From Haladaptatus salinisoli (GTDB lineage Archaea > Halobacteriota > Halobacteria > Halobacteriales > Haladaptataceae): DNA of 64,000 nt. The first letter of the stretch is position 1. Each line of letters opens with the position of its first letter. This document shows, one piece after another, positions 1 through 64,000 of this stretch. The notes beneath the pieces were generated by a model. It saw only the letters and a list, made by a program, of their open reading frames with translations. It did no database searches and was not told the DNA's origin. A program made the position numbers and the translations under genes. The stretch lies in contig NZ_CP085329.1 of assembly GCF_020614375.1 (NCBI RefSeq), forward strand, positions 434,001 through 498,000. The letters are read 5' to 3'.

Positions 1-639
1 ATCCGTGTTCACGCCGAACGGGAGCACCGTGAACTGGTCCGACCCGACGTCGTATTTCTCCCGATACTGCCGAGCCATCGTCGGTGTAATCACCGTGACG
101 TGGTCGGCGTGCGTGATCGCGAGCCGTTCGAGGTAGCTAACCGCGCTGTAGCTGATCGAGCGCTCGGACACGAACCCGAAGTCGGCCGCGTTGTCGATCC
201 AGAGGTCGAAGACGTCCACCACCCATCCCCGACCGAGCGCTTTCGCTACGACGCCCGGAAGGAGGGTGCTGTGCGGTCCGACGAGCGTCACTACGCAGTC
301 GTAACGCCACCACGTACAGAGCACGTACAGAGCGGCGTGAACCGCGAAAATGGCGTAGTTGAGTATTCGGGCGAAGTTCGATCTGTCCTCGGCCGGTTGG
401 TACGTCCACAGGCGCGTCACGGGGACGCCCTCGACCCGTTCGCGTTTCCACGGACGGTACGTCCGGTCGAACTCCTCGCACGGAACCGACGGCGGTGGAC
501 AGACGACGTGAGGTTCGAACCGCTCCGGAAGGTGTCGGCTCATCTGCTGCCATCGATGCGCGCCTCCGACGGATTCCGGGGGGAACATCTGCGAAACGAC
601 GAGCACGCGCACCGTCTCCGTGTTCGCCGATTCACTCAT
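1..639 (-). CDS. GT4-family glycosyltransferase, N-terminal part (cut by window edge)
   Basis: The first 213 residues of a glycosyltransferase run off the left edge without a stop. The N-terminus reads like the acceptor-binding half of GT-B enzymes: a short hydrophobic strand (VRVLVVSQMFPPE), a Gly-Gly loop (VGGAHRW), and later VTLVGPHSTLLPG and THADHVTVITPTMA, typical of family GT4. The nucleotide-sugar-binding half is not in the window, so donor and acceptor are unknown. The ATG lies inside the 3' end of the UDP-ManNAc dehydrogenase gene (8-nt overlap), so the two are translationally linked in a minus-strand operon for surface-glycan synthesis. It probably acts at the inner membrane face on a dolichol-linked intermediate (inference). 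Confidence 0.85.
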   Translation of the reverse strand, partial: MSESANTETVRVLVVSQMFPPESVGGAHRWQQMSRHLPERFEPHVVCPPPSVPCEEFDRTYRPWKRERVEGVPVTRLWTYQPAEDRSNFARILNYAIFAVHAALYVLCTWWRYDCVVTLVGPHSTLLPGVVAKALGRGWVVDVFDLWIDNAADFGFVSERSISYSAVSYLERLAITHADHVTVITPTMARQYREKYDVGSDQFTVLPFGVNTD

Positions 640-1921
640 CGTACCGTCGAGGATCGAGCGGATTTTCTCCCCCGAAACGTAGCAGCTGAATACCCGCTTC
701 AGCCAGTTCCGGTTCGAGCGCGCGCAGTTCCGCGTCGGTCGCGTCGTGCGAAACGAGTTGAAGAACGACGTCGGGTTTCACCCTGCGAAGTAGCGAATCG
801 AGGTCGTCGTACCCCATTCCGTCTACGTGGCGGTCGTAGTGATCGACGCGAAAGTGCTCGTTGCGAAGGGACTCTACGATCTCTATCGCGGGACTGTTCC
901 TGGAATCGTACGTCTCCGGCTTGTACGCCGCGCCGAGGGCGAGGATTAGCGGGGCCGTCCGATCGCCGACCGCTTGACGGATCTTTCGAGCGGCGACCTC
1001 CGGCATCTTATCGTTGATTCGCCGCGAGCCCGTGATGAGATTCGTGTGCTCCGGGTCGACCTCGTTGAGGAACCAGGGATCGACGGGGAGACAGTGGCCG
1101 CCCACCCCGATTCCGGGCGTCAGTATATCGACGCGCGGATGGTTGTTCGCCAGTTCGATGACCCGATTCATGTTCAGGTCGAGTTGCTCGCCGATGAGCG
1201 CGAATTCGTTCGCCAGCGCGATGTTGACGTCGCGAAACGTGTTTTCGAGGAGTTTGCACAGTTCCGCGGAGAGTAGATCCGTGAAGTAGACGTCCCCCTC
1301 CAAGAACGGTTCGTATATCGCCGCCGCGCGGCGCCTGCTCGCGTCGTCCACGCCGCCGATGATGCGGTCGTTGTGTCGAATCTCCTCGAAGACGTTGCCG
1401 GGGAGGATTCGTTCCGGCGAGTGCGCCAGTTGTACGTCTCGTCCGGGTTCGAACCCCTCCTGCCGGAGCGTCGGTACGATCGTCTTTTCGAAGGTGCGCG
1501 GTGGCAGAGTCGACTCGATGTTCACCAGATCACCCTCGGAGAGGTACGGGAGGATCGAATCGAGCGCGGTCTCGACGAACGAGATGTCGGGCGTCTTGCT
1601 CGGCTCCGCCAAGGGCGTCGGAACCGATATGACGAAAGCGTCGCCCTCGGTGGGCTCGGTTCGCGCTTCGAGGTGCTCGCTCACACGGTCGCTGGCTAAC
1701 AGCGTCTCGAACTCGTCCTCGTCAAAGTTGAGGTTTCGGTCGTTGATCGCCTTCACCACCTTCTCGTCGATGTCGACGCCGACGACGTTCCGTTCGTGCT
1801 TCGCGAGCAGGAGCGCGAGCGGCAATCCGATGAATCCGGTACCGACAACGACGATCGTGTCGAGCGCGTCTCCGCCGGCCGCCCGTGCGACTCGATCGTT
1901 ACTCGACGTCATAGTACTCAC
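632..1921 (-). CDS. wecC: UDP-N-acetyl-D-mannosamine dehydrogenase-type nucleotide-sugar dehydrogenase
   Basis: This 429-residue protein belongs to the UDP-glucose/GDP-mannose dehydrogenase family, which oxidises the C6 hydroxyl of a UDP-sugar to a carboxylate with two NAD+. An N-terminal Rossmann loop (VGTGFIGLPLALLL, about residues 26-40) binds NAD. The catalytic Cys lies in GVGGHCLPVDP near residue 277. The C-terminal domain (LALGAAYKPETYDSRNSPA) binds the UDP-sugar. Length and motifs fit the WecC branch. Two WecB-type 2-epimerases nearby would supply UDP-ManNAc, so UDP-ManNAcA is the likely product. It overlaps the epimerase gene upstream by 23 nt and the glycosyltransferase downstream by 8 nt, so all three are co-transcribed. 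Substrate is inferred from context. Confidence 0.88.
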   Translation of the reverse strand: MSTMTSSNDRVARAAGGDALDTIVVVGTGFIGLPLALLLAKHERNVVGVDIDEKVVKAINDRNLNFDEDEFETLLASDRVSEHLEARTEPTEGDAFVISVPTPLAEPSKTPDISFVETALDSILPYLSEGDLVNIESTLPPRTFEKTIVPTLRQEGFEPGRDVQLAHSPERILPGNVFEEIRHNDRIIGGVDDASRRRAAAIYEPFLEGDVYFTDLLSAELCKLLENTFRDVNIALANEFALIGEQLDLNMNRVIELANNHPRVDILTPGIGVGGHCLPVDPWFLNEVDPEHTNLITGSRRINDKMPEVAARKIRQAVGDRTAPLILALGAAYKPETYDSRNSPAIEIVESLRNEHFRVDHYDRHVDGMGYDDLDSLLRRVKPDVVLQLVSHDATDAELRALEPELAEAGIQLLRFGGENPLDPRRYDE

Positions 1922-2816
1922 GCATCCACTCGATCGTTTCCGGAACTCCCTCCTCCAACGGAACTCGCGCCTCGTGGTTCAGGTGACGCTTGGTCTTCTC
2001 GACGCTGGCCCGCTTGTTCAGCGTGTTGTGGGGCTCTCTGCCGCGATACTCGACGAGGTCGTCGTCCTTGTCGAGGTAGTCGAGGACGAGATCCGAAAGT
2101 TCCGCGATGTCGTGGTACTCCTCGCCGGCGATGTTGTACGCCTCGCCGGGGTTGAAGTTCTCGACGATGTTCGCGAGCGTGCGAACCGTGTCGTCGATGT
2201 ACGTGAACGACCGGTGGTGGTTCACGTAAACGTGGTACGGTAAATCGTGGAGCGAGCGGTAGCAGAACTTGCAGACGACGCTTCGGTACTCGCTGTACTT
2301 CTCCCCGGGACCGTAGGTGTTGAAGAATCGAACGCGCACGGTCTCGGTGTCGTAGCGGTCGGCGGCGTTCAAGATTTGCTGTTCGTTCACCCACTTCGAG
2401 ATGGCGTAATCGTTCAGATGGCGAGGGCCGTCTCGCAACGGAACGTCTTCGGTCATGACGCCGTCGTAGTCGCCGTACACCTCGCTACTCGAGGAGAATA
2501 TCATGCGGAATCCGTGCTCCTTCTGGAGTCGGAGCATGTTCTTCGTTCCGACGGCGTTCGAATTCCACATCGTTTCGTAGAAGTCCTCCCCGTTTCGCCT
2601 CCCGAATTCGGCGGCGAGGTGGTAGACGTAATCGAAATCCCGACTCTCGAACACTCGTTCGAGTTGCCGATACTCGCTCACGTCGCAGCGGTAGTATCGA
2701 TCGCGTTCGTGCCACGGGAGATCCGCAACCCAGACGTCGTGGCCTCGGGATTCTAACTCCTCTGTGAGCGGTGCGCCAATCGCACCTAACCCTCCGGTGA
2801 CTAAGATGTCCGTCAT
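1899..2816 (-). CDS. NAD-dependent sugar-nucleotide epimerase/dehydratase
   Basis: An extended short-chain dehydrogenase of 305 residues. The NAD-binding loop GGLGAIGAPL lies at residues 8-17, DVSEY follows strand 3, and the catalytic triad is Ser-Ser-Glu-Val-Tyr (about 112) with YAISK (Tyr near 135, Lys near 139). The C-terminal half holds VRFFNTYGPGEKYSEYRSVV, the UDP-sugar-binding region of GalE/RmlB-like enzymes. A 4-epimerase or 4,6-dehydratase cannot be told apart by eye. It leads a three-gene overlapping unit with wecC and a glycosyltransferase. A TATA-like element (taaataac, minus strand, about 2844-2851) stands about 30 nt before the ATG, predicting a short or absent leader. A perfect 14-bp palindrome lies between TATA and ATG. 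Confidence 0.85.
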   Translation of the reverse strand: MTDILVTGGLGAIGAPLTEELESRGHDVWVADLPWHERDRYYRCDVSEYRQLERVFESRDFDYVYHLAAEFGRRNGEDFYETMWNSNAVGTKNMLRLQKEHGFRMIFSSSSEVYGDYDGVMTEDVPLRDGPRHLNDYAISKWVNEQQILNAADRYDTETVRVRFFNTYGPGEKYSEYRSVVCKFCYRSLHDLPYHVYVNHHRSFTYIDDTVRTLANIVENFNPGEAYNIAGEEYHDIAELSDLVLDYLDKDDDLVEYRGREPHNTLNKRASVEKTKRHLNHEARVPLEEGVPETIEWMREYYDVE

Positions 2817-2829
2817 CGCAGCAAAGTAG

Positions 2830-2843
2830 ACACCGGCCGGTGT
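2830..2843. promoter_or_regulatory. 14-bp perfect palindrome at the promoter of the epimerase operon
   Basis: ACACCGGCCGGTGT is a perfect inverted repeat between the wecB stop (2852) and the epimerase start (2816), immediately downstream of a TATA-like taaataac. It could be an operator overlapping the transcription start or an intergenic hairpin. No T-run follows in either direction, so a simple terminator is less likely. Confidence 0.4.
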
Positions 2844-2851
2844 TATTTAGT

Positions 2852-3976
2852 TTATGGACGCGTCCCGCCCGATCGTCCGTCGCTCGGGTCGTCGCCGTTC
2901 AGTAACGCGTCGACGATGCGTTCGGCCGCCGTCCCGTTTCCGAAGGGATTCGGCCAGTCGCGCGTCGCCGATAGCATCTGTTCCCCAGCGGTACGGATGC
3001 GATCCGGGTCGGTGCCGACGAGGACGTTCGCGTTCACTTCGAGCGTCTCCGGTCGCTCCGTCGCCGTTCGCATCGTCACGCACGGCGTGTTGAGGATACA
3101 CGCCTCCTCCTGAACGCCGCCCGAGTCGGTGAAGACGAGCGCGGATGCGCTTTCGAGTCGGAGGAAATCGAGGAAGTCCTGCGGTTCGATGACTCGTATC
3201 ACGTCCGGAACCGGCAAGTCGTGCGCCGCGAGCATGGATTCGGCCCTCGGGTGGAGCGGGTACACGATGTCGCTATCGGTCTCCTCGGCGAAGGAGGCGA
3301 CCCCGTCGAGGATGCACGCGAATCGACCGGGGTCGTCGACGTTGCTCGCACGGTGCGCGGTCATGAGACAGAACTCCCCGGGAATGAGGTCGTGCTCGTC
3401 GAGGACGGTGCTTCGCTGCGCCGCCAACTTTCGGTGCTGCTCGACCGCGTCGACGATGGTGTTTCCCGTGACGAAGATCCGATCGTCGGAAATGCCCTCT
3501 GCCCGCAAGTACTCCTTGGACTGCTCGGTCGGCGCGAACAGGTAATCCGCGGCGTGGTCGGTGAGCACCCGGTTGACCTCCTCGGGCATCCGGCGATCAA
3601 AACTCCGTAACCCCGCCTCGACGTGGGCGAGTTCGACGTCGAGTTTCGCCGACGCGAGCGCTCCGGCGAGAACGGAGTTCGTATCGCCCTGAACTAAGAC
3701 GGCGTCGGGCCGTTCGTCCGCGAGCACGTCCTCGATACGGGCGAGCATCTCGGCGGTCTGTCGCCCGTGTGACCCCGAACCCACGTCGAGATTGTACTCC
3801 GGCGGCGGGAGGTCGAGTTGCTCGAAGAACACCGCGTCCAAGTTTTCGGAGTAGTGCTGTCCCGTATGAATCACCGCGTTCGGAACGTTATCGTCGCCGA
3901 ACTTTCGTATTATTGGTGACAGTTTTATGATCTCCGGACGCGTCCCTAGTATCGTTACGAATCTCGTGTCCCCCAT
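2852..3976 (-). CDS. wecB: UDP-N-acetylglucosamine 2-epimerase (non-hydrolysing), copy 1
   Basis: WecB-family epimerase, which interconverts UDP-GlcNAc and UDP-ManNAc, the substrate of the neighbouring WecC-type dehydrogenase. Visible family motifs in order: GTRPEIIKLSP at the N-terminus (about 9-19), HTGQHYS, VQGDTNSVLAGAL (catalytic Asp region, near 95), HVEAGLRS with MPEEVNRVLTD, APTEQS, VTGNTIVDA, TAHRASN, YPLHPR and DSGGVQEEACILNTPCVTMR. The reading frame also opens at a TTG 30 nt upstream. The ATG at 3976 is preferred because the protein then starts MGDTRFVTILGTRPE, the normal family start, giving 374 residues. The usual Glu of the HRREN motif is Ala here (HRASN). It sits between a glycosyltransferase gene and the epimerase gene, all on the minus strand. 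Confidence 0.9.
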   Translation of the reverse strand: MGDTRFVTILGTRPEIIKLSPIIRKFGDDNVPNAVIHTGQHYSENLDAVFFEQLDLPPPEYNLDVGSGSHGRQTAEMLARIEDVLADERPDAVLVQGDTNSVLAGALASAKLDVELAHVEAGLRSFDRRMPEEVNRVLTDHAADYLFAPTEQSKEYLRAEGISDDRIFVTGNTIVDAVEQHRKLAAQRSTVLDEHDLIPGEFCLMTAHRASNVDDPGRFACILDGVASFAEETDSDIVYPLHPRAESMLAAHDLPVPDVIRVIEPQDFLDFLRLESASALVFTDSGGVQEEACILNTPCVTMRTATERPETLEVNANVLVGTDPDRIRTAGEQMLSATRDWPNPFGNGTAAERIVDALLNGDDPSDGRSGGTRP

Positions 3977-4021
3977 TCCAATTTGAAACGCTACCTCCGA
4001 CCTCAAGAAGGCTACTGTTTT

Positions 4022-5209
4022 TCACGACGAGGTCGAGAGTGAAACGCCTTCCGCGGCCGACTCCCCCTTGACCGCCGCGCGGTACGCGCGTTCGTGTCGG
4101 TCGGCGCACCGCTCTAGCGAGAACACGCGCTCCGCTCGACGTCGCGCTCGGTTTCCCCGCCGTCGTCGTTCCTCGGGTCGGCAGATCGCCTGACTCACGG
4201 CCGTTGCCAGCGAGTCGGGGTCCTTCGGCGGGACGACCCATCCGTGCGAACCGTCGCGGATCTGTTCGCTAACGCCGCCGACGTCCGTGGCCACGATGGG
4301 GCGGCGCATCGCCATCGCCTCGAGAACGGCCATCGGACACGCCTCCGCGACCGACGGCAGCACGAAAATATCGAACAGGGCGAGCACCTCGGCGACGTCC
4401 GAACGGTGGCCGAGGAAGTGGACGATACCGTCGAGATCGAGCTTCGAACGGAGCCGTTCAAGGCGACGGACGTACTCGGCGCGCGTCTCGAGTCGCTTGC
4501 CGACGATCAGTACGGTGACGGAACCGTGCCGGTCGACGATCCGTCTCGTAGCTCGCAGCAAGTACTCGTACCCTTTTATCGGATTGAGGTTACCGATGGC
4601 TCCGATGACCGTCCTCTCCGAATCTAAGTTCACTGCTTCCGGCAGTCCATCGACGGACGGCTCGATCCGATCGGGGTCGAACGCGCGTACGTCAACCGGC
4701 GCGTATATCGTTCGGTGGGAACTCTCCGCTGAGAAGTAGTGATCGTCGACGGCGTCGGCGGCGACGACGATCTCGTCCGCGAGTCGAGTCGCCAGCGCCG
4801 CCGCAATCCGGGTTACCGGCCACGACATCGACGTGTCGTTGAAGTGCCAAACGAGCGGAACGTCGGCGGCAGCGGCCGCGATCCCGGCTTGGACGTTCAA
4901 CGGGCCGTTCACGTGAGCGACGTCGGCGGACGCGGCGCCGAAGACGCGCGCGATCTGACGGGTTGAAAGAGGGAGGTTTGCGAGGTATCGTGCGTTCGCG
5001 CCGACCCTGCGCGGCGGACGGAGGCGGGGGAGACCGGGTCGGTAGACGTCGAATCCGCGTTCGACCGCTCGCCGCTCGAACGCGTCCGTTCCGTTCGGGA
5101 GGAGAAACGACGTCTCGATACCTCGCTCTCGGAGTTTCACGGCGACGGACAGCGCCCGGAGTTGCGGACCGCCGACGCGAGGGTCGGGAAGGCAGTTCAG
5201 CACTCGCAT
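4022..5209 (-). CDS. GT4-family glycosyltransferase
   Basis: A 395-residue GT-B-fold glycosyltransferase. The start MRVLNCLPDPRVGGPQLRAL has the short strand and double-Gly loop typical of GT4. The C-terminal domain carries GAIGNLNPIKGYEYLLRA, VGKRLETRAEYVRRL, VHFLGHRSDVAEVLALFD, and the donor-binding stretch FVLPSVAEACPMAVLEAMA with the E-x7-E signature, then PIVATDVGGVSEQI. The frame is open far upstream of 5209, but the conserved N-terminus begins at this ATG. A TATA-like gttata lies about 30 nt before it, on the minus strand. It is divergent from the sulfatase-fold gene at 5330. Sugar specificity is unknown. It probably adds one residue of the surface glycan on the cytoplasmic side. Confidence 0.88.
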   Translation of the reverse strand: MRVLNCLPDPRVGGPQLRALSVAVKLRERGIETSFLLPNGTDAFERRAVERGFDVYRPGLPRLRPPRRVGANARYLANLPLSTRQIARVFGAASADVAHVNGPLNVQAGIAAAAADVPLVWHFNDTSMSWPVTRIAAALATRLADEIVVAADAVDDHYFSAESSHRTIYAPVDVRAFDPDRIEPSVDGLPEAVNLDSERTVIGAIGNLNPIKGYEYLLRATRRIVDRHGSVTVLIVGKRLETRAEYVRRLERLRSKLDLDGIVHFLGHRSDVAEVLALFDIFVLPSVAEACPMAVLEAMAMRRPIVATDVGGVSEQIRDGSHGWVVPPKDPDSLATAVSQAICRPEERRRRGNRARRRAERVFSLERCADRHERAYRAAVKGESAAEGVSLSTSS

Positions 5210-5298
5210 TCGTTCGAGTTGTTTCTCTCCCTGCGTATAACTCCTTGGTCGGGGCTCACGTTCATCCGGCGCTCCGGACACCGCCGTCCGGGGATAAG

Positions 5299-5305
5299 CA
5301 TTTAA
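5299..5305 (+). promoter_or_regulatory. TATA-like element for the sulfatase-fold gene
   Basis: catttaa/tttaac lies 25-31 nt upstream of the ATG at 5330 in the intergenic region between divergent genes. This is the spacing of a leaderless haloarchaeal transcript. There is no Shine-Dalgarno-like sequence just before the ATG. Confidence 0.45.
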
Positions 5306-5329
5306 CGAGCACCGAAGTATAAACACTCC

Positions 5330-6559
5330 ATGATAGACGATGCGTTCGAGTCGACACTCGACGGTATCGACGTCGATAACATCTTCATATACGTCGGCGA
5401 CGCCGTTCGCTGGGACGCGCTCTCGCCTCGGATTGCGGGGCTCGGAACGACGGTGAAAACGGTCGCCGCCTCGACGTACAGTCCCTCGTCGTTCGCCTCG
5501 CTCGTCACCGGTCGGTACACTCCCAATCACGGAGTTCGGACGTTCTCCCACCGGATACCGAACGACGTATTTCGTTTCTTCGATGCGGAGGACGTCGAAA
5601 CGACGTTCGTCAACTCGATTTTCGAGTACGCCGACAGGGAACATCGGCGGGACGTCGACCCGATCTTCTCGGTCCTCGGCGTCGAACCGCCGGACGACGC
5701 GGACCCGTTCGACGACGTCGAACCGCCTTTTATCGCGATGGAGCGCGGGCCGGGCGGACACGCGCCCTACGGCGAGTTTTCGGGTACCGCTACCGAGTAC
5801 TTCCTGAGCGAGGACGCGACCGACTGTGACGACCTCGTCTCGGACTACCTGCGAAGCGTCGAACTCGACGCGAACCAGTTCCTCCGCCGAATCGAGGAAC
5901 TCGAACGGCGCGGGCTCACGGATGACACTCTGGTAGTGTACACCTCCGACCACGGTGAGCTACTCGGGGAGGACGGGATGGTCGGCCACAGTTCGCCGAT
6001 GCGCCCCGAACTCGTGTACGTGCCGACCGTTTTCATCCATCCCGACCTGCCGGAAAGGGGCGTTCGGAACGAGGTGTTGCACCACGCAGACCTCCTTCCG
6101 ACCGCGTTCGACGTGCTGGACCTAGAGACGCCTCCGAACGCCTGTGATGGCGCGGTGGCGACCAAGGGACTGTCGAACGAAGCGCGGCCCTCCGCCTGCT
6201 TCAGGGAATTTCTTCCCGACTCCGTACCGATGCTATCGGGCGACTTGGCCTACGGAGGGGCGTGGGACGCAAACGGCGGATACGCGTTCGCCAGGGGTTC
6301 CCGGGCCGATCGGCTGGCCGTGCTCGGAGCGAAGCTGTTTCGGAGTTCGAAGCGCCGCCACATGCGCCGACGGGTAGGATCGCTAGCGGTCGCGTACGCC
6401 CGCTCGGAAACGCGCTACGGCACGCCGAGATTCGATCGTGAAGAAGCCCGTCGCGTTCTTTTCGAGTCGATGCGGAGGCTCGGAACCGTCCGGGAAACCG
6501 ATCTCTCGGTCGACGCACGGCAACAGTTACGAAACCTCGGATACGTCGAAACTCGGTAA
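5330..6559 (+). CDS. Alkaline phosphatase/sulfatase-superfamily protein in a glycan cluster
   Basis: The 409-residue protein has the alkaline-phosphatase/sulfatase fold. The metal-binding Asp is near residue 24 (YVGDAVRWDAL). A nucleophile loop follows near 47-55 (STYSPSSFASLVTGR), where canonical sulfatases have C/S-x-P-x-R. The second metal site is DHGELLGEDGMVGHSSP near 206. No signal peptide or membrane segment is visible, so it appears cytoplasmic, unlike exported sulfatases. The nucleophile position is Ser/Thr-rich rather than the formylglycine Cys context. It may remove or transfer a sulfate or phospho-group on the glycan (inference). The flippase gene follows on the same strand after 63 nt. 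A second, shorter member of the superfamily lies at 9989-10894. Confidence 0.75.
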   Translation: MIDDAFESTLDGIDVDNIFIYVGDAVRWDALSPRIAGLGTTVKTVAASTYSPSSFASLVTGRYTPNHGVRTFSHRIPNDVFRFFDAEDVETTFVNSIFEYADREHRRDVDPIFSVLGVEPPDDADPFDDVEPPFIAMERGPGGHAPYGEFSGTATEYFLSEDATDCDDLVSDYLRSVELDANQFLRRIEELERRGLTDDTLVVYTSDHGELLGEDGMVGHSSPMRPELVYVPTVFIHPDLPERGVRNEVLHHADLLPTAFDVLDLETPPNACDGAVATKGLSNEARPSACFREFLPDSVPMLSGDLAYGGAWDANGGYAFARGSRADRLAVLGAKLFRSSKRRHMRRRVGSLAVAYARSETRYGTPRFDREEARRVLFESMRRLGTVRETDLSVDARQQLRNLGYVETR

Positions 6560-6622
6560 CACGTATGACGACTACGCACCGTCTTCCCAGCGGACGCGTC
6601 GTAGTTCGTATCGAGGGGTATC

Positions 6623-8167
6623 GTGAGCGATAGCTCGCTTCGAACGCTCCTGGGCGGAAGCGTCGTCCTATTCGGGGGGATGGTCTGTCAGTTAGTGCTC
6701 GGATTCGTCGCCAGAATAGTCACCGCGCGATACCTCTCGCCGGCGGAGTACGGGGCGATCGGTCTCGGTATCAGCTTGGTCACGTTCTTCGGGACGCTCT
6801 CCGTTCTCGGCGTCGATATGGGCGTCGCTCGGTTTCTCCCTCGGTACGATGACTCCCGTTCGACGCGGGGCGTTCTCGTCTCCGCGTTCCGGATGAGTAT
6901 CCCGGTCGCCGTGCTCGTCGGCGCGGTGACCGCGCTGTTTCCCGCCCGCATCGCGTCCGTGCTCGGCGGGAGCGATGCGGTGGGCGTCATCCGAGTCTTC
7001 GGGCTGATGATCCCGATAGCCGCGCTGCTTCGCCTGACCGTGGGAAGCATCCGCGGCCTCCAACTCGCTACCCCCCGGGTCTACGCCAAGGATATCGCGC
7101 TTCCGCTCGCCCGACTCGTGCTCATTTTCGCCGTCATCGCAGTAGGGGGAACGGCGTTCGATATCGCCCTGGCGTACCTCGTCGCCTACGTGATTGCCAC
7201 CGCCATAGCGTTCGTCTACCTTGGACGTCACACCGCCGTCTTCGACGTGAACGTGCCGTCGAAAACCATGTATCGCGATCTGTTGTTGTTTTCGGCGCCG
7301 CTCCTCATCTCGTCGATGACGTACCAAATGTTCACCAACATCGACGTGTTTCTCTTGGGGTACTTCACGGGTTCAACGGCACCGATCGGCGTCTATCAGG
7401 TCGTCTATCCGCTTTCGCAGTTACTCACGGTCTTTCTCGGTCCCGTGGGCTTCATGATCCTACCGATCATCTCGGAGTTACACAGCGAGAAGAACGAGGA
7501 CGAGATTCGGCGGGTGTACCGAGTCGCCGTGAAGTGGGTGTTCCTCTTCATGCTCCCGGTGTGCCTCACGTTCGTTCTCTTCCCCGAGACGATAATCAGC
7601 TACACGTTCGGCGAGAAGTACGCGATCGCCGGGCCGACGCTCGCCGTGCTTTCGCTCGCGTTTTTCACGCACTCGATGGCCGGACCGAACGCGGAGGCCT
7701 TGACCTCGATCGGCGAAAGCCGACTCATCATGTACGATAACATCATCGTCGCGCTCGCGAACGTCGGCCTGAACGTCGCTCTCATCCCTCACTACTCGTA
7801 CTTCGGCGCGGCCGTCGCGACCGCGCTCTCGTTCTGTTTGCTGAACGTGATCGTGACCGTTCAACTGTACCGCAGAGTCGGCATTCGACCGGTGTCGTTG
7901 GAGGTGCTCCGAATCGGTGCCATCGGAGCCCTGGCGTTCATCGCCGCGTGGGCAGTAACGCGGCAGTTCGATTTACGGCAGATATCGACCATGCTCGTCA
8001 CCGCGGCGGTGTTCGCGCCCGCCTACGCCGTCATCATCATTCGATTTGGAATCACGCGGGAAGAACTCGCGCTGTTCGAAACCGCCGATAACAGGTTCGA
8101 AGGCAAACTGCGGAGTATCAAGCGGCAACTCCGCCACGTAAGTCGGCGAACCGACACCGAGGAGTGA
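6623..8167 (+). CDS. Wzx-type oligosaccharide flippase (MATE-like fold)
   Basis: A 514-residue integral membrane protein with about 14 hydrophobic helices, belonging to the polysaccharide-biosynthesis flippase group (RfbX/Wzx, MOP superfamily). The N-terminal pattern (GGSVVLFGGMVCQLVLGFVA, TARYLSPAEYGAIGLG) is the family hallmark. It should move the lipid-linked oligosaccharide from the cytoplasmic to the outer face of the membrane, where AglB (15170-18118) can use it; Agl15 of Haloferax is a known haloarchaeal example of such a flippase. Translation starts at GTG 6623. The C-terminus is a basic cytoplasmic tail. It follows the sulfatase-fold gene and precedes the GT-C-like gene on the same strand. 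Confidence 0.85.
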   Translation: MSDSSLRTLLGGSVVLFGGMVCQLVLGFVARIVTARYLSPAEYGAIGLGISLVTFFGTLSVLGVDMGVARFLPRYDDSRSTRGVLVSAFRMSIPVAVLVGAVTALFPARIASVLGGSDAVGVIRVFGLMIPIAALLRLTVGSIRGLQLATPRVYAKDIALPLARLVLIFAVIAVGGTAFDIALAYLVAYVIATAIAFVYLGRHTAVFDVNVPSKTMYRDLLLFSAPLLISSMTYQMFTNIDVFLLGYFTGSTAPIGVYQVVYPLSQLLTVFLGPVGFMILPIISELHSEKNEDEIRRVYRVAVKWVFLFMLPVCLTFVLFPETIISYTFGEKYAIAGPTLAVLSLAFFTHSMAGPNAEALTSIGESRLIMYDNIIVALANVGLNVALIPHYSYFGAAVATALSFCLLNVIVTVQLYRRVGIRPVSLEVLRIGAIGALAFIAAWAVTRQFDLRQISTMLVTAAVFAPAYAVIIIRFGITREELALFETADNRFEGKLRSIKRQLRHVSRRTDTEE

Positions 8168-8249
8168 GATACGTGTCCAGACGACCGTTCGAACGGCCGG
8201 ACGATTTAACTTACCATCCGCGGTTCTTCCACGGGGTGGATTCAGCAAG

Positions 8250-9992
8250 ATGAAACGCATCTTCTCCCTCTCGTTCGTCGTCTTCGCCGGGAGCGTGATC
8301 TACGCGAACGTCTCGGGGAACGTTTTCCCGACGCTACCCGTCGGATTCCTGCTGGCAGTCGGTCTACCGCTGGTCTCCCTGCTCTTTCGGGACTCGATGA
8401 ACGCCCGGACCGCGCTCGCGTACGTGGGCGGCATCGTCTTCCTCTCGGTTCTCTACCGCTGTCACGTCTTCCTGTTCCCCGCGAGCGTCGTCGGACACGA
8501 CCCGGGACTCTACGCCCAGCAGGTCGGACAGCTGATGGAAACGGGACGGCTCGGCAGCATTCAGGAGAGCGAGATCTCCTTTTACACGAAAGCGCCGTTG
8601 TTCCTCGTGTTGATCGGCGCGTTCGGGACGCTCGTACGGCTTCCGCCGGCGGAGGCGATGGTCATCTATCCGGTCGTCGTCGGCGTGTTCTACCCGCTCA
8701 TCGCGTTCGCGTTGGTTCGGTGCGTCGCCTCCGAAGAGGGGTGGCGACTCCCGTGTATCGCCGCGACGATCGCCGCAACCGCAACCCTTTCGCTTCGGTA
8801 CGGTTTCTGGCCGGTCGCACAGACGCTCGCGGTGATGTTGTGGCTGGTCTTCGTCGTCGTCGTCGTGCGCTACTACACCGATCGCGATCCTCGCTTCTTC
8901 CTGTTGCTCGCCCTGCTGCTGTTCGCGCTGATATTCACGCACAAGATCCCGGGCTTCGTCGTGGCGGGAACCTTCGTGACTCTGATAGCGTTCGACCGTC
9001 TCGTCCGCGACGGGGCGACCGAATCGATGGCGGAAAAGCTCCGTTCCCGATCCGTACGAACCCTCGCGGCGCTCGCAGCGGTCGCGGTTCTCGTTCAATG
9101 GGTGTTCGTCACCGATTACGCGTACCGAGTGGTGTTGCGCATGGCGCTGCTCGCGACGCCGCAGGCGCTCGCCGCCTTCGCGGAGCGGTTCACCAGTCTC
9201 TTCCTCGGAGGCGCGTCCGGAGGCTCGATGCAGTACGAGTGGGCGAATCCTCTGAATCCCCTGTTGTTATTCTTCCTGATGAACACGTACGCCATCGCCC
9301 TCATCCCGCTTGCGGGACTCGGCTGGCTCGTCTTGTTCCTGCGCCGGCGACGAGAGCCGAGCACTCGGGTGCTCCTCGCGGCCACCGCTTTTATCACCGC
9401 CATGATCGCGTTGGGCTATTTACGGCGGGCGGTCGCGAATCCGCGGCGGTTTACCTTCATCGGCGAGATCCTCCTCGTCGTTCTCGCTTCGGTCGCCGTC
9501 TATCGGTTGGTGCCGTCGGGGACCCGACTCCCCACCCGCCCGCTTCGCCTGCTCATCGTCGGGATGCTACTAACGGCGAATCTGTTCGCGATTCCGGCCT
9601 TCCCGGCCCATCCCGAGGCGCCGCGGAGCTACTTCGTGACGACCGAAATGGCGGGGAAGCGGTTCGTCGACGAACGCGTCGACGGAACGGTACACACGGA
9701 TTACGTGTTTGCCAACGCGCCCCCCGCGAACCCGGCTCTCGTCGGCCCGGAGGAGAAGTACAGTTCCCTCAGCGAAGAACTCCTGAACCGATCGAACGCC
9801 CTGTACCGCCACCAACACGTGTTGTTCCGGGAGACGGTCAGCGTTTACAGGACGCCGGGAGAGTCGTGGCGGCCGACGTGGCGTCCCGAACGGGGATTCG
9901 ACCGCGAGTACCACAGAACGTACGATAACGGCGACGTCGTCCTCTACTCTGCGACGCCGTCCAACGCCACGACGCGGACACGCGACCGCTAA
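8250..9992 (+). CDS. Polytopic GT-C-like membrane protein
   Basis: A 580-residue protein with about a dozen hydrophobic helices and a soluble C-terminal tail of about 110 residues. The first long extracellular loop holds VVGHDPGLYAQQVGQL (about residue 83), which resembles the D-P/D-x-D loop of GT-C glycosyltransferases (STT3, ArnT, mannosyltransferases), followed by ISFYTKAPLFLVLIG. This suggests transfer of a sugar from a polyprenyl-phosphate donor on the outer face, but no specific family was recognised and the activity is inferred. It sits between the flippase and a sulfatase-like gene. Its stop overlaps the stop of the convergent gene at 9989 by 4 nt. Confidence 0.65.
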   Translation: MKRIFSLSFVVFAGSVIYANVSGNVFPTLPVGFLLAVGLPLVSLLFRDSMNARTALAYVGGIVFLSVLYRCHVFLFPASVVGHDPGLYAQQVGQLMETGRLGSIQESEISFYTKAPLFLVLIGAFGTLVRLPPAEAMVIYPVVVGVFYPLIAFALVRCVASEEGWRLPCIAATIAATATLSLRYGFWPVAQTLAVMLWLVFVVVVVRYYTDRDPRFFLLLALLLFALIFTHKIPGFVVAGTFVTLIAFDRLVRDGATESMAEKLRSRSVRTLAALAAVAVLVQWVFVTDYAYRVVLRMALLATPQALAAFAERFTSLFLGGASGGSMQYEWANPLNPLLLFFLMNTYAIALIPLAGLGWLVLFLRRRREPSTRVLLAATAFITAMIALGYLRRAVANPRRFTFIGEILLVVLASVAVYRLVPSGTRLPTRPLRLLIVGMLLTANLFAIPAFPAHPEAPRSYFVTTEMAGKRFVDERVDGTVHTDYVFANAPPANPALVGPEEKYSSLSEELLNRSNALYRHQHVLFRETVSVYRTPGESWRPTWRPERGFDREYHRTYDNGDVVLYSATPSNATTRTRDR

Positions 9993-10894
9993 ACGCGATA
10001 TCCCAAGTTCTTGAGCCGCTCGTCTATCACGTCCTCATCGACCTCGCTTCGATCGTATCTCGGTTCCTCCGGGACGACGGTTTTTCGTTCCCCCGAATCG
10101 TGAACGTGCCACGGCACCTTCACCAACTTTCTCGTGTACGTGCCGAGGGGATGGCCGTACTCCCTGTACGGGAGCGGGAACGACCGCTCGGCTATCAGTT
10201 CGCCGTGATCGGCGGTGACGACCGTCTTCCCGCGAAGCGAGTCGAACAACGTTTTCATCTCGTCCATCACCTCGTCGAGATTCTCCCAATACGCCTTTCG
10301 GACGACCGCCGGCGGCACGTCCGCCTCCAGTATGGCCGTGAGCATGTTGGTTTTCGGCGAGATGTGTTGCCGGCCGACCGGCCCGATGTACGGGTAGTGA
10401 GGCTGGATGTAGTGGATCAGCAGACGCTTATTGGGGTACTCCTTTTCGGTTCGTATCGCAGCATCCGTCACGGTCTCGGGGAGTTCCACGCCGAGTTGCT
10501 CGTCCTGATACTCGCTCTGCTGGAGATTGACGAAGTCGTGGATTTCAGCGCCGATATCGTCGGCGAGGCGCGGAAACCAGGCGTTCGCGGAGACGTACAC
10601 CGTGTCGTGGAGCTTCGTCTCCCGGAAGTTCGCGGTGAGAAACTCGCGAGTCGAAGAGCCCTTCGAGTACCGCCAGTCGAGCGTCCCCGGGAGGTCGTAC
10701 CCCACGAAGTGATCGTACCGGCACGAGTCGAGAATGACGAGGTTGTCCCAGTCCTCCTCGAACACGTCGATTCCGTCGGGATTGTGTTCGCGTTTTCCGA
10801 ATCGCGTGTGGTACGCTCGGTTGATTTTCCGTCCGATGGCGTACTTGATCAACGCCGGCTCGTCGAGCGCTTTCGCTACTTTACCGAACATCAT
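9989..10894 (-). CDS. Sulfatase-like (alkaline phosphatase-superfamily) hydrolase or transferase
   Basis: The 301-residue protein resembles the sulfatase-like proteins common in haloarchaeal glycan clusters. An N-terminal metal-binding Asp lies in VILDSCRYDHFVGYD (near residue 55), followed by the putative nucleophile loop KGSSTREFLTANF (near 78) and the second metal site VVTADHGELIAER (near 228). It ends in DERLKNLGYRV, close to the end of the larger paralogue at 5330-6559 (QLRNLGYVETR). No signal peptide is visible. A TATA-like tatttag at 10917-10922 (minus strand) lies 23-28 nt before the ATG, suggesting its own leaderless promoter. Its substrate is unknown; sulfated or phosphorylated glycan is the natural guess. 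Confidence 0.72.
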   Translation of the reverse strand: MMFGKVAKALDEPALIKYAIGRKINRAYHTRFGKREHNPDGIDVFEEDWDNLVILDSCRYDHFVGYDLPGTLDWRYSKGSSTREFLTANFRETKLHDTVYVSANAWFPRLADDIGAEIHDFVNLQQSEYQDEQLGVELPETVTDAAIRTEKEYPNKRLLIHYIQPHYPYIGPVGRQHISPKTNMLTAILEADVPPAVVRKAYWENLDEVMDEMKTLFDSLRGKTVVTADHGELIAERSFPLPYREYGHPLGTYTRKLVKVPWHVHDSGERKTVVPEEPRYDRSEVDEDVIDERLKNLGYRV

Positions 10895-11018
10895 GGCCTA
10901 TGTCGCGTATCACCGCTAAATAGCTGATGGTGATTCGACCGCGACGCCGCGGCGAGTACCGCGTCGGAGTAGGCGAGTCGCTCGAGTATCCCTCGGTCAG
11001 CCGAACGCGTCACGAGGG

Positions 11019-12152
11019 TCATCTTCCTTCGTCGAGTACGGTGTCCGCGATTCGATGCGCCGCGTCTCCGTCGCCGAAGGGGTTCTCCCAATCCCCGGTC
11101 CGCCCTCGCGCTTCCTCGACCCTGCGTATCACGGCATCGGGGTCGGTTCCGGCGATGGTGTTCGCGCCGACTTCGACCGTCTCCGGCCGTTCCGTGTTCT
11201 CCCGCAGCGTTACGCAAGGGACGCCGATGATGCACGATTCCTCCTGTATACCGCCGCTGTCCGTGAGCGTTACGTCCGCGTTGGCCAGCAACTGCAGGAA
11301 ATCGAGGTAGCCGACCGGATCGATAAGGTGCAAGTCCGCAATCTCGCGAATGCGCTCCATCAACCCGAACTGTTCGAGGCGCTTTTCGGTGCGGGGATGT
11401 AGCGGATAGACGGCCGGAATCCCCACCTCGGACGTCACCCGGTCGAGGATTTCGACCAAGTCGGAAAGAACGGCCCGATCGTCGACGTTCTCCTCCCGGT
11501 GCGCGGTGAAGACCGCGTACTCCTTCCCCCCCAGCGAGAGGCGCTCCAGAATATCGCTCCGCTCTCGGGCGATTTCCATGTTCCGTTCGACCGCATCGAC
11601 GATCGTGTTCCCGGTGACGACTATCTCACCCTTGACGTTATCCTCGACGGCATTCGCTCGCGTCTGTTCGGTCGGAGCGAACAGATAATCGGAGATGTGG
11701 TCTATCATCACCCGGTTGTGCTCCTCCGGCATTCGCCAGTCGCCGCTTCGAAGCCCGGCTTCGACGTGTCCGAGGTCGAGTCGAAGTTTCCGAGCCGCCA
11801 GCGCTCCGGCGAGGTTGAAGTTGGCGTCGCCGCAGACGAGAACCGTCTGCGGCCGTTCCTCGAGCAGCACGGCTTCGATACCTTCGAGCATCGCCGCGGT
11901 CTGCTCGCCGTGGTACTCCGTCTCCTCGATGCCCTCGATTCTGTATTTCGGTTCGTCGAGTTGCAGATCCTCGAACATGCGACCGTCGAGTTCGTAGGAG
12001 TAGTGCTGCCCGGCGTGAATCGTGAACGACTCGATGTCTCTGTCGTTCAGCGCCGCGATTATCGGACTCATCTTGATGATTCCGGGACGGGTACCGACGA
12101 TCACGCACGTTTTATCCGGAACGGGTTCCGTCACTATCTTGGAATTATCCAT
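11019..12152 (-). CDS. wecB: UDP-N-acetylglucosamine 2-epimerase family protein, copy 2
   Basis: A second WecB-family protein of 377 residues, clearly diverged from the one at 2852-3976. Motifs: VGTRPGIIKMSPII, HAGQHYSYELD, VLVCGDANFNLAGAL, GHVEAGLRSGDWRMPEEHNRV, APTEQTRA, VTGNTIVDAVE, TAHREENVDD, YPLHPRTEK, TDSGGIQEESCIIGVPC. Two positions differ from the classical enzymes: Gly replaces the Glu of GTRPE, and Ala replaces the Thr of the GDT loop. It may be a 2-epimerase for another UDP-HexNAc (for example a 2,3-diacetamido sugar) or a weakly active paralogue. A TATA-like aaaaatatg (12177-12185, minus strand) stands 25-33 nt before the ATG. Confidence 0.8.
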   Translation of the reverse strand: MDNSKIVTEPVPDKTCVIVGTRPGIIKMSPIIAALNDRDIESFTIHAGQHYSYELDGRMFEDLQLDEPKYRIEGIEETEYHGEQTAAMLEGIEAVLLEERPQTVLVCGDANFNLAGALAARKLRLDLGHVEAGLRSGDWRMPEEHNRVMIDHISDYLFAPTEQTRANAVEDNVKGEIVVTGNTIVDAVERNMEIARERSDILERLSLGGKEYAVFTAHREENVDDRAVLSDLVEILDRVTSEVGIPAVYPLHPRTEKRLEQFGLMERIREIADLHLIDPVGYLDFLQLLANADVTLTDSGGIQEESCIIGVPCVTLRENTERPETVEVGANTIAGTDPDAVIRRVEEARGRTGDWENPFGDGDAAHRIADTVLDEGR

Positions 12153-12176
12153 ATACGGTGTTCGCGGGAAGGGGAC

Positions 12177-12185
12177 ATATTTTTT
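12177..12185 (-). promoter_or_regulatory. TATA-like element for the second wecB-like gene
   Basis: An A/T run reading aaaaaatatg on the minus strand lies 25-33 nt upstream of the ATG at 12152, with no ribosome-binding sequence. This fits a leaderless haloarchaeal promoter. Confidence 0.45.
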
Positions 12186-12245
12186 CCCCCGGCGAGGGTG
12201 CCGCGTCGACGAAACCCGGTAAGCGGCGGGGGCGCCGCGACGGAA

Positions 12246-13418
12246 TCACTCGGTTTCGAAGTCGCCCTGCGACGCGAGACATCGGTCGGTAGCGGCGATG
12301 AATCGGTCGTTGATACCGTTCCAGTCGTACCGCTCGACCGCCCGCGCGGCGTTCCGACCGATCTCGGCCCGTAAGTCCTCGTCCTCGGAAAGACGACGCA
12401 GCGCCTCGGAGAGCGCTTGGGCGTCGCTGGGTTCGACCAGGAGTCCCGTCACGTCGTGTTCCAGCACCTCGGTCGCACCCTCGAGCCTCGACGCGACGGT
12501 GGGCTTTCCGAGCGCCATGTACTCGAATAGCTTGATCGGGTAGATGTACCGCAGCACCTGCCGGCGGGGAAACGGGTACAGGCAAGCGTCGGAGCTCGCT
12601 ATCCTCGCGATGGTCTCCTCGTGACTGAGTCGTCCGACGAAGTCGACGTTCTCGGCGATATTCTTCCGCCGAGCGAACCGTCGTAGCCGCCGTTCGTCCT
12701 CGTCGGTCGCCGGTCCGATCATGGTGGCGGTCCACTGATCGTTCGCGGAGTCGAATTCGGAAAGCGCCTCGATTACGGTGTCGACCCCTCTGCTCGGCTG
12801 TACGTACCCGACGTACACGACGTTGAATCCGTCGCCGGTCTCCGTCCGCACGTCGTCGTACAGCGCCAGGTCGGTTCCGTTGGGCACGTTCACGACCTTC
12901 TTTCCTGGCAGTCCGTTGGTTTCGGCGAACTTCGAGTGAAGGGTGAGAACGATGAGATCGGCGCGAGCCATCGCGGGGAGCGCGACGACGTACACCGCCC
13001 GATAGAACATCAGGGCCGATTTTAAGACGATCCCTTCGCTTTCCTGTAAGAATTCTATCTTCAGACGGGGATGATCCCAGACGTCGAGAATCCACGTTTT
13101 CCCGCCGACGGAACAGACGAACCCCGCGAGGATGCAGACCAGGTGGTAGCTCGTGTGCACGGCGTCGACGTTAGCGTCGTCCGTAACGAGAATCCGGTAC
13201 ACGACCCAGAACGGAAACAGGAGGTGCGAGACGAGCGATTCGCCCGGACAGACGTGGACCGCCGACTCCGGTATCGATATCTCCTCGGGCACACCGCCGT
13301 CCGCTCGCGTGTAGAAAGCGCAGTCGTAGTTCTCGGACAAACTGCGCGCCCGCTGAAAACGGACCGAGTTTCGATTCGCCGAAACGTGAGTCTCCCAGAT
13401 AAGCGCGAGTCTCGCCAT
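12246..13418 (-). CDS. GT4-family glycosyltransferase
   Basis: A 390-residue GT-B glycosyltransferase. The N-terminal half has LALIWETHVSANRNSVRFQR, a VDAVHTSYHLV stretch and WILDVWDHPRLKIEF. The C-terminal half has VVNVPNGTDLALYDD, VYVGYVQPSRGVDTVIEAL, VDFVGRLSHEETIARIASSD, then KLFEYMALGKPTVASRLEGATEVLEHDVTG, which holds the conserved donor-binding Glu. Family GT4 is clear; donor and linkage are not. A TATA box (attatata, 13446-13453) lies 28-35 nt before the ATG, so it probably has its own leaderless transcript. Neighbours are the second WecB-like gene and the UDP-sulfoquinovose-synthase-like gene, all on the minus strand. Confidence 0.88.
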   Translation of the reverse strand: MARLALIWETHVSANRNSVRFQRARSLSENYDCAFYTRADGGVPEEISIPESAVHVCPGESLVSHLLFPFWVVYRILVTDDANVDAVHTSYHLVCILAGFVCSVGGKTWILDVWDHPRLKIEFLQESEGIVLKSALMFYRAVYVVALPAMARADLIVLTLHSKFAETNGLPGKKVVNVPNGTDLALYDDVRTETGDGFNVVYVGYVQPSRGVDTVIEALSEFDSANDQWTATMIGPATDEDERRLRRFARRKNIAENVDFVGRLSHEETIARIASSDACLYPFPRRQVLRYIYPIKLFEYMALGKPTVASRLEGATEVLEHDVTGLLVEPSDAQALSEALRRLSEDEDLRAEIGRNAARAVERYDWNGINDRFIAATDRCLASQGDFETE

Positions 13419-13445
13419 GTTCCAGCTACCGAATCGATACGAGCG

Positions 13446-13453
13446 ATTATATA
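13446..13453 (-). promoter_or_regulatory. TATA box of the glycosyltransferase gene
   Basis: tatataat on the minus strand lies 28-35 nt upstream of the ATG at 13418. It is among the best TATA matches in the window. The lack of a Shine-Dalgarno sequence suggests a leaderless message. Confidence 0.55.
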
Positions 13454-13598
13454 CTTACTGTTCGAGACGTCGGTGGCCCGGTTCGCGTTCCCCTTCGACG
13501 ATCGAATCGACGGTCGTTCGCGGTGGATTCGGACTGCGACAACGGAAAAGGTAAACGAATCCAGAGATGCATCTCGGCATGGATCGGTCGGCGAACCC

Positions 13599-14801
13599 TC
13601 AGTCGGTGTGTTGAGCCACGGGGCGGCTCTCGGAGCGTTCGAGAACGTCCGGAAGGAATCGGTCTTCGTGTTCCGTGATCGTTTCCTCGTGACGTGTGAG
13701 CGTCGCGAGAATGTCCCTGACACCGTCCTCGAACGACTGCCGCTGTTCTCCGATGAGCGACGCGTACCGTTCATTTTCGATCCTCATTTTGTGCGTCTCG
13801 TCCTCGTCGCGCGGATTTTCGAAGTGTTCGACCGACACGTCGAGGTCGAACTCCTCGCCGACGTCCGCGATGGTTTCGGCGATTTCGATGATGCTGATGG
13901 CCCGCGTCACCTGATTGTACACGACGTACTCGTCCGAGGGGTCGTCGGAGTCGGCCAGTGCGAGTCGCGCCAACCCCTCGACGGCGTCTTCGAGGCTGAC
14001 GAACGGCTTGCGTTGTTTCCCTTTGCCGTACACCGTCACCGGGTAGCCCGCGGCCGCTTGGGCGCAAAAGCGGTGGGCGACCGTCCCGAAGTAGTAATCG
14101 AAGTCGAATCGCGTCTTCAGTTCGTCCGTGTTCCTGGTCTCCTCGGTCTCGGTGCCGTACACGATGGCCGTCCGGACGTCGCTAACCGAAAGCCCGAACT
14201 GGTCGTGCGCGAGGCGCATGTTAGCCGCATCGTGAGCTTTCGTGAGGTGATACCAGCTACCGGCCATCGCGGGGAACGGTACTTCGTCGCGGTGGCCGTC
14301 GTTTTCCATCGTCGCGCCGCCCTCGGGGATCGGAAATTCGGGTGCGCCGTACACGCCGGTCGTCGTGGTCTCCACGAAGTGCGTTCCGGTGAGACCGTTC
14401 TCCTCTAACCCCCACAGAAGATTGCGCGTCGCTTGGAGGTTGTTGTGCTGGGTGTAGTTCGCGCGCTCGCCGTTGATCTGCGAGTAGGGGGCCGACGGTT
14501 GGGCCGCCGTGTGGATGATGACGCGGGGTTCGTGAACGGCGAGGAGCTCGTCGACGAACGAGCGGTTCACGAGGTCGCCGTCGACGAATGAGAGGTTCGA
14601 CGCGTCTAGCTCGGATTTCGCCGCCTCGACCCGGTCGACGGGATCCTCGATCGGAACGCCGCTAACGCTTCCGACCTCCTCGACCCATCGCCGACGGCTT
14701 CCGTTGTCGACGATGACCACCCGCTCGTCCGTCCGCGTGGCGATGCGAAGGGAAGTAGGCCACCCCAGATACCCGTCGCCGCCCGTGACGAGGATGGTCA
14801 T
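13599..14801 (-). CDS. sqdB: UDP-sulfoquinovose synthase homologue (SQD1/SqdB family)
   Basis: This 400-residue extended SDR resembles SQD1/SqdB, which makes UDP-6-sulfo-quinovose from UDP-glucose and sulfite. Motifs: VTGGDGYLGWPTSLRIA at the start, VVIVDNGSRRRWVEEVGS, SFVDGDL, HTAAQPSAPYSQI, FVETTTTGVYGAPEF, then the active-site Tyr and Lys in GSWYHLTKAHDAAN. Further family marks are AIVYGTETEETRN, FDFDYYFGTVAHRFCAQAA and VTVYGKGKQRKPFVSLEDAV, then FENPRDEDETHKM near the C-terminus. The start is set by the ATGA overlap with the small gene at 14798-14947, giving a normal N-terminus (MTILVTGGDGYLGW); an upstream in-frame ATG would only add 27 residues read through that gene. It predicts a sulfonated sugar in the N-glycan. 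A plain epimerase is the alternative. Confidence 0.82.
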   Translation of the reverse strand: MTILVTGGDGYLGWPTSLRIATRTDERVVIVDNGSRRRWVEEVGSVSGVPIEDPVDRVEAAKSELDASNLSFVDGDLVNRSFVDELLAVHEPRVIIHTAAQPSAPYSQINGERANYTQHNNLQATRNLLWGLEENGLTGTHFVETTTTGVYGAPEFPIPEGGATMENDGHRDEVPFPAMAGSWYHLTKAHDAANMRLAHDQFGLSVSDVRTAIVYGTETEETRNTDELKTRFDFDYYFGTVAHRFCAQAAAGYPVTVYGKGKQRKPFVSLEDAVEGLARLALADSDDPSDEYVVYNQVTRAISIIEIAETIADVGEEFDLDVSVEHFENPRDEDETHKMRIENERYASLIGEQRQSFEDGVRDILATLTRHEETITEHEDRFLPDVLERSESRPVAQHTD

Positions 14802-14947
14802 AACTCCTCCTTCAACTTCTCGTTTTCTTTCTCGCACTCCCTGTTGTCGCTCAAGTGCTCCCAAATTTCGGTGCAGCCGCATCCGTCCGGCACTCCCTGT
14901 AAGTGCTGGACGTACTCTCGGCTACTCTCGTCAATTTCGTTTGACAT
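14798..14947 (-). CDS. Small Cys-rich protein coupled to the sqdB-like gene
   Basis: A 49-residue acidic protein. Its core DGCGCTEIWEHL with a later NREC gives three Cys and a His in 18 residues, a possible single metal site. The tail (CEKENEKLKEEL) is charged and predicted helical. Its stop codon overlaps the ATG of the downstream gene as ATGA, so translation of the sqdB-like gene is probably coupled to it. A purine-rich ggagatgaagg directly precedes the ATG. No function recognised. It could be a small zinc protein or partner of the sulfosugar synthase (inference). The start is the only ATG consistent with both the RBS-like sequence and the overlap. Confidence 0.6.
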   Translation of the reverse strand: MSNEIDESSREYVQHLQGVPDGCGCTEIWEHLSDNRECEKENEKLKEEL

Positions 14948-15134
14948 CCTTCATCTCCACGCTGGTGAACCATCCTGTTCAACTTTAAGGTTGTGTCCGC
15001 TCCGTTACAAAACGAGCACGGACGCGAACGACTTGCGTACTCGAATCGAATTTCTCGCCGCGGTGAACGTGGAATCTACACTCTCGGTTCGTCCCCGGCG
15101 GTTACGGTCACCCGTCGTACCGCCGACGAGGCGG

Positions 15135-15142
15135 ATATTTAA
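15135..15142 (+). promoter_or_regulatory. TATA box of aglB
   Basis: atatttaa lies 28-35 nt upstream of the aglB ATG at 15170. Spacing and lack of a Shine-Dalgarno motif suggest a leaderless transcript that is separate from the divergent sqdB operon. Confidence 0.55.
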
Positions 15143-15169
15143 GGGATTCGCTGGAGTACGTAAGCGAGC

Positions 15170-18118
15170 ATGGACGACGCTAGTAGGGCGGTAGAGGCTC
15201 TCGTCCGCGAAGACCCGGAGCGAACGGCCGCGCTGCGAGAGATACTGGCGATCGACGAACGACGGGACCGGTGGTCGCCCGAGGACGTGTCCGTCGACGC
15301 TGCGCTCTTCGAAGAACTCGTCTCCGAGGGGATCGTCGTTCGAAACGGCGACGGTGCGCGGGTGACCGACCGTGCGGCGATCCGCAGGGTAGTAGATAGA
15401 AACGACGCGCCGACCGGGGCGTCCGCGGATCGCCGGGTTCGGATGAGCGGTCGCGTCCTCGCTCTGTTCGCAATCGCCGGTGCGCTAGCGCTGGTCGTCG
15501 GCGTCCGCGTCGCGTTCATTCACCACATGGTGTTCAGGAACGGCGACGTGGTGTTGGCCGGAAACGATCCGTACTACTATCGGTACTGGGTCGAGCAGTT
15601 GACCGCCGGCCACTCGACGTTCGACGTCCGCGCTTTGGCTCACCTCCCTTCGTCCCTCGAAAACCACGACGTACTGACCGTCGTCACGATGTGGGCGGCC
15701 GCGAGCGCGGTCGGCGGAAGCCCGCAGTCCGTTGGAGAGGTGTTAGCCTGGTCCCCGGTAGTCGCGGCTCTGATTAGCGCGATCCTCGTGTACGCGTTGA
15801 CGATTGAGGTGACCGACACCCGCTGGGCGGGTGTCGCGGCGGTGGCGCTGCTCGCGATTACGCCGGTTCACGCGTTTCGAACCGCGTTGGGATTCGCCGA
15901 CCACCACGCGTTCGACTACGCGTGGCTCGCGCTCACCGTACTCTCGGTCGTCATCCTCGCGACCGAGAGCGCGAGCGAGGGGACGGACGCTCCCCGACTG
16001 ACGAGGTGGCGTCTCAGGGCGGCGACCGCCGCGTTGGGGATCGGCATCGCCGCACAGACGCTCGTTTGGCGCGGCGGACCGCTCCTTCTCCTTCCGATCG
16101 CACTCTACGCTCCCTTCAAGGCGGTCGTCGACGCTAGAGCAGGGCGGTCTCCGCTCGCCGAGAACCAGCGGCTGCTCGTGGGTCTCGGACTCGGCTCGGC
16201 GGGGGCGTGCATCGCGCACGTCGCCTTCGGCTGGCTTCCCGCGTTTCGCGCGTTTGCCCCGGCGCTGTTATTCGGTGCCGTCTTCGTTCTGTTCGCCGTG
16301 GCCGAGAGTTCCACCAGGCGGACGGTGTCCCGGCGAGTGTTAGCGGGCGCCGTCGGCGTCACGGTTCTCTCCGTTATCACCGTCGCGGTGCTGTTTTCCG
16401 ACCCGATCGCCGCGTTGTTCGGCCACATTCGTCAAACTCGCGGCGGCGGCGTCATGGAGTCAGCGCCGCTGGTCGGAGGTGGATACGCGTTCGTCCTCAG
16501 ACCGCTCTACGTGTTCGGGTTGCTGCTGTTCGTGGCGATACCGTACGTGGCGTGGGGAAGTTACGTCGCGATCCGCGAACGTCGACCGGCCTTGTTCGCG
16601 GTCTCCGTCTACGCGTGGTACTTCCTCTTCCTCGCGCTCGTTCAGGTTCGGTTCGCCGGGGAACTCTCGCTTTTCGTCGCTCTGTTCGCCGGAGCCGGCG
16701 TCGTTCACCTGGCGACGAAAGAGGCTCCGTTCCGTCGCCGAATCGAAACCGACCTCGGTTTCCGAGGACGAGCGACCCTTCGGTCGTCCCTTCCGACCAA
16801 GCGGACGGTGCTCGTGGTCCTGTCCGTGGTTCTGCTCGTCGGAAGCATCGGACTCTTCTTCTCGTTCGTGCAGACGACACAAATCGGCGTCCAAGCCGAT
16901 ACTCACGAGACGGCGACTCGCGTGGACGCGTACGCGGACCGGAACGACCTGACGTACCCCGACAACTACGTCTTCAGCGCTTGGTGGCGAAACCGCGTCT
17001 ACAACTACTTCGTAAACGGCGAGTCCAGATCGTACGGATTCGCGAGGTCGTACTTTCACGAGTTCGCCACCTCCACGGATCCGGACAGGTGGATCCGGAC
17101 GTTCGAACGAAAAAACCGAACCGGGTTCGTGGTAACTCACGACCGTTCCACCGCGCTCCCCGACGAGTCGATGCACTCGCGGTTGCACGAGCGCTTCGGA
17201 AGTCGCGGAAACGGAGTGGCCGGAGTGGGACACTACCGGGCCGTGTACGCGAGCGACGACGGATCGCAGAAGGCGTTCGAGATCGTTCGCGGAGCGACCG
17301 TCGTCGGCACCGCGCGGCCGGGCGAAACGGTGTCGGTGTCGAAGACGGTTCGCCTCGAGGGCGAGCAGTTCGTCTACAGGCGCACGGCTCGAGCGAACCC
17401 GTACGGCATCTACGCCCTGACGGTTCCGTACGCAGGCAACTACTCCGTCGACGGGCGGGTGGAAACGGTTCAGAAGGGAGCCGCGACCGCCGGTCGACGC
17501 GTGATGTGGCACGACCGGGACGGCCTCGTTCACTGGCCCTTCGATCGCGTGGACGGGGCCGATGTCTACGACCGAATCGGCGGCCACCGCGGTAACATCG
17601 ACGGTGCCGCATCGGTACGGAACGGCGTCTGTGGTCAGGCCTTGGCATTCGGCGGCCAGAAATCGTACGTGAAATCGAAGGTGGACGCGCCGCGTCGATT
17701 CACCCTCGACATGTGGGTCAACCCGGACGAATCGCGGGCGGGTTCCGGGCCCCAGCACCTCGTCAGCAGCGAGGCGGGTCGCCTGCTCACGTTGACGGGG
17801 AACGGTCGAGTGAGCTTCCGCGTGCCCGGCGTCGAAACGGAACCCCTCGTCGCCGGAAGCGTCCCTTCCGACCGCTGGACGCGCGTCACGGCGACCTACG
17901 ACGGAACGCACCGGACTATATACGTCAACGGGCGAAGCGTCGGCAGGGATAGAATCGGCGAGGGAACGGCGGAGTGGGGTGGTCGCCTCCGCATCGCGGG
18001 CGGGTACGCCGACGGTAACCGACGAACCTTCGAGGGCGCGATCGACGAGGTCCGCGTCTCCGACGGAGCAGTTCGTCCGAAAGCGATGGGACGATGTCCT
18101 CGTCCGACGGACGGATAG
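15170..18118 (+). CDS. aglB: AglB/STT3-type oligosaccharyltransferase with a LamG-like C-terminus
   Basis: A 982-residue STT3-family protein that should transfer the lipid-linked glycan to Asn on exported proteins. Residues 1-80 form a small winged-helix-like cytoplasmic domain seen in halophile AglB. Some 13 membrane helices follow from about residue 88. The first external loop holds GNDPYYYRYWVEQL (Asp near 131) and the next acidic motif is GFADHHAFDY (near 243), both expected for metal/donor binding. In the soluble domain the WWDYG signature is replaced by SAWWRNRVYNYF (near 604), so the Asp is gone. From about residue 770 there is a laminin-G/concanavalin-like domain (VHWPFDRVDGADVYD, FTLDMWVNPDE, WTRVTATYDGTHRTIYVNG, GAIDEVRVSDGAV). 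It is divergent from the sqdB-like operon. The glycan cluster around it supports the role. Confidence 0.82.
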   Translation: MDDASRAVEALVREDPERTAALREILAIDERRDRWSPEDVSVDAALFEELVSEGIVVRNGDGARVTDRAAIRRVVDRNDAPTGASADRRVRMSGRVLALFAIAGALALVVGVRVAFIHHMVFRNGDVVLAGNDPYYYRYWVEQLTAGHSTFDVRALAHLPSSLENHDVLTVVTMWAAASAVGGSPQSVGEVLAWSPVVAALISAILVYALTIEVTDTRWAGVAAVALLAITPVHAFRTALGFADHHAFDYAWLALTVLSVVILATESASEGTDAPRLTRWRLRAATAALGIGIAAQTLVWRGGPLLLLPIALYAPFKAVVDARAGRSPLAENQRLLVGLGLGSAGACIAHVAFGWLPAFRAFAPALLFGAVFVLFAVAESSTRRTVSRRVLAGAVGVTVLSVITVAVLFSDPIAALFGHIRQTRGGGVMESAPLVGGGYAFVLRPLYVFGLLLFVAIPYVAWGSYVAIRERRPALFAVSVYAWYFLFLALVQVRFAGELSLFVALFAGAGVVHLATKEAPFRRRIETDLGFRGRATLRSSLPTKRTVLVVLSVVLLVGSIGLFFSFVQTTQIGVQADTHETATRVDAYADRNDLTYPDNYVFSAWWRNRVYNYFVNGESRSYGFARSYFHEFATSTDPDRWIRTFERKNRTGFVVTHDRSTALPDESMHSRLHERFGSRGNGVAGVGHYRAVYASDDGSQKAFEIVRGATVVGTARPGETVSVSKTVRLEGEQFVYRRTARANPYGIYALTVPYAGNYSVDGRVETVQKGAATAGRRVMWHDRDGLVHWPFDRVDGADVYDRIGGHRGNIDGAASVRNGVCGQALAFGGQKSYVKSKVDAPRRFTLDMWVNPDESRAGSGPQHLVSSEAGRLLTLTGNGRVSFRVPGVETEPLVAGSVPSDRWTRVTATYDGTHRTIYVNGRSVGRDRIGEGTAEWGGRLRIAGGYADGNRRTFEGAIDEVRVSDGAVRPKAMGRCPRPTDG

Positions 18119-19355
18119 TCCGCGTAGCGTGCGACCGCGATACGGGCCAATCGTCGTTCCGATTCGGTCCTTCGTTCGCGGCGGTGCAAGCGCCCGTTAG
18201 CCACTGCTCGGTCTTCGGCTCGCCCGCCTCCGTCGACGCCAAAACTGCGGGCGGGGAGCGGAAGCGAGTTCCGACTACCGCATCCGCGATATCGCGCGAC
18301 GACTTATCGGGTCGGTGTAACGAGAAGAGGAGCTCGTTCCCAACTGATTGGAACCGGCGAGCGAACGGTGGGACGGTGACCGGAATCTGACGGCAGAGCA
18401 GTATCGGGAAGCCGACGTCCGTCGCTCTCGAAGCGTCGTTCCGCTCGGCGTCTTTTTATTACGGTGGATGAACGGATCATTTCGGGAATATCCCAATTAT
18501 ACTGGAATCCGGTCGGGTGGTCGCGAGGGGGCCTAACGACTCCGAATCGGCGTACCGACGCCGCTCCGACCCGTATGATTGGAATAGATGCAAATTTCCA
18601 CCCGAAATTGGTTCCAGCTCCAATTTCATGGGCCAGTATTTCCATAAACAGACGATTACTCCACAAGGGTTCCATTACAACGATAGTAATGTAATACACC
18701 CTGTCAACGCGGCATAATCAAGTTAGGATACGCACTCGTCGGAAAGACAGGCCGCCGTACGGGGGTTCACGGGAGCGCCGAAAGCGTTCAAAAACTGACA
18801 TCGTTTATTTGAAGCTCGGAGTTTTCTTGTTAAATCGGAAAATTCCGAAGTTGCGTTCGAGTACCGAACGGTGCCCGGAAGAGATACGCCGAACTCCGCA
18901 CGTATCGGCGATTACTCGTCGCGAGCGTCGGCGCATCCCGGTCCCGATCGCCTCGGTCGAAACGAGGCGATCCGTAAGAGAGGCGGAGCGGATGGCGGCG
19001 ATTATCGCCGTCGCAGTTCGCCGGTTGCGACCACGGCCGACCGCGGTTTTCGACTCGTCCCTCGGCAGTCGTTGGACTCCGACGCTCGTCGTCGGACGGA
19101 ACCGGGGGGCATCGCGAAGACAGAAGGCGACGATTTGCTCGAAGTTTTTCGAGGAGATGGCGGCTTTTGGCACGTCCTTCGCACTCGTCGGGTTTCTTCT
19201 CCTGACCCCCAAAACCGTGCGGCTCATCCCGCTAGGACATCGAACTCCGGGGAGAACACACCGTCATCGATCTCCAGGCTTTCTCTACCACCTGTCGTGC
19301 GATAGCCGAAGATTCTATATACGAACAGGTTGAGCATCGTGACTGAGGTGTTGCC
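18119..19355. other. Gene-poor 1.2 kb region
   Basis: No convincing gene. Open frames on both strands (for example 18809-19333 plus and 18805-19227 minus) have Arg/Ser-rich translations unlike the acidic proteins around them. From about 18440 to 18740 the DNA is AT-richer and carries several short variants of TTGGAA/TTCCAA (for example near 18346, 18500, 18580 and 18610), which may be decayed repeats or regulator sites. The last 40 nt hold the promoter of the small secreted protein: tctatata near 19315-19321 and GAGGTG at 19345-19350. Confidence 0.5.
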
Positions 19356-19577
19356 ATGAAAAAGCGAATACTAACCGTAATGCTAGTGATCAGTGTGGTT
19401 CTCGCCCTATCGGCGGTGGGAACCGCCAGTGCACAGGGTAACGCGCCGGCAAACCCAGCCTGTCCCGGCCTACAGAATGCCTTGAGCCAGCTCAATGACA
19501 ATCCGTTCGTCCCGAACAGCGCGATTCAGGCGATAACCGGCCTCATGAACAGTCCTACTTTCGGATGCGGGGGCTGA
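19356..19577 (+). CDS. Small secreted protein with signal peptide
   Basis: A 73-residue protein. A basic start (MKKR) and a 17-residue hydrophobic stretch end in ASA, a standard Sec signal peptide cut near residue 26. The mature part of about 47 residues begins QGNAPANPACPGL and has two Cys, one near its start and one in the C-terminal SPTFGCGG, which could form one disulfide outside the cell. There is a good ribosome-binding sequence (GAGGTG, 5 nt before the ATG) and a TATA-like ctatata 35-41 nt upstream. This makes a real gene likely despite its size. No family was recognised. Confidence 0.65.
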   Translation: MKKRILTVMLVISVVLALSAVGTASAQGNAPANPACPGLQNALSQLNDNPFVPNSAIQAITGLMNSPTFGCGG

Positions 19578-19705
19578 ACTGAGCACGGACGTGCATCTCG
19601 CGTCGACGGATAAACCGCCTCGCCGGAGCGAACCACCGGCGGGTTCGAAACGGACTTTTTTGAACAGGACGTGATAAACGCGTTACGTCGACCGTCGTGG
19701 TCGGT

Positions 19706-20602
19706 CTACGACTCTCGTTCGGTCGCTTCCGTCCAGTCGCAGGAGACGAGATAATCGAACCGGTCGTCGTCGGCCGGTAGCTGTTCGACCGTCACCGGCG
19801 CGTCGAGACCCTTCGCCATCCCGGTCGCAATGAACGACGCGACCGGGTGGTCGAAGCGAGTCACGGATCCGTACGCGCTTCCGCGAACTCCGACCGTGAC
19901 GGTCGTACCGCCTCGGTCTACGTCGGCGCTGGCGCTATCGACCAGTTCGAACCCCTCGACCACCGCATCGGTCAACTGTCCGGCGAGCGCCTCCGGTTCG
20001 TCCGGAACCGCGTTCGTCATGGTCGTCTCGAACTCCCGAAAGAGTGCGGCACCGGTCGGGAAAAAGGACGCCCCTCGCCCGCGTTCGTCGTTCGTCACGA
20101 CGAACGGCGAAATCAGCTCGTCGCCGTCGGGGACGACGTAATCGGCGTGCTGAGGGAGGAACAGTCGAACGTTGGCGAACGTTTCGTTCCCGTCGGATTC
20201 CGTCGGGACGTACACGCGCTCGTCTTGCAGTCCGAGGTCGTCGACGATACTGGCTCCCATCGCCGCCGCGGACGCGTAGACCCGTTCGCCGACCTCGGCC
20301 GAGACGAACTGCTGCGGCGTGAGATAGTACGTCAGGACGGCCGCGAAAAAGCCGGTTCCGGCCAACGCCAGTAAAAGCGGGCGCGAGTCCGGAAGGAGAA
20401 CGGCGGCGACGGCGGCCAGTCCGCCGAGCGCGGCCATTCCGAGCGCGGCCCTTCGATGTTGCGCCTGACGGGCGCGTACGTACTCGGCGCGCAGACGCTG
20501 ATTCTCCTCGGTCAGAAGTGCCACCTGCGCCGCGAGTTCGTCGGTCGAGCTTTGCGCGATCGATTCGTCGTCCGCCAGTTCGGCGGGTCGATCGCTACTC
20601 AT
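19706..20602 (-). CDS. Haloarchaeal membrane-anchored protein of the DUF58 locus, unknown function
   Basis: A 298-residue protein. The N-terminal 55 residues are acidic with a short coiled coil (ELAAQVALLTEENQRLRAEY). Two adjacent membrane helices follow (about 56-100: GMAALGGLAAVAAVLLPD and LLLALAGTGFFAAVLTYYL). The remaining 200 residues form a soluble alpha/beta domain with regular hydrophobic strands. No catalytic motif is visible. Its start overlaps the stop of the 158-aa membrane protein gene by 8 nt, and that gene abuts the DUF58 gene, so the three form one operon. Haloarchaeal DUF58 loci commonly include such a gene (family knowledge). A structural or assembly role at the envelope is only a guess. 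Confidence 0.7.
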   Translation of the reverse strand: MSSDRPAELADDESIAQSSTDELAAQVALLTEENQRLRAEYVRARQAQHRRAALGMAALGGLAAVAAVLLPDSRPLLLALAGTGFFAAVLTYYLTPQQFVSAEVGERVYASAAAMGASIVDDLGLQDERVYVPTESDGNETFANVRLFLPQHADYVVPDGDELISPFVVTNDERGRGASFFPTGAALFREFETTMTNAVPDEPEALAGQLTDAVVEGFELVDSASADVDRGGTTVTVGVRGSAYGSVTRFDHPVASFIATGMAKGLDAPVTVEQLPADDDRFDYLVSCDWTEATERES

Positions 20603-21071
20603 CGCTCATCCTCCCTTCGGATCCGAGCACGACGATGTCGTACCGGTGAATGCCGTACGCGAACAGCGCAGCGGTTCCGACGAGTACGAGGGCCGCGTGC
20701 CACGTGATTTCGCTCCATCGGTGGATTCCCCACACGAGCGCACCGAGCAGTAGGAAACAGCCGACGACGAGCCCCGTGAGCAGACGCCGGTGATCGAACC
20801 GAATCGCGGGTTCGATCAGTACGCCGAGGAGCCCCGCCTCGACGATCGCAAACGGGACGGCTCCGATTCCGTCCGGAAACAGCGCACCCAACACGACGTG
20901 TCCCAAGGCGAACGCGTACATCGGCGCCAGCACGTACCACGCGGCTAGAAGCGCCGCGCCCGCCGCCAGCCCCGACGAACCGTGAAACGCCGCGAGCGCC
21001 AGGGAGGCGGCAAACGCGCCGCCACCGCCGATGGTCGTCCGATGCCTGTCGGGTATGATTCGTCTTTTCAT
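20595..21071 (-). CDS. Small polytopic membrane protein of the DUF58 locus
   Basis: A 158-residue, almost wholly hydrophobic protein with about five helices (ALALAAFHGSSGLAAGAALLAA, ALGHVVLGALFPD, FAIVEAGLLGVLIEPAI, LLTGLVVGCFLLLGALVWGI, ALVLVGTAALFAYGIH). No enzymatic motif. It lies four bases from the DUF58 gene upstream and overlaps the next gene by 8 nt, so it is co-translated with both. Haloarchaeal DUF58 operons typically carry one such gene; function is unknown. Confidence 0.72.
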   Translation of the reverse strand: MKRRIIPDRHRTTIGGGGAFAASLALAAFHGSSGLAAGAALLAAWYVLAPMYAFALGHVVLGALFPDGIGAVPFAIVEAGLLGVLIEPAIRFDHRRLLTGLVVGCFLLLGALVWGIHRWSEITWHAALVLVGTAALFAYGIHRYDIVVLGSEGRMSDE

Positions 21072-21075
21072 GGTT

Positions 21076-22524
21076 TTACGTGGTCGTCGTACGCCTGCGG
21101 TGCGCTGCTGCCTCCAGCAGACGTTCGAGTTCGTCCCTCGGTCCCACCTCGAACGCCTGAACGCCGTTGAGTCCGGCGAGCTCCCGGCGGAACGATTCGA
21201 AGTTGACGTACCGATCGTAGATGTTTTCGACGTCGGCCACTCCGGTTTCCGCGAAGAGAACCGACGGTGTCAGGAACACGAGCACCGCGTCGTTACGTCG
21301 CCTCGCCAGCTTCACGGTCTCGCTCACTTCGCTTCTGTTCGTGTCGTCAGTTAGCAACACGGTGACGACCGTTCCGCGCAATCGCACGAGTTCGGTTCGA
21401 GTGACGTCGTACAGCGAATCCGTCTCGACTCGGCGACGGTACGACTCCGACTCGCCGAAAAAGGGTCGGAGTCGCGTTCCGAACGGGGAATCGTCCGCGC
21501 GGAGATGATCCATCGCGCGTTGCGCTCGGGCCGGCGACCGTCTCACCGGCGCCGGCGTCACCCCCGTCGCCGGTGAGACGGACGTATCGAGGCCGTACAG
21601 CCACCTCCGAACCGTCACGTAGTGACTCCTGTTGGCGCTCGGGGGGTGCTTGGCGGTGAGACCGCTTTCATCGACCGCGTACAAACCGAGCGGCTCCCCC
21701 TCCGAAAAGGCGTAGCTGACGAGCGATATCGCGACTTGGCGGGCGTAATCCAGCTTCGTTCTGCCTTCCGCGCCGGTGGCCATCGATTCGCCGTGGTCGA
21801 TGAGGATGGCCGTCCGCAGGTCGATTTGCGGCTCGAACTCGCGAACGTGGGGGTGAGCCAGTCGAGCCGTCGCCTTCCAGTCGATCCGTCTGAGCGAATC
21901 TCCGGGGACGTACTCCCGAATCTCCTCCGGGTCGATCCCGATTCCCCTCCCGCTCGTCTTGTATTCCCCGTACTCGCCCGCCACGCGCTCGCCGCCGATT
22001 CCGACGTGGATGTCTTCGGGCGCTCGTGCGTCGACCGTGATCGTCCGCGCCTCGCCGGCCGTGACCGCCGTCCGAAACAGGTTCGCGCGGTCGGTCAGCG
22101 TCACGGTCGGGGCGGCGAACTCGAAGGAACCCGCTACGGGCATCGTGACGGAGTACGTCGTCGTGGCGGCTCGATCGCCGGTCAGGATCGTCGCGCCGCG
22201 CTCCGTTGCGTCCGACCCCGCCGCGGCGACGGGCGGGTCCGCCTCCACGTCCAGTCGCACCGCCGCAGTATCCGGTAACTCGGCGGTGAGGCCGACACCG
22301 ACCTCCTCTCCGCGAGACACCGTTTCGCGCTCGAGCGACTGCGTCACGGAAAGGTTCTCCACGGTTTCTCGCGCGGTTCGGACGAACAAGTACTGCCGAG
22401 CCAACAGCCACGCAAAAATGCCCACCGCACCGCCTAGCAGTAGCGGTCTGGCGAGAACGACCGCTCCGCCCGTGAGGAAGACCCCGAGACCGATACCCGC
22501 CACGTAGTGACGCGTGAACTCCAT
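21076..22524 (-). CDS. DUF58-domain protein (von Willebrand-A-like)
   Basis: A 482-residue protein. Two N-terminal membrane helices (GIGLGVFLTGGAVVLARPLLLGG) are followed by a beta-rich segment (60-175) and the DUF58 core: GDSLRRIDWKATARLAHPHV near residue 210, then a vWA-like ILIDHGESMATGAEGRTKLDYA with a partial metal-site pattern (DxGxS) and VTVLLTDDTNRSE. DUF58 proteins usually pair with a MoxR AAA+ ATPase and help mature or assemble envelope proteins. No moxR gene or transglutaminase gene is present here. The start is divergent from the DUF4129-like gene, with about 130 nt between them. It heads a three-gene minus-strand operon. Confidence 0.85.
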   Translation of the reverse strand: MEFTRHYVAGIGLGVFLTGGAVVLARPLLLGGAVGIFAWLLARQYLFVRTARETVENLSVTQSLERETVSRGEEVGVGLTAELPDTAAVRLDVEADPPVAAAGSDATERGATILTGDRAATTTYSVTMPVAGSFEFAAPTVTLTDRANLFRTAVTAGEARTITVDARAPEDIHVGIGGERVAGEYGEYKTSGRGIGIDPEEIREYVPGDSLRRIDWKATARLAHPHVREFEPQIDLRTAILIDHGESMATGAEGRTKLDYARQVAISLVSYAFSEGEPLGLYAVDESGLTAKHPPSANRSHYVTVRRWLYGLDTSVSPATGVTPAPVRRSPARAQRAMDHLRADDSPFGTRLRPFFGESESYRRRVETDSLYDVTRTELVRLRGTVVTVLLTDDTNRSEVSETVKLARRRNDAVLVFLTPSVLFAETGVADVENIYDRYVNFESFRRELAGLNGVQAFEVGPRDELERLLEAAAHRRRTTTT

Positions 22525-22654
22525 CGGCCTCAGAGAGGATACCGCGGTAGTTCAAGGTACTGGTCGATTCGTTCGCGTAGGCTTTCCCTTCTCGGTCCGC
22601 GACCAAAAAGAGGTATTACCTAGTAACTTGTACCGTCTTTCGGGATCCAAGGTT

Positions 22655-24754
22655 ATGCGACACGGTGAAGTCGTACTCGTGCTCCTGTTGTTACTCTCGG
22701 GAGCGGGGACAGCGGCGGAAGATCCGACGGCGTCGGGTACCGAGCGGGGGATCATCTCGGAAGTCGACGGAGGTGAACTCTTCGTCGGAACCGGTGTCGG
22801 AAAGAGCGCCGCGAACAATTCGTCGGTTCTACGGCATAAAAACCCGGACAGCGCGGGCGAGAAGGGGTCGTCCGAGGACGTGGAGCGGTGGCTCGCCAAC
22901 CGGTTGTCCGGGCGACTCAACCAGAGCGTGGTTCAGATCAGTCAAGGGGATTACCAGCGCGCCAAGCGTCTCGTCGACAACGACTCCGAGTACTCCGAGA
23001 TGCTCGGAAAGTACGTCAACGTCTCCGAGGGGGCGAAGGAAGGGGAGTCCGGAAAGCAGTTCGAGCGATCCCAACGGAACCAACAGCAGTTCGTCGAAAA
23101 CGTGAGATCGTATCGAAAAACGCTAAAAAAGTACCAGAAAGCCAAGCGAAACGGGAACGAGCAGCGGGCGAACCAGCTCGCACGCGAACTGAACCGGTAT
23201 TCCGATCGGGTAAAACGAAACGGCGACGACCTCAAGCGGAATCTAAAGAACGTTTCGTCCAACCAGACGCAGTTCTCGAACACCACGCGAACCATCGACG
23301 AGATTTCGCAGAATATCACCCAGCGCCAAACTTCCATCGCTCAGCGGGAGTTCACGGGGACGAGACTGTCGAACCTGATCGTCCAAACGCCCGCTTCCTT
23401 CCGCAATCCGCTTACAATAACCGGGAAACTGACCGCGGCGAACGGATCCGCGCTGAGTAGTCGACCGATCACGCTCAGGATAGGGAACCGATCCATCCGG
23501 ACGAAGACCGACGGCGACGGGTGGTTCAACGCGAGCTATCGTCCGACTTCGCTGAAGGCGGGTTCCGCGCCGCGTACGATTAAGTACATTCCCCAGCCCA
23601 ATTCGGCCTATCTCGGGACGAACGCGACGGTGAACGTTACCATCAGACAAACCGAGCCGACGGTCGAGATCGAGGAAGCACCGAGGACCGGGCGTTACGA
23701 AGATAACCTCACCGTCACCGGGAACGTCACGGCGGCGAACGCGGGCGCATCGCAGGTGCCGGTGGTCGTAACCGTCGGCGGCGCGCCGATCGGAACCGCG
23801 CAAACGTCGTCGGACGGTTCGTTCACCGTCGAAGGTACGCTTCCGGCCAACGTATCCGCCGGCGAACGGCGCGTTCGGGCGCGTATCGCGCAGACGGGAC
23901 GAGCGATAGCGAGCGCGAAAACGTCGAAACCGATCACCGTCCGGCCGACCGCCACCGATATCTCGATAAACGCGACTCGGAACGGGAGTCTAATCCACGC
24001 GACGGGGGCGCTTACCACTACAACCGGCGCTCCGGCGGCCAACCAGACGATTCAACTCCGCGTGAGCGGGCGAACCGTCACGACCGTTCGAACGAACGAG
24101 ACGGGGCACTATTCGGTGGTAACCCCCCTCCCGAACGACACGGTCTCGGGCAGAGAGAGCGTCGAGGTCGCTGCCGTCTACGCCGAACCGACGACGAACC
24201 TCGAGTCTTCGACCGCACGAACTCGCATTCAACTCCCCGCGGAATCGACCGAGCTAGCCGACTGGCGACTCTGGCTCGCCGGCGTCGGCCTGCTCGGCCT
24301 CATCGTCGGCTGCGCGTACGCAATTCGGTCGCGGGAGCTGCTGGAGCGCGATTCGGACTCGGACGAGTCCATCGTCCCGGAGGACGGTATCGAAGAACCG
24401 GACTCGACCGAGGAGTCCGCCGAAGGCGAGGTCTCTCGCGAATTGATTCGGACGGCGCGCGAACAGCTAGCCGCCGGACGATCCAACGTCGCCGTTCAAA
24501 CGGCGTACGCGGCCGTTCGGCGGCACCTCGCGGTCGAGGGGGCGGACGACGGACGTACCGGGTTGACGCACTGGGAGATGTACCGCGCTTTCCAACTCGG
24601 CGACGGTGACGACGACAGCCTGAGCGCGTTACACGAGTTGACGCGAGCGTACGAGGTCGCAGCGTTCGCGTCGGCGTCTCTCTCACCCGATGACGCACGA
24701 ACTGCCGTCGATGCGGCGGCCGCTCTGGTTTCGGAGCCGACCGCGGACGAGTAG
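22655..24754 (+). CDS. Exported membrane-anchored protein with Ig-like repeats and DUF4129-like tail
   Basis: The 699-residue product starts with a signal peptide (MRHGEVVLVLLLLLSGAGTAA). The ATG at 22655 is chosen because this signal would otherwise be internal. A Gln/Asn-rich, probably helical region follows (about 50-210, RSYRKTLKKYQKAKRN), then three or four beta-sandwich repeats of about 85 residues (GTRLSNLIVQTPASFRNPL, VTGNVTAANAGASQVPVVV, ATGALTTTTGAPAANQTI), like the transthyretin/Ig-like carrier domains of surface proteins. One membrane helix (WLAGVGLLGLIVGCAYAI, near 540) leads to a cytoplasmic DUF4129-type domain (REQLAAGRSNVAVQTAYAAV, TGLTHWEMYRAF). DUF4129 often sits at the end of transglutaminase proteins in MoxR-DUF58 loci. 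Here it is fused to a non-enzymatic ectodomain. The DUF1616 gene follows on the same strand. Confidence 0.78.
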   Translation: MRHGEVVLVLLLLLSGAGTAAEDPTASGTERGIISEVDGGELFVGTGVGKSAANNSSVLRHKNPDSAGEKGSSEDVERWLANRLSGRLNQSVVQISQGDYQRAKRLVDNDSEYSEMLGKYVNVSEGAKEGESGKQFERSQRNQQQFVENVRSYRKTLKKYQKAKRNGNEQRANQLARELNRYSDRVKRNGDDLKRNLKNVSSNQTQFSNTTRTIDEISQNITQRQTSIAQREFTGTRLSNLIVQTPASFRNPLTITGKLTAANGSALSSRPITLRIGNRSIRTKTDGDGWFNASYRPTSLKAGSAPRTIKYIPQPNSAYLGTNATVNVTIRQTEPTVEIEEAPRTGRYEDNLTVTGNVTAANAGASQVPVVVTVGGAPIGTAQTSSDGSFTVEGTLPANVSAGERRVRARIAQTGRAIASAKTSKPITVRPTATDISINATRNGSLIHATGALTTTTGAPAANQTIQLRVSGRTVTTVRTNETGHYSVVTPLPNDTVSGRESVEVAAVYAEPTTNLESSTARTRIQLPAESTELADWRLWLAGVGLLGLIVGCAYAIRSRELLERDSDSDESIVPEDGIEEPDSTEESAEGEVSRELIRTAREQLAAGRSNVAVQTAYAAVRRHLAVEGADDGRTGLTHWEMYRAFQLGDGDDDSLSALHELTRAYEVAAFASASLSPDDARTAVDAAAALVSEPTADE

Positions 24755-24800
24755 CGAACCGGCTCAATACTTTTTACTATCACTATCGAAGTGCGAGCCG

Positions 24801-25847
24801 ATGGCCTTCGAAAGCGATCTGTGGTTGTTGATTCCTCGCTCGGTTCGTCGGTTCCCCGCCGATCTGGCCGCCGTCGTTTGCATCGTCGCGCTAACTTGCG
24901 GCTCCGTACTACTCCCGGGTCTCGAAGGAACGCCTCTTCGGATCGTTTTCGGTCTGTTTTTCGTGTCGTTCGCCCCCGGCTACGCGTGTATCGCGGCTTT
25001 GTTTCCGGAAGCGCGGGACGGTGGGGACGCCGAGTCTCGAACGGACGACGCCGGAGAGCGGAACACCGTTCTCCCGCGGCCCGGTCGCGGCATTGGCGGA
25101 TCGGAACGTCTCCTCCTTTCCATCGGGACGAGCATTACCGTCGTCCCGACGATCGCTCTCCTGTTGAACTTCACTCCCTGGAAGATTCGCCTCGTTCCGA
25201 TGCTCCTCGCGACCAGCGGTTTCACCCTGATCGCCGCCGGAATCGCTACGTATCGCCGGGAGAAGTTACCCGCGAACGAACGCTTTGCCGTTTCGTACGA
25301 GTACTGGGTGAACTTCGGACGAGAAAAGCTGCTCGAACCCGATTCTCGCGCGGAATTGGCGCTGAACGTCGCTCTCGTTCTGAGTCTGCTTCTCGCCGTG
25401 GGGAGCGTGACGTACCCCGCTACCGTTCAGGAGGGAAGCGACTCGTTCACGGAATTCTACCTCCTCTCCGAGGACGAAACCGGAGAGCTCGTTGCGGACG
25501 ACTACCCCTCGAAGTTCACGCGCGGCGAGAGCAAACCCCTGTACGTCGGCATCCGAAACCGCGAGCACCGAACCACGAACTACACCGTCGTCGTCCTGTT
25601 ACAGCGCGTTGAAACCGCGAACGGCACGGTGCGAGTGACCCAGTCCCGGGAACTCCACCGCTTTCATCCGTCGGTCAGGGCGAACGAGACGTGGCGGGTC
25701 AAACACGAGGTTACGCCGCGAATGACGGGTGAGCGGTTGCGGCTGCAGTATCTCCTCTACAAGGGCGACGCGCCGCCTCGGCCTGCGGCGGGGAACGCGT
25801 ACCGCGAGCTTCACCTCTGGGTGAACGTTTCGGCCTCTAACCGCTGA
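24801..25847 (+). CDS. DUF1616 membrane protein
   Basis: A 348-residue protein with four N-terminal membrane helices, among them DLAAVVCIVALTCGSVLLPG and RIVFGLFFVSFAPGYACIAAL, with the short FAPGY signature of DUF1616. A fifth helix (LALNVALVLSLLLAVGSVTYPA, near 185-207) precedes an exported beta-sandwich domain containing FTEFYLLSEDETGEL and repeated LYVGIRNREH/TVVVLLQRVE strands. The ATG at 24801 fits a TATA-like tttttacta 21-30 nt upstream and the first helix; the frame stays open upstream into the preceding gene. It follows the DUF4129-like gene by 46 nt. Archaeal DUF1616 proteins are linked to S-layer and glycosylation loci, but the activity is unknown. Confidence 0.82.
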   Translation: MAFESDLWLLIPRSVRRFPADLAAVVCIVALTCGSVLLPGLEGTPLRIVFGLFFVSFAPGYACIAALFPEARDGGDAESRTDDAGERNTVLPRPGRGIGGSERLLLSIGTSITVVPTIALLLNFTPWKIRLVPMLLATSGFTLIAAGIATYRREKLPANERFAVSYEYWVNFGREKLLEPDSRAELALNVALVLSLLLAVGSVTYPATVQEGSDSFTEFYLLSEDETGELVADDYPSKFTRGESKPLYVGIRNREHRTTNYTVVVLLQRVETANGTVRVTQSRELHRFHPSVRANETWRVKHEVTPRMTGERLRLQYLLYKGDAPPRPAAGNAYRELHLWVNVSASNR

Positions 25848-26276
25848 GATAGCTTCGGACGGCCGTTTCCGTCGAACGAGCGCGTAGGCGCGGTTCACCT
25901 CCCCCTGACGCCGGTCCTCTTCGACCGATGCGAACACGGACGGCGGAGTGTCCCCCGATCGGAGGGCGAGCGACGCGCGACGGTACCTCGATTCGGATGC
26001 GGAACGGAGCGAGATTGCGATTTTTCCGCTTCGCTCAGTTCGGGGCTTCTCGCGGAGAAAAGATGGACGTTTATCGTAGTCGGCGTTCTTTATTTCCTTA
26101 TAGGGAATGTAATATTGTGCGCTGTTTCCATTGATCACGATTTTTCTCTCTGAAGTGGACGAATTTTGCATTATCTGAGATCTATCGTTTCTTTGGTCCG
26201 TGCCGCGATCTCTGCTCGAAGATTTCCTTCCTAATAAGGAAACACTTAACTCGACGGGTCTCGTCGTCCCTATTCG
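25848..26276. other. Intergenic region, AT-rich in its second half
   Basis: No gene is supported. The stretch 26080-26260 is markedly AT-richer than its surroundings and contains two related inverted repeats: TTCC-N6-GGAA at 26094-26107 and TTTCCTT-N6-AAGGAAA at 26223-26242. A TATA-like cacttaac follows near 26243-26250, about 30 nt before the ATG at 26277. Confidence 0.5.
26223..26242. promoter_or_regulatory. Candidate operator at the promoter of the winged-helix/zinc gene
   Basis: TTTCCTT-CCTAAT-AAGGAAA is a perfect 7-bp inverted repeat with a 6-nt spacer. It lies directly upstream of the TATA-like element and 35-54 nt before the ATG of a predicted DNA-binding protein. A weaker copy (TTCC-N6-GGAA) is at 26094-26107. 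This arrangement suggests autoregulation. Confidence 0.5.
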
Positions 26277-26798
26277 ATGCCGGACCCGAACTCGAAGGAG
26301 AAGGTCACCGACGCGGAAATCCTCTCCGTGTTCCGCGAGACGACCGATCCCGTCCTCGCGACGGGCGAGGTCGCCGACCGCGTGCCGCTCGGACGACGGG
26401 GAACGCTCAATCGACTCGATGCACTGGCCGAGGGGGGAAAACTGCGACGAAAGAAACTCTCGAAGCGCTCGCTCGTCTGGTGGGATCCGCGGTGGACGAC
26501 GGTCGGCGATCGGTGCGTGCTCTGTGACGACCCCGCCGAGTACGAACTCACTACGAAGGCCGTCGGCACCAACCCCGTCGTGCGACTGATTCGGAAGCAC
26601 GACCGTTTCACCGTCTGCGGGAAGTGTACGACCGCGCTCGTCGGCCTTCGCGAAGCTTTGCCGGCCGAACGAGTGTTCGTCGATCGCCTCGGCGCGGACG
26701 ACCAACCGATTCCGACGAGCGAGTTCGTACGCCGAGGGCTCAACGAAGCGGACGGGACGAACGAATCAGCGGCCGAGAAGGGGAGGGAAGACCGCTAG
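26277..26798 (+). CDS. Winged-helix protein with a treble-clef-like zinc site
   Basis: A 173-residue protein. Residues 8-65 form a winged helix (VTDAEILSVFRE, LATGEVADRVPLGRRGTLNR, LDALAEGGKLRRKKLSKRS, VWWDP), as in haloarchaeal repressor-like proteins. A CVLCDD pair near residue 81 and a CGKC pair near 115 make a four-Cys zinc site with a basic, hydrophobic loop between them. The C-terminus is a short acidic tail. It is most likely a DNA-binding regulator, perhaps acting on its own promoter, where an inverted repeat overlaps the TATA region. No target genes are obvious. It stands alone, and its 3' end overlaps a possible small gene on the other strand. Confidence 0.7.
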   Translation: MPDPNSKEKVTDAEILSVFRETTDPVLATGEVADRVPLGRRGTLNRLDALAEGGKLRRKKLSKRSLVWWDPRWTTVGDRCVLCDDPAEYELTTKAVGTNPVVRLIRKHDRFTVCGKCTTALVGLREALPAERVFVDRLGADDQPIPTSEFVRRGLNEADGTNESAAEKGREDR

Positions 26799-26879
26799 CG
26801 CTGCGAAGAACGCCGTCGTCCGAGTCGGATTTTTCGTAATCGCGTCCACCGCGCCGGTGAGCGCGACGAGCGTATCCAT
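26766..26879 (-). CDS. Possible 37-residue membrane peptide
   Basis: A short frame encoding 37 residues beginning MDTLVALTGAVDAITKNPTR with a hydrophobic stretch TTAFFAALAVFPPLLG, that is, one membrane helix and a short amphipathic start. Codon use fits a halophile gene. There is no clear ribosome-binding site or TATA box, and it overlaps the end of the convergent gene by 33 nt. The frame stays open 141 nt upstream, but that part is Arg/Pro-rich and unlikely to be coding. Confidence 0.3.
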   Translation of the reverse strand: MDTLVALTGAVDAITKNPTRTTAFFAALAVFPPLLGR

Positions 26880-26952
26880 CACGACTGTCGGGGAGAGTTG
26901 GTCCTCCTTCGAGGCTCCGCGAGAGGGTTCTCGCCGTACCGGAAGGCGGCAC

Positions 26953-29283
26953 TCAAACGGAGCCTTCGAAGACGGCGTATCCGACCGCTTCCTGAGTGTG
27001 GGCGGTCTCGGCGTCGGCACTCTGTTCCTCTTCGACCTTTACCTCGACGCCGGTTCCCGACAGATTTCGATAGCGTAGATTCGCCGTATCGGGGCCGTTG
27101 AACGTTTGGAGGTCGGCGATGAACCGCGGTGTTTCGTACTGCTGCTGGAAGTCGATACGAGACCATCCGTCGGTGACCGTCGTTCCGGTTCGCCGTACTT
27201 CGAACGGTTTAGTGTTGAGGCGACCTGTCGCTTGCTGGAGCGCAATGAAGCCGACCGTCTCGTTCCGGTGCCAGCCACCGGCTTCCTCCTCTTGGATCTG
27301 CACCGCGAACGAACCGCTAGAGACGTCCCTTAATCGCGTGACGATCGGTTCGGGTCCGTCGAACGTCTGCGCCTGCGCCAAGACGACCGGATTTTCGGTG
27401 CCGAAGAAATCCCCGAGCGACACGGTCTCGAAGGCGGTGGAAACGGACGTCGTTCCGGCTTTGATCCGATAGGGCGAGCCGTCGCCCAGCCGTAGTTCGT
27501 GCTCGCTCGGTTCGACCGTGAGCGCGTGAAATCTCTCGAGAGAGTGCACCCCGGTGAGGTACGCCCACTCTTCGAGCTTGTACTCGAAGTCGCCACCCGC
27601 GACGTTCTGGAGGCGGACGTGGCACGGTTGGCTCCCGCTGAACGAAAGCGGCTTTCCGACGACGACGCGGGTAGATTGCTCGCTCGAATCGAATTGGTGC
27701 CACTGATCTCTGCTCGTCTGTCGGGAGGAGAGAGTTTTCGTGGAGAGCGGTGCCGCCGGGTAGTACGGCTCTCCGTCCACGGTCCACGTAGCCGACCCGC
27801 TCGCCTCCACGGAGGCGATACCGCCGACCACGTAGAAGGCGTAGACCTCCCCCGGCGGTATCCTTCCGGTCGCTCGCTTGGAGTTCGGCGGGCGTGGCGA
27901 GATGGGCGTCGCTCCCCACGTCATGGTGACGGTCGCCCCGTCGTTACCCGCAGGAAGGACATACTCCCCGGCTTCTATCTCGTACGTCGCTGCCGACTGA
28001 TTTCCGGTGTTGTCGATGCGGACCAGTTGCGCCGACTGCATCGGCACCTGCCCTAACGACGGCGGGTTCGGCAGCGGCGGCGTCGTGTCCGGCGCCGCGG
28101 GATCGCCGTTGATCGTCATGTGCGACTGAACGTAGTCCGAGTTAGTCTGGGGACCGCTCCCGCCGAGAACGCCGGAGACCGTCCCCCACGAATCGGGCGT
28201 CTGCCCGATCCAGACAGCGTACTCGGAGTTGTGGTCGTTTCGAACGTGGACGTTTTGAAGCTGAAGGAAATTGAGATCGGCGGGAGTGCCGTCGCTCATC
28301 GTTCCCTCGTACGTGTATATCGCATCGTGGTTCTTCGTCGATAGGTAGCTGATGCGAGCGTTGCGAACGTAGAGACGCTTACACGGCGCCGGCGCCGTAA
28401 TCGCCCCGCCGCAACTCGAATCCGAAAAGCGGTGGTAGAAGTCGCTGTCCACGATAGCGAGCGTTCCGTCGTAGCTGTTGATGCCGGCCGCGGAGTTCGT
28501 CGGTTCGTTGGCCTCCGCGTTCACGCCGCGCTGGAGCGAACCGTTCGACCACGCCTGTGTCGGGTGCTGGCCGTTCTTTATCGAGACGCAGTTTCGCACC
28601 TCGGTGTTACCGCCGAGGCGCATGCCGTTCTGCGTATTGCGGAAGAAGCAATTGTAAATCTTTAGCATCCCCTCCGGTTTCTTGGCATAGATTGTGTTTT
28701 CGCCCCACAGCTCGAACCAACAGCGATTGAATACCAACTCGCCCTTCGCCGATTCGACCAGGACCGCCCGTCGATTGCTGGCTTCGGTCGGCGCGCACGA
28801 CCCCTCGTGGAAGTAGCAATCTTGAAGGAGTCCGCGAGTACCTTCCGCAGCCGACAGCCGAAAGTACGTTCGGGCTTCGCTCGAGTTGTTGCTCCCGACG
28901 TTGGCGTCGGTGGCCGCTCGCACCTTTCCCCGCGTAACCAACCGTCTCAGCTCCCAGTTGCCAGCGGCGGAGTTCATCCTCACGAACGGCGGCACCGCGA
29001 CGTTCCGCATGTCGAGTTCGAACCCATCCAGCACGAACCCCCTCGAGTACACGTCCACCCACCGCACGTTGTCGCCCGACTGACCGGGAACGAGGCGCGC
29101 GCCGTCGGGGGCGATGAGTTCGAGATCGTCGGTCCCGGATTGAACCACCAGCTCGTTTAGTTTGTAGGTACCCTGCGGGAATATGATGGTCGTATCGCTA
29201 CCGACGAGGTCGTTGAGGACGGGGTCGATGGCCGCGCCTCCGGAGTTGTCCGCCCCCTGCTCCACGATATTGTACGTCGGCAT
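26953..29283 (-). CDS. Right-handed beta-helix protein with three lectin-like C-terminal repeats
   Basis: A 776-residue protein. The first 30 residues look like the entry to a pectate-lyase-type fold (MPTYNIVEQGADNSGGAAID), followed by TTIIFPQGTYKLNELVV. Beta-helix rungs run to about residue 390 (IYNCFFRNTQNGMRLGGN, TEVRNCVSIKNG, LYVRNARISYLSTKNHDAIY). A Pro-rich linker (APDTTPPLPNPPSLGQ) leads to a small domain and then three repeats of 75-95 residues (about 520-776) with the pattern W/F-x-x-[I/V], F-G-x-x-P-V-V, Q-T-F-x-G, R-x-R-x-[V/L]-S, E-E-E and H-x-x-E-x-V-G, like the H-type lectin fold. No signal peptide, catalytic Asp pair or Tat motif is visible. It could be an appendage or tail-spike-like carbohydrate binder. 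No gene neighbour explains it. Confidence 0.75.
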   Translation of the reverse strand: MPTYNIVEQGADNSGGAAIDPVLNDLVGSDTTIIFPQGTYKLNELVVQSGTDDLELIAPDGARLVPGQSGDNVRWVDVYSRGFVLDGFELDMRNVAVPPFVRMNSAAGNWELRRLVTRGKVRAATDANVGSNNSSEARTYFRLSAAEGTRGLLQDCYFHEGSCAPTEASNRRAVLVESAKGELVFNRCWFELWGENTIYAKKPEGMLKIYNCFFRNTQNGMRLGGNTEVRNCVSIKNGQHPTQAWSNGSLQRGVNAEANEPTNSAAGINSYDGTLAIVDSDFYHRFSDSSCGGAITAPAPCKRLYVRNARISYLSTKNHDAIYTYEGTMSDGTPADLNFLQLQNVHVRNDHNSEYAVWIGQTPDSWGTVSGVLGGSGPQTNSDYVQSHMTINGDPAAPDTTPPLPNPPSLGQVPMQSAQLVRIDNTGNQSAATYEIEAGEYVLPAGNDGATVTMTWGATPISPRPPNSKRATGRIPPGEVYAFYVVGGIASVEASGSATWTVDGEPYYPAAPLSTKTLSSRQTSRDQWHQFDSSEQSTRVVVGKPLSFSGSQPCHVRLQNVAGGDFEYKLEEWAYLTGVHSLERFHALTVEPSEHELRLGDGSPYRIKAGTTSVSTAFETVSLGDFFGTENPVVLAQAQTFDGPEPIVTRLRDVSSGSFAVQIQEEEAGGWHRNETVGFIALQQATGRLNTKPFEVRRTGTTVTDGWSRIDFQQQYETPRFIADLQTFNGPDTANLRYRNLSGTGVEVKVEEEQSADAETAHTQEAVGYAVFEGSV

Positions 29284-29808
29284 TCACACACCCCCGCTCG
29301 GTGTGCGCGCGAAACTCACTCGATCGTCCGACGACCGACGGCTGTCCGTGGACGTCCGCGATTTTCCCCTGACGAGTCGTTTGCCGTCCCTCCCGGGATC
29401 GTTCGTGTCAATTCTGTCTGTTTTCCGCCCATCATTTTTGCTCCAGGGCATAGTTTAATTACACGGTTGTAAAGCTATTGTTATGGGGAGCCTGAAAATG
29501 AATTCAATTCGGTGGACTAGAAGTAAAGCCGCGGTAGAGGGCGTTTACCGCGAGAGGATCGATACATTTCTGCGCCGTATCGTGTTGCACCGAGTTTGGC
29601 GGTGCGATTACCCGCTTTACTCGTCGAACGTCTGCGCTGCTACCTTCCAAAATCGGTAGCGAGCGGCCTCGAAGACCGAGTCGCTTCCGTTTCGTAACCG
29701 AGCTCGTGAGAGCACGCACCGTCGATATACTTCGCTGATAGTTCCATGATTTTTCGGTTCAGGATGCTCATAACAAAGCGTTATCCAGTTGCTTTAACTA
29801 TTGGTTGT
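29284..29808. other. Intergenic region between divergent genes
   Basis: No gene is supported. Just upstream of the beta-helix gene the minus strand reads gggggtgtgtga before the ATG, a possible ribosome-binding sequence. An AT-rich stretch at 29425-29510 contains agtttaattacac. A minus-strand frame at 29504-29719 gives 71 residues of mixed composition without a recognisable domain and is not called. Confidence 0.45.
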
Positions 29809-31488
29809 ATGAACGAAAAACGACAGATGCGGAGCGGTCGAAACAGCCGGCGAACGTTTCTGAAGACCGTCGGAGTCGCGCTAGCCGCCGCGGGTTCCAA
29901 CGGAGCCATCGCCACCGCACGCGAACCGGGCGAGGGTCGGGAGTCGTCTGACGGCTGGACGGGTCCCCGGTCGGGCCCGGGACGGACGGGAGCGACCGAC
30001 GATAACGGGCCGACGCCGTACGCTACCGAGGGCTGGAAGATGGACTTGGAAGGTAGCACGTACAACGTCGAGCCGCTGATCGCCGACGGGGTGCTGTATC
30101 TGGCCGTCACGACGGACAACGATCCCACCAAAAACAAGGGCTACGTCGCCGCGTACGACCCGGAAACCGGCGATCGACTGTGGAAACAAACCGATCTCCC
30201 GGGACCGAAGGCCCCCTCGATCGGCGACGGACGGCTGTACTTCGCCGCGAGGGTCCCCGGACTCCTCGATAACGGCGAGGGAGGGTTTTACGCGCTCGAC
30301 GGCGACACCGGCGAGCGAGCGTGGAGCAGAACGGATTATCCCCGGTGGGCTTCCCCGGTCGTCACGGAGGATCGCGTGTACACGGCGAACGACGAGGGGG
30401 CGTACGCGCTCGACCCTGCGACCGGCGACACCGTCTGGAAGACGGACGGGGTCGGCGGCCTCGCGAACGGCGTCGACGGGGCGTTGAGCTACGCCGACGG
30501 AACCGTGTTCTTCAGCGACGGTACCGCGCTCCGTGCCGCCGACGGTTCGAAAAAGTGGCGGGCGAACGACGACGAACCCACGTTCGGCGATCACGCGGCG
30601 GCTGACGGGCGGGTGTACTATGCTCGAACCGAGTACATCGTCGGGAACGACAACGACCTCGCCGTCGAAGCACGGTCGGCGGTCGACGGGACGGTCGTTT
30701 GGACGTACGATCCCGACGGATCTAATCGGTGGGACGGACGACTCTCGATCGCCGACGGTCGCGTGTTCCTCCTCGAGACGAACGGCTGCAGTTCGGTCGT
30801 AAGGGCGCTCGACGCGGGGACGGGGGAGGAGATGTGGGAGACGGAGGCGGAGGGAACGCTCCGCAGCGATCCGGTCGTGGCCAACGGAACGATATACGTC
30901 GGCGGGTGGTACGCGCCGGATGCGAACAGTCCGGAGGGTCGCGCGCTCGTCCACGCCCTCGACGCGGAGACCGGCGAGCGACGGTGGGCGTACTTACTCG
31001 ACAGTAGTGGTCTCGAAACCTCGCCGGAGAACCCGCCGGCCGCGGGCACGCCGGTCGCGGGGGACGGTAAGTTGTACGTCACGACGCACCCCGCTAACTC
31101 GACGCTCGATCACCGATATCTCTACTATTCCAACTTCTTCGTCCTCGATTCGACCGACGAGCGGCCGAGCGACGACCATCGGCTCCCGAGAGACGAAGCG
31201 TCGGACGACTGCGACGAGTGTCCGCGGCCGAAAGCCCGCATCGACGCGACGCCGCCTCTCGATTCGTGCGACCTCGAGAGCGGCGACGTCGTCAGGCTCG
31301 ATGCGTCCGGCTCTGCGGGCTGCGAACTCGGCTACGAGTGGGATACCGACGGCGACGGTCGGTACGACCAGTCCGGGAGTTGGGTTCGGGTGCGCGTTCC
31401 CGAATGCGGATCCGTGACGGTGACGCTCCGAATCACGGACTCGAACGACGAAGTTGAGAAAGCGACCGAGACCGTATCCGCGAACTGA
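29809..31488 (+). CDS. Tat-exported PQQ-type beta-propeller protein with PKD domain
   Basis: A 559-residue exported protein. Near residue 14 it has a twin-arginine motif (NSRRTFLKTVGVALAAAG), so it is exported folded by Tat. From about residue 60 to 455 it has seven or so propeller blades with the PQQ-repeat signature: GYVAAYDPETGDRLW, GGFYALDGDTGERAW, GAYALDPATGDTVWK, VVRALDAGTGEEMWE, VHALDAETGERRW. Such blades in BamB- and PQQ-like proteins may be enzymatic or only structural, and no PQQ ligands can be assigned. The C-terminal 90 residues are a PKD domain (RLDASGSAGCELGYEWDTDG, VTVTLRITDSND). The ATG at 29809 is chosen because the Tat signal then starts at a normal distance. It is monocistronic. 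Confidence 0.85.
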   Translation: MNEKRQMRSGRNSRRTFLKTVGVALAAAGSNGAIATAREPGEGRESSDGWTGPRSGPGRTGATDDNGPTPYATEGWKMDLEGSTYNVEPLIADGVLYLAVTTDNDPTKNKGYVAAYDPETGDRLWKQTDLPGPKAPSIGDGRLYFAARVPGLLDNGEGGFYALDGDTGERAWSRTDYPRWASPVVTEDRVYTANDEGAYALDPATGDTVWKTDGVGGLANGVDGALSYADGTVFFSDGTALRAADGSKKWRANDDEPTFGDHAAADGRVYYARTEYIVGNDNDLAVEARSAVDGTVVWTYDPDGSNRWDGRLSIADGRVFLLETNGCSSVVRALDAGTGEEMWETEAEGTLRSDPVVANGTIYVGGWYAPDANSPEGRALVHALDAETGERRWAYLLDSSGLETSPENPPAAGTPVAGDGKLYVTTHPANSTLDHRYLYYSNFFVLDSTDERPSDDHRLPRDEASDDCDECPRPKARIDATPPLDSCDLESGDVVRLDASGSAGCELGYEWDTDGDGRYDQSGSWVRVRVPECGSVTVTLRITDSNDEVEKATETVSAN

Positions 31489-31692
31489 CTCGGCCTCGCG
31501 TCGGAGTTCGAGCGTTTGGTTCGGCGCTCCCCGCTACAACCGAAACCGATGGTCGTCCCGCAAAGAGAGATCGTGACGACCGTGCCGAGGAAAGACGAGG
31601 TGGCGGCAACGACGAGCGATTCTCCTCGACGGACCCCCGAAAATCGCGGTTTTTCGGCAGAAACGGTGAATAGGGGACACAGTCGAACGACG

Positions 31693-32028
31693 TTACGACG
31701 GCGTCGGTTCGTGGTCGGCCGCGAAATCGATGGCCGCCTCGAGTCGCGGTTCGTTTCGGTAGCGAATTCGATCGTTCTGCTGATCGATTTCGACGGCTCC
31801 GCAGTTAGCGAGTTTCGGCAGATGAATCTGCAGGAGTACCGTTCTCGCCCGTCGTGGCGAAGTGAGCTCCTCCATTTCGCGGAAAAGGTGCATAGCAAGC
31901 TCTTCGCGCCCAACCGAATCGGTCTGCGTTTTTCTCAGATAGTAAAGGATCTGGCGTCTGATGGGATTGGCCAGGAGTTCGAAAACGGTGCTGACCGTGA
32001 GACGAGGCGAGGTTTTGGATTTGGACAT
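31693..32028 (-). CDS. Haloarchaeal winged-helix regulator
   Basis: A 111-residue protein beginning MSKSKTSPRLTVSTVFELLA. The central part (NPIRRQILYYLRKTQ, VGREELAMHLFREM, LQIHLPKLANCGAVEID, DRIRYRNEP) is the standard winged helix of a large haloarchaeal family (DUF7344-like), which contains transcription factors with unknown ligands. A TTG upstream would add 11 residues; the ATG at 32028 is preferred. The AT-rich upstream region contains aaataaaataac about 50-60 nt before the start. It is convergent with the beta-propeller gene and divergent from the 6-phosphogluconate dehydrogenase gene. Confidence 0.75.
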   Translation of the reverse strand: MSKSKTSPRLTVSTVFELLANPIRRQILYYLRKTQTDSVGREELAMHLFREMEELTSPRRARTVLLQIHLPKLANCGAVEIDQQNDRIRYRNEPRLEAAIDFAADHEPTPS

Positions 32029-32582
32029 AGTACGGTGTGAGGGCGGCGCGGCGGCGTTCAATTTGAATGCAAGCGTTATTTTATTTCTTTCGGACGTTTA
32101 TCTTTTTCTCTGTCCTTATTCGGAAATTATTGTTTAGCCATATAAATATTTTTGAACCATGTATGAGATATAACTTCGGTAGGAATTAAAGGTGAGGCTG
32201 AAAGACGCTGGCACACGAAGTTCTCCTACCCGCGGATTTTGGTTGCGTCCAGCCGATCAGTACTCGCTTCGATCGACGTCCCCGCACCGTTTACGGTCGG
32301 TTGCTCGGACGACATTGGTAGGTTCTTCGAACCGCTTCGCCGCCAGTCGCGCCAGTAGCAACCCATCTCCGCTCGAGAAAGAAGCCGAGAATCGTATCTC
32401 GCTCCCGAGCCGATTCGAACCTCGAGCCGGAAAACGAACGGCGCGCAACCGATCAAACAGCCGTGTCGCACGGTGTTTTCTTCGTGACCCCGATGTTTAT
32501 CTCCGTCAGTGGCGTTTTTCGAGTGGTGGATGGTGACGGGGCGTGGGAGTTCGAAGAGAGGGTGCATCTGCTGGAGATCACA
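32029..32582. other. Intergenic region between a regulator and 6-phosphogluconate dehydrogenase
   Basis: No gene seen. The part 32060-32190 is very AT-rich for this genome and contains several TATA-like strings (aaataaaataac, catataaatat). These could serve the minus-strand regulator gene. A plus-strand frame reading into gnd from 32463 adds 40 unlikely residues and is not used. Confidence 0.45.
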
Positions 32583-33605
32583 ATGACAGCACGAGAACTC
32601 GGAATTATCGGACTCGGGACGATGGGCGGGAACCTCGCGAGACAAGCCACCGATGAGGAGATCCGCGTCGTCGGTATGAACCGCTCTCCGCGTCCCGAAC
32701 TGGAATCGATCGGCGTACGGATGATCGAGAACGGCGACTTCGACGCGTTCGCCGCCGCACTCGATCGACCCCGAGCGATCTACCTCTCCCTGCCGGCGGG
32801 GCCGACCATCGGCGACGAACTCGACGCGCTCGTCCCACACCTCGACGAAGGCGATGTCGTGCTCGACGGCGGTAACTCGTACTTCCGCGACTCGATGCGC
32901 CGCGCGCATCGCGCCGCCGAGCGAGACGTTTATTTCCTCGACTGCGGCACGAGCGGCGGCTGGGAGGGTGCCCGTCACGGGGCGTGTTTCATGGTCGGTG
33001 GATCGGAGGAGGGCTTCGAGATAGCGCGGCCCGTTCTCGAACGACTAGCCGTCGATGGGGGCGTCCTGTACACTGGCCCGTCGGGAAGCGGCCATTACGT
33101 GAAGCTCGTCCACAACGGAATCGAATTCGGGATGCTGCAGGCCATCGGCGAGGGGATCGAACTCCTTACCGACGGCGAGTTCGACCTCGACTTACCGGCG
33201 GTGTTCGATAACTGGTCGAACGGGTCGGTCATCCGAAGTTGGCTCGTCGACCTCATGGGGGAGCAACTACGCGAACGAGGTCTCGACGATGTGCCGAACT
33301 ACATCGAAGACACCGGTGAGGTGAACTGGTTGGTCGAGGAAGCGCTCAAGAGCGAGACGCCGATTCCGGTCATCTCGCAGTCCGTGATGGAACTGTTCAA
33401 GTCGCGCGGCGAGCAGCGGAACGCCTACCGCGCGATAGCCATGATGCGCCACGGCTTCGGCGACCATCCGTTCGGTTCGAACGAGGCGATTCAAAACGAA
33501 CGGGTGACCAGCCGAGTTCGCGACGAATCGAGGCTCGAACTGTCCGTCGACGATATCGCCGGCGACCGTCGTAACGACGACCGAAGCGAACCGCGTGGCG
33601 AGTGA
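32583..33605 (+). CDS. gnd: 6-phosphogluconate dehydrogenase (decarboxylating)
   Basis: A 340-residue enzyme of the short 6PGDH type that oxidises 6-phosphogluconate to ribulose 5-phosphate and CO2. The Rossmann loop GLGTMGGNLA lies near residue 10, followed by NRSP (cofactor specificity), VVLDGGNSYFRDS and the substrate loop LDCGTSGGWEGARHGACFMVGG. The catalytic region is GPSGSGHYVKLVHNGIEFGM (Lys near 173). It closes with MRHGFGDHPF; the family normally ends near there, so the last 40 or so residues (ESRLELSVDDIAGDRRNDDR) are an acidic extension. The ATG at 32583 gives the normal N-terminus. In haloarchaea this reaction belongs to an oxidative pentose phosphate route. The SMP-30 and GH15 genes lie 4-5 kb away. 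Confidence 0.9.
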   Translation: MTARELGIIGLGTMGGNLARQATDEEIRVVGMNRSPRPELESIGVRMIENGDFDAFAAALDRPRAIYLSLPAGPTIGDELDALVPHLDEGDVVLDGGNSYFRDSMRRAHRAAERDVYFLDCGTSGGWEGARHGACFMVGGSEEGFEIARPVLERLAVDGGVLYTGPSGSGHYVKLVHNGIEFGMLQAIGEGIELLTDGEFDLDLPAVFDNWSNGSVIRSWLVDLMGEQLRERGLDDVPNYIEDTGEVNWLVEEALKSETPIPVISQSVMELFKSRGEQRNAYRAIAMMRHGFGDHPFGSNEAIQNERVTSRVRDESRLELSVDDIAGDRRNDDRSEPRGE

Positions 33606-33672
33606 AGTCTGACCCTCTCAATCCGCTTCGTTTCTCGATTCGGGGAGCGCGACGGATCGGTTCCCGTCGGGA

Positions 33673-34392
33673 CTAGCGAATCGCGAGATACGCCAGCAGA
33701 AACAGCGACGCGTCGTAACACCCGTGGATGAACGCGTTCACCGCCAGGTTTTCCGTCCGTTCGTAGGCGATCCCGAGCACCAACGAAACGACGAACAAAC
33801 TGGCGATAGTCGCAACTCGCGCCTGAAACGCGCCGACGAGCGAAAGGGCGTGCGCGGACGCGAAGATCGCCGACGCGAGTCCGATGGCGATTGCCGGGGA
33901 GAACGCGTCCCGCAACCGCGATTGAATGACGCCCCTGAAGAGGAGTTCCTCGCCGGGGCCGATGATGAGAAACGCGCACGGAATCAGCAGCAGGAACACG
34001 CGCGGATCGTCGACGCCGAGTCGAACGACCTCGTTTTGTGCCGAGTGGATTCCCAGCGCGCCGAGAATCGAAACGACGGCGAACATCGCCGCCAGCATCG
34101 CGAGGACGCCGCCGAGCATCCACTTACCGTCGTTCACCGTCGGAACCCGAACGCGGACGTACTCTCGCCCGCGAAGTCGAAGGTACAGCAGCGATATCCC
34201 GCCGAAGGTGACTCCCTGAACGAGGAGCAGCGAGAGAGCGATTCGGAGTTCGGGATCGCCCCGTACTGAAACTCCTCCGAGAGCTAACGCCCGACTCGCG
34301 CCGAGTACGAGCGCGAAGCTGCCGAATATGGCGACGATCGCCAGCCCGAGACCGACGCCGACCGCGCGGAGAGCCTCCGTGACGCGCGTCAT
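33673..34392 (-). CDS. CPBP-family intramembrane metalloprotease
   Basis: A 239-residue protein with about eight membrane helices and the CPBP/Abi motifs in order: GPGEELLFRGVIQSRLRD (EExxxR, near residue 147), ASAHALSLVGAF (H) and NAFIHGCYDASLFL (H and Asn-equivalent Asp). These residues bind zinc inside the membrane in glutamic-type or metallo-CPBP proteases. Targets are unknown. The start has no clear ribosome-binding site. It is convergent with gnd, separated by 67 nt. Confidence 0.85.
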   Translation of the reverse strand: MTRVTEALRAVGVGLGLAIVAIFGSFALVLGASRALALGGVSVRGDPELRIALSLLLVQGVTFGGISLLYLRLRGREYVRVRVPTVNDGKWMLGGVLAMLAAMFAVVSILGALGIHSAQNEVVRLGVDDPRVFLLLIPCAFLIIGPGEELLFRGVIQSRLRDAFSPAIAIGLASAIFASAHALSLVGAFQARVATIASLFVVSLVLGIAYERTENLAVNAFIHGCYDASLFLLAYLAIR

Positions 34393-34625
34393 CGTAACCT
34401 ACTCCATCGCTAGGAACTCAGAAAACCGTTTTCCACGGTTCGACCCGTCTCGGGACTCGCTCGCCGCAGCGCATCGGCCGATTCGTCCGTTATCATCTCC
34501 GGCAACGCCATCGCGGTACGTGCGCGAGGGGTACCGAAAGTCGTCCGGGGTAACGAGCGAGTCTCCGTAGCGAGCACCAGTCGCTTTACCGATGGTCGAC
34601 TAATTAGAAGGGGGAGACTCGAACC

Positions 34626-34922
34626 ATGACCGACCGAGACCGCTTCGATCCAACCGAACACACCCTCAAACTCGCCGAGGAGCGACGGAAGTTGGCGCGC
34701 GAGCGGACGATCCTCGCGCACATCCGTACCGGATTCGCGTCGTTCATCTTCGGAACGACTGTGATCGGCTTCTTCGAAAATCTAACGTCGGATCTGGCGG
34801 GCGGCCTGTTTATTTTCGTCGGCGTCGCCTTTCTCGTGACCGGCTGGAAGTCGTACGCCGAGAGCAACCGCCGGACGCGCGAACTGCTCGAGGAGGCGGA
34901 ACAGTCCTTCCACCGCTTTTAG
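34626..34922 (+). CDS. DUF202 (YidH-like) small membrane protein
   Basis: A 98-residue protein with the DUF202 signature: a basic helix LAEERRKLARERTILAHIRT just before the first membrane helix (GFASFIFGTTVIGFFENL) and a second helix (GGLFIFVGVAFLVTGWKSY), ending in a charged tail. DUF202 function is unknown. A GGGGGAG ribosome-binding sequence stands 11 nt before the ATG, and taatta lies about 20-25 nt upstream. It appears monocistronic. Confidence 0.85.
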   Translation: MTDRDRFDPTEHTLKLAEERRKLARERTILAHIRTGFASFIFGTTVIGFFENLTSDLAGGLFIFVGVAFLVTGWKSYAESNRRTRELLEEAEQSFHRF

Positions 34923-35109
34923 TCGGACGACGGCGTCCCAACACGTCGTACGGAAGGAGACCCCTACGAGTCGCTCTACGGTCCCGCTTCGGGCGGAAAA
35001 TCGTGTGAGAACGGCGAAGGGATCGGGACGAGTTCCGCCCGAGAGTTCGGCGGTACGAACGCCCTCCATTTCCCGATATACCTAACCACTTGGCTGTCCA
35101 CTAGGGGGT

Positions 35110-36174
35110 ATGATTGTCAAGCCGCACATGACCCAACACGAGTTGGTCGATGCGGAGCCGATGGTGTCCACGTCCGCGACGGTGGCGAGAAAGGAGGCCA
35201 TGGATAAACGTCGGGAGGTGACCGTCAGAAGGGCCGCGAAGCGACTCCTTCGCGAGCACGACCGTGAAGCGTGGGTCGACGAGGTGATGCTAACCGATGA
35301 CGTCGATTGGGAACGCCTCTGGGAACTCGTCCACGACCACGCCGTCGGGGGCCGGTTAGAAAAGACGTTCCGGACGCTCCAAGGGCGCTACGAACGGGCG
35401 AACCCGTCGCTCGTCCGAATCCGATTCGACCCGGAGTCCGAGTTCGACTGCGAACCGGGCGAATACATCACGGTACATTACCAGCACGTCCCGCGAGCGT
35501 ACTCCGTCGCGAGTTCGCCGAATCGCGATCACATGGAGATCTGCGTTCGTCGCGTTCCCGGCGGGAGACTCTCGACGCAGTTGTGCGACCGCTTGTCCTC
35601 GGGGGACGAGATAGGGGTTCGCGGGCCGTTCAGCGGCGAGTTCGTCGGCGGCGAGTTCCTGCTGCAGGAACGATCCGAGCGAGACGTCGCGTTTCTCGCG
35701 ACCGGGACTGGCGTCGCGCCGTTCAAATCGATGATCGACTACGCGTTCGAGGAGGGATTCGACGAGTACGCCGGCGGTAAACGGAACATCTGGCTGTTTC
35801 TCGGCGCGTCGTGGGAGGACGACCTTCCCTACCACCGCGAATTCCGAACGCTCGCCGACGAACGCGAGAACTTCCACTACGTCCCGACGCTCAGTCGGGA
35901 GACGACCCTCTCGGAGTGGGACGGCGAAACGGCGTACACCCAGTACACGTTCGCCACGTACCTCGACCGGGAGAAAACCGCGGTCGCCGAACTCCCCGAC
36001 GACGTCCGGCCGTTTATCGACGAGGAACCGAAGTACGACATCGACGCTCGCATCGACCCGAACAACCTCGAACTCTACGCGTGCGGCATCAACTTGATGG
36101 TTTACGGCATCGTCTCGGTCGCCGAGGCGGTCGGCGTTCCCGCGAAACTCATTCGGGGTGAAGGGTACGGATAA
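35110..36174 (+). CDS. Ferredoxin/flavodoxin reductase-like FAD oxidoreductase
   Basis: A 354-residue flavoprotein of the ferredoxin-NADP reductase superfamily. A charged helical N-terminal segment of about 80 residues (VTVRRAAKRLLREHDREAW) is extra. Then follow the FAD domain (RAYSVASSPNRDHMEICVRR, the R-x-Y-S motif near 133-136; GRLSTQLCDRLSSGDEIGVRGP) and the NAD(P)H domain (VAFLATGTGVAPFKSMIDYA, IWLFLGASWEDDLPYHREF, LYACGINLMVYGI). The partner is unknown; a ferredoxin, flavodoxin or cytochrome is possible. A TATA-like gatata at 35075-35080 lies 30-35 nt before the ATG, supporting a leaderless start at 35110. Confidence 0.8.
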   Translation: MIVKPHMTQHELVDAEPMVSTSATVARKEAMDKRREVTVRRAAKRLLREHDREAWVDEVMLTDDVDWERLWELVHDHAVGGRLEKTFRTLQGRYERANPSLVRIRFDPESEFDCEPGEYITVHYQHVPRAYSVASSPNRDHMEICVRRVPGGRLSTQLCDRLSSGDEIGVRGPFSGEFVGGEFLLQERSERDVAFLATGTGVAPFKSMIDYAFEEGFDEYAGGKRNIWLFLGASWEDDLPYHREFRTLADERENFHYVPTLSRETTLSEWDGETAYTQYTFATYLDREKTAVAELPDDVRPFIDEEPKYDIDARIDPNNLELYACGINLMVYGIVSVAEAVGVPAKLIRGEGYG

Positions 36175-36252
36175 CCCCGGTCACGAGGGGGGTTCGGACG
36201 CGCTTCGCGTAACGGCGCGTAACGAACGAGAACGGGCGAAACCCCGTCGCGA

Positions 36253-37554
36253 TCAGAGGTGTCGTTCGATCTCCGACACCTCGGTGAGAATGGGCGCTCG
36301 TTCGAAGTAGAGCACCTCGACCGCGACGACCGCGACGACGAGGGCGATTACGGTCACGAACACGTTCGGTTGGTTTACGAACAGATAGTAGAGCAATCCG
36401 ACGATCGTCGCCCCCGCTCCGAGAAAGCCGACGGCCGGAAGCACCGCCGTCGCGGGGGACGAGCGCTCGCGGAAGGCGAGGAGGCTGAACCCGCCGAATA
36501 TCGTGACGAATGCGAGCGACGCGAACGAACTGATCGCGGTCAAACTGCCGAAAATGGCGAGTAGCGCGGTGAGCGCGCCGAGCGCGAGTAGCGGTCGAAT
36601 CGGTTCCGCTCCTCCGCTTCGGAGCCGACTCGGGAGGAGATCGTCCGCGATCAGCATCCGCGAGAGGCGCGACGCACTGAACAGCGTCGCATTGAGTGCG
36701 CTGCCGGTCGAGAAGAGCGCGGCGATCGATATCAAGAAAAAGCCGATCGCTCCCAGAAACGGTTTCGCGGCGATTGCGAGCGCGGTCTCCGACTGCTGCT
36801 GGATGGTCTGGGCGCTCACGAGGTTCGTGGTAACGACGGCAACGATGACGTACAGCGCGGTCACGCCGACGATCGAGGAGTAAATCGCCGTCCGAATCGT
36901 CCGCCGCGGGTTCTCGATACTCTCTTGATCGAACAACAACAGCTCCCACCCCTCGAACGCGACGAAACCAATCGCCGCGGCGAGCACCGTTCCGAAGCGA
37001 AAGTCCGACAGGCCGGAGCGTATCTCTCCACGACGGAGGCCGTAGTAGAACCCGCCGACGCCGAACCCGAGCAAAATCAGCACCTTGAGCCCGACGAGGA
37101 CGTCTTCGGTGCGTCCCGACGCGTGGGCACCGGCGACGTTGAGACCGACGAACGCGACGATCACCAGCAGCGTGACGAGCGGACGCAGGGGAATCCCTCG
37201 GACGGAGCGGACGCCGGTGAGTTCGGTGAAGTAACTGCCGAACGCGTAGGCGTACAGGGACATCGTTCCGACGTACCCGATGACGAACGTCCATCCAGTC
37301 ATTCCGGCGAGCGCGGTTCGACCGGTGAACCGCTCGATGAACGCGATGGGATTCAGCTGCTCGTCCGATCGCGCGTTCAGTCGAAGCGCCGAGTATCCGG
37401 CGCAGAACGCTATCGATCCGGAAACGACGAACGCGATCCACGTCGCTCGTCCCGCCTGGAGCGCCACGACACCGAGCACAGCGAAGATACCGCCTCCGAC
37501 CATCCCCCCGACGGCCATCGATACGGCTTCGGCCAGACCGATCTTCCCTCGCAT
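36253..37554 (-). CDS. APC-family amino acid permease
   Basis: A 433-residue transporter with 12 predicted helices. The N-terminus (KIGLAEAVSMAVGGMVGGGI) carries the unwound GG(M/V)VGGGI helix of the amino acid-polyamine-organocation family. Further signatures are GFVAFEGWELLLFDQESIEN and NPRRTIRTAIYSSI. It should import amino acids or related amines with Na+ or H+. The substrate is not evident. A TATA-like gttttacat lies about 29 nt before the ATG on the minus strand, about 37580-37588. It is divergent from the SMP-30 gene. Confidence 0.85.
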   Translation of the reverse strand: MRGKIGLAEAVSMAVGGMVGGGIFAVLGVVALQAGRATWIAFVVSGSIAFCAGYSALRLNARSDEQLNPIAFIERFTGRTALAGMTGWTFVIGYVGTMSLYAYAFGSYFTELTGVRSVRGIPLRPLVTLLVIVAFVGLNVAGAHASGRTEDVLVGLKVLILLGFGVGGFYYGLRRGEIRSGLSDFRFGTVLAAAIGFVAFEGWELLLFDQESIENPRRTIRTAIYSSIVGVTALYVIVAVVTTNLVSAQTIQQQSETALAIAAKPFLGAIGFFLISIAALFSTGSALNATLFSASRLSRMLIADDLLPSRLRSGGAEPIRPLLALGALTALLAIFGSLTAISSFASLAFVTIFGGFSLLAFRERSSPATAVLPAVGFLGAGATIVGLLYYLFVNQPNVFVTVIALVVAVVAVEVLYFERAPILTEVSEIERHL

Positions 37555-37700
37555 CCTTGGTTGTTACGCCGCCGTCGATGTAAAACGGGGTGACGTTCGG
37601 CGCTCTCGATCGAGTGCTCGCGAACTCGGTCGACCTCGGCGCGTCGGTCTGCGCAGTCGGCCGGTAACAGTTTCGTGGTTAGCCACCGACGTGCCGAACG

Positions 37701-38549
37701 ATGGAGCCGCAATTAATAGCGAACACCCGCTGTCGAACTGGCGAAGGCCCCCTCTGGCATCCCGACCGGGAGATCGTGTACTGGGTCGACATCCCGCGAG
37801 GCCGACTCTTCAGCTACGACCCGGCGACCGGCGAACACGAGCTACGGTACGAGGACTCCGTCATCAGCGCGCTCACGCTTCAGGCGGACGGAAGTCTCCT
37901 CCTGTTCATGGATCGCGGTCGAATCCTCCGCTGGGACGACGACTCGACCACCCCCGTCGTCGACGGGATTCCGGCCGAACGCGACTCGCGGTTCAACGAC
38001 GTCATCGCGGATCCCGAAGGTCGCATCTTCTGCGGGACGATGCCGACGGACGATCGACTCGGTCGTCTGTACCGACTCGACCGCGACGGTTCCATCGTCG
38101 AGCTCGACGACGGATACGACATCCCCAACGGTATGGGGTTCACGCCGGACGGAACGGGGCTCTACCTCACGGAGTCGAACGCGCGGCGCATCTACCGCTT
38201 CGAGTACGACGCGACGACCGGTGACCTGTCCGATCGTCGGGTTTTCGTCGAAACGCCGGAACACGACGGCGTCCCCGACGGCATGACGGTCGATGCGGAC
38301 GGTAACGTCTGGTCCGCGCGCTGGAACGGCCATCGCGTGGTGCGGTACGCACCGGACGGAACCGTAATCGGACGAATCGAACTCCCGGTGAAAAAGGTGT
38401 CCTGTCCGACGTTCGGCGGGTCGAACTACGCCGACCTCTACGTGACGACCGCCGGCGGGGACGACGAGGGCGACGAGGCCGGAGCGCTCTTTCGCATCTC
38501 GGAGGCCGGTTCGGGCGTTCCAGAGTTCCGCTCCAGAATCGCGACGTAG
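37701..38549 (+). CDS. SMP-30/gluconolactonase-family sugar lactonase
   Basis: A 282-residue six-bladed propeller of the SMP-30/LRE family. Metal-binding positions are recognisable: Glu in RTGEGPLWHPDRE (near residue 14), Asn in RFNDVIADPEG (near 100), Asn in IPNGMGFTPDG (near 140) and Asp in PDGMTVDADGNVW (near 195). Family members hydrolyse sugar lactones such as gluconolactone using a bound divalent cation. It would open lactones made by sugar dehydrogenases, complementing gnd. It is cytoplasmic (no signal). The ATG at 37701 gives the family start, MEPQLIANTRCRTGEGP. No clear ribosome-binding site. Confidence 0.88.
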   Translation: MEPQLIANTRCRTGEGPLWHPDREIVYWVDIPRGRLFSYDPATGEHELRYEDSVISALTLQADGSLLLFMDRGRILRWDDDSTTPVVDGIPAERDSRFNDVIADPEGRIFCGTMPTDDRLGRLYRLDRDGSIVELDDGYDIPNGMGFTPDGTGLYLTESNARRIYRFEYDATTGDLSDRRVFVETPEHDGVPDGMTVDADGNVWSARWNGHRVVRYAPDGTVIGRIELPVKKVSCPTFGGSNYADLYVTTAGGDDEGDEAGALFRISEAGSGVPEFRSRIAT

Positions 38550-38726
38550 TCCGGTATCGACGTCGGGAAACGCGTTTCGACCGCCGAAATTCGAGGACGG
38601 AACTCGTGCGGTCGTGGGGGGTACAGAGGCGCGCGGTCTTTGTGGATGGGGGGTGTAACCGATACTACGGAGTCCCCGAACGGGTCCGTGGACGACCCGA
38701 ACGCGCGGACGATTCGGTGAGAAGGA

Positions 38727-40583
38727 ATGGTGTACAAACGTCTCGAACGGTACGGTCTCATAGGAAACCTCGAAACGTGTGCCCTCGTCGGCGACGACGG
38801 CGTCATCGACTGGTTGTGCGTTCCGCACGTGGAATCGTCGAGTGTTTTTGCTCGACTAATAGACGACGACATCGGCGGCCACTTCGCCGTGCAACCGAGC
38901 GAATCGTTCAACTCGCACCAACAGTACCTCCCCGATACGAACGTCCTTCAAACGCTCTTTCAAACGGCGAGCGGAAAGGTCACCGTCACCGATTTCATGC
39001 CCATCGCCGAATCCGAAAGCCGACGGCCGAACCCTCACCAAGCCGTGTATCGGCGGATCGGCGTCGAAGGAAACAGCGATCTTCGAATCGAATTCGTCCC
39101 TTCGTTCGACTACGCGCTCGCCGCGCCGGAGTTCGAGCCGAAAAACGGCGGTCTCACCGCTATCGGAGACGAGACCGAGGTTACTTTGTTCGGATTCTCT
39201 CCCGACCGAGTCGGAGACGGCGGTGCGTACGGGACGCTGTCGCTGACGACGGGCGAAGAGGCGTGGCTGATACTCTCGTTCGAAACCGACCGATCCGAGT
39301 TCGAACCCGAACCGGAGAGCGTCCTGACCGATACGGTTCGGTACTGGCGGCGATGGGTACACGACTGTGACGATCCGACCAAGTGTAATCTCCGCGGATT
39401 GTGGCACGATCACGCCGTTCGCTCCGGATTGATACTGAAGCTCCTCACGCACCACGCGACGGGAGCGATCTGCGCCGCCCCGACGACTTCGCTTCCGGAG
39501 GAGATCGGCGGGTCTCGGAACTGGGATTACCGATACAATTGGCTTCGAGACGCGGCGTTCACGACGCAAGCCCTCTTCAAACTCGGTCACGAACGCGAGG
39601 CCTTGGAGTACCTCGATTGGTTCGTCGAGGCCTGTCAAAACGTTCCACCTGCCGAGATGCAACCGTTGTACGGCCTTCACGGCGCGTCCGACTTGACCGA
39701 GCGTACGCTCTCGCACTTGGACGGCTATCGGCACTCGCGGCCGGTTCGAGTCGGCAACGCGGCGCACGAACAGCTGCAACTCGACGTCTACGGGGAGCTC
39801 CTCGACGCGATCTACGAAACGACGCGCTACGGAAGGGATGTTCCTGAGCGCGCGTGGAACTCGCTTCGGGAAATCGTCGATTACGTCTGCGAGGTGTGGG
39901 ACCGTCCCGATGCGGGTATCTGGGAGGTTCGAAGCGAGCCACAGCAGTTCGTCTATTCGAAACTCATGTGTTGGGTGGCGCTCGATCGCGGACTTCGCCT
40001 CGCCGAACGCGCCGACGCGAACGGGGACTTCGGAAGGTGGACCGAAACCCGCGACGAAATCCGCCGGACGATTCTCGCCGAGGGATACAACGACTCGCTC
40101 GGCAGCTTCGTTCGATCGTTCGAGAGCGACGACACGCTCGACGCGGCGGGTCTCCTCATCCCGATGCGAGGGTTCCTTCCGTTCGACGACCCTCGCGTGC
40201 AGGGCACGATCGATCGAACCCTCGAGCGGCTCGCTACCGACGAGGGGTTCGTCTACCGATACGAGGGTGCGGACGGCGTTCCGGGCGAGGAAGGGGCGTT
40301 CCTTCTGTGCTCGTTCTGGCTCATTAACGCGCTCGCACTCGGCGGACGGCAACGCGAGGCTACCGCCATCTTCGAGCGAATGCTGAAACACGCGAATCCG
40401 CTCGGCCTGCTCGCCGAGGAGATCGATCCGGCGACCGGCACGCAACTGGGAAACTTCCCGCAAGCGTTCAGTCACATCGGTCTCATCAACAGCGTGATCT
40501 ACCTCAACAGAGCGCGCGGAATCGAACATCCCGGGCCGGAGCTTCGAGGCGTCGGATCGTCCCCGCACATCGACGACGAATGA
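38727..40583 (+). CDS. Glycoside hydrolase family 15 protein (glucoamylase/trehalase-like)
   Basis: A 618-residue protein with the two-part GH15 architecture: an N-terminal beta-sandwich (1-215: GLIGNLETCALVGDDGVIDW at the start) and the (alpha/alpha)6 barrel. The catalytic acid region is GSRNWDYRYNWLRDAAFT near residue 262 and the base region is EEIDPATGTQLGNFPQAFSH near 565. No signal peptide, so it acts inside the cell on trehalose or maltodextrins (family knowledge; exact substrate unknown). It is preceded by gagaagga 1-8 nt before the ATG and 177 nt from the SMP-30 gene on the same strand. Its 3' end is 13 nt from the convergent DUF1003 gene. Confidence 0.9.
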   Translation: MVYKRLERYGLIGNLETCALVGDDGVIDWLCVPHVESSSVFARLIDDDIGGHFAVQPSESFNSHQQYLPDTNVLQTLFQTASGKVTVTDFMPIAESESRRPNPHQAVYRRIGVEGNSDLRIEFVPSFDYALAAPEFEPKNGGLTAIGDETEVTLFGFSPDRVGDGGAYGTLSLTTGEEAWLILSFETDRSEFEPEPESVLTDTVRYWRRWVHDCDDPTKCNLRGLWHDHAVRSGLILKLLTHHATGAICAAPTTSLPEEIGGSRNWDYRYNWLRDAAFTTQALFKLGHEREALEYLDWFVEACQNVPPAEMQPLYGLHGASDLTERTLSHLDGYRHSRPVRVGNAAHEQLQLDVYGELLDAIYETTRYGRDVPERAWNSLREIVDYVCEVWDRPDAGIWEVRSEPQQFVYSKLMCWVALDRGLRLAERADANGDFGRWTETRDEIRRTILAEGYNDSLGSFVRSFESDDTLDAAGLLIPMRGFLPFDDPRVQGTIDRTLERLATDEGFVYRYEGADGVPGEEGAFLLCSFWLINALALGGRQREATAIFERMLKHANPLGLLAEEIDPATGTQLGNFPQAFSHIGLINSVIYLNRARGIEHPGPELRGVGSSPHIDDE

Positions 40584-40596
40584 CCCCATCGGTGAC

Positions 40597-41331
40597 TCAC
40601 CCCGTCTCGTTATCGCTTGATAGCTCGTCTATGAGTTCCGCCTGCGTCTCCTGGATCTCCAGTAGTCGTTGCCACTGTTGCGTGAGGAGGTGGTCGAGTT
40701 TGTCGTTGATTCGTTTCACTTCCAGTTCCGACTTGAGGTTCACCTCGTAATCGTTCTCGGCGCGCACGCGGTCTCGATCTTCTTGGCGATTCTGACTCAT
40801 CATGATGACCGGCGCTTGAAGCGCAGCGAGCGTCGAAAGTACGAGATTGAGCAAAATGAACGGATACGGGTCGAACGCCCGACTAACCAGCACGACCGTA
40901 TTGAGTACCATCCAGCCAGCCATGAACGCCACGAACAGAATGATGAATCTCCAACTCCCCGCGAACTCCGATAGTCGGTCCGAAAGCCGATCGCCTAGCG
41001 TGAGTCGATCTTGATACTCCTCTTCAGTATCGTGGGCGATGATCTCGTTCGTCTCCAGCGATCCCAGGACGTTCTCTTCTTCACTCGAGAGGCTGTCCGC
41101 GCTGTCTTCGGCGAGTAGGTTGCGAATGTGCTCGAGTCGGTACCGGTGTAAGTCTTCGGTACAAATAACGCCCGTCTCGTCCCACCCCGGATGGTCCTTT
41201 CGAACGAGCGATCTCAGGGGCGCGTGGACGAACTCGGCGGCCACCATTTGAGATCCGGGTTTTTGCTGGTGGCAGACCGGACAGACCACCGACTCACCGC
41301 CCGAATTGCGCGTTTGGTCCGTACTCGTCAT
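40597..41331 (-). CDS. DUF1003 membrane protein with zinc-ribbon start
   Basis: A 244-residue protein. The start has a CxxC pair (VVCPVCHQQKPGSQM, near residue 14) and a later single Cys. Then come the DUF1003 helices: LSDRLSEFAGSWRFIILFVA, MVLNTVVLVSRAFDPYPFIL and LNLVLSTLAALQAPVIMMSQ, followed by a long charged helix (NRQEDRDRVRAENDYEVNLK) and a coiled tail. DUF1003 is an integral membrane family of unknown role. The ATG at 41331 is supported by a TATA-like tttattga (41355-41363, minus strand) 24-32 nt upstream; an upstream in-frame TTG would add 22 residues. Confidence 0.85.
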   Translation of the reverse strand: MTSTDQTRNSGGESVVCPVCHQQKPGSQMVAAEFVHAPLRSLVRKDHPGWDETGVICTEDLHRYRLEHIRNLLAEDSADSLSSEEENVLGSLETNEIIAHDTEEEYQDRLTLGDRLSDRLSEFAGSWRFIILFVAFMAGWMVLNTVVLVSRAFDPYPFILLNLVLSTLAALQAPVIMMSQNRQEDRDRVRAENDYEVNLKSELEVKRINDKLDHLLTQQWQRLLEIQETQAELIDELSSDNETG

Positions 41332-41418
41332 CCCCGGAGAGTTCATCAAGCGAATCAATAAACGTCGGTGGAGAGGTATCGCCGCCGAACGTAGCAATCA
41401 GAAGGGCCTCCCGGCGTG

Positions 41419-42612
41419 TCAAAATACGATTTGGAGCATCTGCATCGTACCGTATCCGGCGCCTATCGCGAGCGCGAGCGACCCCACCCACGCCATCGCG
41501 GTATAGAGCATTTTCCGTTTGCTTATGCTCGCACTTCCCGCTGAGAAGCCGCTGCCGACTACGGCACTGACGATGATCTCGTTGAAAGATACCGGAATAC
41601 CGAACAGGACCGCCGTTTGGGCGATCGCAAACGATGGAATTAGAGCGGCAATCGACCGGCGGGGCCCGAGCGAGGAGTAATCCTGTGCGATCGCCTTTAT
41701 CATTCGAGGCGCACCCATCCACGAACCCGCCAAGAGACCAACTCCGCCGAAGAGAAGCAATGCTATCAACGGCACCGCGACCGAGATCGAAGTGCCGTGA
41801 AACGCCGCGAGCAGTGGTCCGACGGCGAGACCGACTTGACTCCCCCCTGCGGAGAAGGCAACCAGTCCACCGAGTCCCAATAAAAAGCGGTGTTGAGCCT
41901 TTTCGGCGTTAGACTCGAGATCCCGTCGAAGAAGGAGTGCGAGAAGGAGCGCGAAGAGCAGCGAAATCAGTACCACCCCGGCAAGAGAGGGCACCGGAAA
42001 TTCCGCTGCGAGGACAGCGGCAATCGATGCACCGCCAGACGCAGGACGAAGAAGCGTAAAGGGAATATTCGCGAGGATGAGTCCAACGATCCCGCCGAGG
42101 ACTGGAATGCTCTGGCGGTCAGATACGCTATCGTTTCTCAGTATTCGCGCCGTGAGATACGCAACGCCCCCACCGACGAAGGGAGTGAGCATCCACAACG
42201 TAGCGATCTCGATGTAAGCAGGCCAGACGGGAGTCCCCCCGAGACCGAGTCCGACGCCGATCACGGCTCCCGTCGCCGTAAACGCCGTTGCAATCGGATA
42301 GCCGGTGAATATCCCGATTATGACGAGGCCGGCAGCGAGCAATAAGAGAACCATTGCCGCCGGTGCGGTGAGAACGACACCGCCGACGAGGCCGGTACCA
42401 ACCGCTTCCGCGACGTTCGCACCTTGGAGCACCGCACCGGCGAATCCGAGAATACCAACGAAAAAGCCGGCCCGCATTATCGAGATCACGTGAGCGCCGA
42501 CTGCCGGAGCAAACGGGGTAGATCCCGACGAACCGGCGCCGATGGTCCACGCCATAATGAAACTCGCACCGCCCGCGATCACGAGAATCAGCACTTGTTC
42601 GAGGGCGACCAT
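41419..42612 (-). CDS. PiT-family inorganic phosphate permease
   Basis: A 397-residue permease with 10-11 helices and the duplicated PiT architecture. The N-terminal copy of the signature is altered (WTIGAGSSGSTPFAPAVGA, where GANDxxxxxGxxxG/A is usual), and the second copy is ILANIPFTLLRPASGGA. The Asp of GAND is missing, so phosphate affinity or cation coupling may be unusual. Other helices (GILGFAGAVLQGANVAEAVG, IGIFTGYPIATAFTATGAVI) fit family PF01384. The ATG 42612 is chosen over an upstream TTG because MVALEQVLILVIAGG begins the first helix. It is not adjacent to other phosphate genes. Confidence 0.75.
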   Translation of the reverse strand: MVALEQVLILVIAGGASFIMAWTIGAGSSGSTPFAPAVGAHVISIMRAGFFVGILGFAGAVLQGANVAEAVGTGLVGGVVLTAPAAMVLLLLAAGLVIIGIFTGYPIATAFTATGAVIGVGLGLGGTPVWPAYIEIATLWMLTPFVGGGVAYLTARILRNDSVSDRQSIPVLGGIVGLILANIPFTLLRPASGGASIAAVLAAEFPVPSLAGVVLISLLFALLLALLLRRDLESNAEKAQHRFLLGLGGLVAFSAGGSQVGLAVGPLLAAFHGTSISVAVPLIALLLFGGVGLLAGSWMGAPRMIKAIAQDYSSLGPRRSIAALIPSFAIAQTAVLFGIPVSFNEIIVSAVVGSGFSAGSASISKRKMLYTAMAWVGSLALAIGAGYGTMQMLQIVF

Positions 42613-42899
42613 GTGTAAACTAACCAAACAGTACGCAAATCCTTTCGGCTTGCCTATGCAGCGTGCTGCTATCGTTCGGGCTGGTGGTGCGACGAGTTAG
42701 CGATGAAAAGGGTCTCCATTTTCGCATAGGTAGGCTCGATCGATCCGCCACTCTCATCTCCGTGGGATGTTCTCGATTCCGTAAGCGAAGTACAACACCT
42801 CGGTACTTATATATTACCCGCTATGCGAGAAGTTCTCGTCGCAGGTCGTCAACGTCGAGGGTCGAAAAATGCGGAGCTTCGCAGGTTCTCGTTGCAGTT

Positions 42900-43337
42900 T
42901 CAGTCGCTTAGCGGTCGGAGGGACCAACGGCCGTAAGCGACGAACGCCGCGAGGAGCCCTATCGCCAGCGGAATCAACGCCAGCGTGCCACCACCGCCGA
43001 CCAGCGTGAGCACCGTCGCACCGCTCATGATGATCACCAGTCCGGCGGCGGCCAGCGGTGTCAGGCCCACTCGAACGTGCAACAGTCCGGGGAGGAGCAG
43101 ACCCAGTGCCCCGAGTACTTCGGCCGCGCCCAGGACGCGCACGAAGCGGCCCGATAGCGGTACTGGCGTCTGCGCTGTCAACATCTCGAGCGGTAAGAGC
43201 AGCTTCATTCCGCCAGTATACAGAAAGAGGAGCGCGAGCAGCCCCTGGATGATCCACAGGGCGTAGCTTACGAGCGGTCTCCGGGGTCGTGATTCGTCCG
43301 CATCTTTCCGCACTCGGGGTTCGATATTTGTCGTCAT
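42900..43337 (-). CDS. DoxX-family membrane protein
   Basis: A 145-residue protein with four helices. The DoxX core begins ALWIIQGLLALLFLYTGGMK, followed by the conserved RFVRVLGAAEVLGALGLLLP. Members often associate with thiosulfate or stress functions, but most are of unknown role. The start at 43337 is fixed by an ATGA overlap with the preceding short frame and by the hydrophobic start. It ends the minus-strand operon ArsR, two SRPBCC genes, remnant, DoxX. Such ArsR-SRPBCC-DoxX sets are common in bacteria and haloarchaea. Confidence 0.85.
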   Translation of the reverse strand: MTTNIEPRVRKDADESRPRRPLVSYALWIIQGLLALLFLYTGGMKLLLPLEMLTAQTPVPLSGRFVRVLGAAEVLGALGLLLPGLLHVRVGLTPLAAAGLVIIMSGATVLTLVGGGGTLALIPLAIGLLAAFVAYGRWSLRPLSD

Positions 43338-43501
43338 CTGGACTCCTTTCTTGCAGTCTCTGGCTCGGTCGCTTTCGTACCGATCACCGCGGTCGCCCGC
43401 CCACGCCGGGAATCTTTCCGCACTCCATGGATGCGCTCGTCCGGCGTGTCGAGCGTTCGTTGGACGGTCAGGCCGCCGCTGGTTGCCTCGCTCTCGGTCA
43501 C
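43334..43501 (-). pseudogene. Remnant of an SRPBCC gene inside the ArsR-DoxX operon
   Basis: A 55-residue frame joined by 4-nt overlaps on both sides: GTGA with the stop of the SRPBCC gene and ATGA with the start of doxX. Its first part (GLTVQRTLDTPDERIH) is the N-terminal strand and helix start of an SRPBCC protein. The rest (RKDSRRGRATAVIGTKATEP) is not part of that fold. This looks like a gene shortened by deletion but still read through in frame, keeping translational coupling to doxX. A short functional peptide cannot be excluded. Confidence 0.45.
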
Positions 43502-43971
43502 GCTTCCTCCACCAGGCGGGCGAGGTTTTCGAGGGAGTCGGTCCACCCCGCCGTGGCATCGTCAACGGGGATATCCTCGGGGATACCTTCCTGGTGAACG
43601 GTGACCTCGGTTCCGTTGGCGACCGGCTCGAAGGTGATCGTGGTCGTCATCTCGCCGGCCATTCCCGGCTCGTCGGTCTCGAACTCGTCGGTGTGGACGA
43701 TCCGCTCGCCCGGCACCAGCTCCAAGTACCTTCCGTGGAACGAGTGCGAGTAAGGTTCTAACTCCTCGGTGTCGGCCGTGAACGAGATGCGGAACCGGCC
43801 ACCCTCTTCCGGCTCCAGCTCGTGGACTTCGGCGCTGAAACCGCTCGGAGGTAACCATCGGGCGAGTTCCTCGGGATCGAGGAACGCGTCGTAGACCTCG
43901 TCGGGTGGTGCCTCGATCGCGCGGCTTACGGTCACGCTTCGGTTCTCGTTCGTCGTCGCATCGTCAGTCAT
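43498..43971 (-). CDS. SRPBCC-family (Aha1-like) protein
   Basis: A complete 157-residue START/Bet v1-fold protein. It has the N-terminal strand VTVSRAIEAPPDEVYDAFLD, PEELARWLPPSGFSAEV, the sheet FRISFTADTEELEPYSHSFH, GRYLELVPGERIVHTDEFE, then TTTITFEPVANGTEVTVHQE and GWTDSLENLARLVEE in the C-terminal helix. The Aha1-like family binds small hydrophobic ligands; ligand unknown. It overlaps the truncated SRPBCC gene upstream by 4 nt (ATGA) and the remnant downstream by 4 nt (GTGA). It is controlled with the ArsR regulator at the operon head. Confidence 0.88.
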   Translation of the reverse strand: MTDDATTNENRSVTVSRAIEAPPDEVYDAFLDPEELARWLPPSGFSAEVHELEPEEGGRFRISFTADTEELEPYSHSFHGRYLELVPGERIVHTDEFETDEPGMAGEMTTTITFEPVANGTEVTVHQEGIPEDIPVDDATAGWTDSLENLARLVEEA

Positions 43972-44231
43972 TGCTCATCCCCTCCATTCGGTTTCGCGAC
44001 CAGATCCGCGAACCGCTCCCACGTCTCGCCTGCGCCCTCCTCGAACATCGCGTCGCGGTCTTCAACGCTCTGGAAGACGTCCCGGATCGCTAGACGCGTT
44101 CTGTCACCCGTCTCCTCGAACACGCGCTCGCGCGGTGCATCGAAAGTGCGTGCGATGGTAATTGCCTGTTCGCCCGGGTTAGCTGTCAGCGTCGTCTCGC
44201 TCGTTTCGGGCGCGGTTTTGTCTGCTATCAT
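43968..44231 (-). pseudogene. Internally deleted SRPBCC gene
   Basis: An 87-residue frame. The N-terminal part has a normal SRPBCC start (AITIARTFDAPRERVFEE). Without a stop it jumps to the end of the domain: TGDRTRLAIRDVFQSVEDRD and EEGAGETWERFADLVAKP, the last strand and the long C-terminal helix. About 60-70 central residues of the fold, including the ligand cavity, are missing compared with the intact neighbour. The frame is preserved and is coupled by ATGA overlaps to arsR upstream and to the intact SRPBCC gene downstream, so it may be kept for coupling. An in-frame deletion, perhaps between short repeats, explains it. Confidence 0.6.
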
Positions 44232-44566
44232 TGGTCTTCGATCTCCAGATGGTTGGCCAGCGAATCCAATCGATCTTCCCAGAGGACGCGGTACCGGGTC
44301 AACCAGCCGAACGCCGCGCTCAGCGGTGCTGCGTCCAAGTAGCAGCGACGAACTCGCCCGTCCTCTTCGACCTCGATCAGGCCCGCCTCTTCCAGCACAC
44401 GCAGGTGCTTAGAGATTGCTGCTAGCGAGACGTCGTGCGGCTCGGCTAACTCGCTGACGCTCTTCGGCTCGGCGGCCATCTGTTCGATGAGCGCTCGGCG
44501 CGTCGGGTGAGCGAGGGCTTTGAAGATCGCGTCGAGATCCGGGTCGCCTGGCAGTCGTTCAACCAT
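44228..44566 (-). CDS. ArsR-family transcriptional regulator
   Basis: A 112-residue winged-helix protein of the ArsR/SmtB type: DLDAIFKALAHPTRRALIEQ, KSVSELAEPHDVSLAAISKH (recognition helix) and LRVLEEAGLIEVEEDGRVRR. No metal-binding Cys cluster is present, so it likely senses something other than metal, as in the HTH_20/ArsR genes linked to SRPBCC. It heads an operon with SRPBCC genes and doxX, each joined by a 4-nt overlap. A perfect inverted repeat overlaps its TATA region (44592-44611), and a second imperfect one covers the start codon, pointing to self-repression. Confidence 0.87.
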   Translation of the reverse strand: MVERLPGDPDLDAIFKALAHPTRRALIEQMAAEPKSVSELAEPHDVSLAAISKHLRVLEEAGLIEVEEDGRVRRCYLDAAPLSAAFGWLTRYRVLWEDRLDSLANHLEIEDQ

Positions 44567-44576
44567 CCGGTTAAAC
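44561..44576. promoter_or_regulatory. Second AACC-N4-GGTT site over the arsR start codon
   Basis: AACC-ATCC-GGTT at 44561-44572, extended by aaac, has the same core and spacing as the perfect repeat at 44592-44611. It overlaps the arsR start codon (44564-44566). Binding here would block translation initiation or early transcription. Confidence 0.4.
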
Positions 44577-44591
44577 GTACGCTCCCCACAT

Positions 44592-44611
44592 ATTTAACCT
44601 GTTGGTTAAAT
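44592..44611. promoter_or_regulatory. Perfect inverted repeat at the arsR promoter (candidate ArsR operator)
   Basis: ATTTAACC-TGTT-GGTTAAAT is a perfect 8-bp inverted repeat with a 4-nt spacer. Its left arm overlaps the TATA-like ttaaatat of the arsR operon, 24-31 nt before the ATG, so a bound regulator would exclude TBP/TFB. This is the form of operator bound by ArsR-family dimers. Confidence 0.6.
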
Positions 44612-44881
44612 GTCTTGGCAGCTCGGTGGCTCGACTACGCGATAGCCGGTACTACCGTAATCCACCGGCGGTCGGCGCGACGGTCGTCCGCTCGGTCCGA
44701 CGAGCTCTACGCCAAACTCGGTCACCCGACCGGATGACGTCGGCGATGACGCTGACACTTCCTGATTACTCTGCGGTGGGGCGAAGAATGCGAGGATGAG
44801 CTCCTCTCCAACCGAAACGATTTTTCGAGGTCGTCGATTAGACAGCCTAAATTAGTAATAAATATGTTAATATAAGATATT

Positions 44882-45055
44882 TTATGTGGTGTCAAAATGA
44901 ACAGTGGTCGTCGCCCGTGCGTTCGTCGTGGTCGTTGGTGTCTCAGTACCTCCCGTCCCGGTGGGTGGCCGACTGCGGTCGGGCGATTTCGATCGATCGG
45001 CACAGCCAGCGATCGATACGCTTCCGAGGGTGTAGAGGAGGGCTCGGCGGTGCAT
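44882..45055 (-). pseudogene. Truncated Tat-type lipoprotein gene
   Basis: A 57-residue frame. Its start (MHRRALLYTLGSVSIAGCAD) is a typical haloarchaeal twin-arginine lipoprotein signal with the lipobox Cys near residue 18, followed by the usual Ser/Thr/Pro linker (GTGGTETPTTTTNARATT). It stops at VHFDTT before any folded domain. An AT-rich block (44840-44884) immediately follows. It looks like the 5' stump of a lipoprotein gene after deletion or insertion, although a short lipopeptide is possible. The rest of 44567-45306 shows no gene. Confidence 0.5.
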
Positions 45056-45306
45056 ACCCCGCACATCAGTCAGTGATCTGATAGAGATGTCGTATTCCGC
45101 TACGATAGCCGGAACCCGCGTCATCGCGCGTCAGGTCGAGCCAACGGTTCTCGTTCGGTTCGGTTCGGGTCGGGCGGGCGGCCGCAGTACTCGGATCAGT
45201 TTCCGTTTTGAAATCGGCGATCGTAGATAACGGACGATTCTCGGGAGGTCAATACGAGCCCTACTTGCAGAAACGTCTCAGTTCGGTAGGTGATGGGTTG
45301 AAATTC

Positions 45307-46467
45307 TCACCCCGACGGGGACGATAGCTTGGAGTTTTGCGTATCGTCGGTGAACGACCCGAGATATCGCCCGTACGGCGTTCCACCCGTTCCTTTCTGT
45401 TCGTCGAGTGGCTTCGTCAAGTAGGTCTCGACGATTTCGATATGGTGATCGCGGAAGGTAACCATCCGATCGATACAGTCGTTGTACGTTTTGCGGAGGC
45501 TTTCGTCGCCATTTTCGGCGTAGTCACGGACGTTTGGACCGTCTTCGACCGCCTCGATGAACGCTCGGTGACCGGGGGGCATATCACCCCGTAGGACGTT
45601 GAGATGGGACACGAGTGGGTTATCACCGTGATCGATTCCCAAAGCGGCGTCGAACGCTTGAAAGAGACTCGATTGTGCGCCCGAAGCGCCTCGGTACGAT
45701 CGAGGGCCGTCGAGTTCGGCGACACCCTCGTACTCGACGCTCGTGAGCGATTTCAAATACGGTCGAAACCCTCGTCCGTATCGCTCAGGATCGTTGCGCT
45801 CCGGCATCCTGTCGAGGGTATCTGTGATATCGCGTAGTGCGTCGTCTATCGTCCGAAGGGCCCGCTTAACCCTCTTCGGGGCGTCTTCAAGGATTCCCTG
45901 CTGTGCCTCTCCGATTGCCGCGATGGCCGGCCCTGCTGCGCTCTCGATGGCGACGTGGATGGCGATGAACCATCGCTCGTCACGCGGTTCGAAGAAGTTC
46001 GTGATGGAATCGATGTTCGGTGGCGTCATCGCACCGTCAGCGTCGATTCGAGTCCAGTTGTGGAGGACGTACGCGTCGTACGAAAGCACCGGCGTGCAGC
46101 CGAGGCGCTTCGTCGATTCGTAGAGCGGGACGGCCACCCCTGCAGGAATCGCCTCGGCGGTCGGCGCGTCTGGCTTTTGGACGTACGCGTTCGCGAGAAA
46201 TCCGCTGACGCTGTAGACGCGCATCAGTTCGCGTTCGGTCAACGCGTCGAATACCCGCGGCGCTGGCGCTTCGAGGTCTTCTACCGCCGTTCGTAACCGG
46301 TCGTCCTCGAGGAGGCGAGGAAGGTTTTCTCCCAGTTCGTCGAGAGACTGCAGATGCGAACGAGTGGTTTTCCCGAACGAAGTGAGTGGTTCGGTATCGG
46401 GGAGGAATCCGTGATCGGGACTGATATCGAACCGATCGTAGTCGAGTGATTCAGCACGTTCGGTCAT
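45307..46467 (-). CDS. ido: Indoleamine 2,3-dioxygenase family protein
   Basis: The 386-residue protein belongs to the IDO family of heme dioxygenases that open the indole ring of tryptophan to N-formylkynurenine. Aligned by eye with IDO1: PVLSYDAYVLHNWTRIDADG, IHVAIESAAGPAIAAI, SYRGASGAQSSLFQAFDAAL (distal side), DMPPGHRAFIEAVEDGPNVR, the proximal heme His in TFRDHHIEIVETYLTKP (second His, near residue 342), and the C-terminal GTGGTPYGRYL loop. It is therefore IDO and not the tryptophan 2,3-dioxygenase (TDO) more usual in prokaryotes. The ATG 46467 is preferred because tattaaagt (46493-46501, minus strand) lies 26-34 nt upstream. A candidate formamidase and kynureninase gene follow on the chromosome. 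Confidence 0.88.
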   Translation of the reverse strand: MTERAESLDYDRFDISPDHGFLPDTEPLTSFGKTTRSHLQSLDELGENLPRLLEDDRLRTAVEDLEAPAPRVFDALTERELMRVYSVSGFLANAYVQKPDAPTAEAIPAGVAVPLYESTKRLGCTPVLSYDAYVLHNWTRIDADGAMTPPNIDSITNFFEPRDERWFIAIHVAIESAAGPAIAAIGEAQQGILEDAPKRVKRALRTIDDALRDITDTLDRMPERNDPERYGRGFRPYLKSLTSVEYEGVAELDGPRSYRGASGAQSSLFQAFDAALGIDHGDNPLVSHLNVLRGDMPPGHRAFIEAVEDGPNVRDYAENGDESLRKTYNDCIDRMVTFRDHHIEIVETYLTKPLDEQKGTGGTPYGRYLGSFTDDTQNSKLSSPSG

Positions 46468-46492
46468 CGTTGGTTTGACCAGCACGGTAATC

Positions 46493-46501
46493 CTATTAAA
46501 G
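46493..46501 (-). promoter_or_regulatory. TATA box of the ido gene
   Basis: On the minus strand this reads actttaata, 26-34 nt upstream of the ATG at 46467. Spacing indicates a leaderless or nearly leaderless message and decides between the ATG and a GTG 18 nt upstream. Confidence 0.5.
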
Positions 46502-46667
46502 TATGAAGTTCGTTTCTACTGTCAAATTTGATGGCTAGATTCCGAATTTGTACAATGCCGCCCACACCTACCCTCGATTGACGATGTTTGTGTTCCTCTC
46601 TCGAAATCGAAATTTTTCTGATTATAACGATGCGGGAGAATGACGGGAAACCGACGGTCGTCGGTTT

Positions 46668-47594
46668 CTACTCGATGCTTCGCGCCACCGCATCCAACGC
46701 TTCGTCGGCGACTGTCACGTCGTCGCTGAGGCTGAGGAACCCGTGAGCCATCGTGGGATAGTGGAGGTGCTCGACATCGACACCGTCGTTCGCCAGACGG
46801 TCGGCGTAGGCGGCCCCCTCGTCGCGGAGTGGATCGAACCCCGCGGTAACGACCGTCGCCGGTGCAACCCCCGACAGATCGTTCATCCGCAACGGAGACG
46901 CGAAGGGGTTGTAGCCGTCGACAGAACTCCGAAGGTACCGGTTCCAAAACCACTCCATATCGGCGCGGGTCAACAGCGGTCCGCCTGCGTTCGCCTGATA
47001 CGAATCGGTATCGAACGCGAAATCGGTGATGGGATACAGAAGCAATTGGCGGGTGATGTCGGGACCGTTCTGTTCCCGAACCCGGAGGGCCGTTACTGCG
47101 GCGAGATTACCTCCCGCGCTGGTACCGCCGACGGAGATACGCCCATCGCTCCCGAGAACGTCGGCATTCCGGGCGACCCACTCGAGGGCAGCGTACGCAT
47201 CGTCGACTGCCGCCGGGAACGTGTGTCGCGGTGCGAGACGGTAGTCCACCGAGACTACGATGCACTCCGCGCGCATCGCGAGTTCGCGACAGATATTCTC
47301 GACCGAGTCGAGCGTCCCAAGTACCCACCCGCCACCGTGATAGTAGACGAGTGTCGGAAGGCGTTCGTCCGTACTGGGGGAGTACACTCGAATCGGAACC
47401 TCGCCGCCCGGGCCGTCGAACGCAAAGTCGCGGACGACCTCCATCTCGGGGCCGCCACCGGTCGTGAACAGTTCGTCTTCGATGCGCCGCGCACTCTCGA
47501 CCGATAGTTCGTGCCATTCCGGAATCCCCATCGCTTCGATTTCATCGATGACGGTGGCGAGTTCGGCGTCGAGTTCATCAGCACTCGTTGACAT
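46668..47594 (-). CDS. Alpha/beta hydrolase (HSL family), candidate kynurenine formamidase
   Basis: A 308-residue hydrolase of the hormone-sensitive-lipase/BD-FAE group. The oxyanion-hole motif is YYHGGGWVLGTLDSVENICR (HGGG, near 81-84), the nucleophile elbow is GGTSAGGNLAAV (Ser near 154), the acid lies in FDPLRDEGAAYADRL and the His in PTMAHGFLSLSDD near the C-terminus. Family members hydrolyse esters or amides. Its place between the IDO gene and kynureninase makes N-formylkynurenine formamidase a reasonable guess, since that activity is otherwise missing. A general esterase is the alternative. No metal-dependent KynB-type formamidase is visible in the window. Confidence 0.75.
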   Translation of the reverse strand: MSTSADELDAELATVIDEIEAMGIPEWHELSVESARRIEDELFTTGGGPEMEVVRDFAFDGPGGEVPIRVYSPSTDERLPTLVYYHGGGWVLGTLDSVENICRELAMRAECIVVSVDYRLAPRHTFPAAVDDAYAALEWVARNADVLGSDGRISVGGTSAGGNLAAVTALRVREQNGPDITRQLLLYPITDFAFDTDSYQANAGGPLLTRADMEWFWNRYLRSSVDGYNPFASPLRMNDLSGVAPATVVTAGFDPLRDEGAAYADRLANDGVDVEHLHYPTMAHGFLSLSDDVTVADEALDAVARSIE

Positions 47595-47644
47595 GCGTGG
47601 TGTATTTCGTCACTCCACCTTGGCTGTTCGGGTGATTTGCTCCG

Positions 47645-47652
47645 AAAAATAC
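47645..47652 (+). promoter_or_regulatory. TATA-like element of kynU
   Basis: aaaaatac lies 27-34 nt before the kynU ATG at 47679 in the region between the divergent hydrolase and kynU genes. No ribosome-binding site precedes the ATG, consistent with a leaderless transcript. Confidence 0.4.
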
Positions 47653-47678
47653 ACCCTGATGGGCGTGTCACACGTCCT

Positions 47679-48962
47679 ATGGACGATCACGAACTCGGGC
47701 GCGAACGCGCCCAGCGACTCGACGATGCGGCCGGCGTGAATCTTCGCGATCGGTTCTATCTTCCCGACGACCTCTACCTCGATGGTAACTCCCTCGGCCC
47801 GCTTTCGACGGACGCCGAGCGCAGCCTTCAGCGCGTTATCGACGAGTGGCGCGAACGTGGCATTCGAGGCTGGACCGATGGCGAACCGCCGTGGTTCCAC
47901 TACGGCGAACATCTCGGCACCCGTCTCGCACCGCTCGTCGGGGCGCGCGAGGACGAGGTCGTCGTGGCGAACTCCACGACCGTCAATATCCACACGCTCG
48001 TCGGTACGTTCCTCGATTTGTGTGCGGAGTCGAACCGCGGGCAGAAGATCGTCGTGAACGACCTCGACTTTCCGACCGACCACTACGCGATACGTTCGCA
48101 ACTCCGTCTGCGCGGGCTCGACCCCGACGACCACCTCGTTATCGTCGAGTCTCACGACGGGCGGACGCTCCGCGAGGACGATATCGCGGCCGCGCTCGAC
48201 GAACACGACGACGTCGGCATCGTCTTCATGCCCTCCGTCTTCTACCGTTCCGGTCAGTTACTAGATATCGATTCCGTAACCGACCTCGCGCACGAACACG
48301 ATGCGTTTGCGGGTTTCGACCTCGCACACTCCGTGGGAGCGGTCCCTCACTCGCTGGCCGAGAGCGGCGTCGACTTCGCCGTGTGGTGTCACTACAAGTA
48401 TCTCAACGCCGGCCCGGGCGCCATCGCGGGGCTGTACGTTCACCGGGATTATCACGGTGAACTGCCGGCGCTGGCGGGTTGGTGGGGTCACGAGAAGGAG
48501 ACGCAGTTCGAGATGCAACTGACCTACACGCCCGCGCGCTCGGCGGGGGCGTGGCAGATCGGCACGATTCCCATCCTGAGCGCCGCGCCGCTCGCGGGCG
48601 TGTTGGATATCGTCGACGAGGTCGGCATCGAAACGGTGCGCGAACGGTCGGTGGAACTCACCGAGTATCTCATCTCGCTCGTCGACGAACGTCTCCCCGA
48701 GTGTACGGTGGGGACCCCCCGCGACCCCGATCGGCGCGGCGGCCACGTGGCCATCGAGCACCCGGAGGGGTATCGCATCAACGAGGCGCTCAAAGCGCGC
48801 GGCGTCGTCGTCGACTTCCGGCCGCCGAACGTGATTCGCGTGTGTCCGTCGCCGCTCTACGTCGGCTTCGAAGACGTCTGGGAAGCGGTCGAGCATCTGC
48901 GCGAAATCCTCGACGAGGGTGCGTACGAGCAGTTCGAAGAACGCGGCGGCGGCGTAACGTAG
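47679..48962 (+). CDS. kynU: Kynureninase
   Basis: A 427-residue PLP enzyme of fold type I that cleaves kynurenine to anthranilate and alanine. Typical marks are FYLPDDLYLDGNSLGPLS at the start, PPWFHYGEHLGTRLAPLVGA, VNDLDFPTDHYAIRSQLRL, FMPSVFYRSGQLLDI, and AVWCHYKYLNAGPGAIAGLY, where Lys near 240 binds PLP. Further on are WWGHEKETQFEMQLTYTPAR and a C-terminal VVDFRPPNVIRVCPSPLYVG. All catalytic elements are present. The ATG at 47679 gives the normal N-terminus and lies 27-34 nt after a TATA element. It is divergent from the hydrolase gene; a BtrH-like gene follows on the same strand after 122 nt. Confidence 0.92.
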   Translation: MDDHELGRERAQRLDDAAGVNLRDRFYLPDDLYLDGNSLGPLSTDAERSLQRVIDEWRERGIRGWTDGEPPWFHYGEHLGTRLAPLVGAREDEVVVANSTTVNIHTLVGTFLDLCAESNRGQKIVVNDLDFPTDHYAIRSQLRLRGLDPDDHLVIVESHDGRTLREDDIAAALDEHDDVGIVFMPSVFYRSGQLLDIDSVTDLAHEHDAFAGFDLAHSVGAVPHSLAESGVDFAVWCHYKYLNAGPGAIAGLYVHRDYHGELPALAGWWGHEKETQFEMQLTYTPARSAGAWQIGTIPILSAAPLAGVLDIVDEVGIETVRERSVELTEYLISLVDERLPECTVGTPRDPDRRGGHVAIEHPEGYRINEALKARGVVVDFRPPNVIRVCPSPLYVGFEDVWEAVEHLREILDEGAYEQFEERGGGVT

Positions 48963-49052
48963 CTCACCTGTCGCCGGCGTCGGTCACGCTGCCGCGTCTC
49001 TCGCCGGTGGAGACGAGGAAAGCGTACGGCTAACGACCCTACGGAGACAATA

Positions 49053-49060
49053 GTACTTTA
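49053..49060 (+). promoter_or_regulatory. TATA-like element of the BtrH-like gene
   Basis: gtacttta lies 25-32 nt upstream of the ATG at 49085, with a gagggaaa purine stretch between. This spacing favours ATG 49085 over the TTG two codons earlier. Confidence 0.4.
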
Positions 49061-49084
49061 GGGAGGGAAATCGGTCGATTGGAT

Positions 49085-50068
49085 ATGTATCTCTCCGAGT
49101 ACTCGCACGCGTCCGGCGCTCACTGTGGGTCGGCGTCGCTTCGCAACCTGGCGACCTACTACGGGTGGGGATTGAACGAATCGCTCTGTTTCGGACTCGG
49201 TTCCGGCCTCGGATTCGGCTACTACGACCGCGGTCCGGCGAGTCGCGTCATCATGGGGCGGAACGGACGACTAGAGACGGAATTTTTCGAGACGCTCGGA
49301 ATCGACTATCGGGAAGTCAGCGGACAGGCGTGGGAAACCGCGTGGAACGACGTGCGGGCGCGGATCGCTGACGAGACTCCGGTGGTGCTGTTCGTCGACC
49401 TCTTTTATCTCGATTACTTCGAGACGAACACGCATTTCGGCCCGCACGTGCTCCTCTGCGTCGGAACCGACGATGACGAGGTGCTCCTTTCCGACAGCGA
49501 GTTCGATTCCGTACAGCGACTACCGACCGCACGGCTACGGGGGGCGTGGAGTTCGGAGTACGGGTTCGCCCCGCTCGACAATCGGTGGCTCGTCGTCGCC
49601 GACCCCACCGTCGAGAACGATCTCGCGACGGCGAGTAAGCGCGCGATTCGACGGGCGGCGGAACACATGCTCTCACCGGCCGACGGTCAGTGGAAGTCGG
49701 AGGGCGTGGACGGTATTCGACGGTTTGCCGCGGACCTTCCGACGTGGACAGCGTTGGAGGACGCGAGTTGGTGCGCCCGGTTCGCCTACCAAAACATCGA
49801 ACGACGCGGAACTGGCGGCGGTGCCTTCCGCCGGTTGTACGCCGACTTTCTCGACCAAGTAGCCCCCGACGTCGGACTGGGGGAGGAACTTCCGGATCGA
49901 CTCCACGACATCGCCGACGAATGGACCGAGTTGAGCGGAACGCTCAAAGACGCGAGCGAGGCCGAGGGGCGGCGACAGGAACGGCTCTTAGAGCAAGCGG
50001 GCGACGAAGCGATGGCGCTGGCCGACCGCGAAGAGCGGTTTTTCGTCGAACTCGAAAAGGTGTCTTAG
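49085..50068 (+). CDS. BtrH/DUF4872-type acyltransferase or peptidase-like protein
   Basis: A 327-residue protein. Its first half resembles the BtrH N-terminal domain, with a papain-like Cys in SGAHCGSASLRNLATYYGW (near residue 12), the long Gly-rich stretch GLGSGLGFGYYDRG and the His in FGPHVLLCVGTDD (near 121). The second half (DUF4872-like) is helical. BtrH of butirosin biosynthesis transfers an acyl group from a carrier protein to an amino-sugar; other members are uncharacterised. It lies directly after kynU, so it may act on an amine or acyl-CoA of the pathway (inference), but a C39-type peptidase role is also possible. Confidence 0.65.
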   Translation: MYLSEYSHASGAHCGSASLRNLATYYGWGLNESLCFGLGSGLGFGYYDRGPASRVIMGRNGRLETEFFETLGIDYREVSGQAWETAWNDVRARIADETPVVLFVDLFYLDYFETNTHFGPHVLLCVGTDDDEVLLSDSEFDSVQRLPTARLRGAWSSEYGFAPLDNRWLVVADPTVENDLATASKRAIRRAAEHMLSPADGQWKSEGVDGIRRFAADLPTWTALEDASWCARFAYQNIERRGTGGGAFRRLYADFLDQVAPDVGLGEELPDRLHDIADEWTELSGTLKDASEAEGRRQERLLEQAGDEAMALADREERFFVELEKVS

Positions 50069-50212
50069 GCCGTATCGGCACCGGGCAAACTACCCTCGGT
50101 GAACTACCACACCTCCTCTCGCGTGCGTTCTTCGTGGACGGGGACATCGCGCCCGCACGCAGGCGAGGAAACGGGACGGCCGACGAGCGCACGCCGAAAC
50201 GACCCGGCACGA

Positions 50213-51661
50213 TTAATCGTCGACCGGACTGACCGTCGTCGCCTGCGTCGCCTTGGGAATGTAGGCGGCAACTGCCGCGGCGGTGAGACACACGGCCGCG
50301 GCCACCGCGAAAACGACGGTCAGTCCGTCAGCCATGACGGCGGCGATTCCGGCTGGCGTATCACCGCCCCCCAGCAGGAGGCGCTGGAGGTCGCCGAGAT
50401 CCGAAACGCCAGGGATCGAGGCGAGTCGGTCGCGCATCGAGGTGTTGAGGACGACGCCGAGCACCGCGACGCCGATAGTTCCGCCGAGGTTTCTGAAAAA
50501 CTGTTGCGTAGAGGTTGCGAGTCCCATTCGTTCGGTGCCGAGGTGGTTTTGAATAGCGACCAACAGCGGCGGGGTGAGCGTCCCCATCCCGACGCCGGTG
50601 ATGAACACCGTCACCATCATCATCCACAGGGGCGTGTCGACGGTCCAGAAGACGGCAATCACGAAACTCGCGGCCATGAGGAGTGGGCCAATCGTCGCGA
50701 GGCGGCGCTCGCCGTATCGATTGATCAGGCGGCCCGAGACGAAGCTCGTCCCGGACCAGCCGATGGATATCGGGAAGACGATCAACGCGGCGCTCGAGGC
50801 GCTGCCCCGGATACTCTGCACGAACAGCGGATCGTAGGTGAGCGCGGCGAAGACGGCGAAGCTCGTGAGGAAACCCGCCGCGTTCGTGACGACGAACGTC
50901 GTGTCGCCGAACAACGACAGCGGGATAATCGGCACGTGGGCGCGCTGCTCGACGATGTAGAACAACCCGAGACTCACGACGCCGAGTGCGACGAGACCCG
51001 CCGCGAACGGCAGTGCCGAGTCGAACGTTTCCAGCGCGATCAGGATAGCACCCACGCCGATGGACAGCGTCGTGGCACCGGCGAAGTCGACGTGGCGCTC
51101 GGCGTCGCCCGTGGTCTCGTCGAGCGACCGGGACGTCACGAGCACGGCCGCGACTCCCACCGGCACGCTGAGGTAGAAAACCCACCGCCACGAGAGCGTC
51201 GCGACGATCAGGTAGCCGAGCAAGGGACCGATCACGCTCGACACCCCCCAGACTGCGCTCCCGTATCCGATCGCCTTCCCGCGCTGATCCGGCGGGTAGA
51301 TCACGCCGAGAACGGTGTACGGAATGGAGAACATCGCTCCCGCGCCGATCCCTTGGAGCCCGCGGAAGACGATAAGCTGGGACATGCTCTGAGCAACACC
51401 GGCGAGCACGCTGCCGATAACGAACACTCCGATGCCGACGTAGAAGAGGCGTTTACGGCCGTAAATGTCCGCGAGTCGGCCGAACAGCGGCATCGTGATG
51501 GCAGCGAACAGCATGTAGATGGCGAACACCCAGGAGTAGAGTTCGAGCCCCCCGAGCGAGGCTACGACCGTCGGCATGGCCGTACTGACGATCGTCCCAT
51601 CGATGCCGGCGAGGAAGATTCCGAGCATCATCCCGAGGGTAGCGAGCCGCCGATCCGTCAT
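50213..51661 (-). CDS. MFS transporter, DHA2 (14-helix) drug/metabolite exporter type
   Basis: A 482-residue protein with 14 predicted helices and the DHA2 marks: motif A GRLADIYGRKRLFYVGIG (near 60-77), motif C GVSSVIGPLLGYLIVATLSW (near 140-160), and a repeated central region. The first helix (LATLGMMLGIFLAGIDGTIV) holds the conserved Asp. DHA2 transporters export drugs or small molecules by proton antiport. Its position between kynurenine-pathway genes and the trpB paralogue suggests efflux or uptake of aromatic intermediates such as anthranilate (inference). No close TATA; an A/T element on the minus strand (ctatttacg, near 51750) is about 90 nt upstream. Confidence 0.88.
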   Translation of the reverse strand: MTDRRLATLGMMLGIFLAGIDGTIVSTAMPTVVASLGGLELYSWVFAIYMLFAAITMPLFGRLADIYGRKRLFYVGIGVFVIGSVLAGVAQSMSQLIVFRGLQGIGAGAMFSIPYTVLGVIYPPDQRGKAIGYGSAVWGVSSVIGPLLGYLIVATLSWRWVFYLSVPVGVAAVLVTSRSLDETTGDAERHVDFAGATTLSIGVGAILIALETFDSALPFAAGLVALGVVSLGLFYIVEQRAHVPIIPLSLFGDTTFVVTNAAGFLTSFAVFAALTYDPLFVQSIRGSASSAALIVFPISIGWSGTSFVSGRLINRYGERRLATIGPLLMAASFVIAVFWTVDTPLWMMMVTVFITGVGMGTLTPPLLVAIQNHLGTERMGLATSTQQFFRNLGGTIGVAVLGVVLNTSMRDRLASIPGVSDLGDLQRLLLGGGDTPAGIAAVMADGLTVVFAVAAAVCLTAAAVAAYIPKATQATTVSPVDD

Positions 51662-51901
51662 GCACGTCCCCCTGAGAGATTGCGAGCTCGGCGGACGCCG
51701 TTCGAGGTACCGAGTAAGACGGTCATCCTACTCTGTTTGCTCGTGCACGTAAATAGGTCGTTGGGAGTGCGAACCGCGGAACGCTGGCGCTGACGGATCG
51801 TCGTTAAGGTCGATAGCGACGACGAATCGACGCGGCAATTTGGAACGACCGGGCCTCCGCAGCAGGAGGGAAGGAAGACGGAACTCCCGCTAAGAGACGG
51901 T

Positions 51902-53074
51902 TCACCTCGTCGAGAGGTACTCGTTCGCTATCTTGTCGACGTCTTTGTCACCCCGGCCGCTCAAGTTCACGATGATGACGTCGTCCGAATCGCGTTCTGC
52001 GGCGAGTTTCTTCGCCAGCGCAACGCCGTGACTCGACTCCAAGGCCGGCACGATTCCCTCGAGACGGCACAGGTCCTGGAACGCGTCGAGCGCCTCGTCG
52101 TCGACGACGGCCTGGTACTCGCAGCGGCCGACTTCGCGGAACATCGCGTGTTCGGGCCCGACGCCGGGGTAGTCGAGTCCCGCAGCGATGGAGTGGACCT
52201 CCACATCGTCGTCGAGAACGCGGGTTCGCATCCCGTGGATGACGTCTTCCTTCCCGGACGCGAGCGGCGCGGCGTGGCGTTTCGAATCGGAGCCCTCGCC
52301 GCCGCCTTCCGCCCCGAAAAACTCGACATCGTCGTCGCGGAAGGCGTGGAACAGCCCCATCGCGTTCGAACCCCCGCCGACGCAGGCGACCGCAGCGTCA
52401 GGGAGACGCCCTTCCTTTTCGAGGATTTGTTCGCGGGCCTCGTTGCCGATGACGGATTGGAAGTCACGCACCATCCGCGGGAACGGATCCGGACCGACGA
52501 CCGAGCCGACGAGATAGTGCGTGTTCTCGACGTTCTCGATCAAATCTTCGAGCGCGACGTCGACGGCGTCGGCAAGCCCCTGTCCGCCTTGCGTCACTTC
52601 GTTGACCTCCGCCCCCATCAGTTCCATGCGGAAGGCGTTCATCTTCTGGCGCTCGAGATCCTTCTTCCCTTGGTAGATCACCGTCTCCAGTCCTAGGAGT
52701 GCGCCGACGATGGACGTGGCCGTCCCGTGCTGACCGGCACCGGTTTCGGCGATGAGACGCTCCTTCCCGGCGTGTTTGGCCATGAGCCCTTGCCCGAGGC
52801 AGTTATTGAGTTTGTGTGCGCCGCCGTGGAGCAGATCTTCCCGTTTGAGATAGATCGTCGCCCCGTATTCGGCCGATAGTCGATCGGCGCGATACAACGG
52901 TGTCGGTCGCCCGGCGAAATCTCGCTGCAGTCGTCGGAGTTCGGCCCGAAAGTCCTCGTCGTCTTTCACGCCGTCGTACGCGTCAGCTAACTGTTGTAGA
53001 ACGTCCGCTAGCTCGTCAGGAACGTATCTGCCTCCGTACGACCCGAATTCGTGCCGCTGGCCTTCTTTAGCCAT
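51902..53074 (-). CDS. trpB: Tryptophan synthase beta chain paralogue
   Basis: A 390-residue TrpB-type PLP enzyme. Starts [20 protein letters not shown] as normal TrpB. The PLP Lys lies in [15 protein letters not shown] near residue 87; the catalytic Glu in [14 protein letters not shown] near 110; the PLP-phosphate loop in [12 protein letters not shown]; and the C-terminal Ser in [14 protein letters not shown]. The usual LxHTGAHK is LLHGGAHK, with Gly replacing Thr. There is no trpA, trpC or other biosynthetic gene nearby, and the gene lies in a tryptophan-degrading neighbourhood. It could recapture indole, or use serine with another nucleophile. Start at 53074 is supported by a TATA box 20-30 nt upstream enclosed in an inverted repeat; upstream in-frame starts lack TrpB similarity. 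Confidence 0.85.
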
Positions 53075-53080
53075 GTCTTC

Positions 53081-53112
53081 CCATACCACAGTATGGATAA
53101 TAAACATACTGT
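53081..53112 (-). promoter_or_regulatory. Inverted repeats enclosing the trpB TATA box
   Basis: Two interleaved perfect repeats: CCATAC-CACA-GTATGG (53081-53096) and ACAGTATG-N9-CATACTGT (53088-53112). The 9-nt spacer of the second, tttattatc on the minus strand, is the likely TATA box, 22-30 nt before the ATG at 53074. Bound protein would cover TATA and the transcription start. Confidence 0.6.
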
Positions 53113-53159
53113 ACCGTGGAAATTCCATCATCGGGTCGCAAAGGGCACGAGTTGCGTGG

Positions 53160-53933
53160 CTACGCCGGCCAATCGGGATCGCGTCGTTCGAGTCGGGCGT
53201 CGACGCCCTCCCGGTAATCGGGGTCGGTACGGGCCGCCTCCAACGAGATCGCCTCCAGGTGTCCTTTCGCCGCCGTCGGCGACATATCCGCACTCGCGTA
53301 GATACCCCGCTTGAGTTTTTTGAGCACCCGCGGGCTCTTAGCTCCGAGCGCATCGAGCACCGATTCGACCGTCGCGTCCAACTTCTCCGCGGGAACGCTT
53401 CTGGCTACGAGGCCGATTTCGTCAGCGCGAGCGCCGGTTATCGGTTCGCCGGTCATGAGGATATCCATCGTCGTCGGAAGGCCGACTCGCTCCAACAGTT
53501 CCGGCGGCGAGAAGTGATTGACGATACCGAGCGCCGACTCCGGTTGGCCGATCTGAGCGTCGTCCGCGGCGATCGGGATGTCGGCGTGTAGCAGGAGATC
53601 GAATCCACCGCCGTACGTGTGCCCGTCGATCTTCGCCACCGTCGGCTGAGGCATCGTCCGCATTTCGGTGAACAACTCCTCCCACGTCTCGGTGAACGGT
53701 TCGAGAGCGTACTCGCGCTCTTTTACCTCCTGTAAATCCCCGCCGGCGCAGAAGGCATCGCCCGCACTCTCGAAGAGTACCACTCGAACATCGTCCCGTT
53801 CGCGATACTCGCGAAGTCGGTCCGTGATCGCCAGCTTCGTCTCCATATCGATCGCGTTCAGTTTCGCTTCGCGCTGGATCTCGACCCGCGCGACACCGTC
53901 TCGAACGCTGAACTCGGCGTTAACGTCGGCCAT
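53160..53933 (-). CDS. Enoyl-CoA hydratase/isomerase (crotonase) family protein
   Basis: A 257-residue crotonase-fold protein that binds acyl-CoA. Motifs: [20 protein letters not shown], the oxyanion-hole loop [17 protein letters not shown] (near 62-78), [20 protein letters not shown] (near 97-116) and [20 protein letters not shown]. The first catalytic Glu of rat hydratase (GGGCEL) is Asp here (GGGFDL). The second (QPE) is kept, but the following GTIPGAGGTQRL stretch is different. Simple hydratase chemistry is therefore not assured; hydrolytic ring opening as in BadI/MenB relatives is a possibility for a 2-oxocyclohexane-type thioester. ATG 53933 is the first start that gives the family N-terminus. 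Confidence 0.8.
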
Positions 53934-54032
53934 GATACGACAGTTGTCGCCCTCCTCGAAAAAAGGGTACCCTCCGCCGTCCGATTCGCCCACCTCCGCC
54001 GCTGGCGGCGGAGCAAACACCGAACCGATTAA

Positions 54033-54800
54033 TCACTCGGCGAGCCAGCCGCCGTCTACAACCAGGCACTCTCCGGTCACGTACGAAGCCATCTCGCTGG
54101 CGAGGAACACGACTGGTGCGGCGACTTCGTCAGGGTCGGCGAACCGCTTCATCGGCGTTTGGTCGAGTAAACGGCGGTAGAGCTCCTCGTTTTCACGGAT
54201 GCCGTCCGTCAGTTCGGTGGTTACGTAGCCGGGCGCGACGGCGTTCACGCGCACGTCCGGCGCCCAATCGAGCGCCAGACTCTTGGTCAGGCCGACGAGT
54301 CCGTGCTTCGATGCGACGTACGGGTGCTGGCGCGGGATACCGACGACGCCGCCGACGCTCGCGACGTTGATGAGCGAACCCCCCGATGCTCGTAACGCCG
54401 CACCCGCCTCCCGAGCGCAGGCGAACGCACCTCGGAGATTCACGTCGACCGTCCGGTCGAACTCGTCAACGTCCGTCGTCTCGGGCCGACCGAGTGCGCC
54501 TCGGGGATTGATTCCCGCGTTATTGACCACGACGTCGATGCGGCCGAACTCGTCTTCGACCTGCGCGAAGAGCTTCTCCACCGCTTCCCGGTCGCTCACG
54601 TCGGTGGGAGCAACGAGCGACGCACACCCTCGCTCTCGCACGGCCTCGGCGGCATCGACGACGTCATCTTCGGTGCGAGAAGTCGGCACTACGTCGGCGC
54701 CCGTCTCCGCGAACGCTTCGGTGATAGCGCGTCCAATTCCACGCGTACCGCCGGTCACGACGGCTACCCGCCCCGAGAGATCCGGTGTCAAATCGGTCAT
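54033..54800 (-). CDS. Short-chain dehydrogenase (FabG-like)
   Basis: A 255-residue classical SDR: VTGGTRGIGRAITEAFAETG (residues 13-32) binds NAD(P), VNNAGINPRGALG near 90, and the active site is Ser near 142 in NVASVGGVVGIPRQHPYVASK with Tyr near 155 and Lys near 159. It ends SYVTGECLVVDGGWLAE. In the beta-oxidation-like part of the pathway it would oxidise a hydroxyacyl-CoA, or reduce a ring ketone. It is co-directional with the crotonase-family gene downstream and the MaoC gene upstream, with gaps of 60-100 nt. Confidence 0.88.
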   Translation of the reverse strand: MTDLTPDLSGRVAVVTGGTRGIGRAITEAFAETGADVVPTSRTEDDVVDAAEAVRERGCASLVAPTDVSDREAVEKLFAQVEDEFGRIDVVVNNAGINPRGALGRPETTDVDEFDRTVDVNLRGAFACAREAGAALRASGGSLINVASVGGVVGIPRQHPYVASKHGLVGLTKSLALDWAPDVRVNAVAPGYVTTELTDGIRENEELYRRLLDQTPMKRFADPDEVAAPVVFLASEMASYVTGECLVVDGGWLAE

Positions 54801-54860
54801 CCCTTCGAGGTGAGAGGGCGCGGATAATCAAGTTGATGTCGGGTCGCGGGCCGTCGTCCA

Positions 54861-55316
54861 TCACTTCCGCCCGACTAACACCCGCTTGGTCAACTGCAAG
54901 ACGGGCTCGCCTTCGTCCGACCGCACCACGAGTTCGAATCGAACGATACCCCGCTTTTCGTCCCACTCTTCGAGACCGGTAATTTCCGCGCGGGCGGTGA
55001 GAACGTCGCCGGGTGTGACAGGGCGCCTCCACCGGAGGTTCTCGACCTCGACGCCCGCGACGACGGCGATGCCCGCGTTGTCGACGACGCCCTCCACGAA
55101 CCGCCGCATACTGATCGCCGCCGTGTGCCAGCCGCTGGCGACGAGTTGGCCGAACGTCGATTCGGCCGCTGCCGCCGGGTCGGTGTGAATCGGTTGCGGG
55201 TCGTATCGCTCGGCGAAGGCGGTGATCTCCGCTTCGGTGACCGTCTCAGACCCGAGGTCGAACGCCTCGCCGACGGTGAGGTCGTCGAAATAGCGGTGCG
55301 TCGATTCCTCGGTCAT
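54861..55316 (-). CDS. MaoC-family (hotdog) dehydratase
   Basis: A 151-residue single-hotdog protein with the R-hydratase signature: YFDDLTVGEAFDLGSETVTE, FAERYDPQPIHTDPAAAAES (catalytic Asp and His near 40-45) and the FGQLVASGWHTAAISMR helix. MaoC proteins hydrate trans-2-enoyl-CoA to 3-hydroxyacyl-CoA. Its start overlaps the stop of the acyl-CoA dehydrogenase by 4 nt (ATGA), so the two are made together. Substrate is likely the ring-derived acyl-CoA from 2-aminobenzoyl-CoA (inference). Confidence 0.87.
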   Translation of the reverse strand: MTEESTHRYFDDLTVGEAFDLGSETVTEAEITAFAERYDPQPIHTDPAAAAESTFGQLVASGWHTAAISMRRFVEGVVDNAGIAVVAGVEVENLRWRRPVTPGDVLTARAEITGLEEWDEKRGIVRFELVVRSDEGEPVLQLTKRVLVGRK

Positions 55317-56461
55317 TCGTAGAGTCGCTTGCTCACCACGAGCCGGTTCACCTCGTTCGTCCCGTCGTAGATCTGCGTGCCCTTCGCCTCGCGCATGTAC
55401 CGCTCGACGGGGTAGTCGCGCGAGTAGCCGCGTGATCCGAGTACTTGCACCGCCTCCGTAGCGATGTCCATCGCCGCGTCGGTGGCGAAGGTTTTGGCCA
55501 TCGCCGCGTCCTGCGTGACGCGCTCGCCCCGGTCGCGATTTCCGGCGGCGTACATCGTCAAGAGCCGTGCCGCCTGCGTCCGCGTGGCCATATCCGCGAG
55601 TTTGAATCCGATTCCTTGGAACTCGCGAATGGGCTGGCCGAACTGCTCTCGCTCGTCGGCGAACGCTTTTGCCGCATCGAGCGACCCCTGTGCGAGGCCG
55701 ACGCCTTGGGCGGCGGTACCGATTCGACCGATATCGAGCCCCTCCATGACGTAGCGGAACCCGCGTCCGTCCTCGCCGACGAGGTTCTCGACGGGAACCC
55801 GGGCGTCGTCGAATCGAATCTCGCTCTCGATAGCGGTGTCGCCTTCCATGCAAGGGATGTTCCGGACGAACTCCACCCCGTCGCGGTCGCCGGGATCGGG
55901 GATGCCGATGAGACTCAATCCCGCATGGCTCTCATCGCCCGTCCGCGCAACGACGAGGAGGAAGTCCGCGACTTCCCCGTTCGTCGTCCACACTTTGTGA
56001 CCGTCTATCACCCACTCGTCTCCTTCGCGTCGAGCGGTGGTTTCCATCGCGGCGGCGTCGCTCCCCGCGTCGGGTTCCGTCATCGACAGCGCCGGAACGG
56101 ACTCGCCCCGACAGATCGGGGCGAGCCACTCTTCACGGTGTCTGTCGGTGCCGAACTCGGCGATCGGATAGCCCACCAGCCCGCAGGCGATGTTGACGGC
56201 ACCCGCGACGAGTTTCCACGCTCGCGAGAGTTCCTCGACCGTGACCACGAACGAGCGATAGTCGAGTCCACCTCCACCTACGTCCGTCGAGAACGGGACG
56301 CCCGTCAGTCCCGCTTCGCCGACCCGTCGGACGAGTTCCGCGGGGAACTCTCCGCGCTCCTCGTACTCCTCGATACGCGGCAGTATCTCCTCCTCGCAGA
56401 ACTCGCGCACCGTCTCGCGGTGTGCCCCGTGGTCGGCGGTGACGGTGAACTCACCGAGCAT
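55313..56461 (-). CDS. Acyl-CoA dehydrogenase
   Basis: A 382-residue flavoprotein of the acyl-CoA dehydrogenase family: an N-terminal helical domain, MTEPDAGSDAAAMETTARRE (FAD/substrate loop near 129), DGHKVWTTNGEVADFLLVVA, and a C-terminal helical domain (GRIGTAAQGVGLAQGSLDAA, REQFGQPIREFQGIGFKLAD, VLGSRGYSRDYPVERYMREA). The catalytic base, Glu in the IYEGT motif of short/medium-chain enzymes, is Asp here (QIYDGTNEVNR, near 368), and the alternative Glu of isovaleryl-CoA dehydrogenase is also absent. Activity may be slow or on an unusual cyclic substrate. It overlaps RidA (11 nt) and MaoC (4 nt) genes, forming a tight operon. Confidence 0.88.
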   Translation of the reverse strand: MLGEFTVTADHGAHRETVREFCEEEILPRIEEYEERGEFPAELVRRVGEAGLTGVPFSTDVGGGGLDYRSFVVTVEELSRAWKLVAGAVNIACGLVGYPIAEFGTDRHREEWLAPICRGESVPALSMTEPDAGSDAAAMETTARREGDEWVIDGHKVWTTNGEVADFLLVVARTGDESHAGLSLIGIPDPGDRDGVEFVRNIPCMEGDTAIESEIRFDDARVPVENLVGEDGRGFRYVMEGLDIGRIGTAAQGVGLAQGSLDAAKAFADEREQFGQPIREFQGIGFKLADMATRTQAARLLTMYAAGNRDRGERVTQDAAMAKTFATDAAMDIATEAVQVLGSRGYSRDYPVERYMREAKGTQIYDGTNEVNRLVVSKRLYE

Positions 56462-56873
56462 CGGTCGGTCCCTCCTCGTCGATGACGGCGAACCCTTCCA
56501 ACTCGACCAGCGTCTCCTCTTTGAAGAAGCCGCTCACCTCGAAGAGCGCGAGCGCCGGATACTCCTCGAAGTATCGGCCGAACACCTCGCCCAGCGGTTC
56601 GAGGTTCTCGCGATACCGCTCGCGGTCCGCGACGAAGATGTTCAGTTTCACGATATCTTCGCTCGCACCGCCCGCTTCCTCGACGACCGTCGCGAGGTTT
56701 TCGAGCACCCGTTCGAACTGGCCGACGAGGTCACCCGAGGCGACGATGTTTCCATCTGCCCCCGTCGCGTCCTGTCCGGCGAGGTAGAGCGTCTTCCCGC
56801 CCTCGACCAGCACACCGTGATTGAACCCGCGGGGGTCGGCCAGTTCGGACGGTGTGACGATTTGGCGTTTCAT
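56451..56873 (-). CDS. RidA-family enamine/imine deaminase
   Basis: A 140-residue member of the RidA/YjgF family. The start (MKRQIVTPSELADPRGFNHG) is followed by LYLAGQDATGADGNIVASGD, QFERVLENLATVVEEAGGAS, IVKLNIFVADRERYRENLEP and ALALFEVSGFFKEETLVELE. The second family Glu is kept at the end (VELEGFAVIDE), but the Arg at the usual substrate site (P-A-R-x-x-V) is not: PALALFEVSGF. It may therefore act on a CoA-linked enamine instead of 2-aminoacrylate (inference). It overlaps the acyl-CoA dehydrogenase gene by 11 nt. The ATG at 56873 gives the expected length. Confidence 0.88.
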   Translation of the reverse strand: MKRQIVTPSELADPRGFNHGVLVEGGKTLYLAGQDATGADGNIVASGDLVGQFERVLENLATVVEEAGGASEDIVKLNIFVADRERYRENLEPLGEVFGRYFEEYPALALFEVSGFFKEETLVELEGFAVIDEEGPTDAR

Positions 56874-57088
56874 GTGTGGGAACAACTGGCGCAGCTATCT
56901 TAAGAGCTATCCTCGCGATGAAATCTTTTGGGCGAGCGGGGACAGCAGCGTTCCTCGCACGGGGATACTCTACGGTACCGTTCTCGCCTTCGTTCGAAAA
57001 GCGGCGTCTCGTCCGGCACCTCCGGTCTCGCTTTCTCGGACTCCGGTACGAAGCCCCTCTCGCACAAACTAGGCGAGTAGGAGCGAGT

Positions 57089-59245
57089 TCACCGATTAGA
57101 GACGGGATTCTCGGGGTAGAACGATACCAAATCCGCCCGGCCGCCGCCGACCATCGTGTTCACCTCGTCGTACGTCGTGAGGTAGTTCGTCGAGAGCGTC
57201 GGCACCTCGATCTCGTTACGGAACTGTTCGCTAAACCGGCCCAGCGTATCGGTATCGAACTGCGGGCGTTCCCGGACGGACGCCCGTCCGGCCACGATAG
57301 CGAGGAGGTCGCAGTCGCGTTCCTCGAGCGAGCGGGCCACCTCGTACGACTCGTGCGTTTTGAGACCGTTCAGATTCCAATCCGTCGCTTGGAGGGTCAC
57401 CCCGAGGGATTTTTCCTCCGGCCACGCGCCGCGAACGGCGTCGAAAACCTCGATCGGGTAGCGCATTCGATTCTCCAGCGATCCGCCGTACTCGTCGTCG
57501 CGGTCGTTCGAGAGCGGCGAGAGGAAACTGGAGAGGAGATAGCCGTGTCCCGCGTGGAGTTGTAAGTGGTCGAACCCGGCCGTATCTGCGCGCTCCGCCG
57601 CGGTGACGAACGCCTCCCGAACTCGATCGAGGTCGTCGGAGTTCATGGCGGTTGGCGTGGGACTCGCGGGCCCGAACGGCTTCGACGAGGGGGCGAGCAG
57701 TTCCCACCGCTCGCGCTCGGGGAGCGGACGGTCGAGACCGCGTTCTCGGGATTTGGTCGCACCGCGTCGTCCGGCGTGAAACAGGTGTGCACCGACGACG
57801 GTTTCCGCCGGCGAGGCGTCGCGTACTCGAGCGATCGCCTCGCCGAGGGCGTCAGCGTGTTCGTCGGCGTAGAGTCCCGGCGTACCGGTCGTTATCCGTC
57901 CGTCGGGCGCGACCGCCAGCGGGTCGGTCAGCAACATGCCGGGGCCCCGTTCGCCCCGTTTCACTAACCGGTCGAGATACGAGTCCGCGGGCCGTCCGTC
58001 GGTTGCCGTCTCCGTGGGTGGCAGCGTCATGACCGTGCGGTTCGGTATTCGCACCTCCCGCAACGAGAGGTGTTTGAACAGCGGCGGCGTCGCGACCGCC
58101 GTCGTTCCCTCACCCTCGGCCGCTGCGAACCACTGATCGAAGCGGTCGACGAACGACGGGTCGCGAACCCGGAGGTTATCGTAGGTGATACGTCCGCTCC
58201 GCGTCAGGAGGTTGAACGCGAACCGACGCGGGCGGAGATTCCGGTAGCGTTCGACGTTCTCGAAGTAGTTCTCGCTTCGCTCGGCGGCCTCCTGCAGCCC
58301 TTGGACGCGCGGACGGCGCTCCTTCTCGTACCAGTTGAACGCCGCACGAACGTCCCGACCGTGTTCCTCGAACGCTTCTTGGAGGGCGATCGCGTCTTCC
58401 ATCGCCATCTTCGTCCCGGAGCCGATGGAGAAGTGGGCGGTGTGGGCCGCGTCGCCGATCAGAACGACGTTTTCGTGCGACCACGTCGCGTTTCGCACGG
58501 TCGGGAAGTTCCGCCAGGCGTAGAGCTTCGCCTCGAGTTCGTACGCTCCCACGTGATCGGCAAACAGCTCCTCGAAGTAATCGAGCGCCTCTTCCTCGGA
58601 TGCGTCGTCCATTCCGGCGGCCGCCCACGTTTCCTCGGTACATTCGACGATGAACGTGCTCTTCCGCCCGGGATAGGCGTGAACCCGCCAGAGCCCGTGT
58701 TCGTTCTCCCGGAAGATGAACGTGAACACGTCGAACGGTTTGTCGGTTCCGAACCACGCGAACTTCGCGTTCCCGGCGCTGGTGTTCGGCCGAAACGCCC
58801 GGTCGTAGGTCTCTCTGACGGTGCTGTTCAGACCGTCCGCGCCGATGAGGACGTCCGCCTCCTCTCGAAGTCGTTCCGGATCGTCTATCGCCTCTCCGTG
58901 ACGTAGCGTGACTCCGAGCTCGTCTGCCCGGGTCTGGAGGATCGACAGGAGGTCCGAGCGCATGATGCCCGCGAAGGAGTGTCCGTTGCATCGGAAGTAC
59001 TCTCCGTCGTAGTAGATGTCGATCGGATCCCAGCGGACGAACGCATCGGTAATCCGTTCGTGACTCGGTCGATCCGCCTCGCGGAGCGACGAGAGGGTGG
59101 CGTCCGAGAAGACGACGCCCCAACCGTACGTGTTGTCCGCGGGGTCGCGCTCGTGGACGGTTATCTCCCACTCCGGGAAGGACTTCTTGAGCAACAGCGA
59201 GACGTACAGTCCCCCGGGGCCGCCCCCGAGTACGTCCACTTTCAC
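57089..59245 (-). CDS. Fused FAD monooxygenase / Old-Yellow-Enzyme: 2-aminobenzoyl-CoA monooxygenase/reductase type
   Basis: A 718-residue two-domain flavoprotein. Residues 1-385 are a salicylate-hydroxylase-like FAD monooxygenase: VLGGGPGGLYVSLLLKKSFP at the start, VLIGADGLNSTVRETYDRA, VLIGDAAHTAHFSIGSGTKM near 262. Residues 390-718 are an NADH:flavin oxidoreductase of the OYE family: LFKHLSLREVRIPNRTVM, HLFHAGRRGATKS, HLQLHAGHGYLLSSFLSPLS (near 560) and NDRDDEYGGSLENRMRYPIE. This fusion is known from 2-aminobenzoyl-CoA monooxygenase/reductase (Azoarcus evansii) and salicylyl-CoA 5-hydroxylase, which hydroxylate and reduce the CoA-bound ring without cleaving it. KynU and the ligase nearby favour the former. 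Start is a GTG overlapping the LLM oxidoreductase stop (GTGA). Confidence 0.85.
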   Translation of the reverse strand: MKVDVLGGGPGGLYVSLLLKKSFPEWEITVHERDPADNTYGWGVVFSDATLSSLREADRPSHERITDAFVRWDPIDIYYDGEYFRCNGHSFAGIMRSDLLSILQTRADELGVTLRHGEAIDDPERLREEADVLIGADGLNSTVRETYDRAFRPNTSAGNAKFAWFGTDKPFDVFTFIFRENEHGLWRVHAYPGRKSTFIVECTEETWAAAGMDDASEEEALDYFEELFADHVGAYELEAKLYAWRNFPTVRNATWSHENVVLIGDAAHTAHFSIGSGTKMAMEDAIALQEAFEEHGRDVRAAFNWYEKERRPRVQGLQEAAERSENYFENVERYRNLRPRRFAFNLLTRSGRITYDNLRVRDPSFVDRFDQWFAAAEGEGTTAVATPPLFKHLSLREVRIPNRTVMTLPPTETATDGRPADSYLDRLVKRGERGPGMLLTDPLAVAPDGRITTGTPGLYADEHADALGEAIARVRDASPAETVVGAHLFHAGRRGATKSRERGLDRPLPERERWELLAPSSKPFGPASPTPTAMNSDDLDRVREAFVTAAERADTAGFDHLQLHAGHGYLLSSFLSPLSNDRDDEYGGSLENRMRYPIEVFDAVRGAWPEEKSLGVTLQATDWNLNGLKTHESYEVARSLEERDCDLLAIVAGRASVRERPQFDTDTLGRFSEQFRNEIEVPTLSTNYLTTYDEVNTMVGGGRADLVSFYPENPVSNR

Positions 59246-60114
59246 GCATCATCACTCCCGTTCCACGCGGTGCCGAGGGTGTCGGCCAGCAGATCGAACT
59301 GTTCGGGGTCGGCCACCGTCGGGAACAAAATGAGCTCGTCGCACCCCTCGTTCTCGTAGCCTCGGACGAACTGCGTGACCTCTTGAGGGGTCGTCAGAAG
59401 ACTCTCGGCGATTCGTTCGGCGAACGGCCCGGTGAATTCGTAGTAGTTTAGCAGATACTCCCGCCCCTTCTCGGCCGCATCGCCACCGCCGAGCGCGTAG
59501 TACCCGTGCCCCCAGAGTTCGGGGTCGCCCGGTCGTTCGCATTCGGCCCACGCCGCTCGCGCTCGTTCCGCCTGCCGAGCGAAGGCGCGTGGCGGACCCC
59601 CGCCGTGAATGTAGCCATCCGCGAATCGTCCGACCCGGCGGTACGTGTGGTCGCTATCGCCGCCCACGAGAATCGTCGGCCCCCCGTCCTGGACGGGGTC
59701 GGGACCGATATCGTCGCCTTCCCAATACTCACGAAGTTCCGCTAATTGCCGGTCGAAGAGGCGACCGCGCTTTCCAAACTCGACGCCGACGGCGTCGTAG
59801 TCGTCTTTTCGCGCACCGAGAGCCATTCCGAGCGTCAGTCGGCCGTTCGAGAGGACGTCGAGCGTCGCGGCCGTCTTCGCGAGCGACGCGTTGGGCCGAA
59901 GCGGTCCCGCGATGATCGACGTCGCCAACTCGATTTCGTCGGTGACCGCCGCGCACGCGGTCAGCGTCGTCATCGGATCGAGGCCGTGATAGCGCAGCCG
60001 ATCGAACACCCCGAGGCTCGTGAACGGGCCGTCGTCCGCCCGCTCCGCCCACGATAGTACCAGCTCCCTGTCCGCTTCTTTCAGCGTATTCGGTAGGCCG
60101 ATCCCAACTTGCAT
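59242..60114 (-). CDS. LLM-class (luciferase-like) flavin oxidoreductase
   Basis: A 290-residue TIM-barrel protein of the bacterial-luciferase superfamily (FMN or F420). Motifs: MQVGIGLPNTLKEADRELV, LGVFDRLRYHGLDPMTTLTA, ELATSIIAGPLRPNASLAKT, LDVLSNGRLTLGMALGARKD, and the C-terminal QEVTQFVRGYENEGCDELIL. In archaea such enzymes often use F420. It is translationally coupled to the fused monooxygenase/OYE gene (4-nt overlap), so it probably takes part in the same ring-processing steps, perhaps oxidising or reducing the dearomatised ring (inference). TATA-like gttataggg about 30-38 nt upstream of the ATG. Confidence 0.85.
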   Translation of the reverse strand: MQVGIGLPNTLKEADRELVLSWAERADDGPFTSLGVFDRLRYHGLDPMTTLTACAAVTDEIELATSIIAGPLRPNASLAKTAATLDVLSNGRLTLGMALGARKDDYDAVGVEFGKRGRLFDRQLAELREYWEGDDIGPDPVQDGGPTILVGGDSDHTYRRVGRFADGYIHGGGPPRAFARQAERARAAWAECERPGDPELWGHGYYALGGGDAAEKGREYLLNYYEFTGPFAERIAESLLTTPQEVTQFVRGYENEGCDELILFPTVADPEQFDLLADTLGTAWNGSDDA

Positions 60115-60182
60115 ATTATATGTCCTTCGACTGTTACCAACACCCTATAACTATCGGTGGATGTTACCGCTTGCCACGACTT

Positions 60183-61859
60183 TCAGGGAGCGCTGGCGGC
60201 GCCACTCTCTCGTTCGCGTTCGCGGAGGAGATTTCGTCGTATCTTCCCCGTCTCCGTTTTCGGAAGTTCGGGGACGAACTCGATACGTCGCGGGTACTTG
60301 TACGGGGCGATCCGGCTTTTGACGTGATCTTGGAGCGTCGACGTGGTTTCCTCGCTCGGTTCGACCCCGTCGACGAGGACGACGAACGCTTTGACGACCG
60401 TTCCGCGCTCTTCGTCGGGACTTCCGACGACGGCAGTTTCGTAAACTTCGTCCCGCTCTTGGAGCACCGACTCGACCTCCGGGCCGGGAATGTTGTATCC
60501 GCTGGAGATGATGAGGTCGTCGCGGCGCGACTTGTACTCGAACCGGTCGTCCGCAGTCCGAACGAAGACGTCACCGGGCAGGCTCCACCCGTCCTGCACC
60601 GCCAGTTCCTGTTTCTCCGGCCGCCCCCAATAGGTGACTCCCGTCGGGCCGCGGACGGCGAGCAGACCGGGTTCGCCGTCGTCGAGTTCCTCGCCCGTAT
60701 CCGGGTCGATGACCTTACACTCGTAGCCCGGTACGGGGTAGCCAGTCACCGACGGGTCGATTTCGTCGCCGATTCGGTGACTGACGAAGATGTGGAGCAT
60801 CTCGGTCGACCCGAGCCCGTCGAGCAGTTCGATACCGAACGACGATTTGACGCGCTCGAACGTGGACGGCGATAGAGGCTCCCCGGCGCTGATGCCGATA
60901 CGAAGGGACGAGAGGTCGGCCGCCTCGATCCGGTCGGCGTGCTCGTTGAGCATTTGGTTGTACGCGGTCGGTATCGATCCGAGTACCGTGACACCGTATT
61001 CGTCGATCGTCTCGATGAGATCCGCCGGTTCGGCGTTCTCGATGATGACGGTGCTCGCGCCGAATCGGAGCGGAAATGCGACGAGCACGCCGTATCCGAA
61101 CGTGAACGCGATCGGCGGATTGCCGGAGAAAACGTCGTCCGCAGTCGGTTCGAGGCAGTATCGTGCGTAGCCATCGATAATCGAAAGCATCTGCCGGTGC
61201 GTGTGGATCGTCCCTTTGGGTCGGCCCGTCGTCCCGCTCGTGTACGCGAGCATCGAGAGGTCGTCGCGGTGGGTTTCCGCCGCGTCCAGTTTCGGCGTCG
61301 CCGCTGCACAGAGGTCGTCGTAGTCGAGGTGGTCGTGTGCGATCTCCTCGCGATCGGCGACGATGATCGTTTGCAGGGACTCGCACGTTTCGTTTGCGGC
61401 TTCGACCGGCTCCAACAGCCCATCGTGCACGAGGGCGACCGTCGCATCGGAGTCTTCGAGAACGTAGGTGCACTCTTTCGCCTGGAGGAGTTTCATCGAT
61501 GGGACGGGAATGGCACCGATTTTTTGAACCGCGAGGCACGAGACCGCGTACTCCGGCCGATTCGGGAAGCGGACGAAAACTCGCTCACCGGGCTCGACGC
61601 CGAGGTCCCGTAGCGCACTTCCGAGCCGGTTCACCCGCGTTTGGAGATCGCGGTACGTTATCGATTCGTCCTCGAAATAGATCGCGACGGCATCCCCCTT
61701 TCCCGCCTCGACGTGCCGGTCGACGAGTTCGACGGCTGCGTTGAGTGATTTCGGATAGTGGAGTTCGGGGAGCGCGTAGAAGAGATCGGCCTCCGTTTCG
61801 GTCGGTGGGAACTTCCCTGCCGGAACGTTCTCTCCTTGGATGCTGTTCTCACGTAGCAT
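60183..61859 (-). CDS. 2-Aminobenzoate/benzoate-CoA ligase-like AMP-binding enzyme
   Basis: A 558-residue ANL-superfamily acyl-CoA synthetase. The N-terminal phrase ALPELHYPKSLNAAVELVDR is characteristic of 2-aminobenzoate-CoA ligases. The AMP-binding loop LAYTSGTTGRPKGTIHTHRQ lies near 205-224, followed by GSIPTAYNQM, the LLDGLGSTEML motif, GDVFVRTADDRFEYKSRRDD, ISSGYNIPGPEVE and the catalytic Lys in LPKTETGKIRRNLL near 540. It should activate anthranilate to 2-aminobenzoyl-CoA for the fused monooxygenase. The ATG at 61859 is chosen because a TATA box (ttatataat, minus strand, 61882-61890) is 23-31 nt upstream; an ATG at 61883 would sit on the TATA box. First gene of the pathway operon. Confidence 0.86.
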   Translation of the reverse strand: MLRENSIQGENVPAGKFPPTETEADLFYALPELHYPKSLNAAVELVDRHVEAGKGDAVAIYFEDESITYRDLQTRVNRLGSALRDLGVEPGERVFVRFPNRPEYAVSCLAVQKIGAIPVPSMKLLQAKECTYVLEDSDATVALVHDGLLEPVEAANETCESLQTIIVADREEIAHDHLDYDDLCAAATPKLDAAETHRDDLSMLAYTSGTTGRPKGTIHTHRQMLSIIDGYARYCLEPTADDVFSGNPPIAFTFGYGVLVAFPLRFGASTVIIENAEPADLIETIDEYGVTVLGSIPTAYNQMLNEHADRIEAADLSSLRIGISAGEPLSPSTFERVKSSFGIELLDGLGSTEMLHIFVSHRIGDEIDPSVTGYPVPGYECKVIDPDTGEELDDGEPGLLAVRGPTGVTYWGRPEKQELAVQDGWSLPGDVFVRTADDRFEYKSRRDDLIISSGYNIPGPEVESVLQERDEVYETAVVGSPDEERGTVVKAFVVLVDGVEPSEETTSTLQDHVKSRIAPYKYPRRIEFVPELPKTETGKIRRNLLRERERESGAASAP

Positions 61860-61881
61860 ACCCCCCCTTTCAATGCCATCC

Positions 61882-61890
61882 ATTATATAT
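61882..61890 (-). promoter_or_regulatory. TATA box of the CoA-ligase operon
   Basis: atatataat on the minus strand, 23-31 nt upstream of ATG 61859. It fixes the translation start of the CoA ligase and marks the promoter of the minus-strand catabolic operon that continues through the LLM and fusion-enzyme genes. Confidence 0.55.
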
Positions 61891-62118
61891 CCTAAGAAAA
61901 ATTTTACAGGAATCGTTCGGATGGGCCTCTCTCGTCCGGTAATGCGTCCGCCGCGGACCGGCGAACGACCGCTACCGCTCGATTTGCGGTCTAACGGGTG
62001 CTTCTGCGTTTTTCGTCCCCGCCGGCGTATCCACCCGGACGGAGAGGGGCCGACGGATTGCGGAGTCCCGAATCCGGCACGGTTCGTCGAGTACGCGATA
62101 CGGTGCATGTACTCGGCG

Positions 62119-64000
62119 CTAGCCGAAGGACTGTAAACTGAACTCGGAGTACGTAGACAGTTTCCGGTCGATATCGGATTCGCGCCAGCCGAGCGGCGAT
62201 AGCACGCTCGTGGCCGCTCGCACCAACAGCTCCCGGTAAAACTCGACGTCGTACTCGGTCGGCTCCTCGATCGCTAAGGCGACCCGGTCACGAGACCGCT
62301 TCTCGTCATCGACGACGACGTACGAGATACTCTGCCCGGGTGCTCGCGTCACCCCCAAGTCCGCCGCACGGTCGAGTGCCGCCACGCTCCGCGTCGACTG
62401 CGCGTAGTCGTCGCGGGCCTTCGAGACGCGATTCGTGATGACGAGGTCGATCGGATCGACGTCGCCCCGCCGAAGGCGGTCGATCCACGAGCGTAGCTCC
62501 TCGCACACGGGTTCCGGCGCTCGATGTTCGTCGAGTGCCGTGATGAGTGCCTTCTGTGCCTCGTCCACGAACGGCGGCGTGCTTCGTTGGCGACACTCGA
62601 TGCCGCGATACTTGTACTCGTCTTCGCCAGCGACCTTCCCGAAGTACTTCGTCAGCGCACCGGCGTCCGAATCGCGCAGCGGGACGAACGCGACCCAGTC
62701 GTAGCGCGCTTCGTGTTCGAGTCGGATGTCGACCCGCTTCGAGATTCGCGTCGTGAGTTCGTCGAGCGACGTCCGTTCCGCGTCGTCCATCGGCGTGACC
62801 CAGACGCTATCGACGATGCCGTGGACGACGCGCCAACCGTGTTCTTCGAGCATCGTCTTCGTCTCCAAGAGGATCTCGCGAGCGAACGCGTTGATGGCTT
62901 CGTGGCACTCGATCCGCCCGAACTTCGCGTTCGAAAAGCCCTGATAACCGAAACAGGAGACGAGAATCCACTTGATCGCGTTCGACCGTCCCCGGAGTTC
63001 CGCTCGCCGCGCTGCATCGTCCGTCCGCTGTAACTCCGCTTTGATCGCGTCTCGGTCTCGAATCAGCGGCTCGAGCACGTCCGGAAGGTAGCCCCGCTCG
63101 TCACAGATCGAATAGCCGAGACCGGGTACGTCTTCACGGTCGGCGTGGCACTCGCACCGAATCTTCTCCGGACTCACGTTCCGGGTGACGATGATATTGG
63201 GATACAGCGCCGAGAAGTCGAGTTCGTGCACGTCCTCGTGCAGTCCGACGTCCGGCGAGAAGGTGAACCCGCCGCGGTCGGCGGCGTGGAGTTGGCGCAT
63301 CGTTTTGAATTTCTCGTGACGCCACGAGTGCCACGGGACGAGCACGTTCCGTTTCCGCGCTTCCCGAATCTGAATCGCCGTGAGGATGTTTCCGATCGAG
63401 GACCACGACAGTTCTTGCAGCGGTTTACCCGACCGCTTCACGAGATAGAGACAGCCGTCCAGATTCGTCTGGTTCCACATGAACGTGTTCGACGCGTCGA
63501 CGATCACGCGTCCCGGAAGGTTGTATCGAGCCGGTGAGTGACCCACCCGGCCGTAGCTCGTGTACGTCGATTCACGGGCGAGTTGCTGCCAACCGGGGAG
63601 TCGACCGAGGTGAAAGTCCGTATCGAGACGGTCCGCCTGGCGATACAGCGCGGGAACGACGTCGCTCGTGTTCATCATCAGGACGTCCGGGTCGTGACGT
63701 TCGACGCGAGCAGCCACCGTTTCCAGTACGTCCACCCCGTCGCCGGTCACCACTTGGTCGCCGATGGTGAGTTCGGTGATCGTCTCGCCCGCAAGTTCCG
63801 TCTCCGGAACCGCGATACGCATCCGAGTGAGGTCGCGCTCGGGAAGCGGCGAAAGCTCGTTCTCGAGGCAGTAACGGAACTCGCGGGAGAAATCGACGTT
63901 GTAACACCGATACTCACCGGGTGACCCCCACCGGCGTATCATCGACGTGATCGCGGCGATGGCATCTAGATCGATACCGTCAACCCGGAGCACTGATCGC
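62119..64000 (-). CDS. Divergent family B DNA polymerase (PolB2-like), N-terminus beyond the window
   Basis: At least 627 residues of a B-family DNA polymerase; the frame is still open at the right edge and a GTG at 63993 is not a convincing start. Motif A is ELDFSALYPNIIVTRNVSPE. Motif B is SNAIKWILVSCFGYQGFSNA. Motif C, usually YGDTDS, reads HGIVDSVWV, so the first Asp is Ile while the essential second Asp is kept. Exonuclease motif II is recognisable as DPDVLMMNTSDVVPALYRQA but is not canonical. A thumb region follows (EYKYRGIECRQRS). This branch occurs as an accessory polymerase in haloarchaea, apart from the replicative PolB1, sometimes with mobile DNA. Its role is unknown; translesion or repair synthesis is possible. 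Confidence 0.8.
   Translation of the reverse strand, partial: RSVLRVDGIDLDAIAAITSMIRRWGSPGEYRCYNVDFSREFRYCLENELSPLPERDLTRMRIAVPETELAGETITELTIGDQVVTGDGVDVLETVAARVERHDPDVLMMNTSDVVPALYRQADRLDTDFHLGRLPGWQQLARESTYTSYGRVGHSPARYNLPGRVIVDASNTFMWNQTNLDGCLYLVKRSGKPLQELSWSSIGNILTAIQIREARKRNVLVPWHSWRHEKFKTMRQLHAADRGGFTFSPDVGLHEDVHELDFSALYPNIIVTRNVSPEKIRCECHADREDVPGLGYSICDERGYLPDVLEPLIRDRDAIKAELQRTDDAARRAELRGRSNAIKWILVSCFGYQGFSNAKFGRIECHEAINAFAREILLETKTMLEEHGWRVVHGIVDSVWVTPMDDAERTSLDELTTRISKRVDIRLEHEARYDWVAFVPLRDSDAGALTKYFGKVAGEDEYKYRGIECRQRSTPPFVDEAQKALITALDEHRAPEPVCEELRSWIDRLRRGDVDPIDLVITNRVSKARDDYAQSTRSVAALDRAADLGVTRAPGQSISYVVVDDEKRSRDRVALAIEEPTEYDVEFYRELLVRAATSVLSPLGWRESDIDRKLSTYSEFSLQSFG

Follow-up and report, generated by a model that had tools for sequence, protein, structure and literature searches.

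A widespread haloarchaeal family of predicted oligosaccharyltransferases with a rebuilt acceptor motif

To our knowledge, the WWDYG motif is regarded as the universal mark of oligosaccharyltransferases (OSTs) and as the reason why N-glycosylation needs a Ser or Thr at the +2 position. A 64,000-nucleotide stretch of Haladaptatus salinisoli DNA (hereafter the window) contains a second OST-like protein gene without this motif, which raises the question of what such an enzyme transfers and how its acceptor is chosen. The gene (15170-18118, + strand; supported by ORF, Pfam, structure model and fold search) encodes 982 amino acids, with the ATG located 6 bases past an in-frame stop. A chance or mistranslated ORF was ruled out by a full-length homologue with 89% identity and by hundreds of further relatives. 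A 600 kb Haladaptatus halobius plasmid carries this closest relative, and the contig of the window (C3, 558,659 bases of a 5.0 Mb genome) is, judged together with it, probably a megaplasmid.

The protein had been described in the earlier note, made from the sequence alone, as a relative of STT3/AglB, and this kinship was borne out by structure prediction. Pfam matches were obtained to STT3 (residues 125-303, 3e-8) and to the peripheral domain AglB_L1 (residues 708-758, 17291-17443, + strand, 5e-9). The AlphaFold2 model, calculated with a 76-row alignment, reached a pLDDT of 89.8 and a pTM of 0.82. In a Foldseek search of the PDB with the whole model, Archaeoglobus fulgidus AglB (AfAglB) was the best match (E 1e-22 to 1e-20; for 7e9s E 1e-22, TM-score 0.61 by target, 906 columns), followed by eukaryotic STT3 and PglB, and a C-mannosyltransferase ranked far below the N-OSTs. 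For the core domain alone (pLDDT 95.5) only OSTs matched below E 0.03, with a TM-score of 0.71 by query against AfAglB. As modelled, the protein has the STT3/AglB/PglB fold of OSTs (GT66), with a multi-helix transmembrane GT-C region (residues 94-572, 15449-16885, + strand; delimited by the predicted secondary structure and by hhalign against canonical AglB) and a C-terminal core domain. Archaeal AglB (STT3, GT66; TIGR04154; 7E9S/5GMY) has in common with it the multi-span membrane region, the C-terminal core, AglB_L1, and the GND, DHH, TIXE glutamate and Q-x-R-F arginine positions; these four motifs align between the family and canonical AglB in hhalign (E 9e-35), in agreement with HMMER. Campylobacter PglB likewise shares the OST fold, with about 10-12% identity over the fold alignment, but it carries WWDYG and the MI motif and reads an extended sequon.

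The name AglB, used in the earlier note, does not fit. Against TIGR04154 (AglB, archaeosortase-associated) the protein scores 145 bits, far under the cut-off of 450 bits, whereas the true AglB of the same genome, encoded on contig C1 in an agl-like cluster and carrying WWDYGHW, scores 940 bits. A canonical AglB elsewhere in the genome, doing all N-glycosylation, had been put forward as an argument against the reading of the note; of this, the existence of the gene was found. Since a canonical AglB is also present in 30 of 30 genomes of relatives, the window enzyme is, on these profile searches, best placed as a member of an accessory OST family.

Relatives (E <= 1e-10) occur in just over half of the Halobacteriales genomes searched (207 of 392) and in 60 of 95 genera, including two of the nine genomes of the host genus. 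A profile of the core domain (A4) was searched in 345 genomes of the phylum: full-length matches (E <= 1e-53) occurred in Halobacteriales only, and what matched in other orders was the AglB_L1 region of their canonical AglBs alone (E >= 1e-16). As far as tested, the family thus appears restricted to Halobacteriales. Annotated relatives on plasmids are labelled by NCBI as 'STT3 domain-containing protein', 'LamG-like jellyroll fold domain-containing protein' or 'hypothetical protein', and no description of the family was found in the open-access literature. In Halorussus aquaticus (NZ_CP100400.1; loci L039 and L092), near-identical copies of the family gene and of a PF02397 gene are located at both chromosome ends, which suggests an untrimmed overlap in the 'complete' assembly; one of the copies is apparently frameshifted around the TIXE segment.

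Residue conservation was counted over a selected set of 76 aligned family members. Invariant in all 76 are N132, D133, H245, R494, W605 and N612, and E430 and R609 are kept in 75 each. The DHH motif noted earlier was confirmed, together with the other metal-site and catalytic motifs: the first DXD-type motif G-N-D in EL1 (15560-15568, + strand) contains N132 and D133, the second, D-H-H (15899-15907, + strand), is a putative metal site, whose Asp is present in 70 of 76 and whose equivalent of AfAglB H163 in 65 of 76 members, the TIXE equivalent GVME in EL5 (16448-16459, + strand; located by hhalign and HMMER) contains E430, and R494 (16649-16651, + strand) aligns with the Arg of the AfAglB Q-x-R-F. 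In AfAglB, Asp47, Asp161 and His163 bind the metal, the TIXE glutamate Glu360 joins via a water, and this glutamate and the first DXD aspartate are proposed to twist the Asn amide (PMC8342417).

A different picture emerges at the acceptor motif. WWDYG is found in all 13 canonical AglBs and in none of the 76 family members, and no misplaced copy of it occurs anywhere in the 982-aa protein, the note having named a WWD at another place as an observation against its reading. The helix that bears WWDYG in OSTs opens here instead with WWRNRVYN (16982-17005, + strand), part of SAWWRNRVYNYF (residues 603-614), and the signature of the family is W-x-x-[NST]-R-x-Y-N. In the model, strand 600-602 leads into a helix beginning exactly at W605. 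The 'WWR' highlighted earlier is present in the window copy but is not a family trait: position 2 of the motif is usually Gly (49/76) and is Trp in just two sequences (2/76), those of the window and of its relative from H. halobius, and position 3 is variable (Arg in 30, Asp in 15 of 76 sequences). 'WWR' was therefore rejected as a functional change, being private to these two Haladaptatus sequences.

When the segments are aligned without gaps on the preceding V-x-S, W605 corresponds to the second Trp of WWDYG and position 606, which is Gly, Ser or Asp in the family and Trp in the window copy, to its Asp. The alignments to canonical AglB by hhalign and by profile did not extend into the W605-N612 segment and so did not fix the register, but both registers of WxxNR against WWDYG leave no conserved Asp. 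From motif order and predicted structure we infer that WxxNR is homologous to WWDYG, the alignment of the segment itself not being significant. The DK motif, searched as DXXKXXX[MI] after the following strand, was found in none of the 76 members, though the family may have a hydrophobic helix of the MI type. In AfAglB, WWDYG and the DK/MI motif build the Ser/Thr pocket (PMC8342417); the +2 Thr of a PglB acceptor bonds to W463-W464-D465, and mutants in the motif are inactive (PMC3527161). With catalysis-type residues kept, WWDYG absent and no DK motif recognised, the family would appear to have replaced the apparatus that reads the +2 position. On the sequence evidence, the changed sequon selection proposed in the earlier note is the most economical reading of the 982-aa protein.

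The PglB mutants also bear on three other readings. Because mutation of WWDYG abolishes PglB activity (PMC3527161), its loss in the family could mean a non-protein acceptor or a lost function. A degenerate OST homologue, inactive as a transferase and retained as a surface or assembly protein with LamG, would account for the loss of an essential motif and for a Natrialbaceae clade that in part also alters the metal ligands (EHR for DHH). It is very improbable, however, given the invariance of N132, D133, R494, W605 and N612 and the near-invariance of E430 and R609 over 76 divergent sequences, the tight linkage to glycan priming genes described below, and the absence of LamG from most members. 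An ordinary AglB paralogue for N-X-S/T, with a Ser/Thr pocket built from other residues and differing mainly in a diphosphate donor, would agree with the AglB-like fold including AglB_L1, with the retained catalytic residues and with the Haloferax volcanii AglB, which tolerates rare non-canonical sites, so that sequon reading is not absolute (PMC8241124). That all 76 members do without WWDYG, that no DK motif was found and that changes within WWDYG inactivate PglB (PMC3527161) make such a paralogue improbable.

The altered metal site belongs to a mostly Natrialbaceae sub-clade and concerns residues of the second DXD-type motif equivalent to AfAglB metal ligands: six sequences have E-H-R (L088, L091, L098, L099, L111 and L113), and D-H-Q/N/D is found in L082, L083, L084, L096 and L097.

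The C-terminal LamG-like domain claimed earlier was confirmed as Laminin_G_3/concanavalin-like (residues 835-969, 17672-18076, + strand; Pfam 8e-22). Family members are mostly about 800 aa long and lack it: it is present in 20 of the 76 selected members, and 10 changes were counted along the tree, of which starred branches force at least 8. LamG is an optional add-on that was repeatedly gained or lost, and it was rejected as a defining part of the family. The pairing of 'WWR' with LamG is consequently nothing special, as the motif is altered family-wide and LamG is optional.

The donor was approached via the gene neighbourhood. In the window, a sugar/glycan island (632-13418) contains genes for a UDP-sugar dehydrogenase, epimerases, two UDP-GlcNAc 2-epimerases, glycosyltransferases, a sulfatase-like protein and a Wzx-type flippase, and is closed by a divergent NAD-dependent epimerase/dehydratase gene (13599-14882, - strand; SqdB-like by eye). 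Between the flippase gene and a PglZ/phosphatase-like gene lies a gene (8250-9992) for a membrane protein of 580 aa with several spans and no Pfam match, which looks like a GT-C enzyme or a polymerase. The small phosphatase/PglZ-like family itself (window 9989-10894; L103:18500-19441) occurs in 11 of 80 relatives' loci, one relative giving a weak PglZ match. On the other side, a DUF58/DUF4129-like/DUF1616 cluster (19706-25847) adjoins the gene, with related genes near the family in 4-5 of 80 loci; the proteins glycosylated by AglB in Hfx. volcanii include one with DUF1616 and its neighbour HVO_2172 (PMC8241124). At 16 of 80 loci, a membrane-anchored DUF4330 protein is encoded close to the family gene (e.g., L107:4191-5351) and may be a partner or acceptor.

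The neighbour family met most often around 80 named relatives, in 40 loci, is represented by a 476-aa protein carrying PF02397, whose gene lies directly downstream on the same strand in 14 loci. PF02397 is the polyprenyl-phosphate hexose-1-phosphate transferase domain, and enzymes with it make polyprenyl-PP-sugars; this synthesis is established for bacterial WbaP/WcaJ, and UppP recycles the released carrier diphosphate. PF02397 is present in 197 of 207 family genomes versus 51 of 185 others (Fisher p 1e-48) and UppP/BacA in 174 of 207 versus 48 of 185 (p 1e-32), both as raw genome counts in which kinship is handled only by a few within-genus contrasts. Among 89 genomes in which both genes could be placed, the distance from PF02397 to the family gene is at most 25 kb in 59 and at most 50 kb in 69, against a chance expectation of about 1.6% per genome; for canonical AglB, 0 of 14 lie within 200 kb of PF02397. 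The PF02397 priming enzyme is not a neighbour of the window gene: the only PF02397 and UppP genes of this genome are located together at about 1.99 Mb of contig C1, where a Wzy_C protein is encoded alongside. As 51 of 392 genomes have PF02397 without a family gene, PF02397 also serves other pathways. Co-occurrence and clustering with PF02397 and co-occurrence with UppP tie the family to a dolichyl-diphosphate donor, implying, as far as gene content can indicate, that it would not use the monophosphate donors of euryarchaeal AglBs (PMC8342417). With the polyprenyl diphosphate glycan expected as its donor, the protein would resemble PglB.

The same neighbours (PF02397, UDP-sugar dehydrogenases, epimerases, flippase, sulfatase-like protein) are typical of exopolysaccharide and capsule sets, and the acidic sulfated exopolysaccharide clusters of Haloarcula hispanica contain glycosyltransferases, a polysaccharide biosynthesis protein and an arylsulfatase (PMC5467301, PMC9943897). 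The OST fold might therefore serve as a polysaccharide ligase or anchoring enzyme that moves or caps the exopolysaccharide made by a neighbouring PF02397/Wzx cluster. Its acceptor would then be a lipid, a sugar or a protein group other than Asn, such as a Ser/Thr hydroxyl; the motif of the Ser/Thr(+2) pocket is gone. A ligase of this kind is possible but somewhat unlikely, considering that the TIXE glutamate and the first DXD aspartate, the proposed twisters of the Asn amide (PMC8342417), are kept and that N-OSTs top the fold searches, with the C-mannosyltransferase far lower.

The family differs from archaeal AglB also by an extra N-terminal domain. Residues 1-79 (15170-15406, + strand; supported by a profile and by predicted secondary structure), predicted to be cytosolic, gave no Pfam match, and against PDB sequences just short spurious matches to designed proteins. 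Searched across the genome, a profile of this domain hits a single further protein, an EMC3/TMCO1-like insertase (L145:1495-2421; PF01956, E 5e-45), at its N-terminus, and hhalign confirmed the match (E 1.6e-10). This DUF106 insertase shares only the domain of about 80 residues, the remainder being unrelated. EMC3/TMCO1-type proteins act in membrane-protein insertion and TMCO1 in a ribosome-associated translocon (PMC7505659, PMC8887752). By this resemblance, the domain may be a translocon docking module with a role common to both proteins.

Taken together, we propose an accessory membrane OST that moves a diphosphate-linked surface glycan to protein, probably to Asn, without reading Ser/Thr at +2, a proposal to which we assign an even chance. 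A PF02397 enzyme would prime a glycan or polysaccharide on dolichyl diphosphate, a Wzx-type flippase would flip it, the OST paralogue would transfer it to a surface or secreted protein, and UppP would recycle the carrier. Of the possible acceptors, Asn is the likeliest, given that both acids proposed to activate its amide are retained, although this acceptor chemistry is read from sequence. The site would be picked without the Ser/Thr(+2) pocket of WWDYG and DK/MI, R609 and N612 might line a new acceptor pocket, the N-terminal domain might bring the enzyme to the translocon, next to the EMC3-like insertase, and LamG, where present, would probably bind glycan. In its most specific form, N-glycosylation of Asn outside N-X-S/T with a dolichyl-diphosphate-linked polysaccharide, at the translocon via the docking domain common to the EMC3-like insertase, the proposal is speculative and rather unlikely to hold as a whole.

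AglB-independent haloarchaeal OST activities match the properties expected of the family. In Hfx. volcanii, the low-salt glycan is attached to Asn-498 by an OST other than AglB (PMC3871713, PMC8241124), and in Halobacterium salinarum the repeating-unit glycan on Asn-2 has a dolichyl-PP donor and persists after replacement of Ser-4 (PMC2952790). Hfx. volcanii reportedly has one STT3 homologue, and the control panel gave no PF02397 or UppP match for it. The N-terminal sequence of the Hbt. salinarum S-layer protein found no counterpart in sets of 13 and 392 genomes. The family is put forward as a candidate enzyme type for such glycosylation and is not claimed as the solution for either species.

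The weight of the observation thus falls less on 'WWR' and LamG than on an OST family that is widespread among haloarchaea and has its acceptor motif rebuilt. The search for an AglB-independent haloarchaeal transferase goes back to 2013 or earlier, and glycosylation with a diphosphate donor and a relaxed sequon was reported for Halobacterium in 1998. Should the most specific form of the proposal be true, the family would supply a naturally occurring N-OST whose +2 pocket is entirely different, and this OST would be the first from the euryarchaea to be linked by genetics to a diphosphate donor. A large natural family in which the catalytic site is kept and WWDYG is rebuilt lets one ask directly how acceptor choice is encoded, and may be a new source of glycosylation enzymes.
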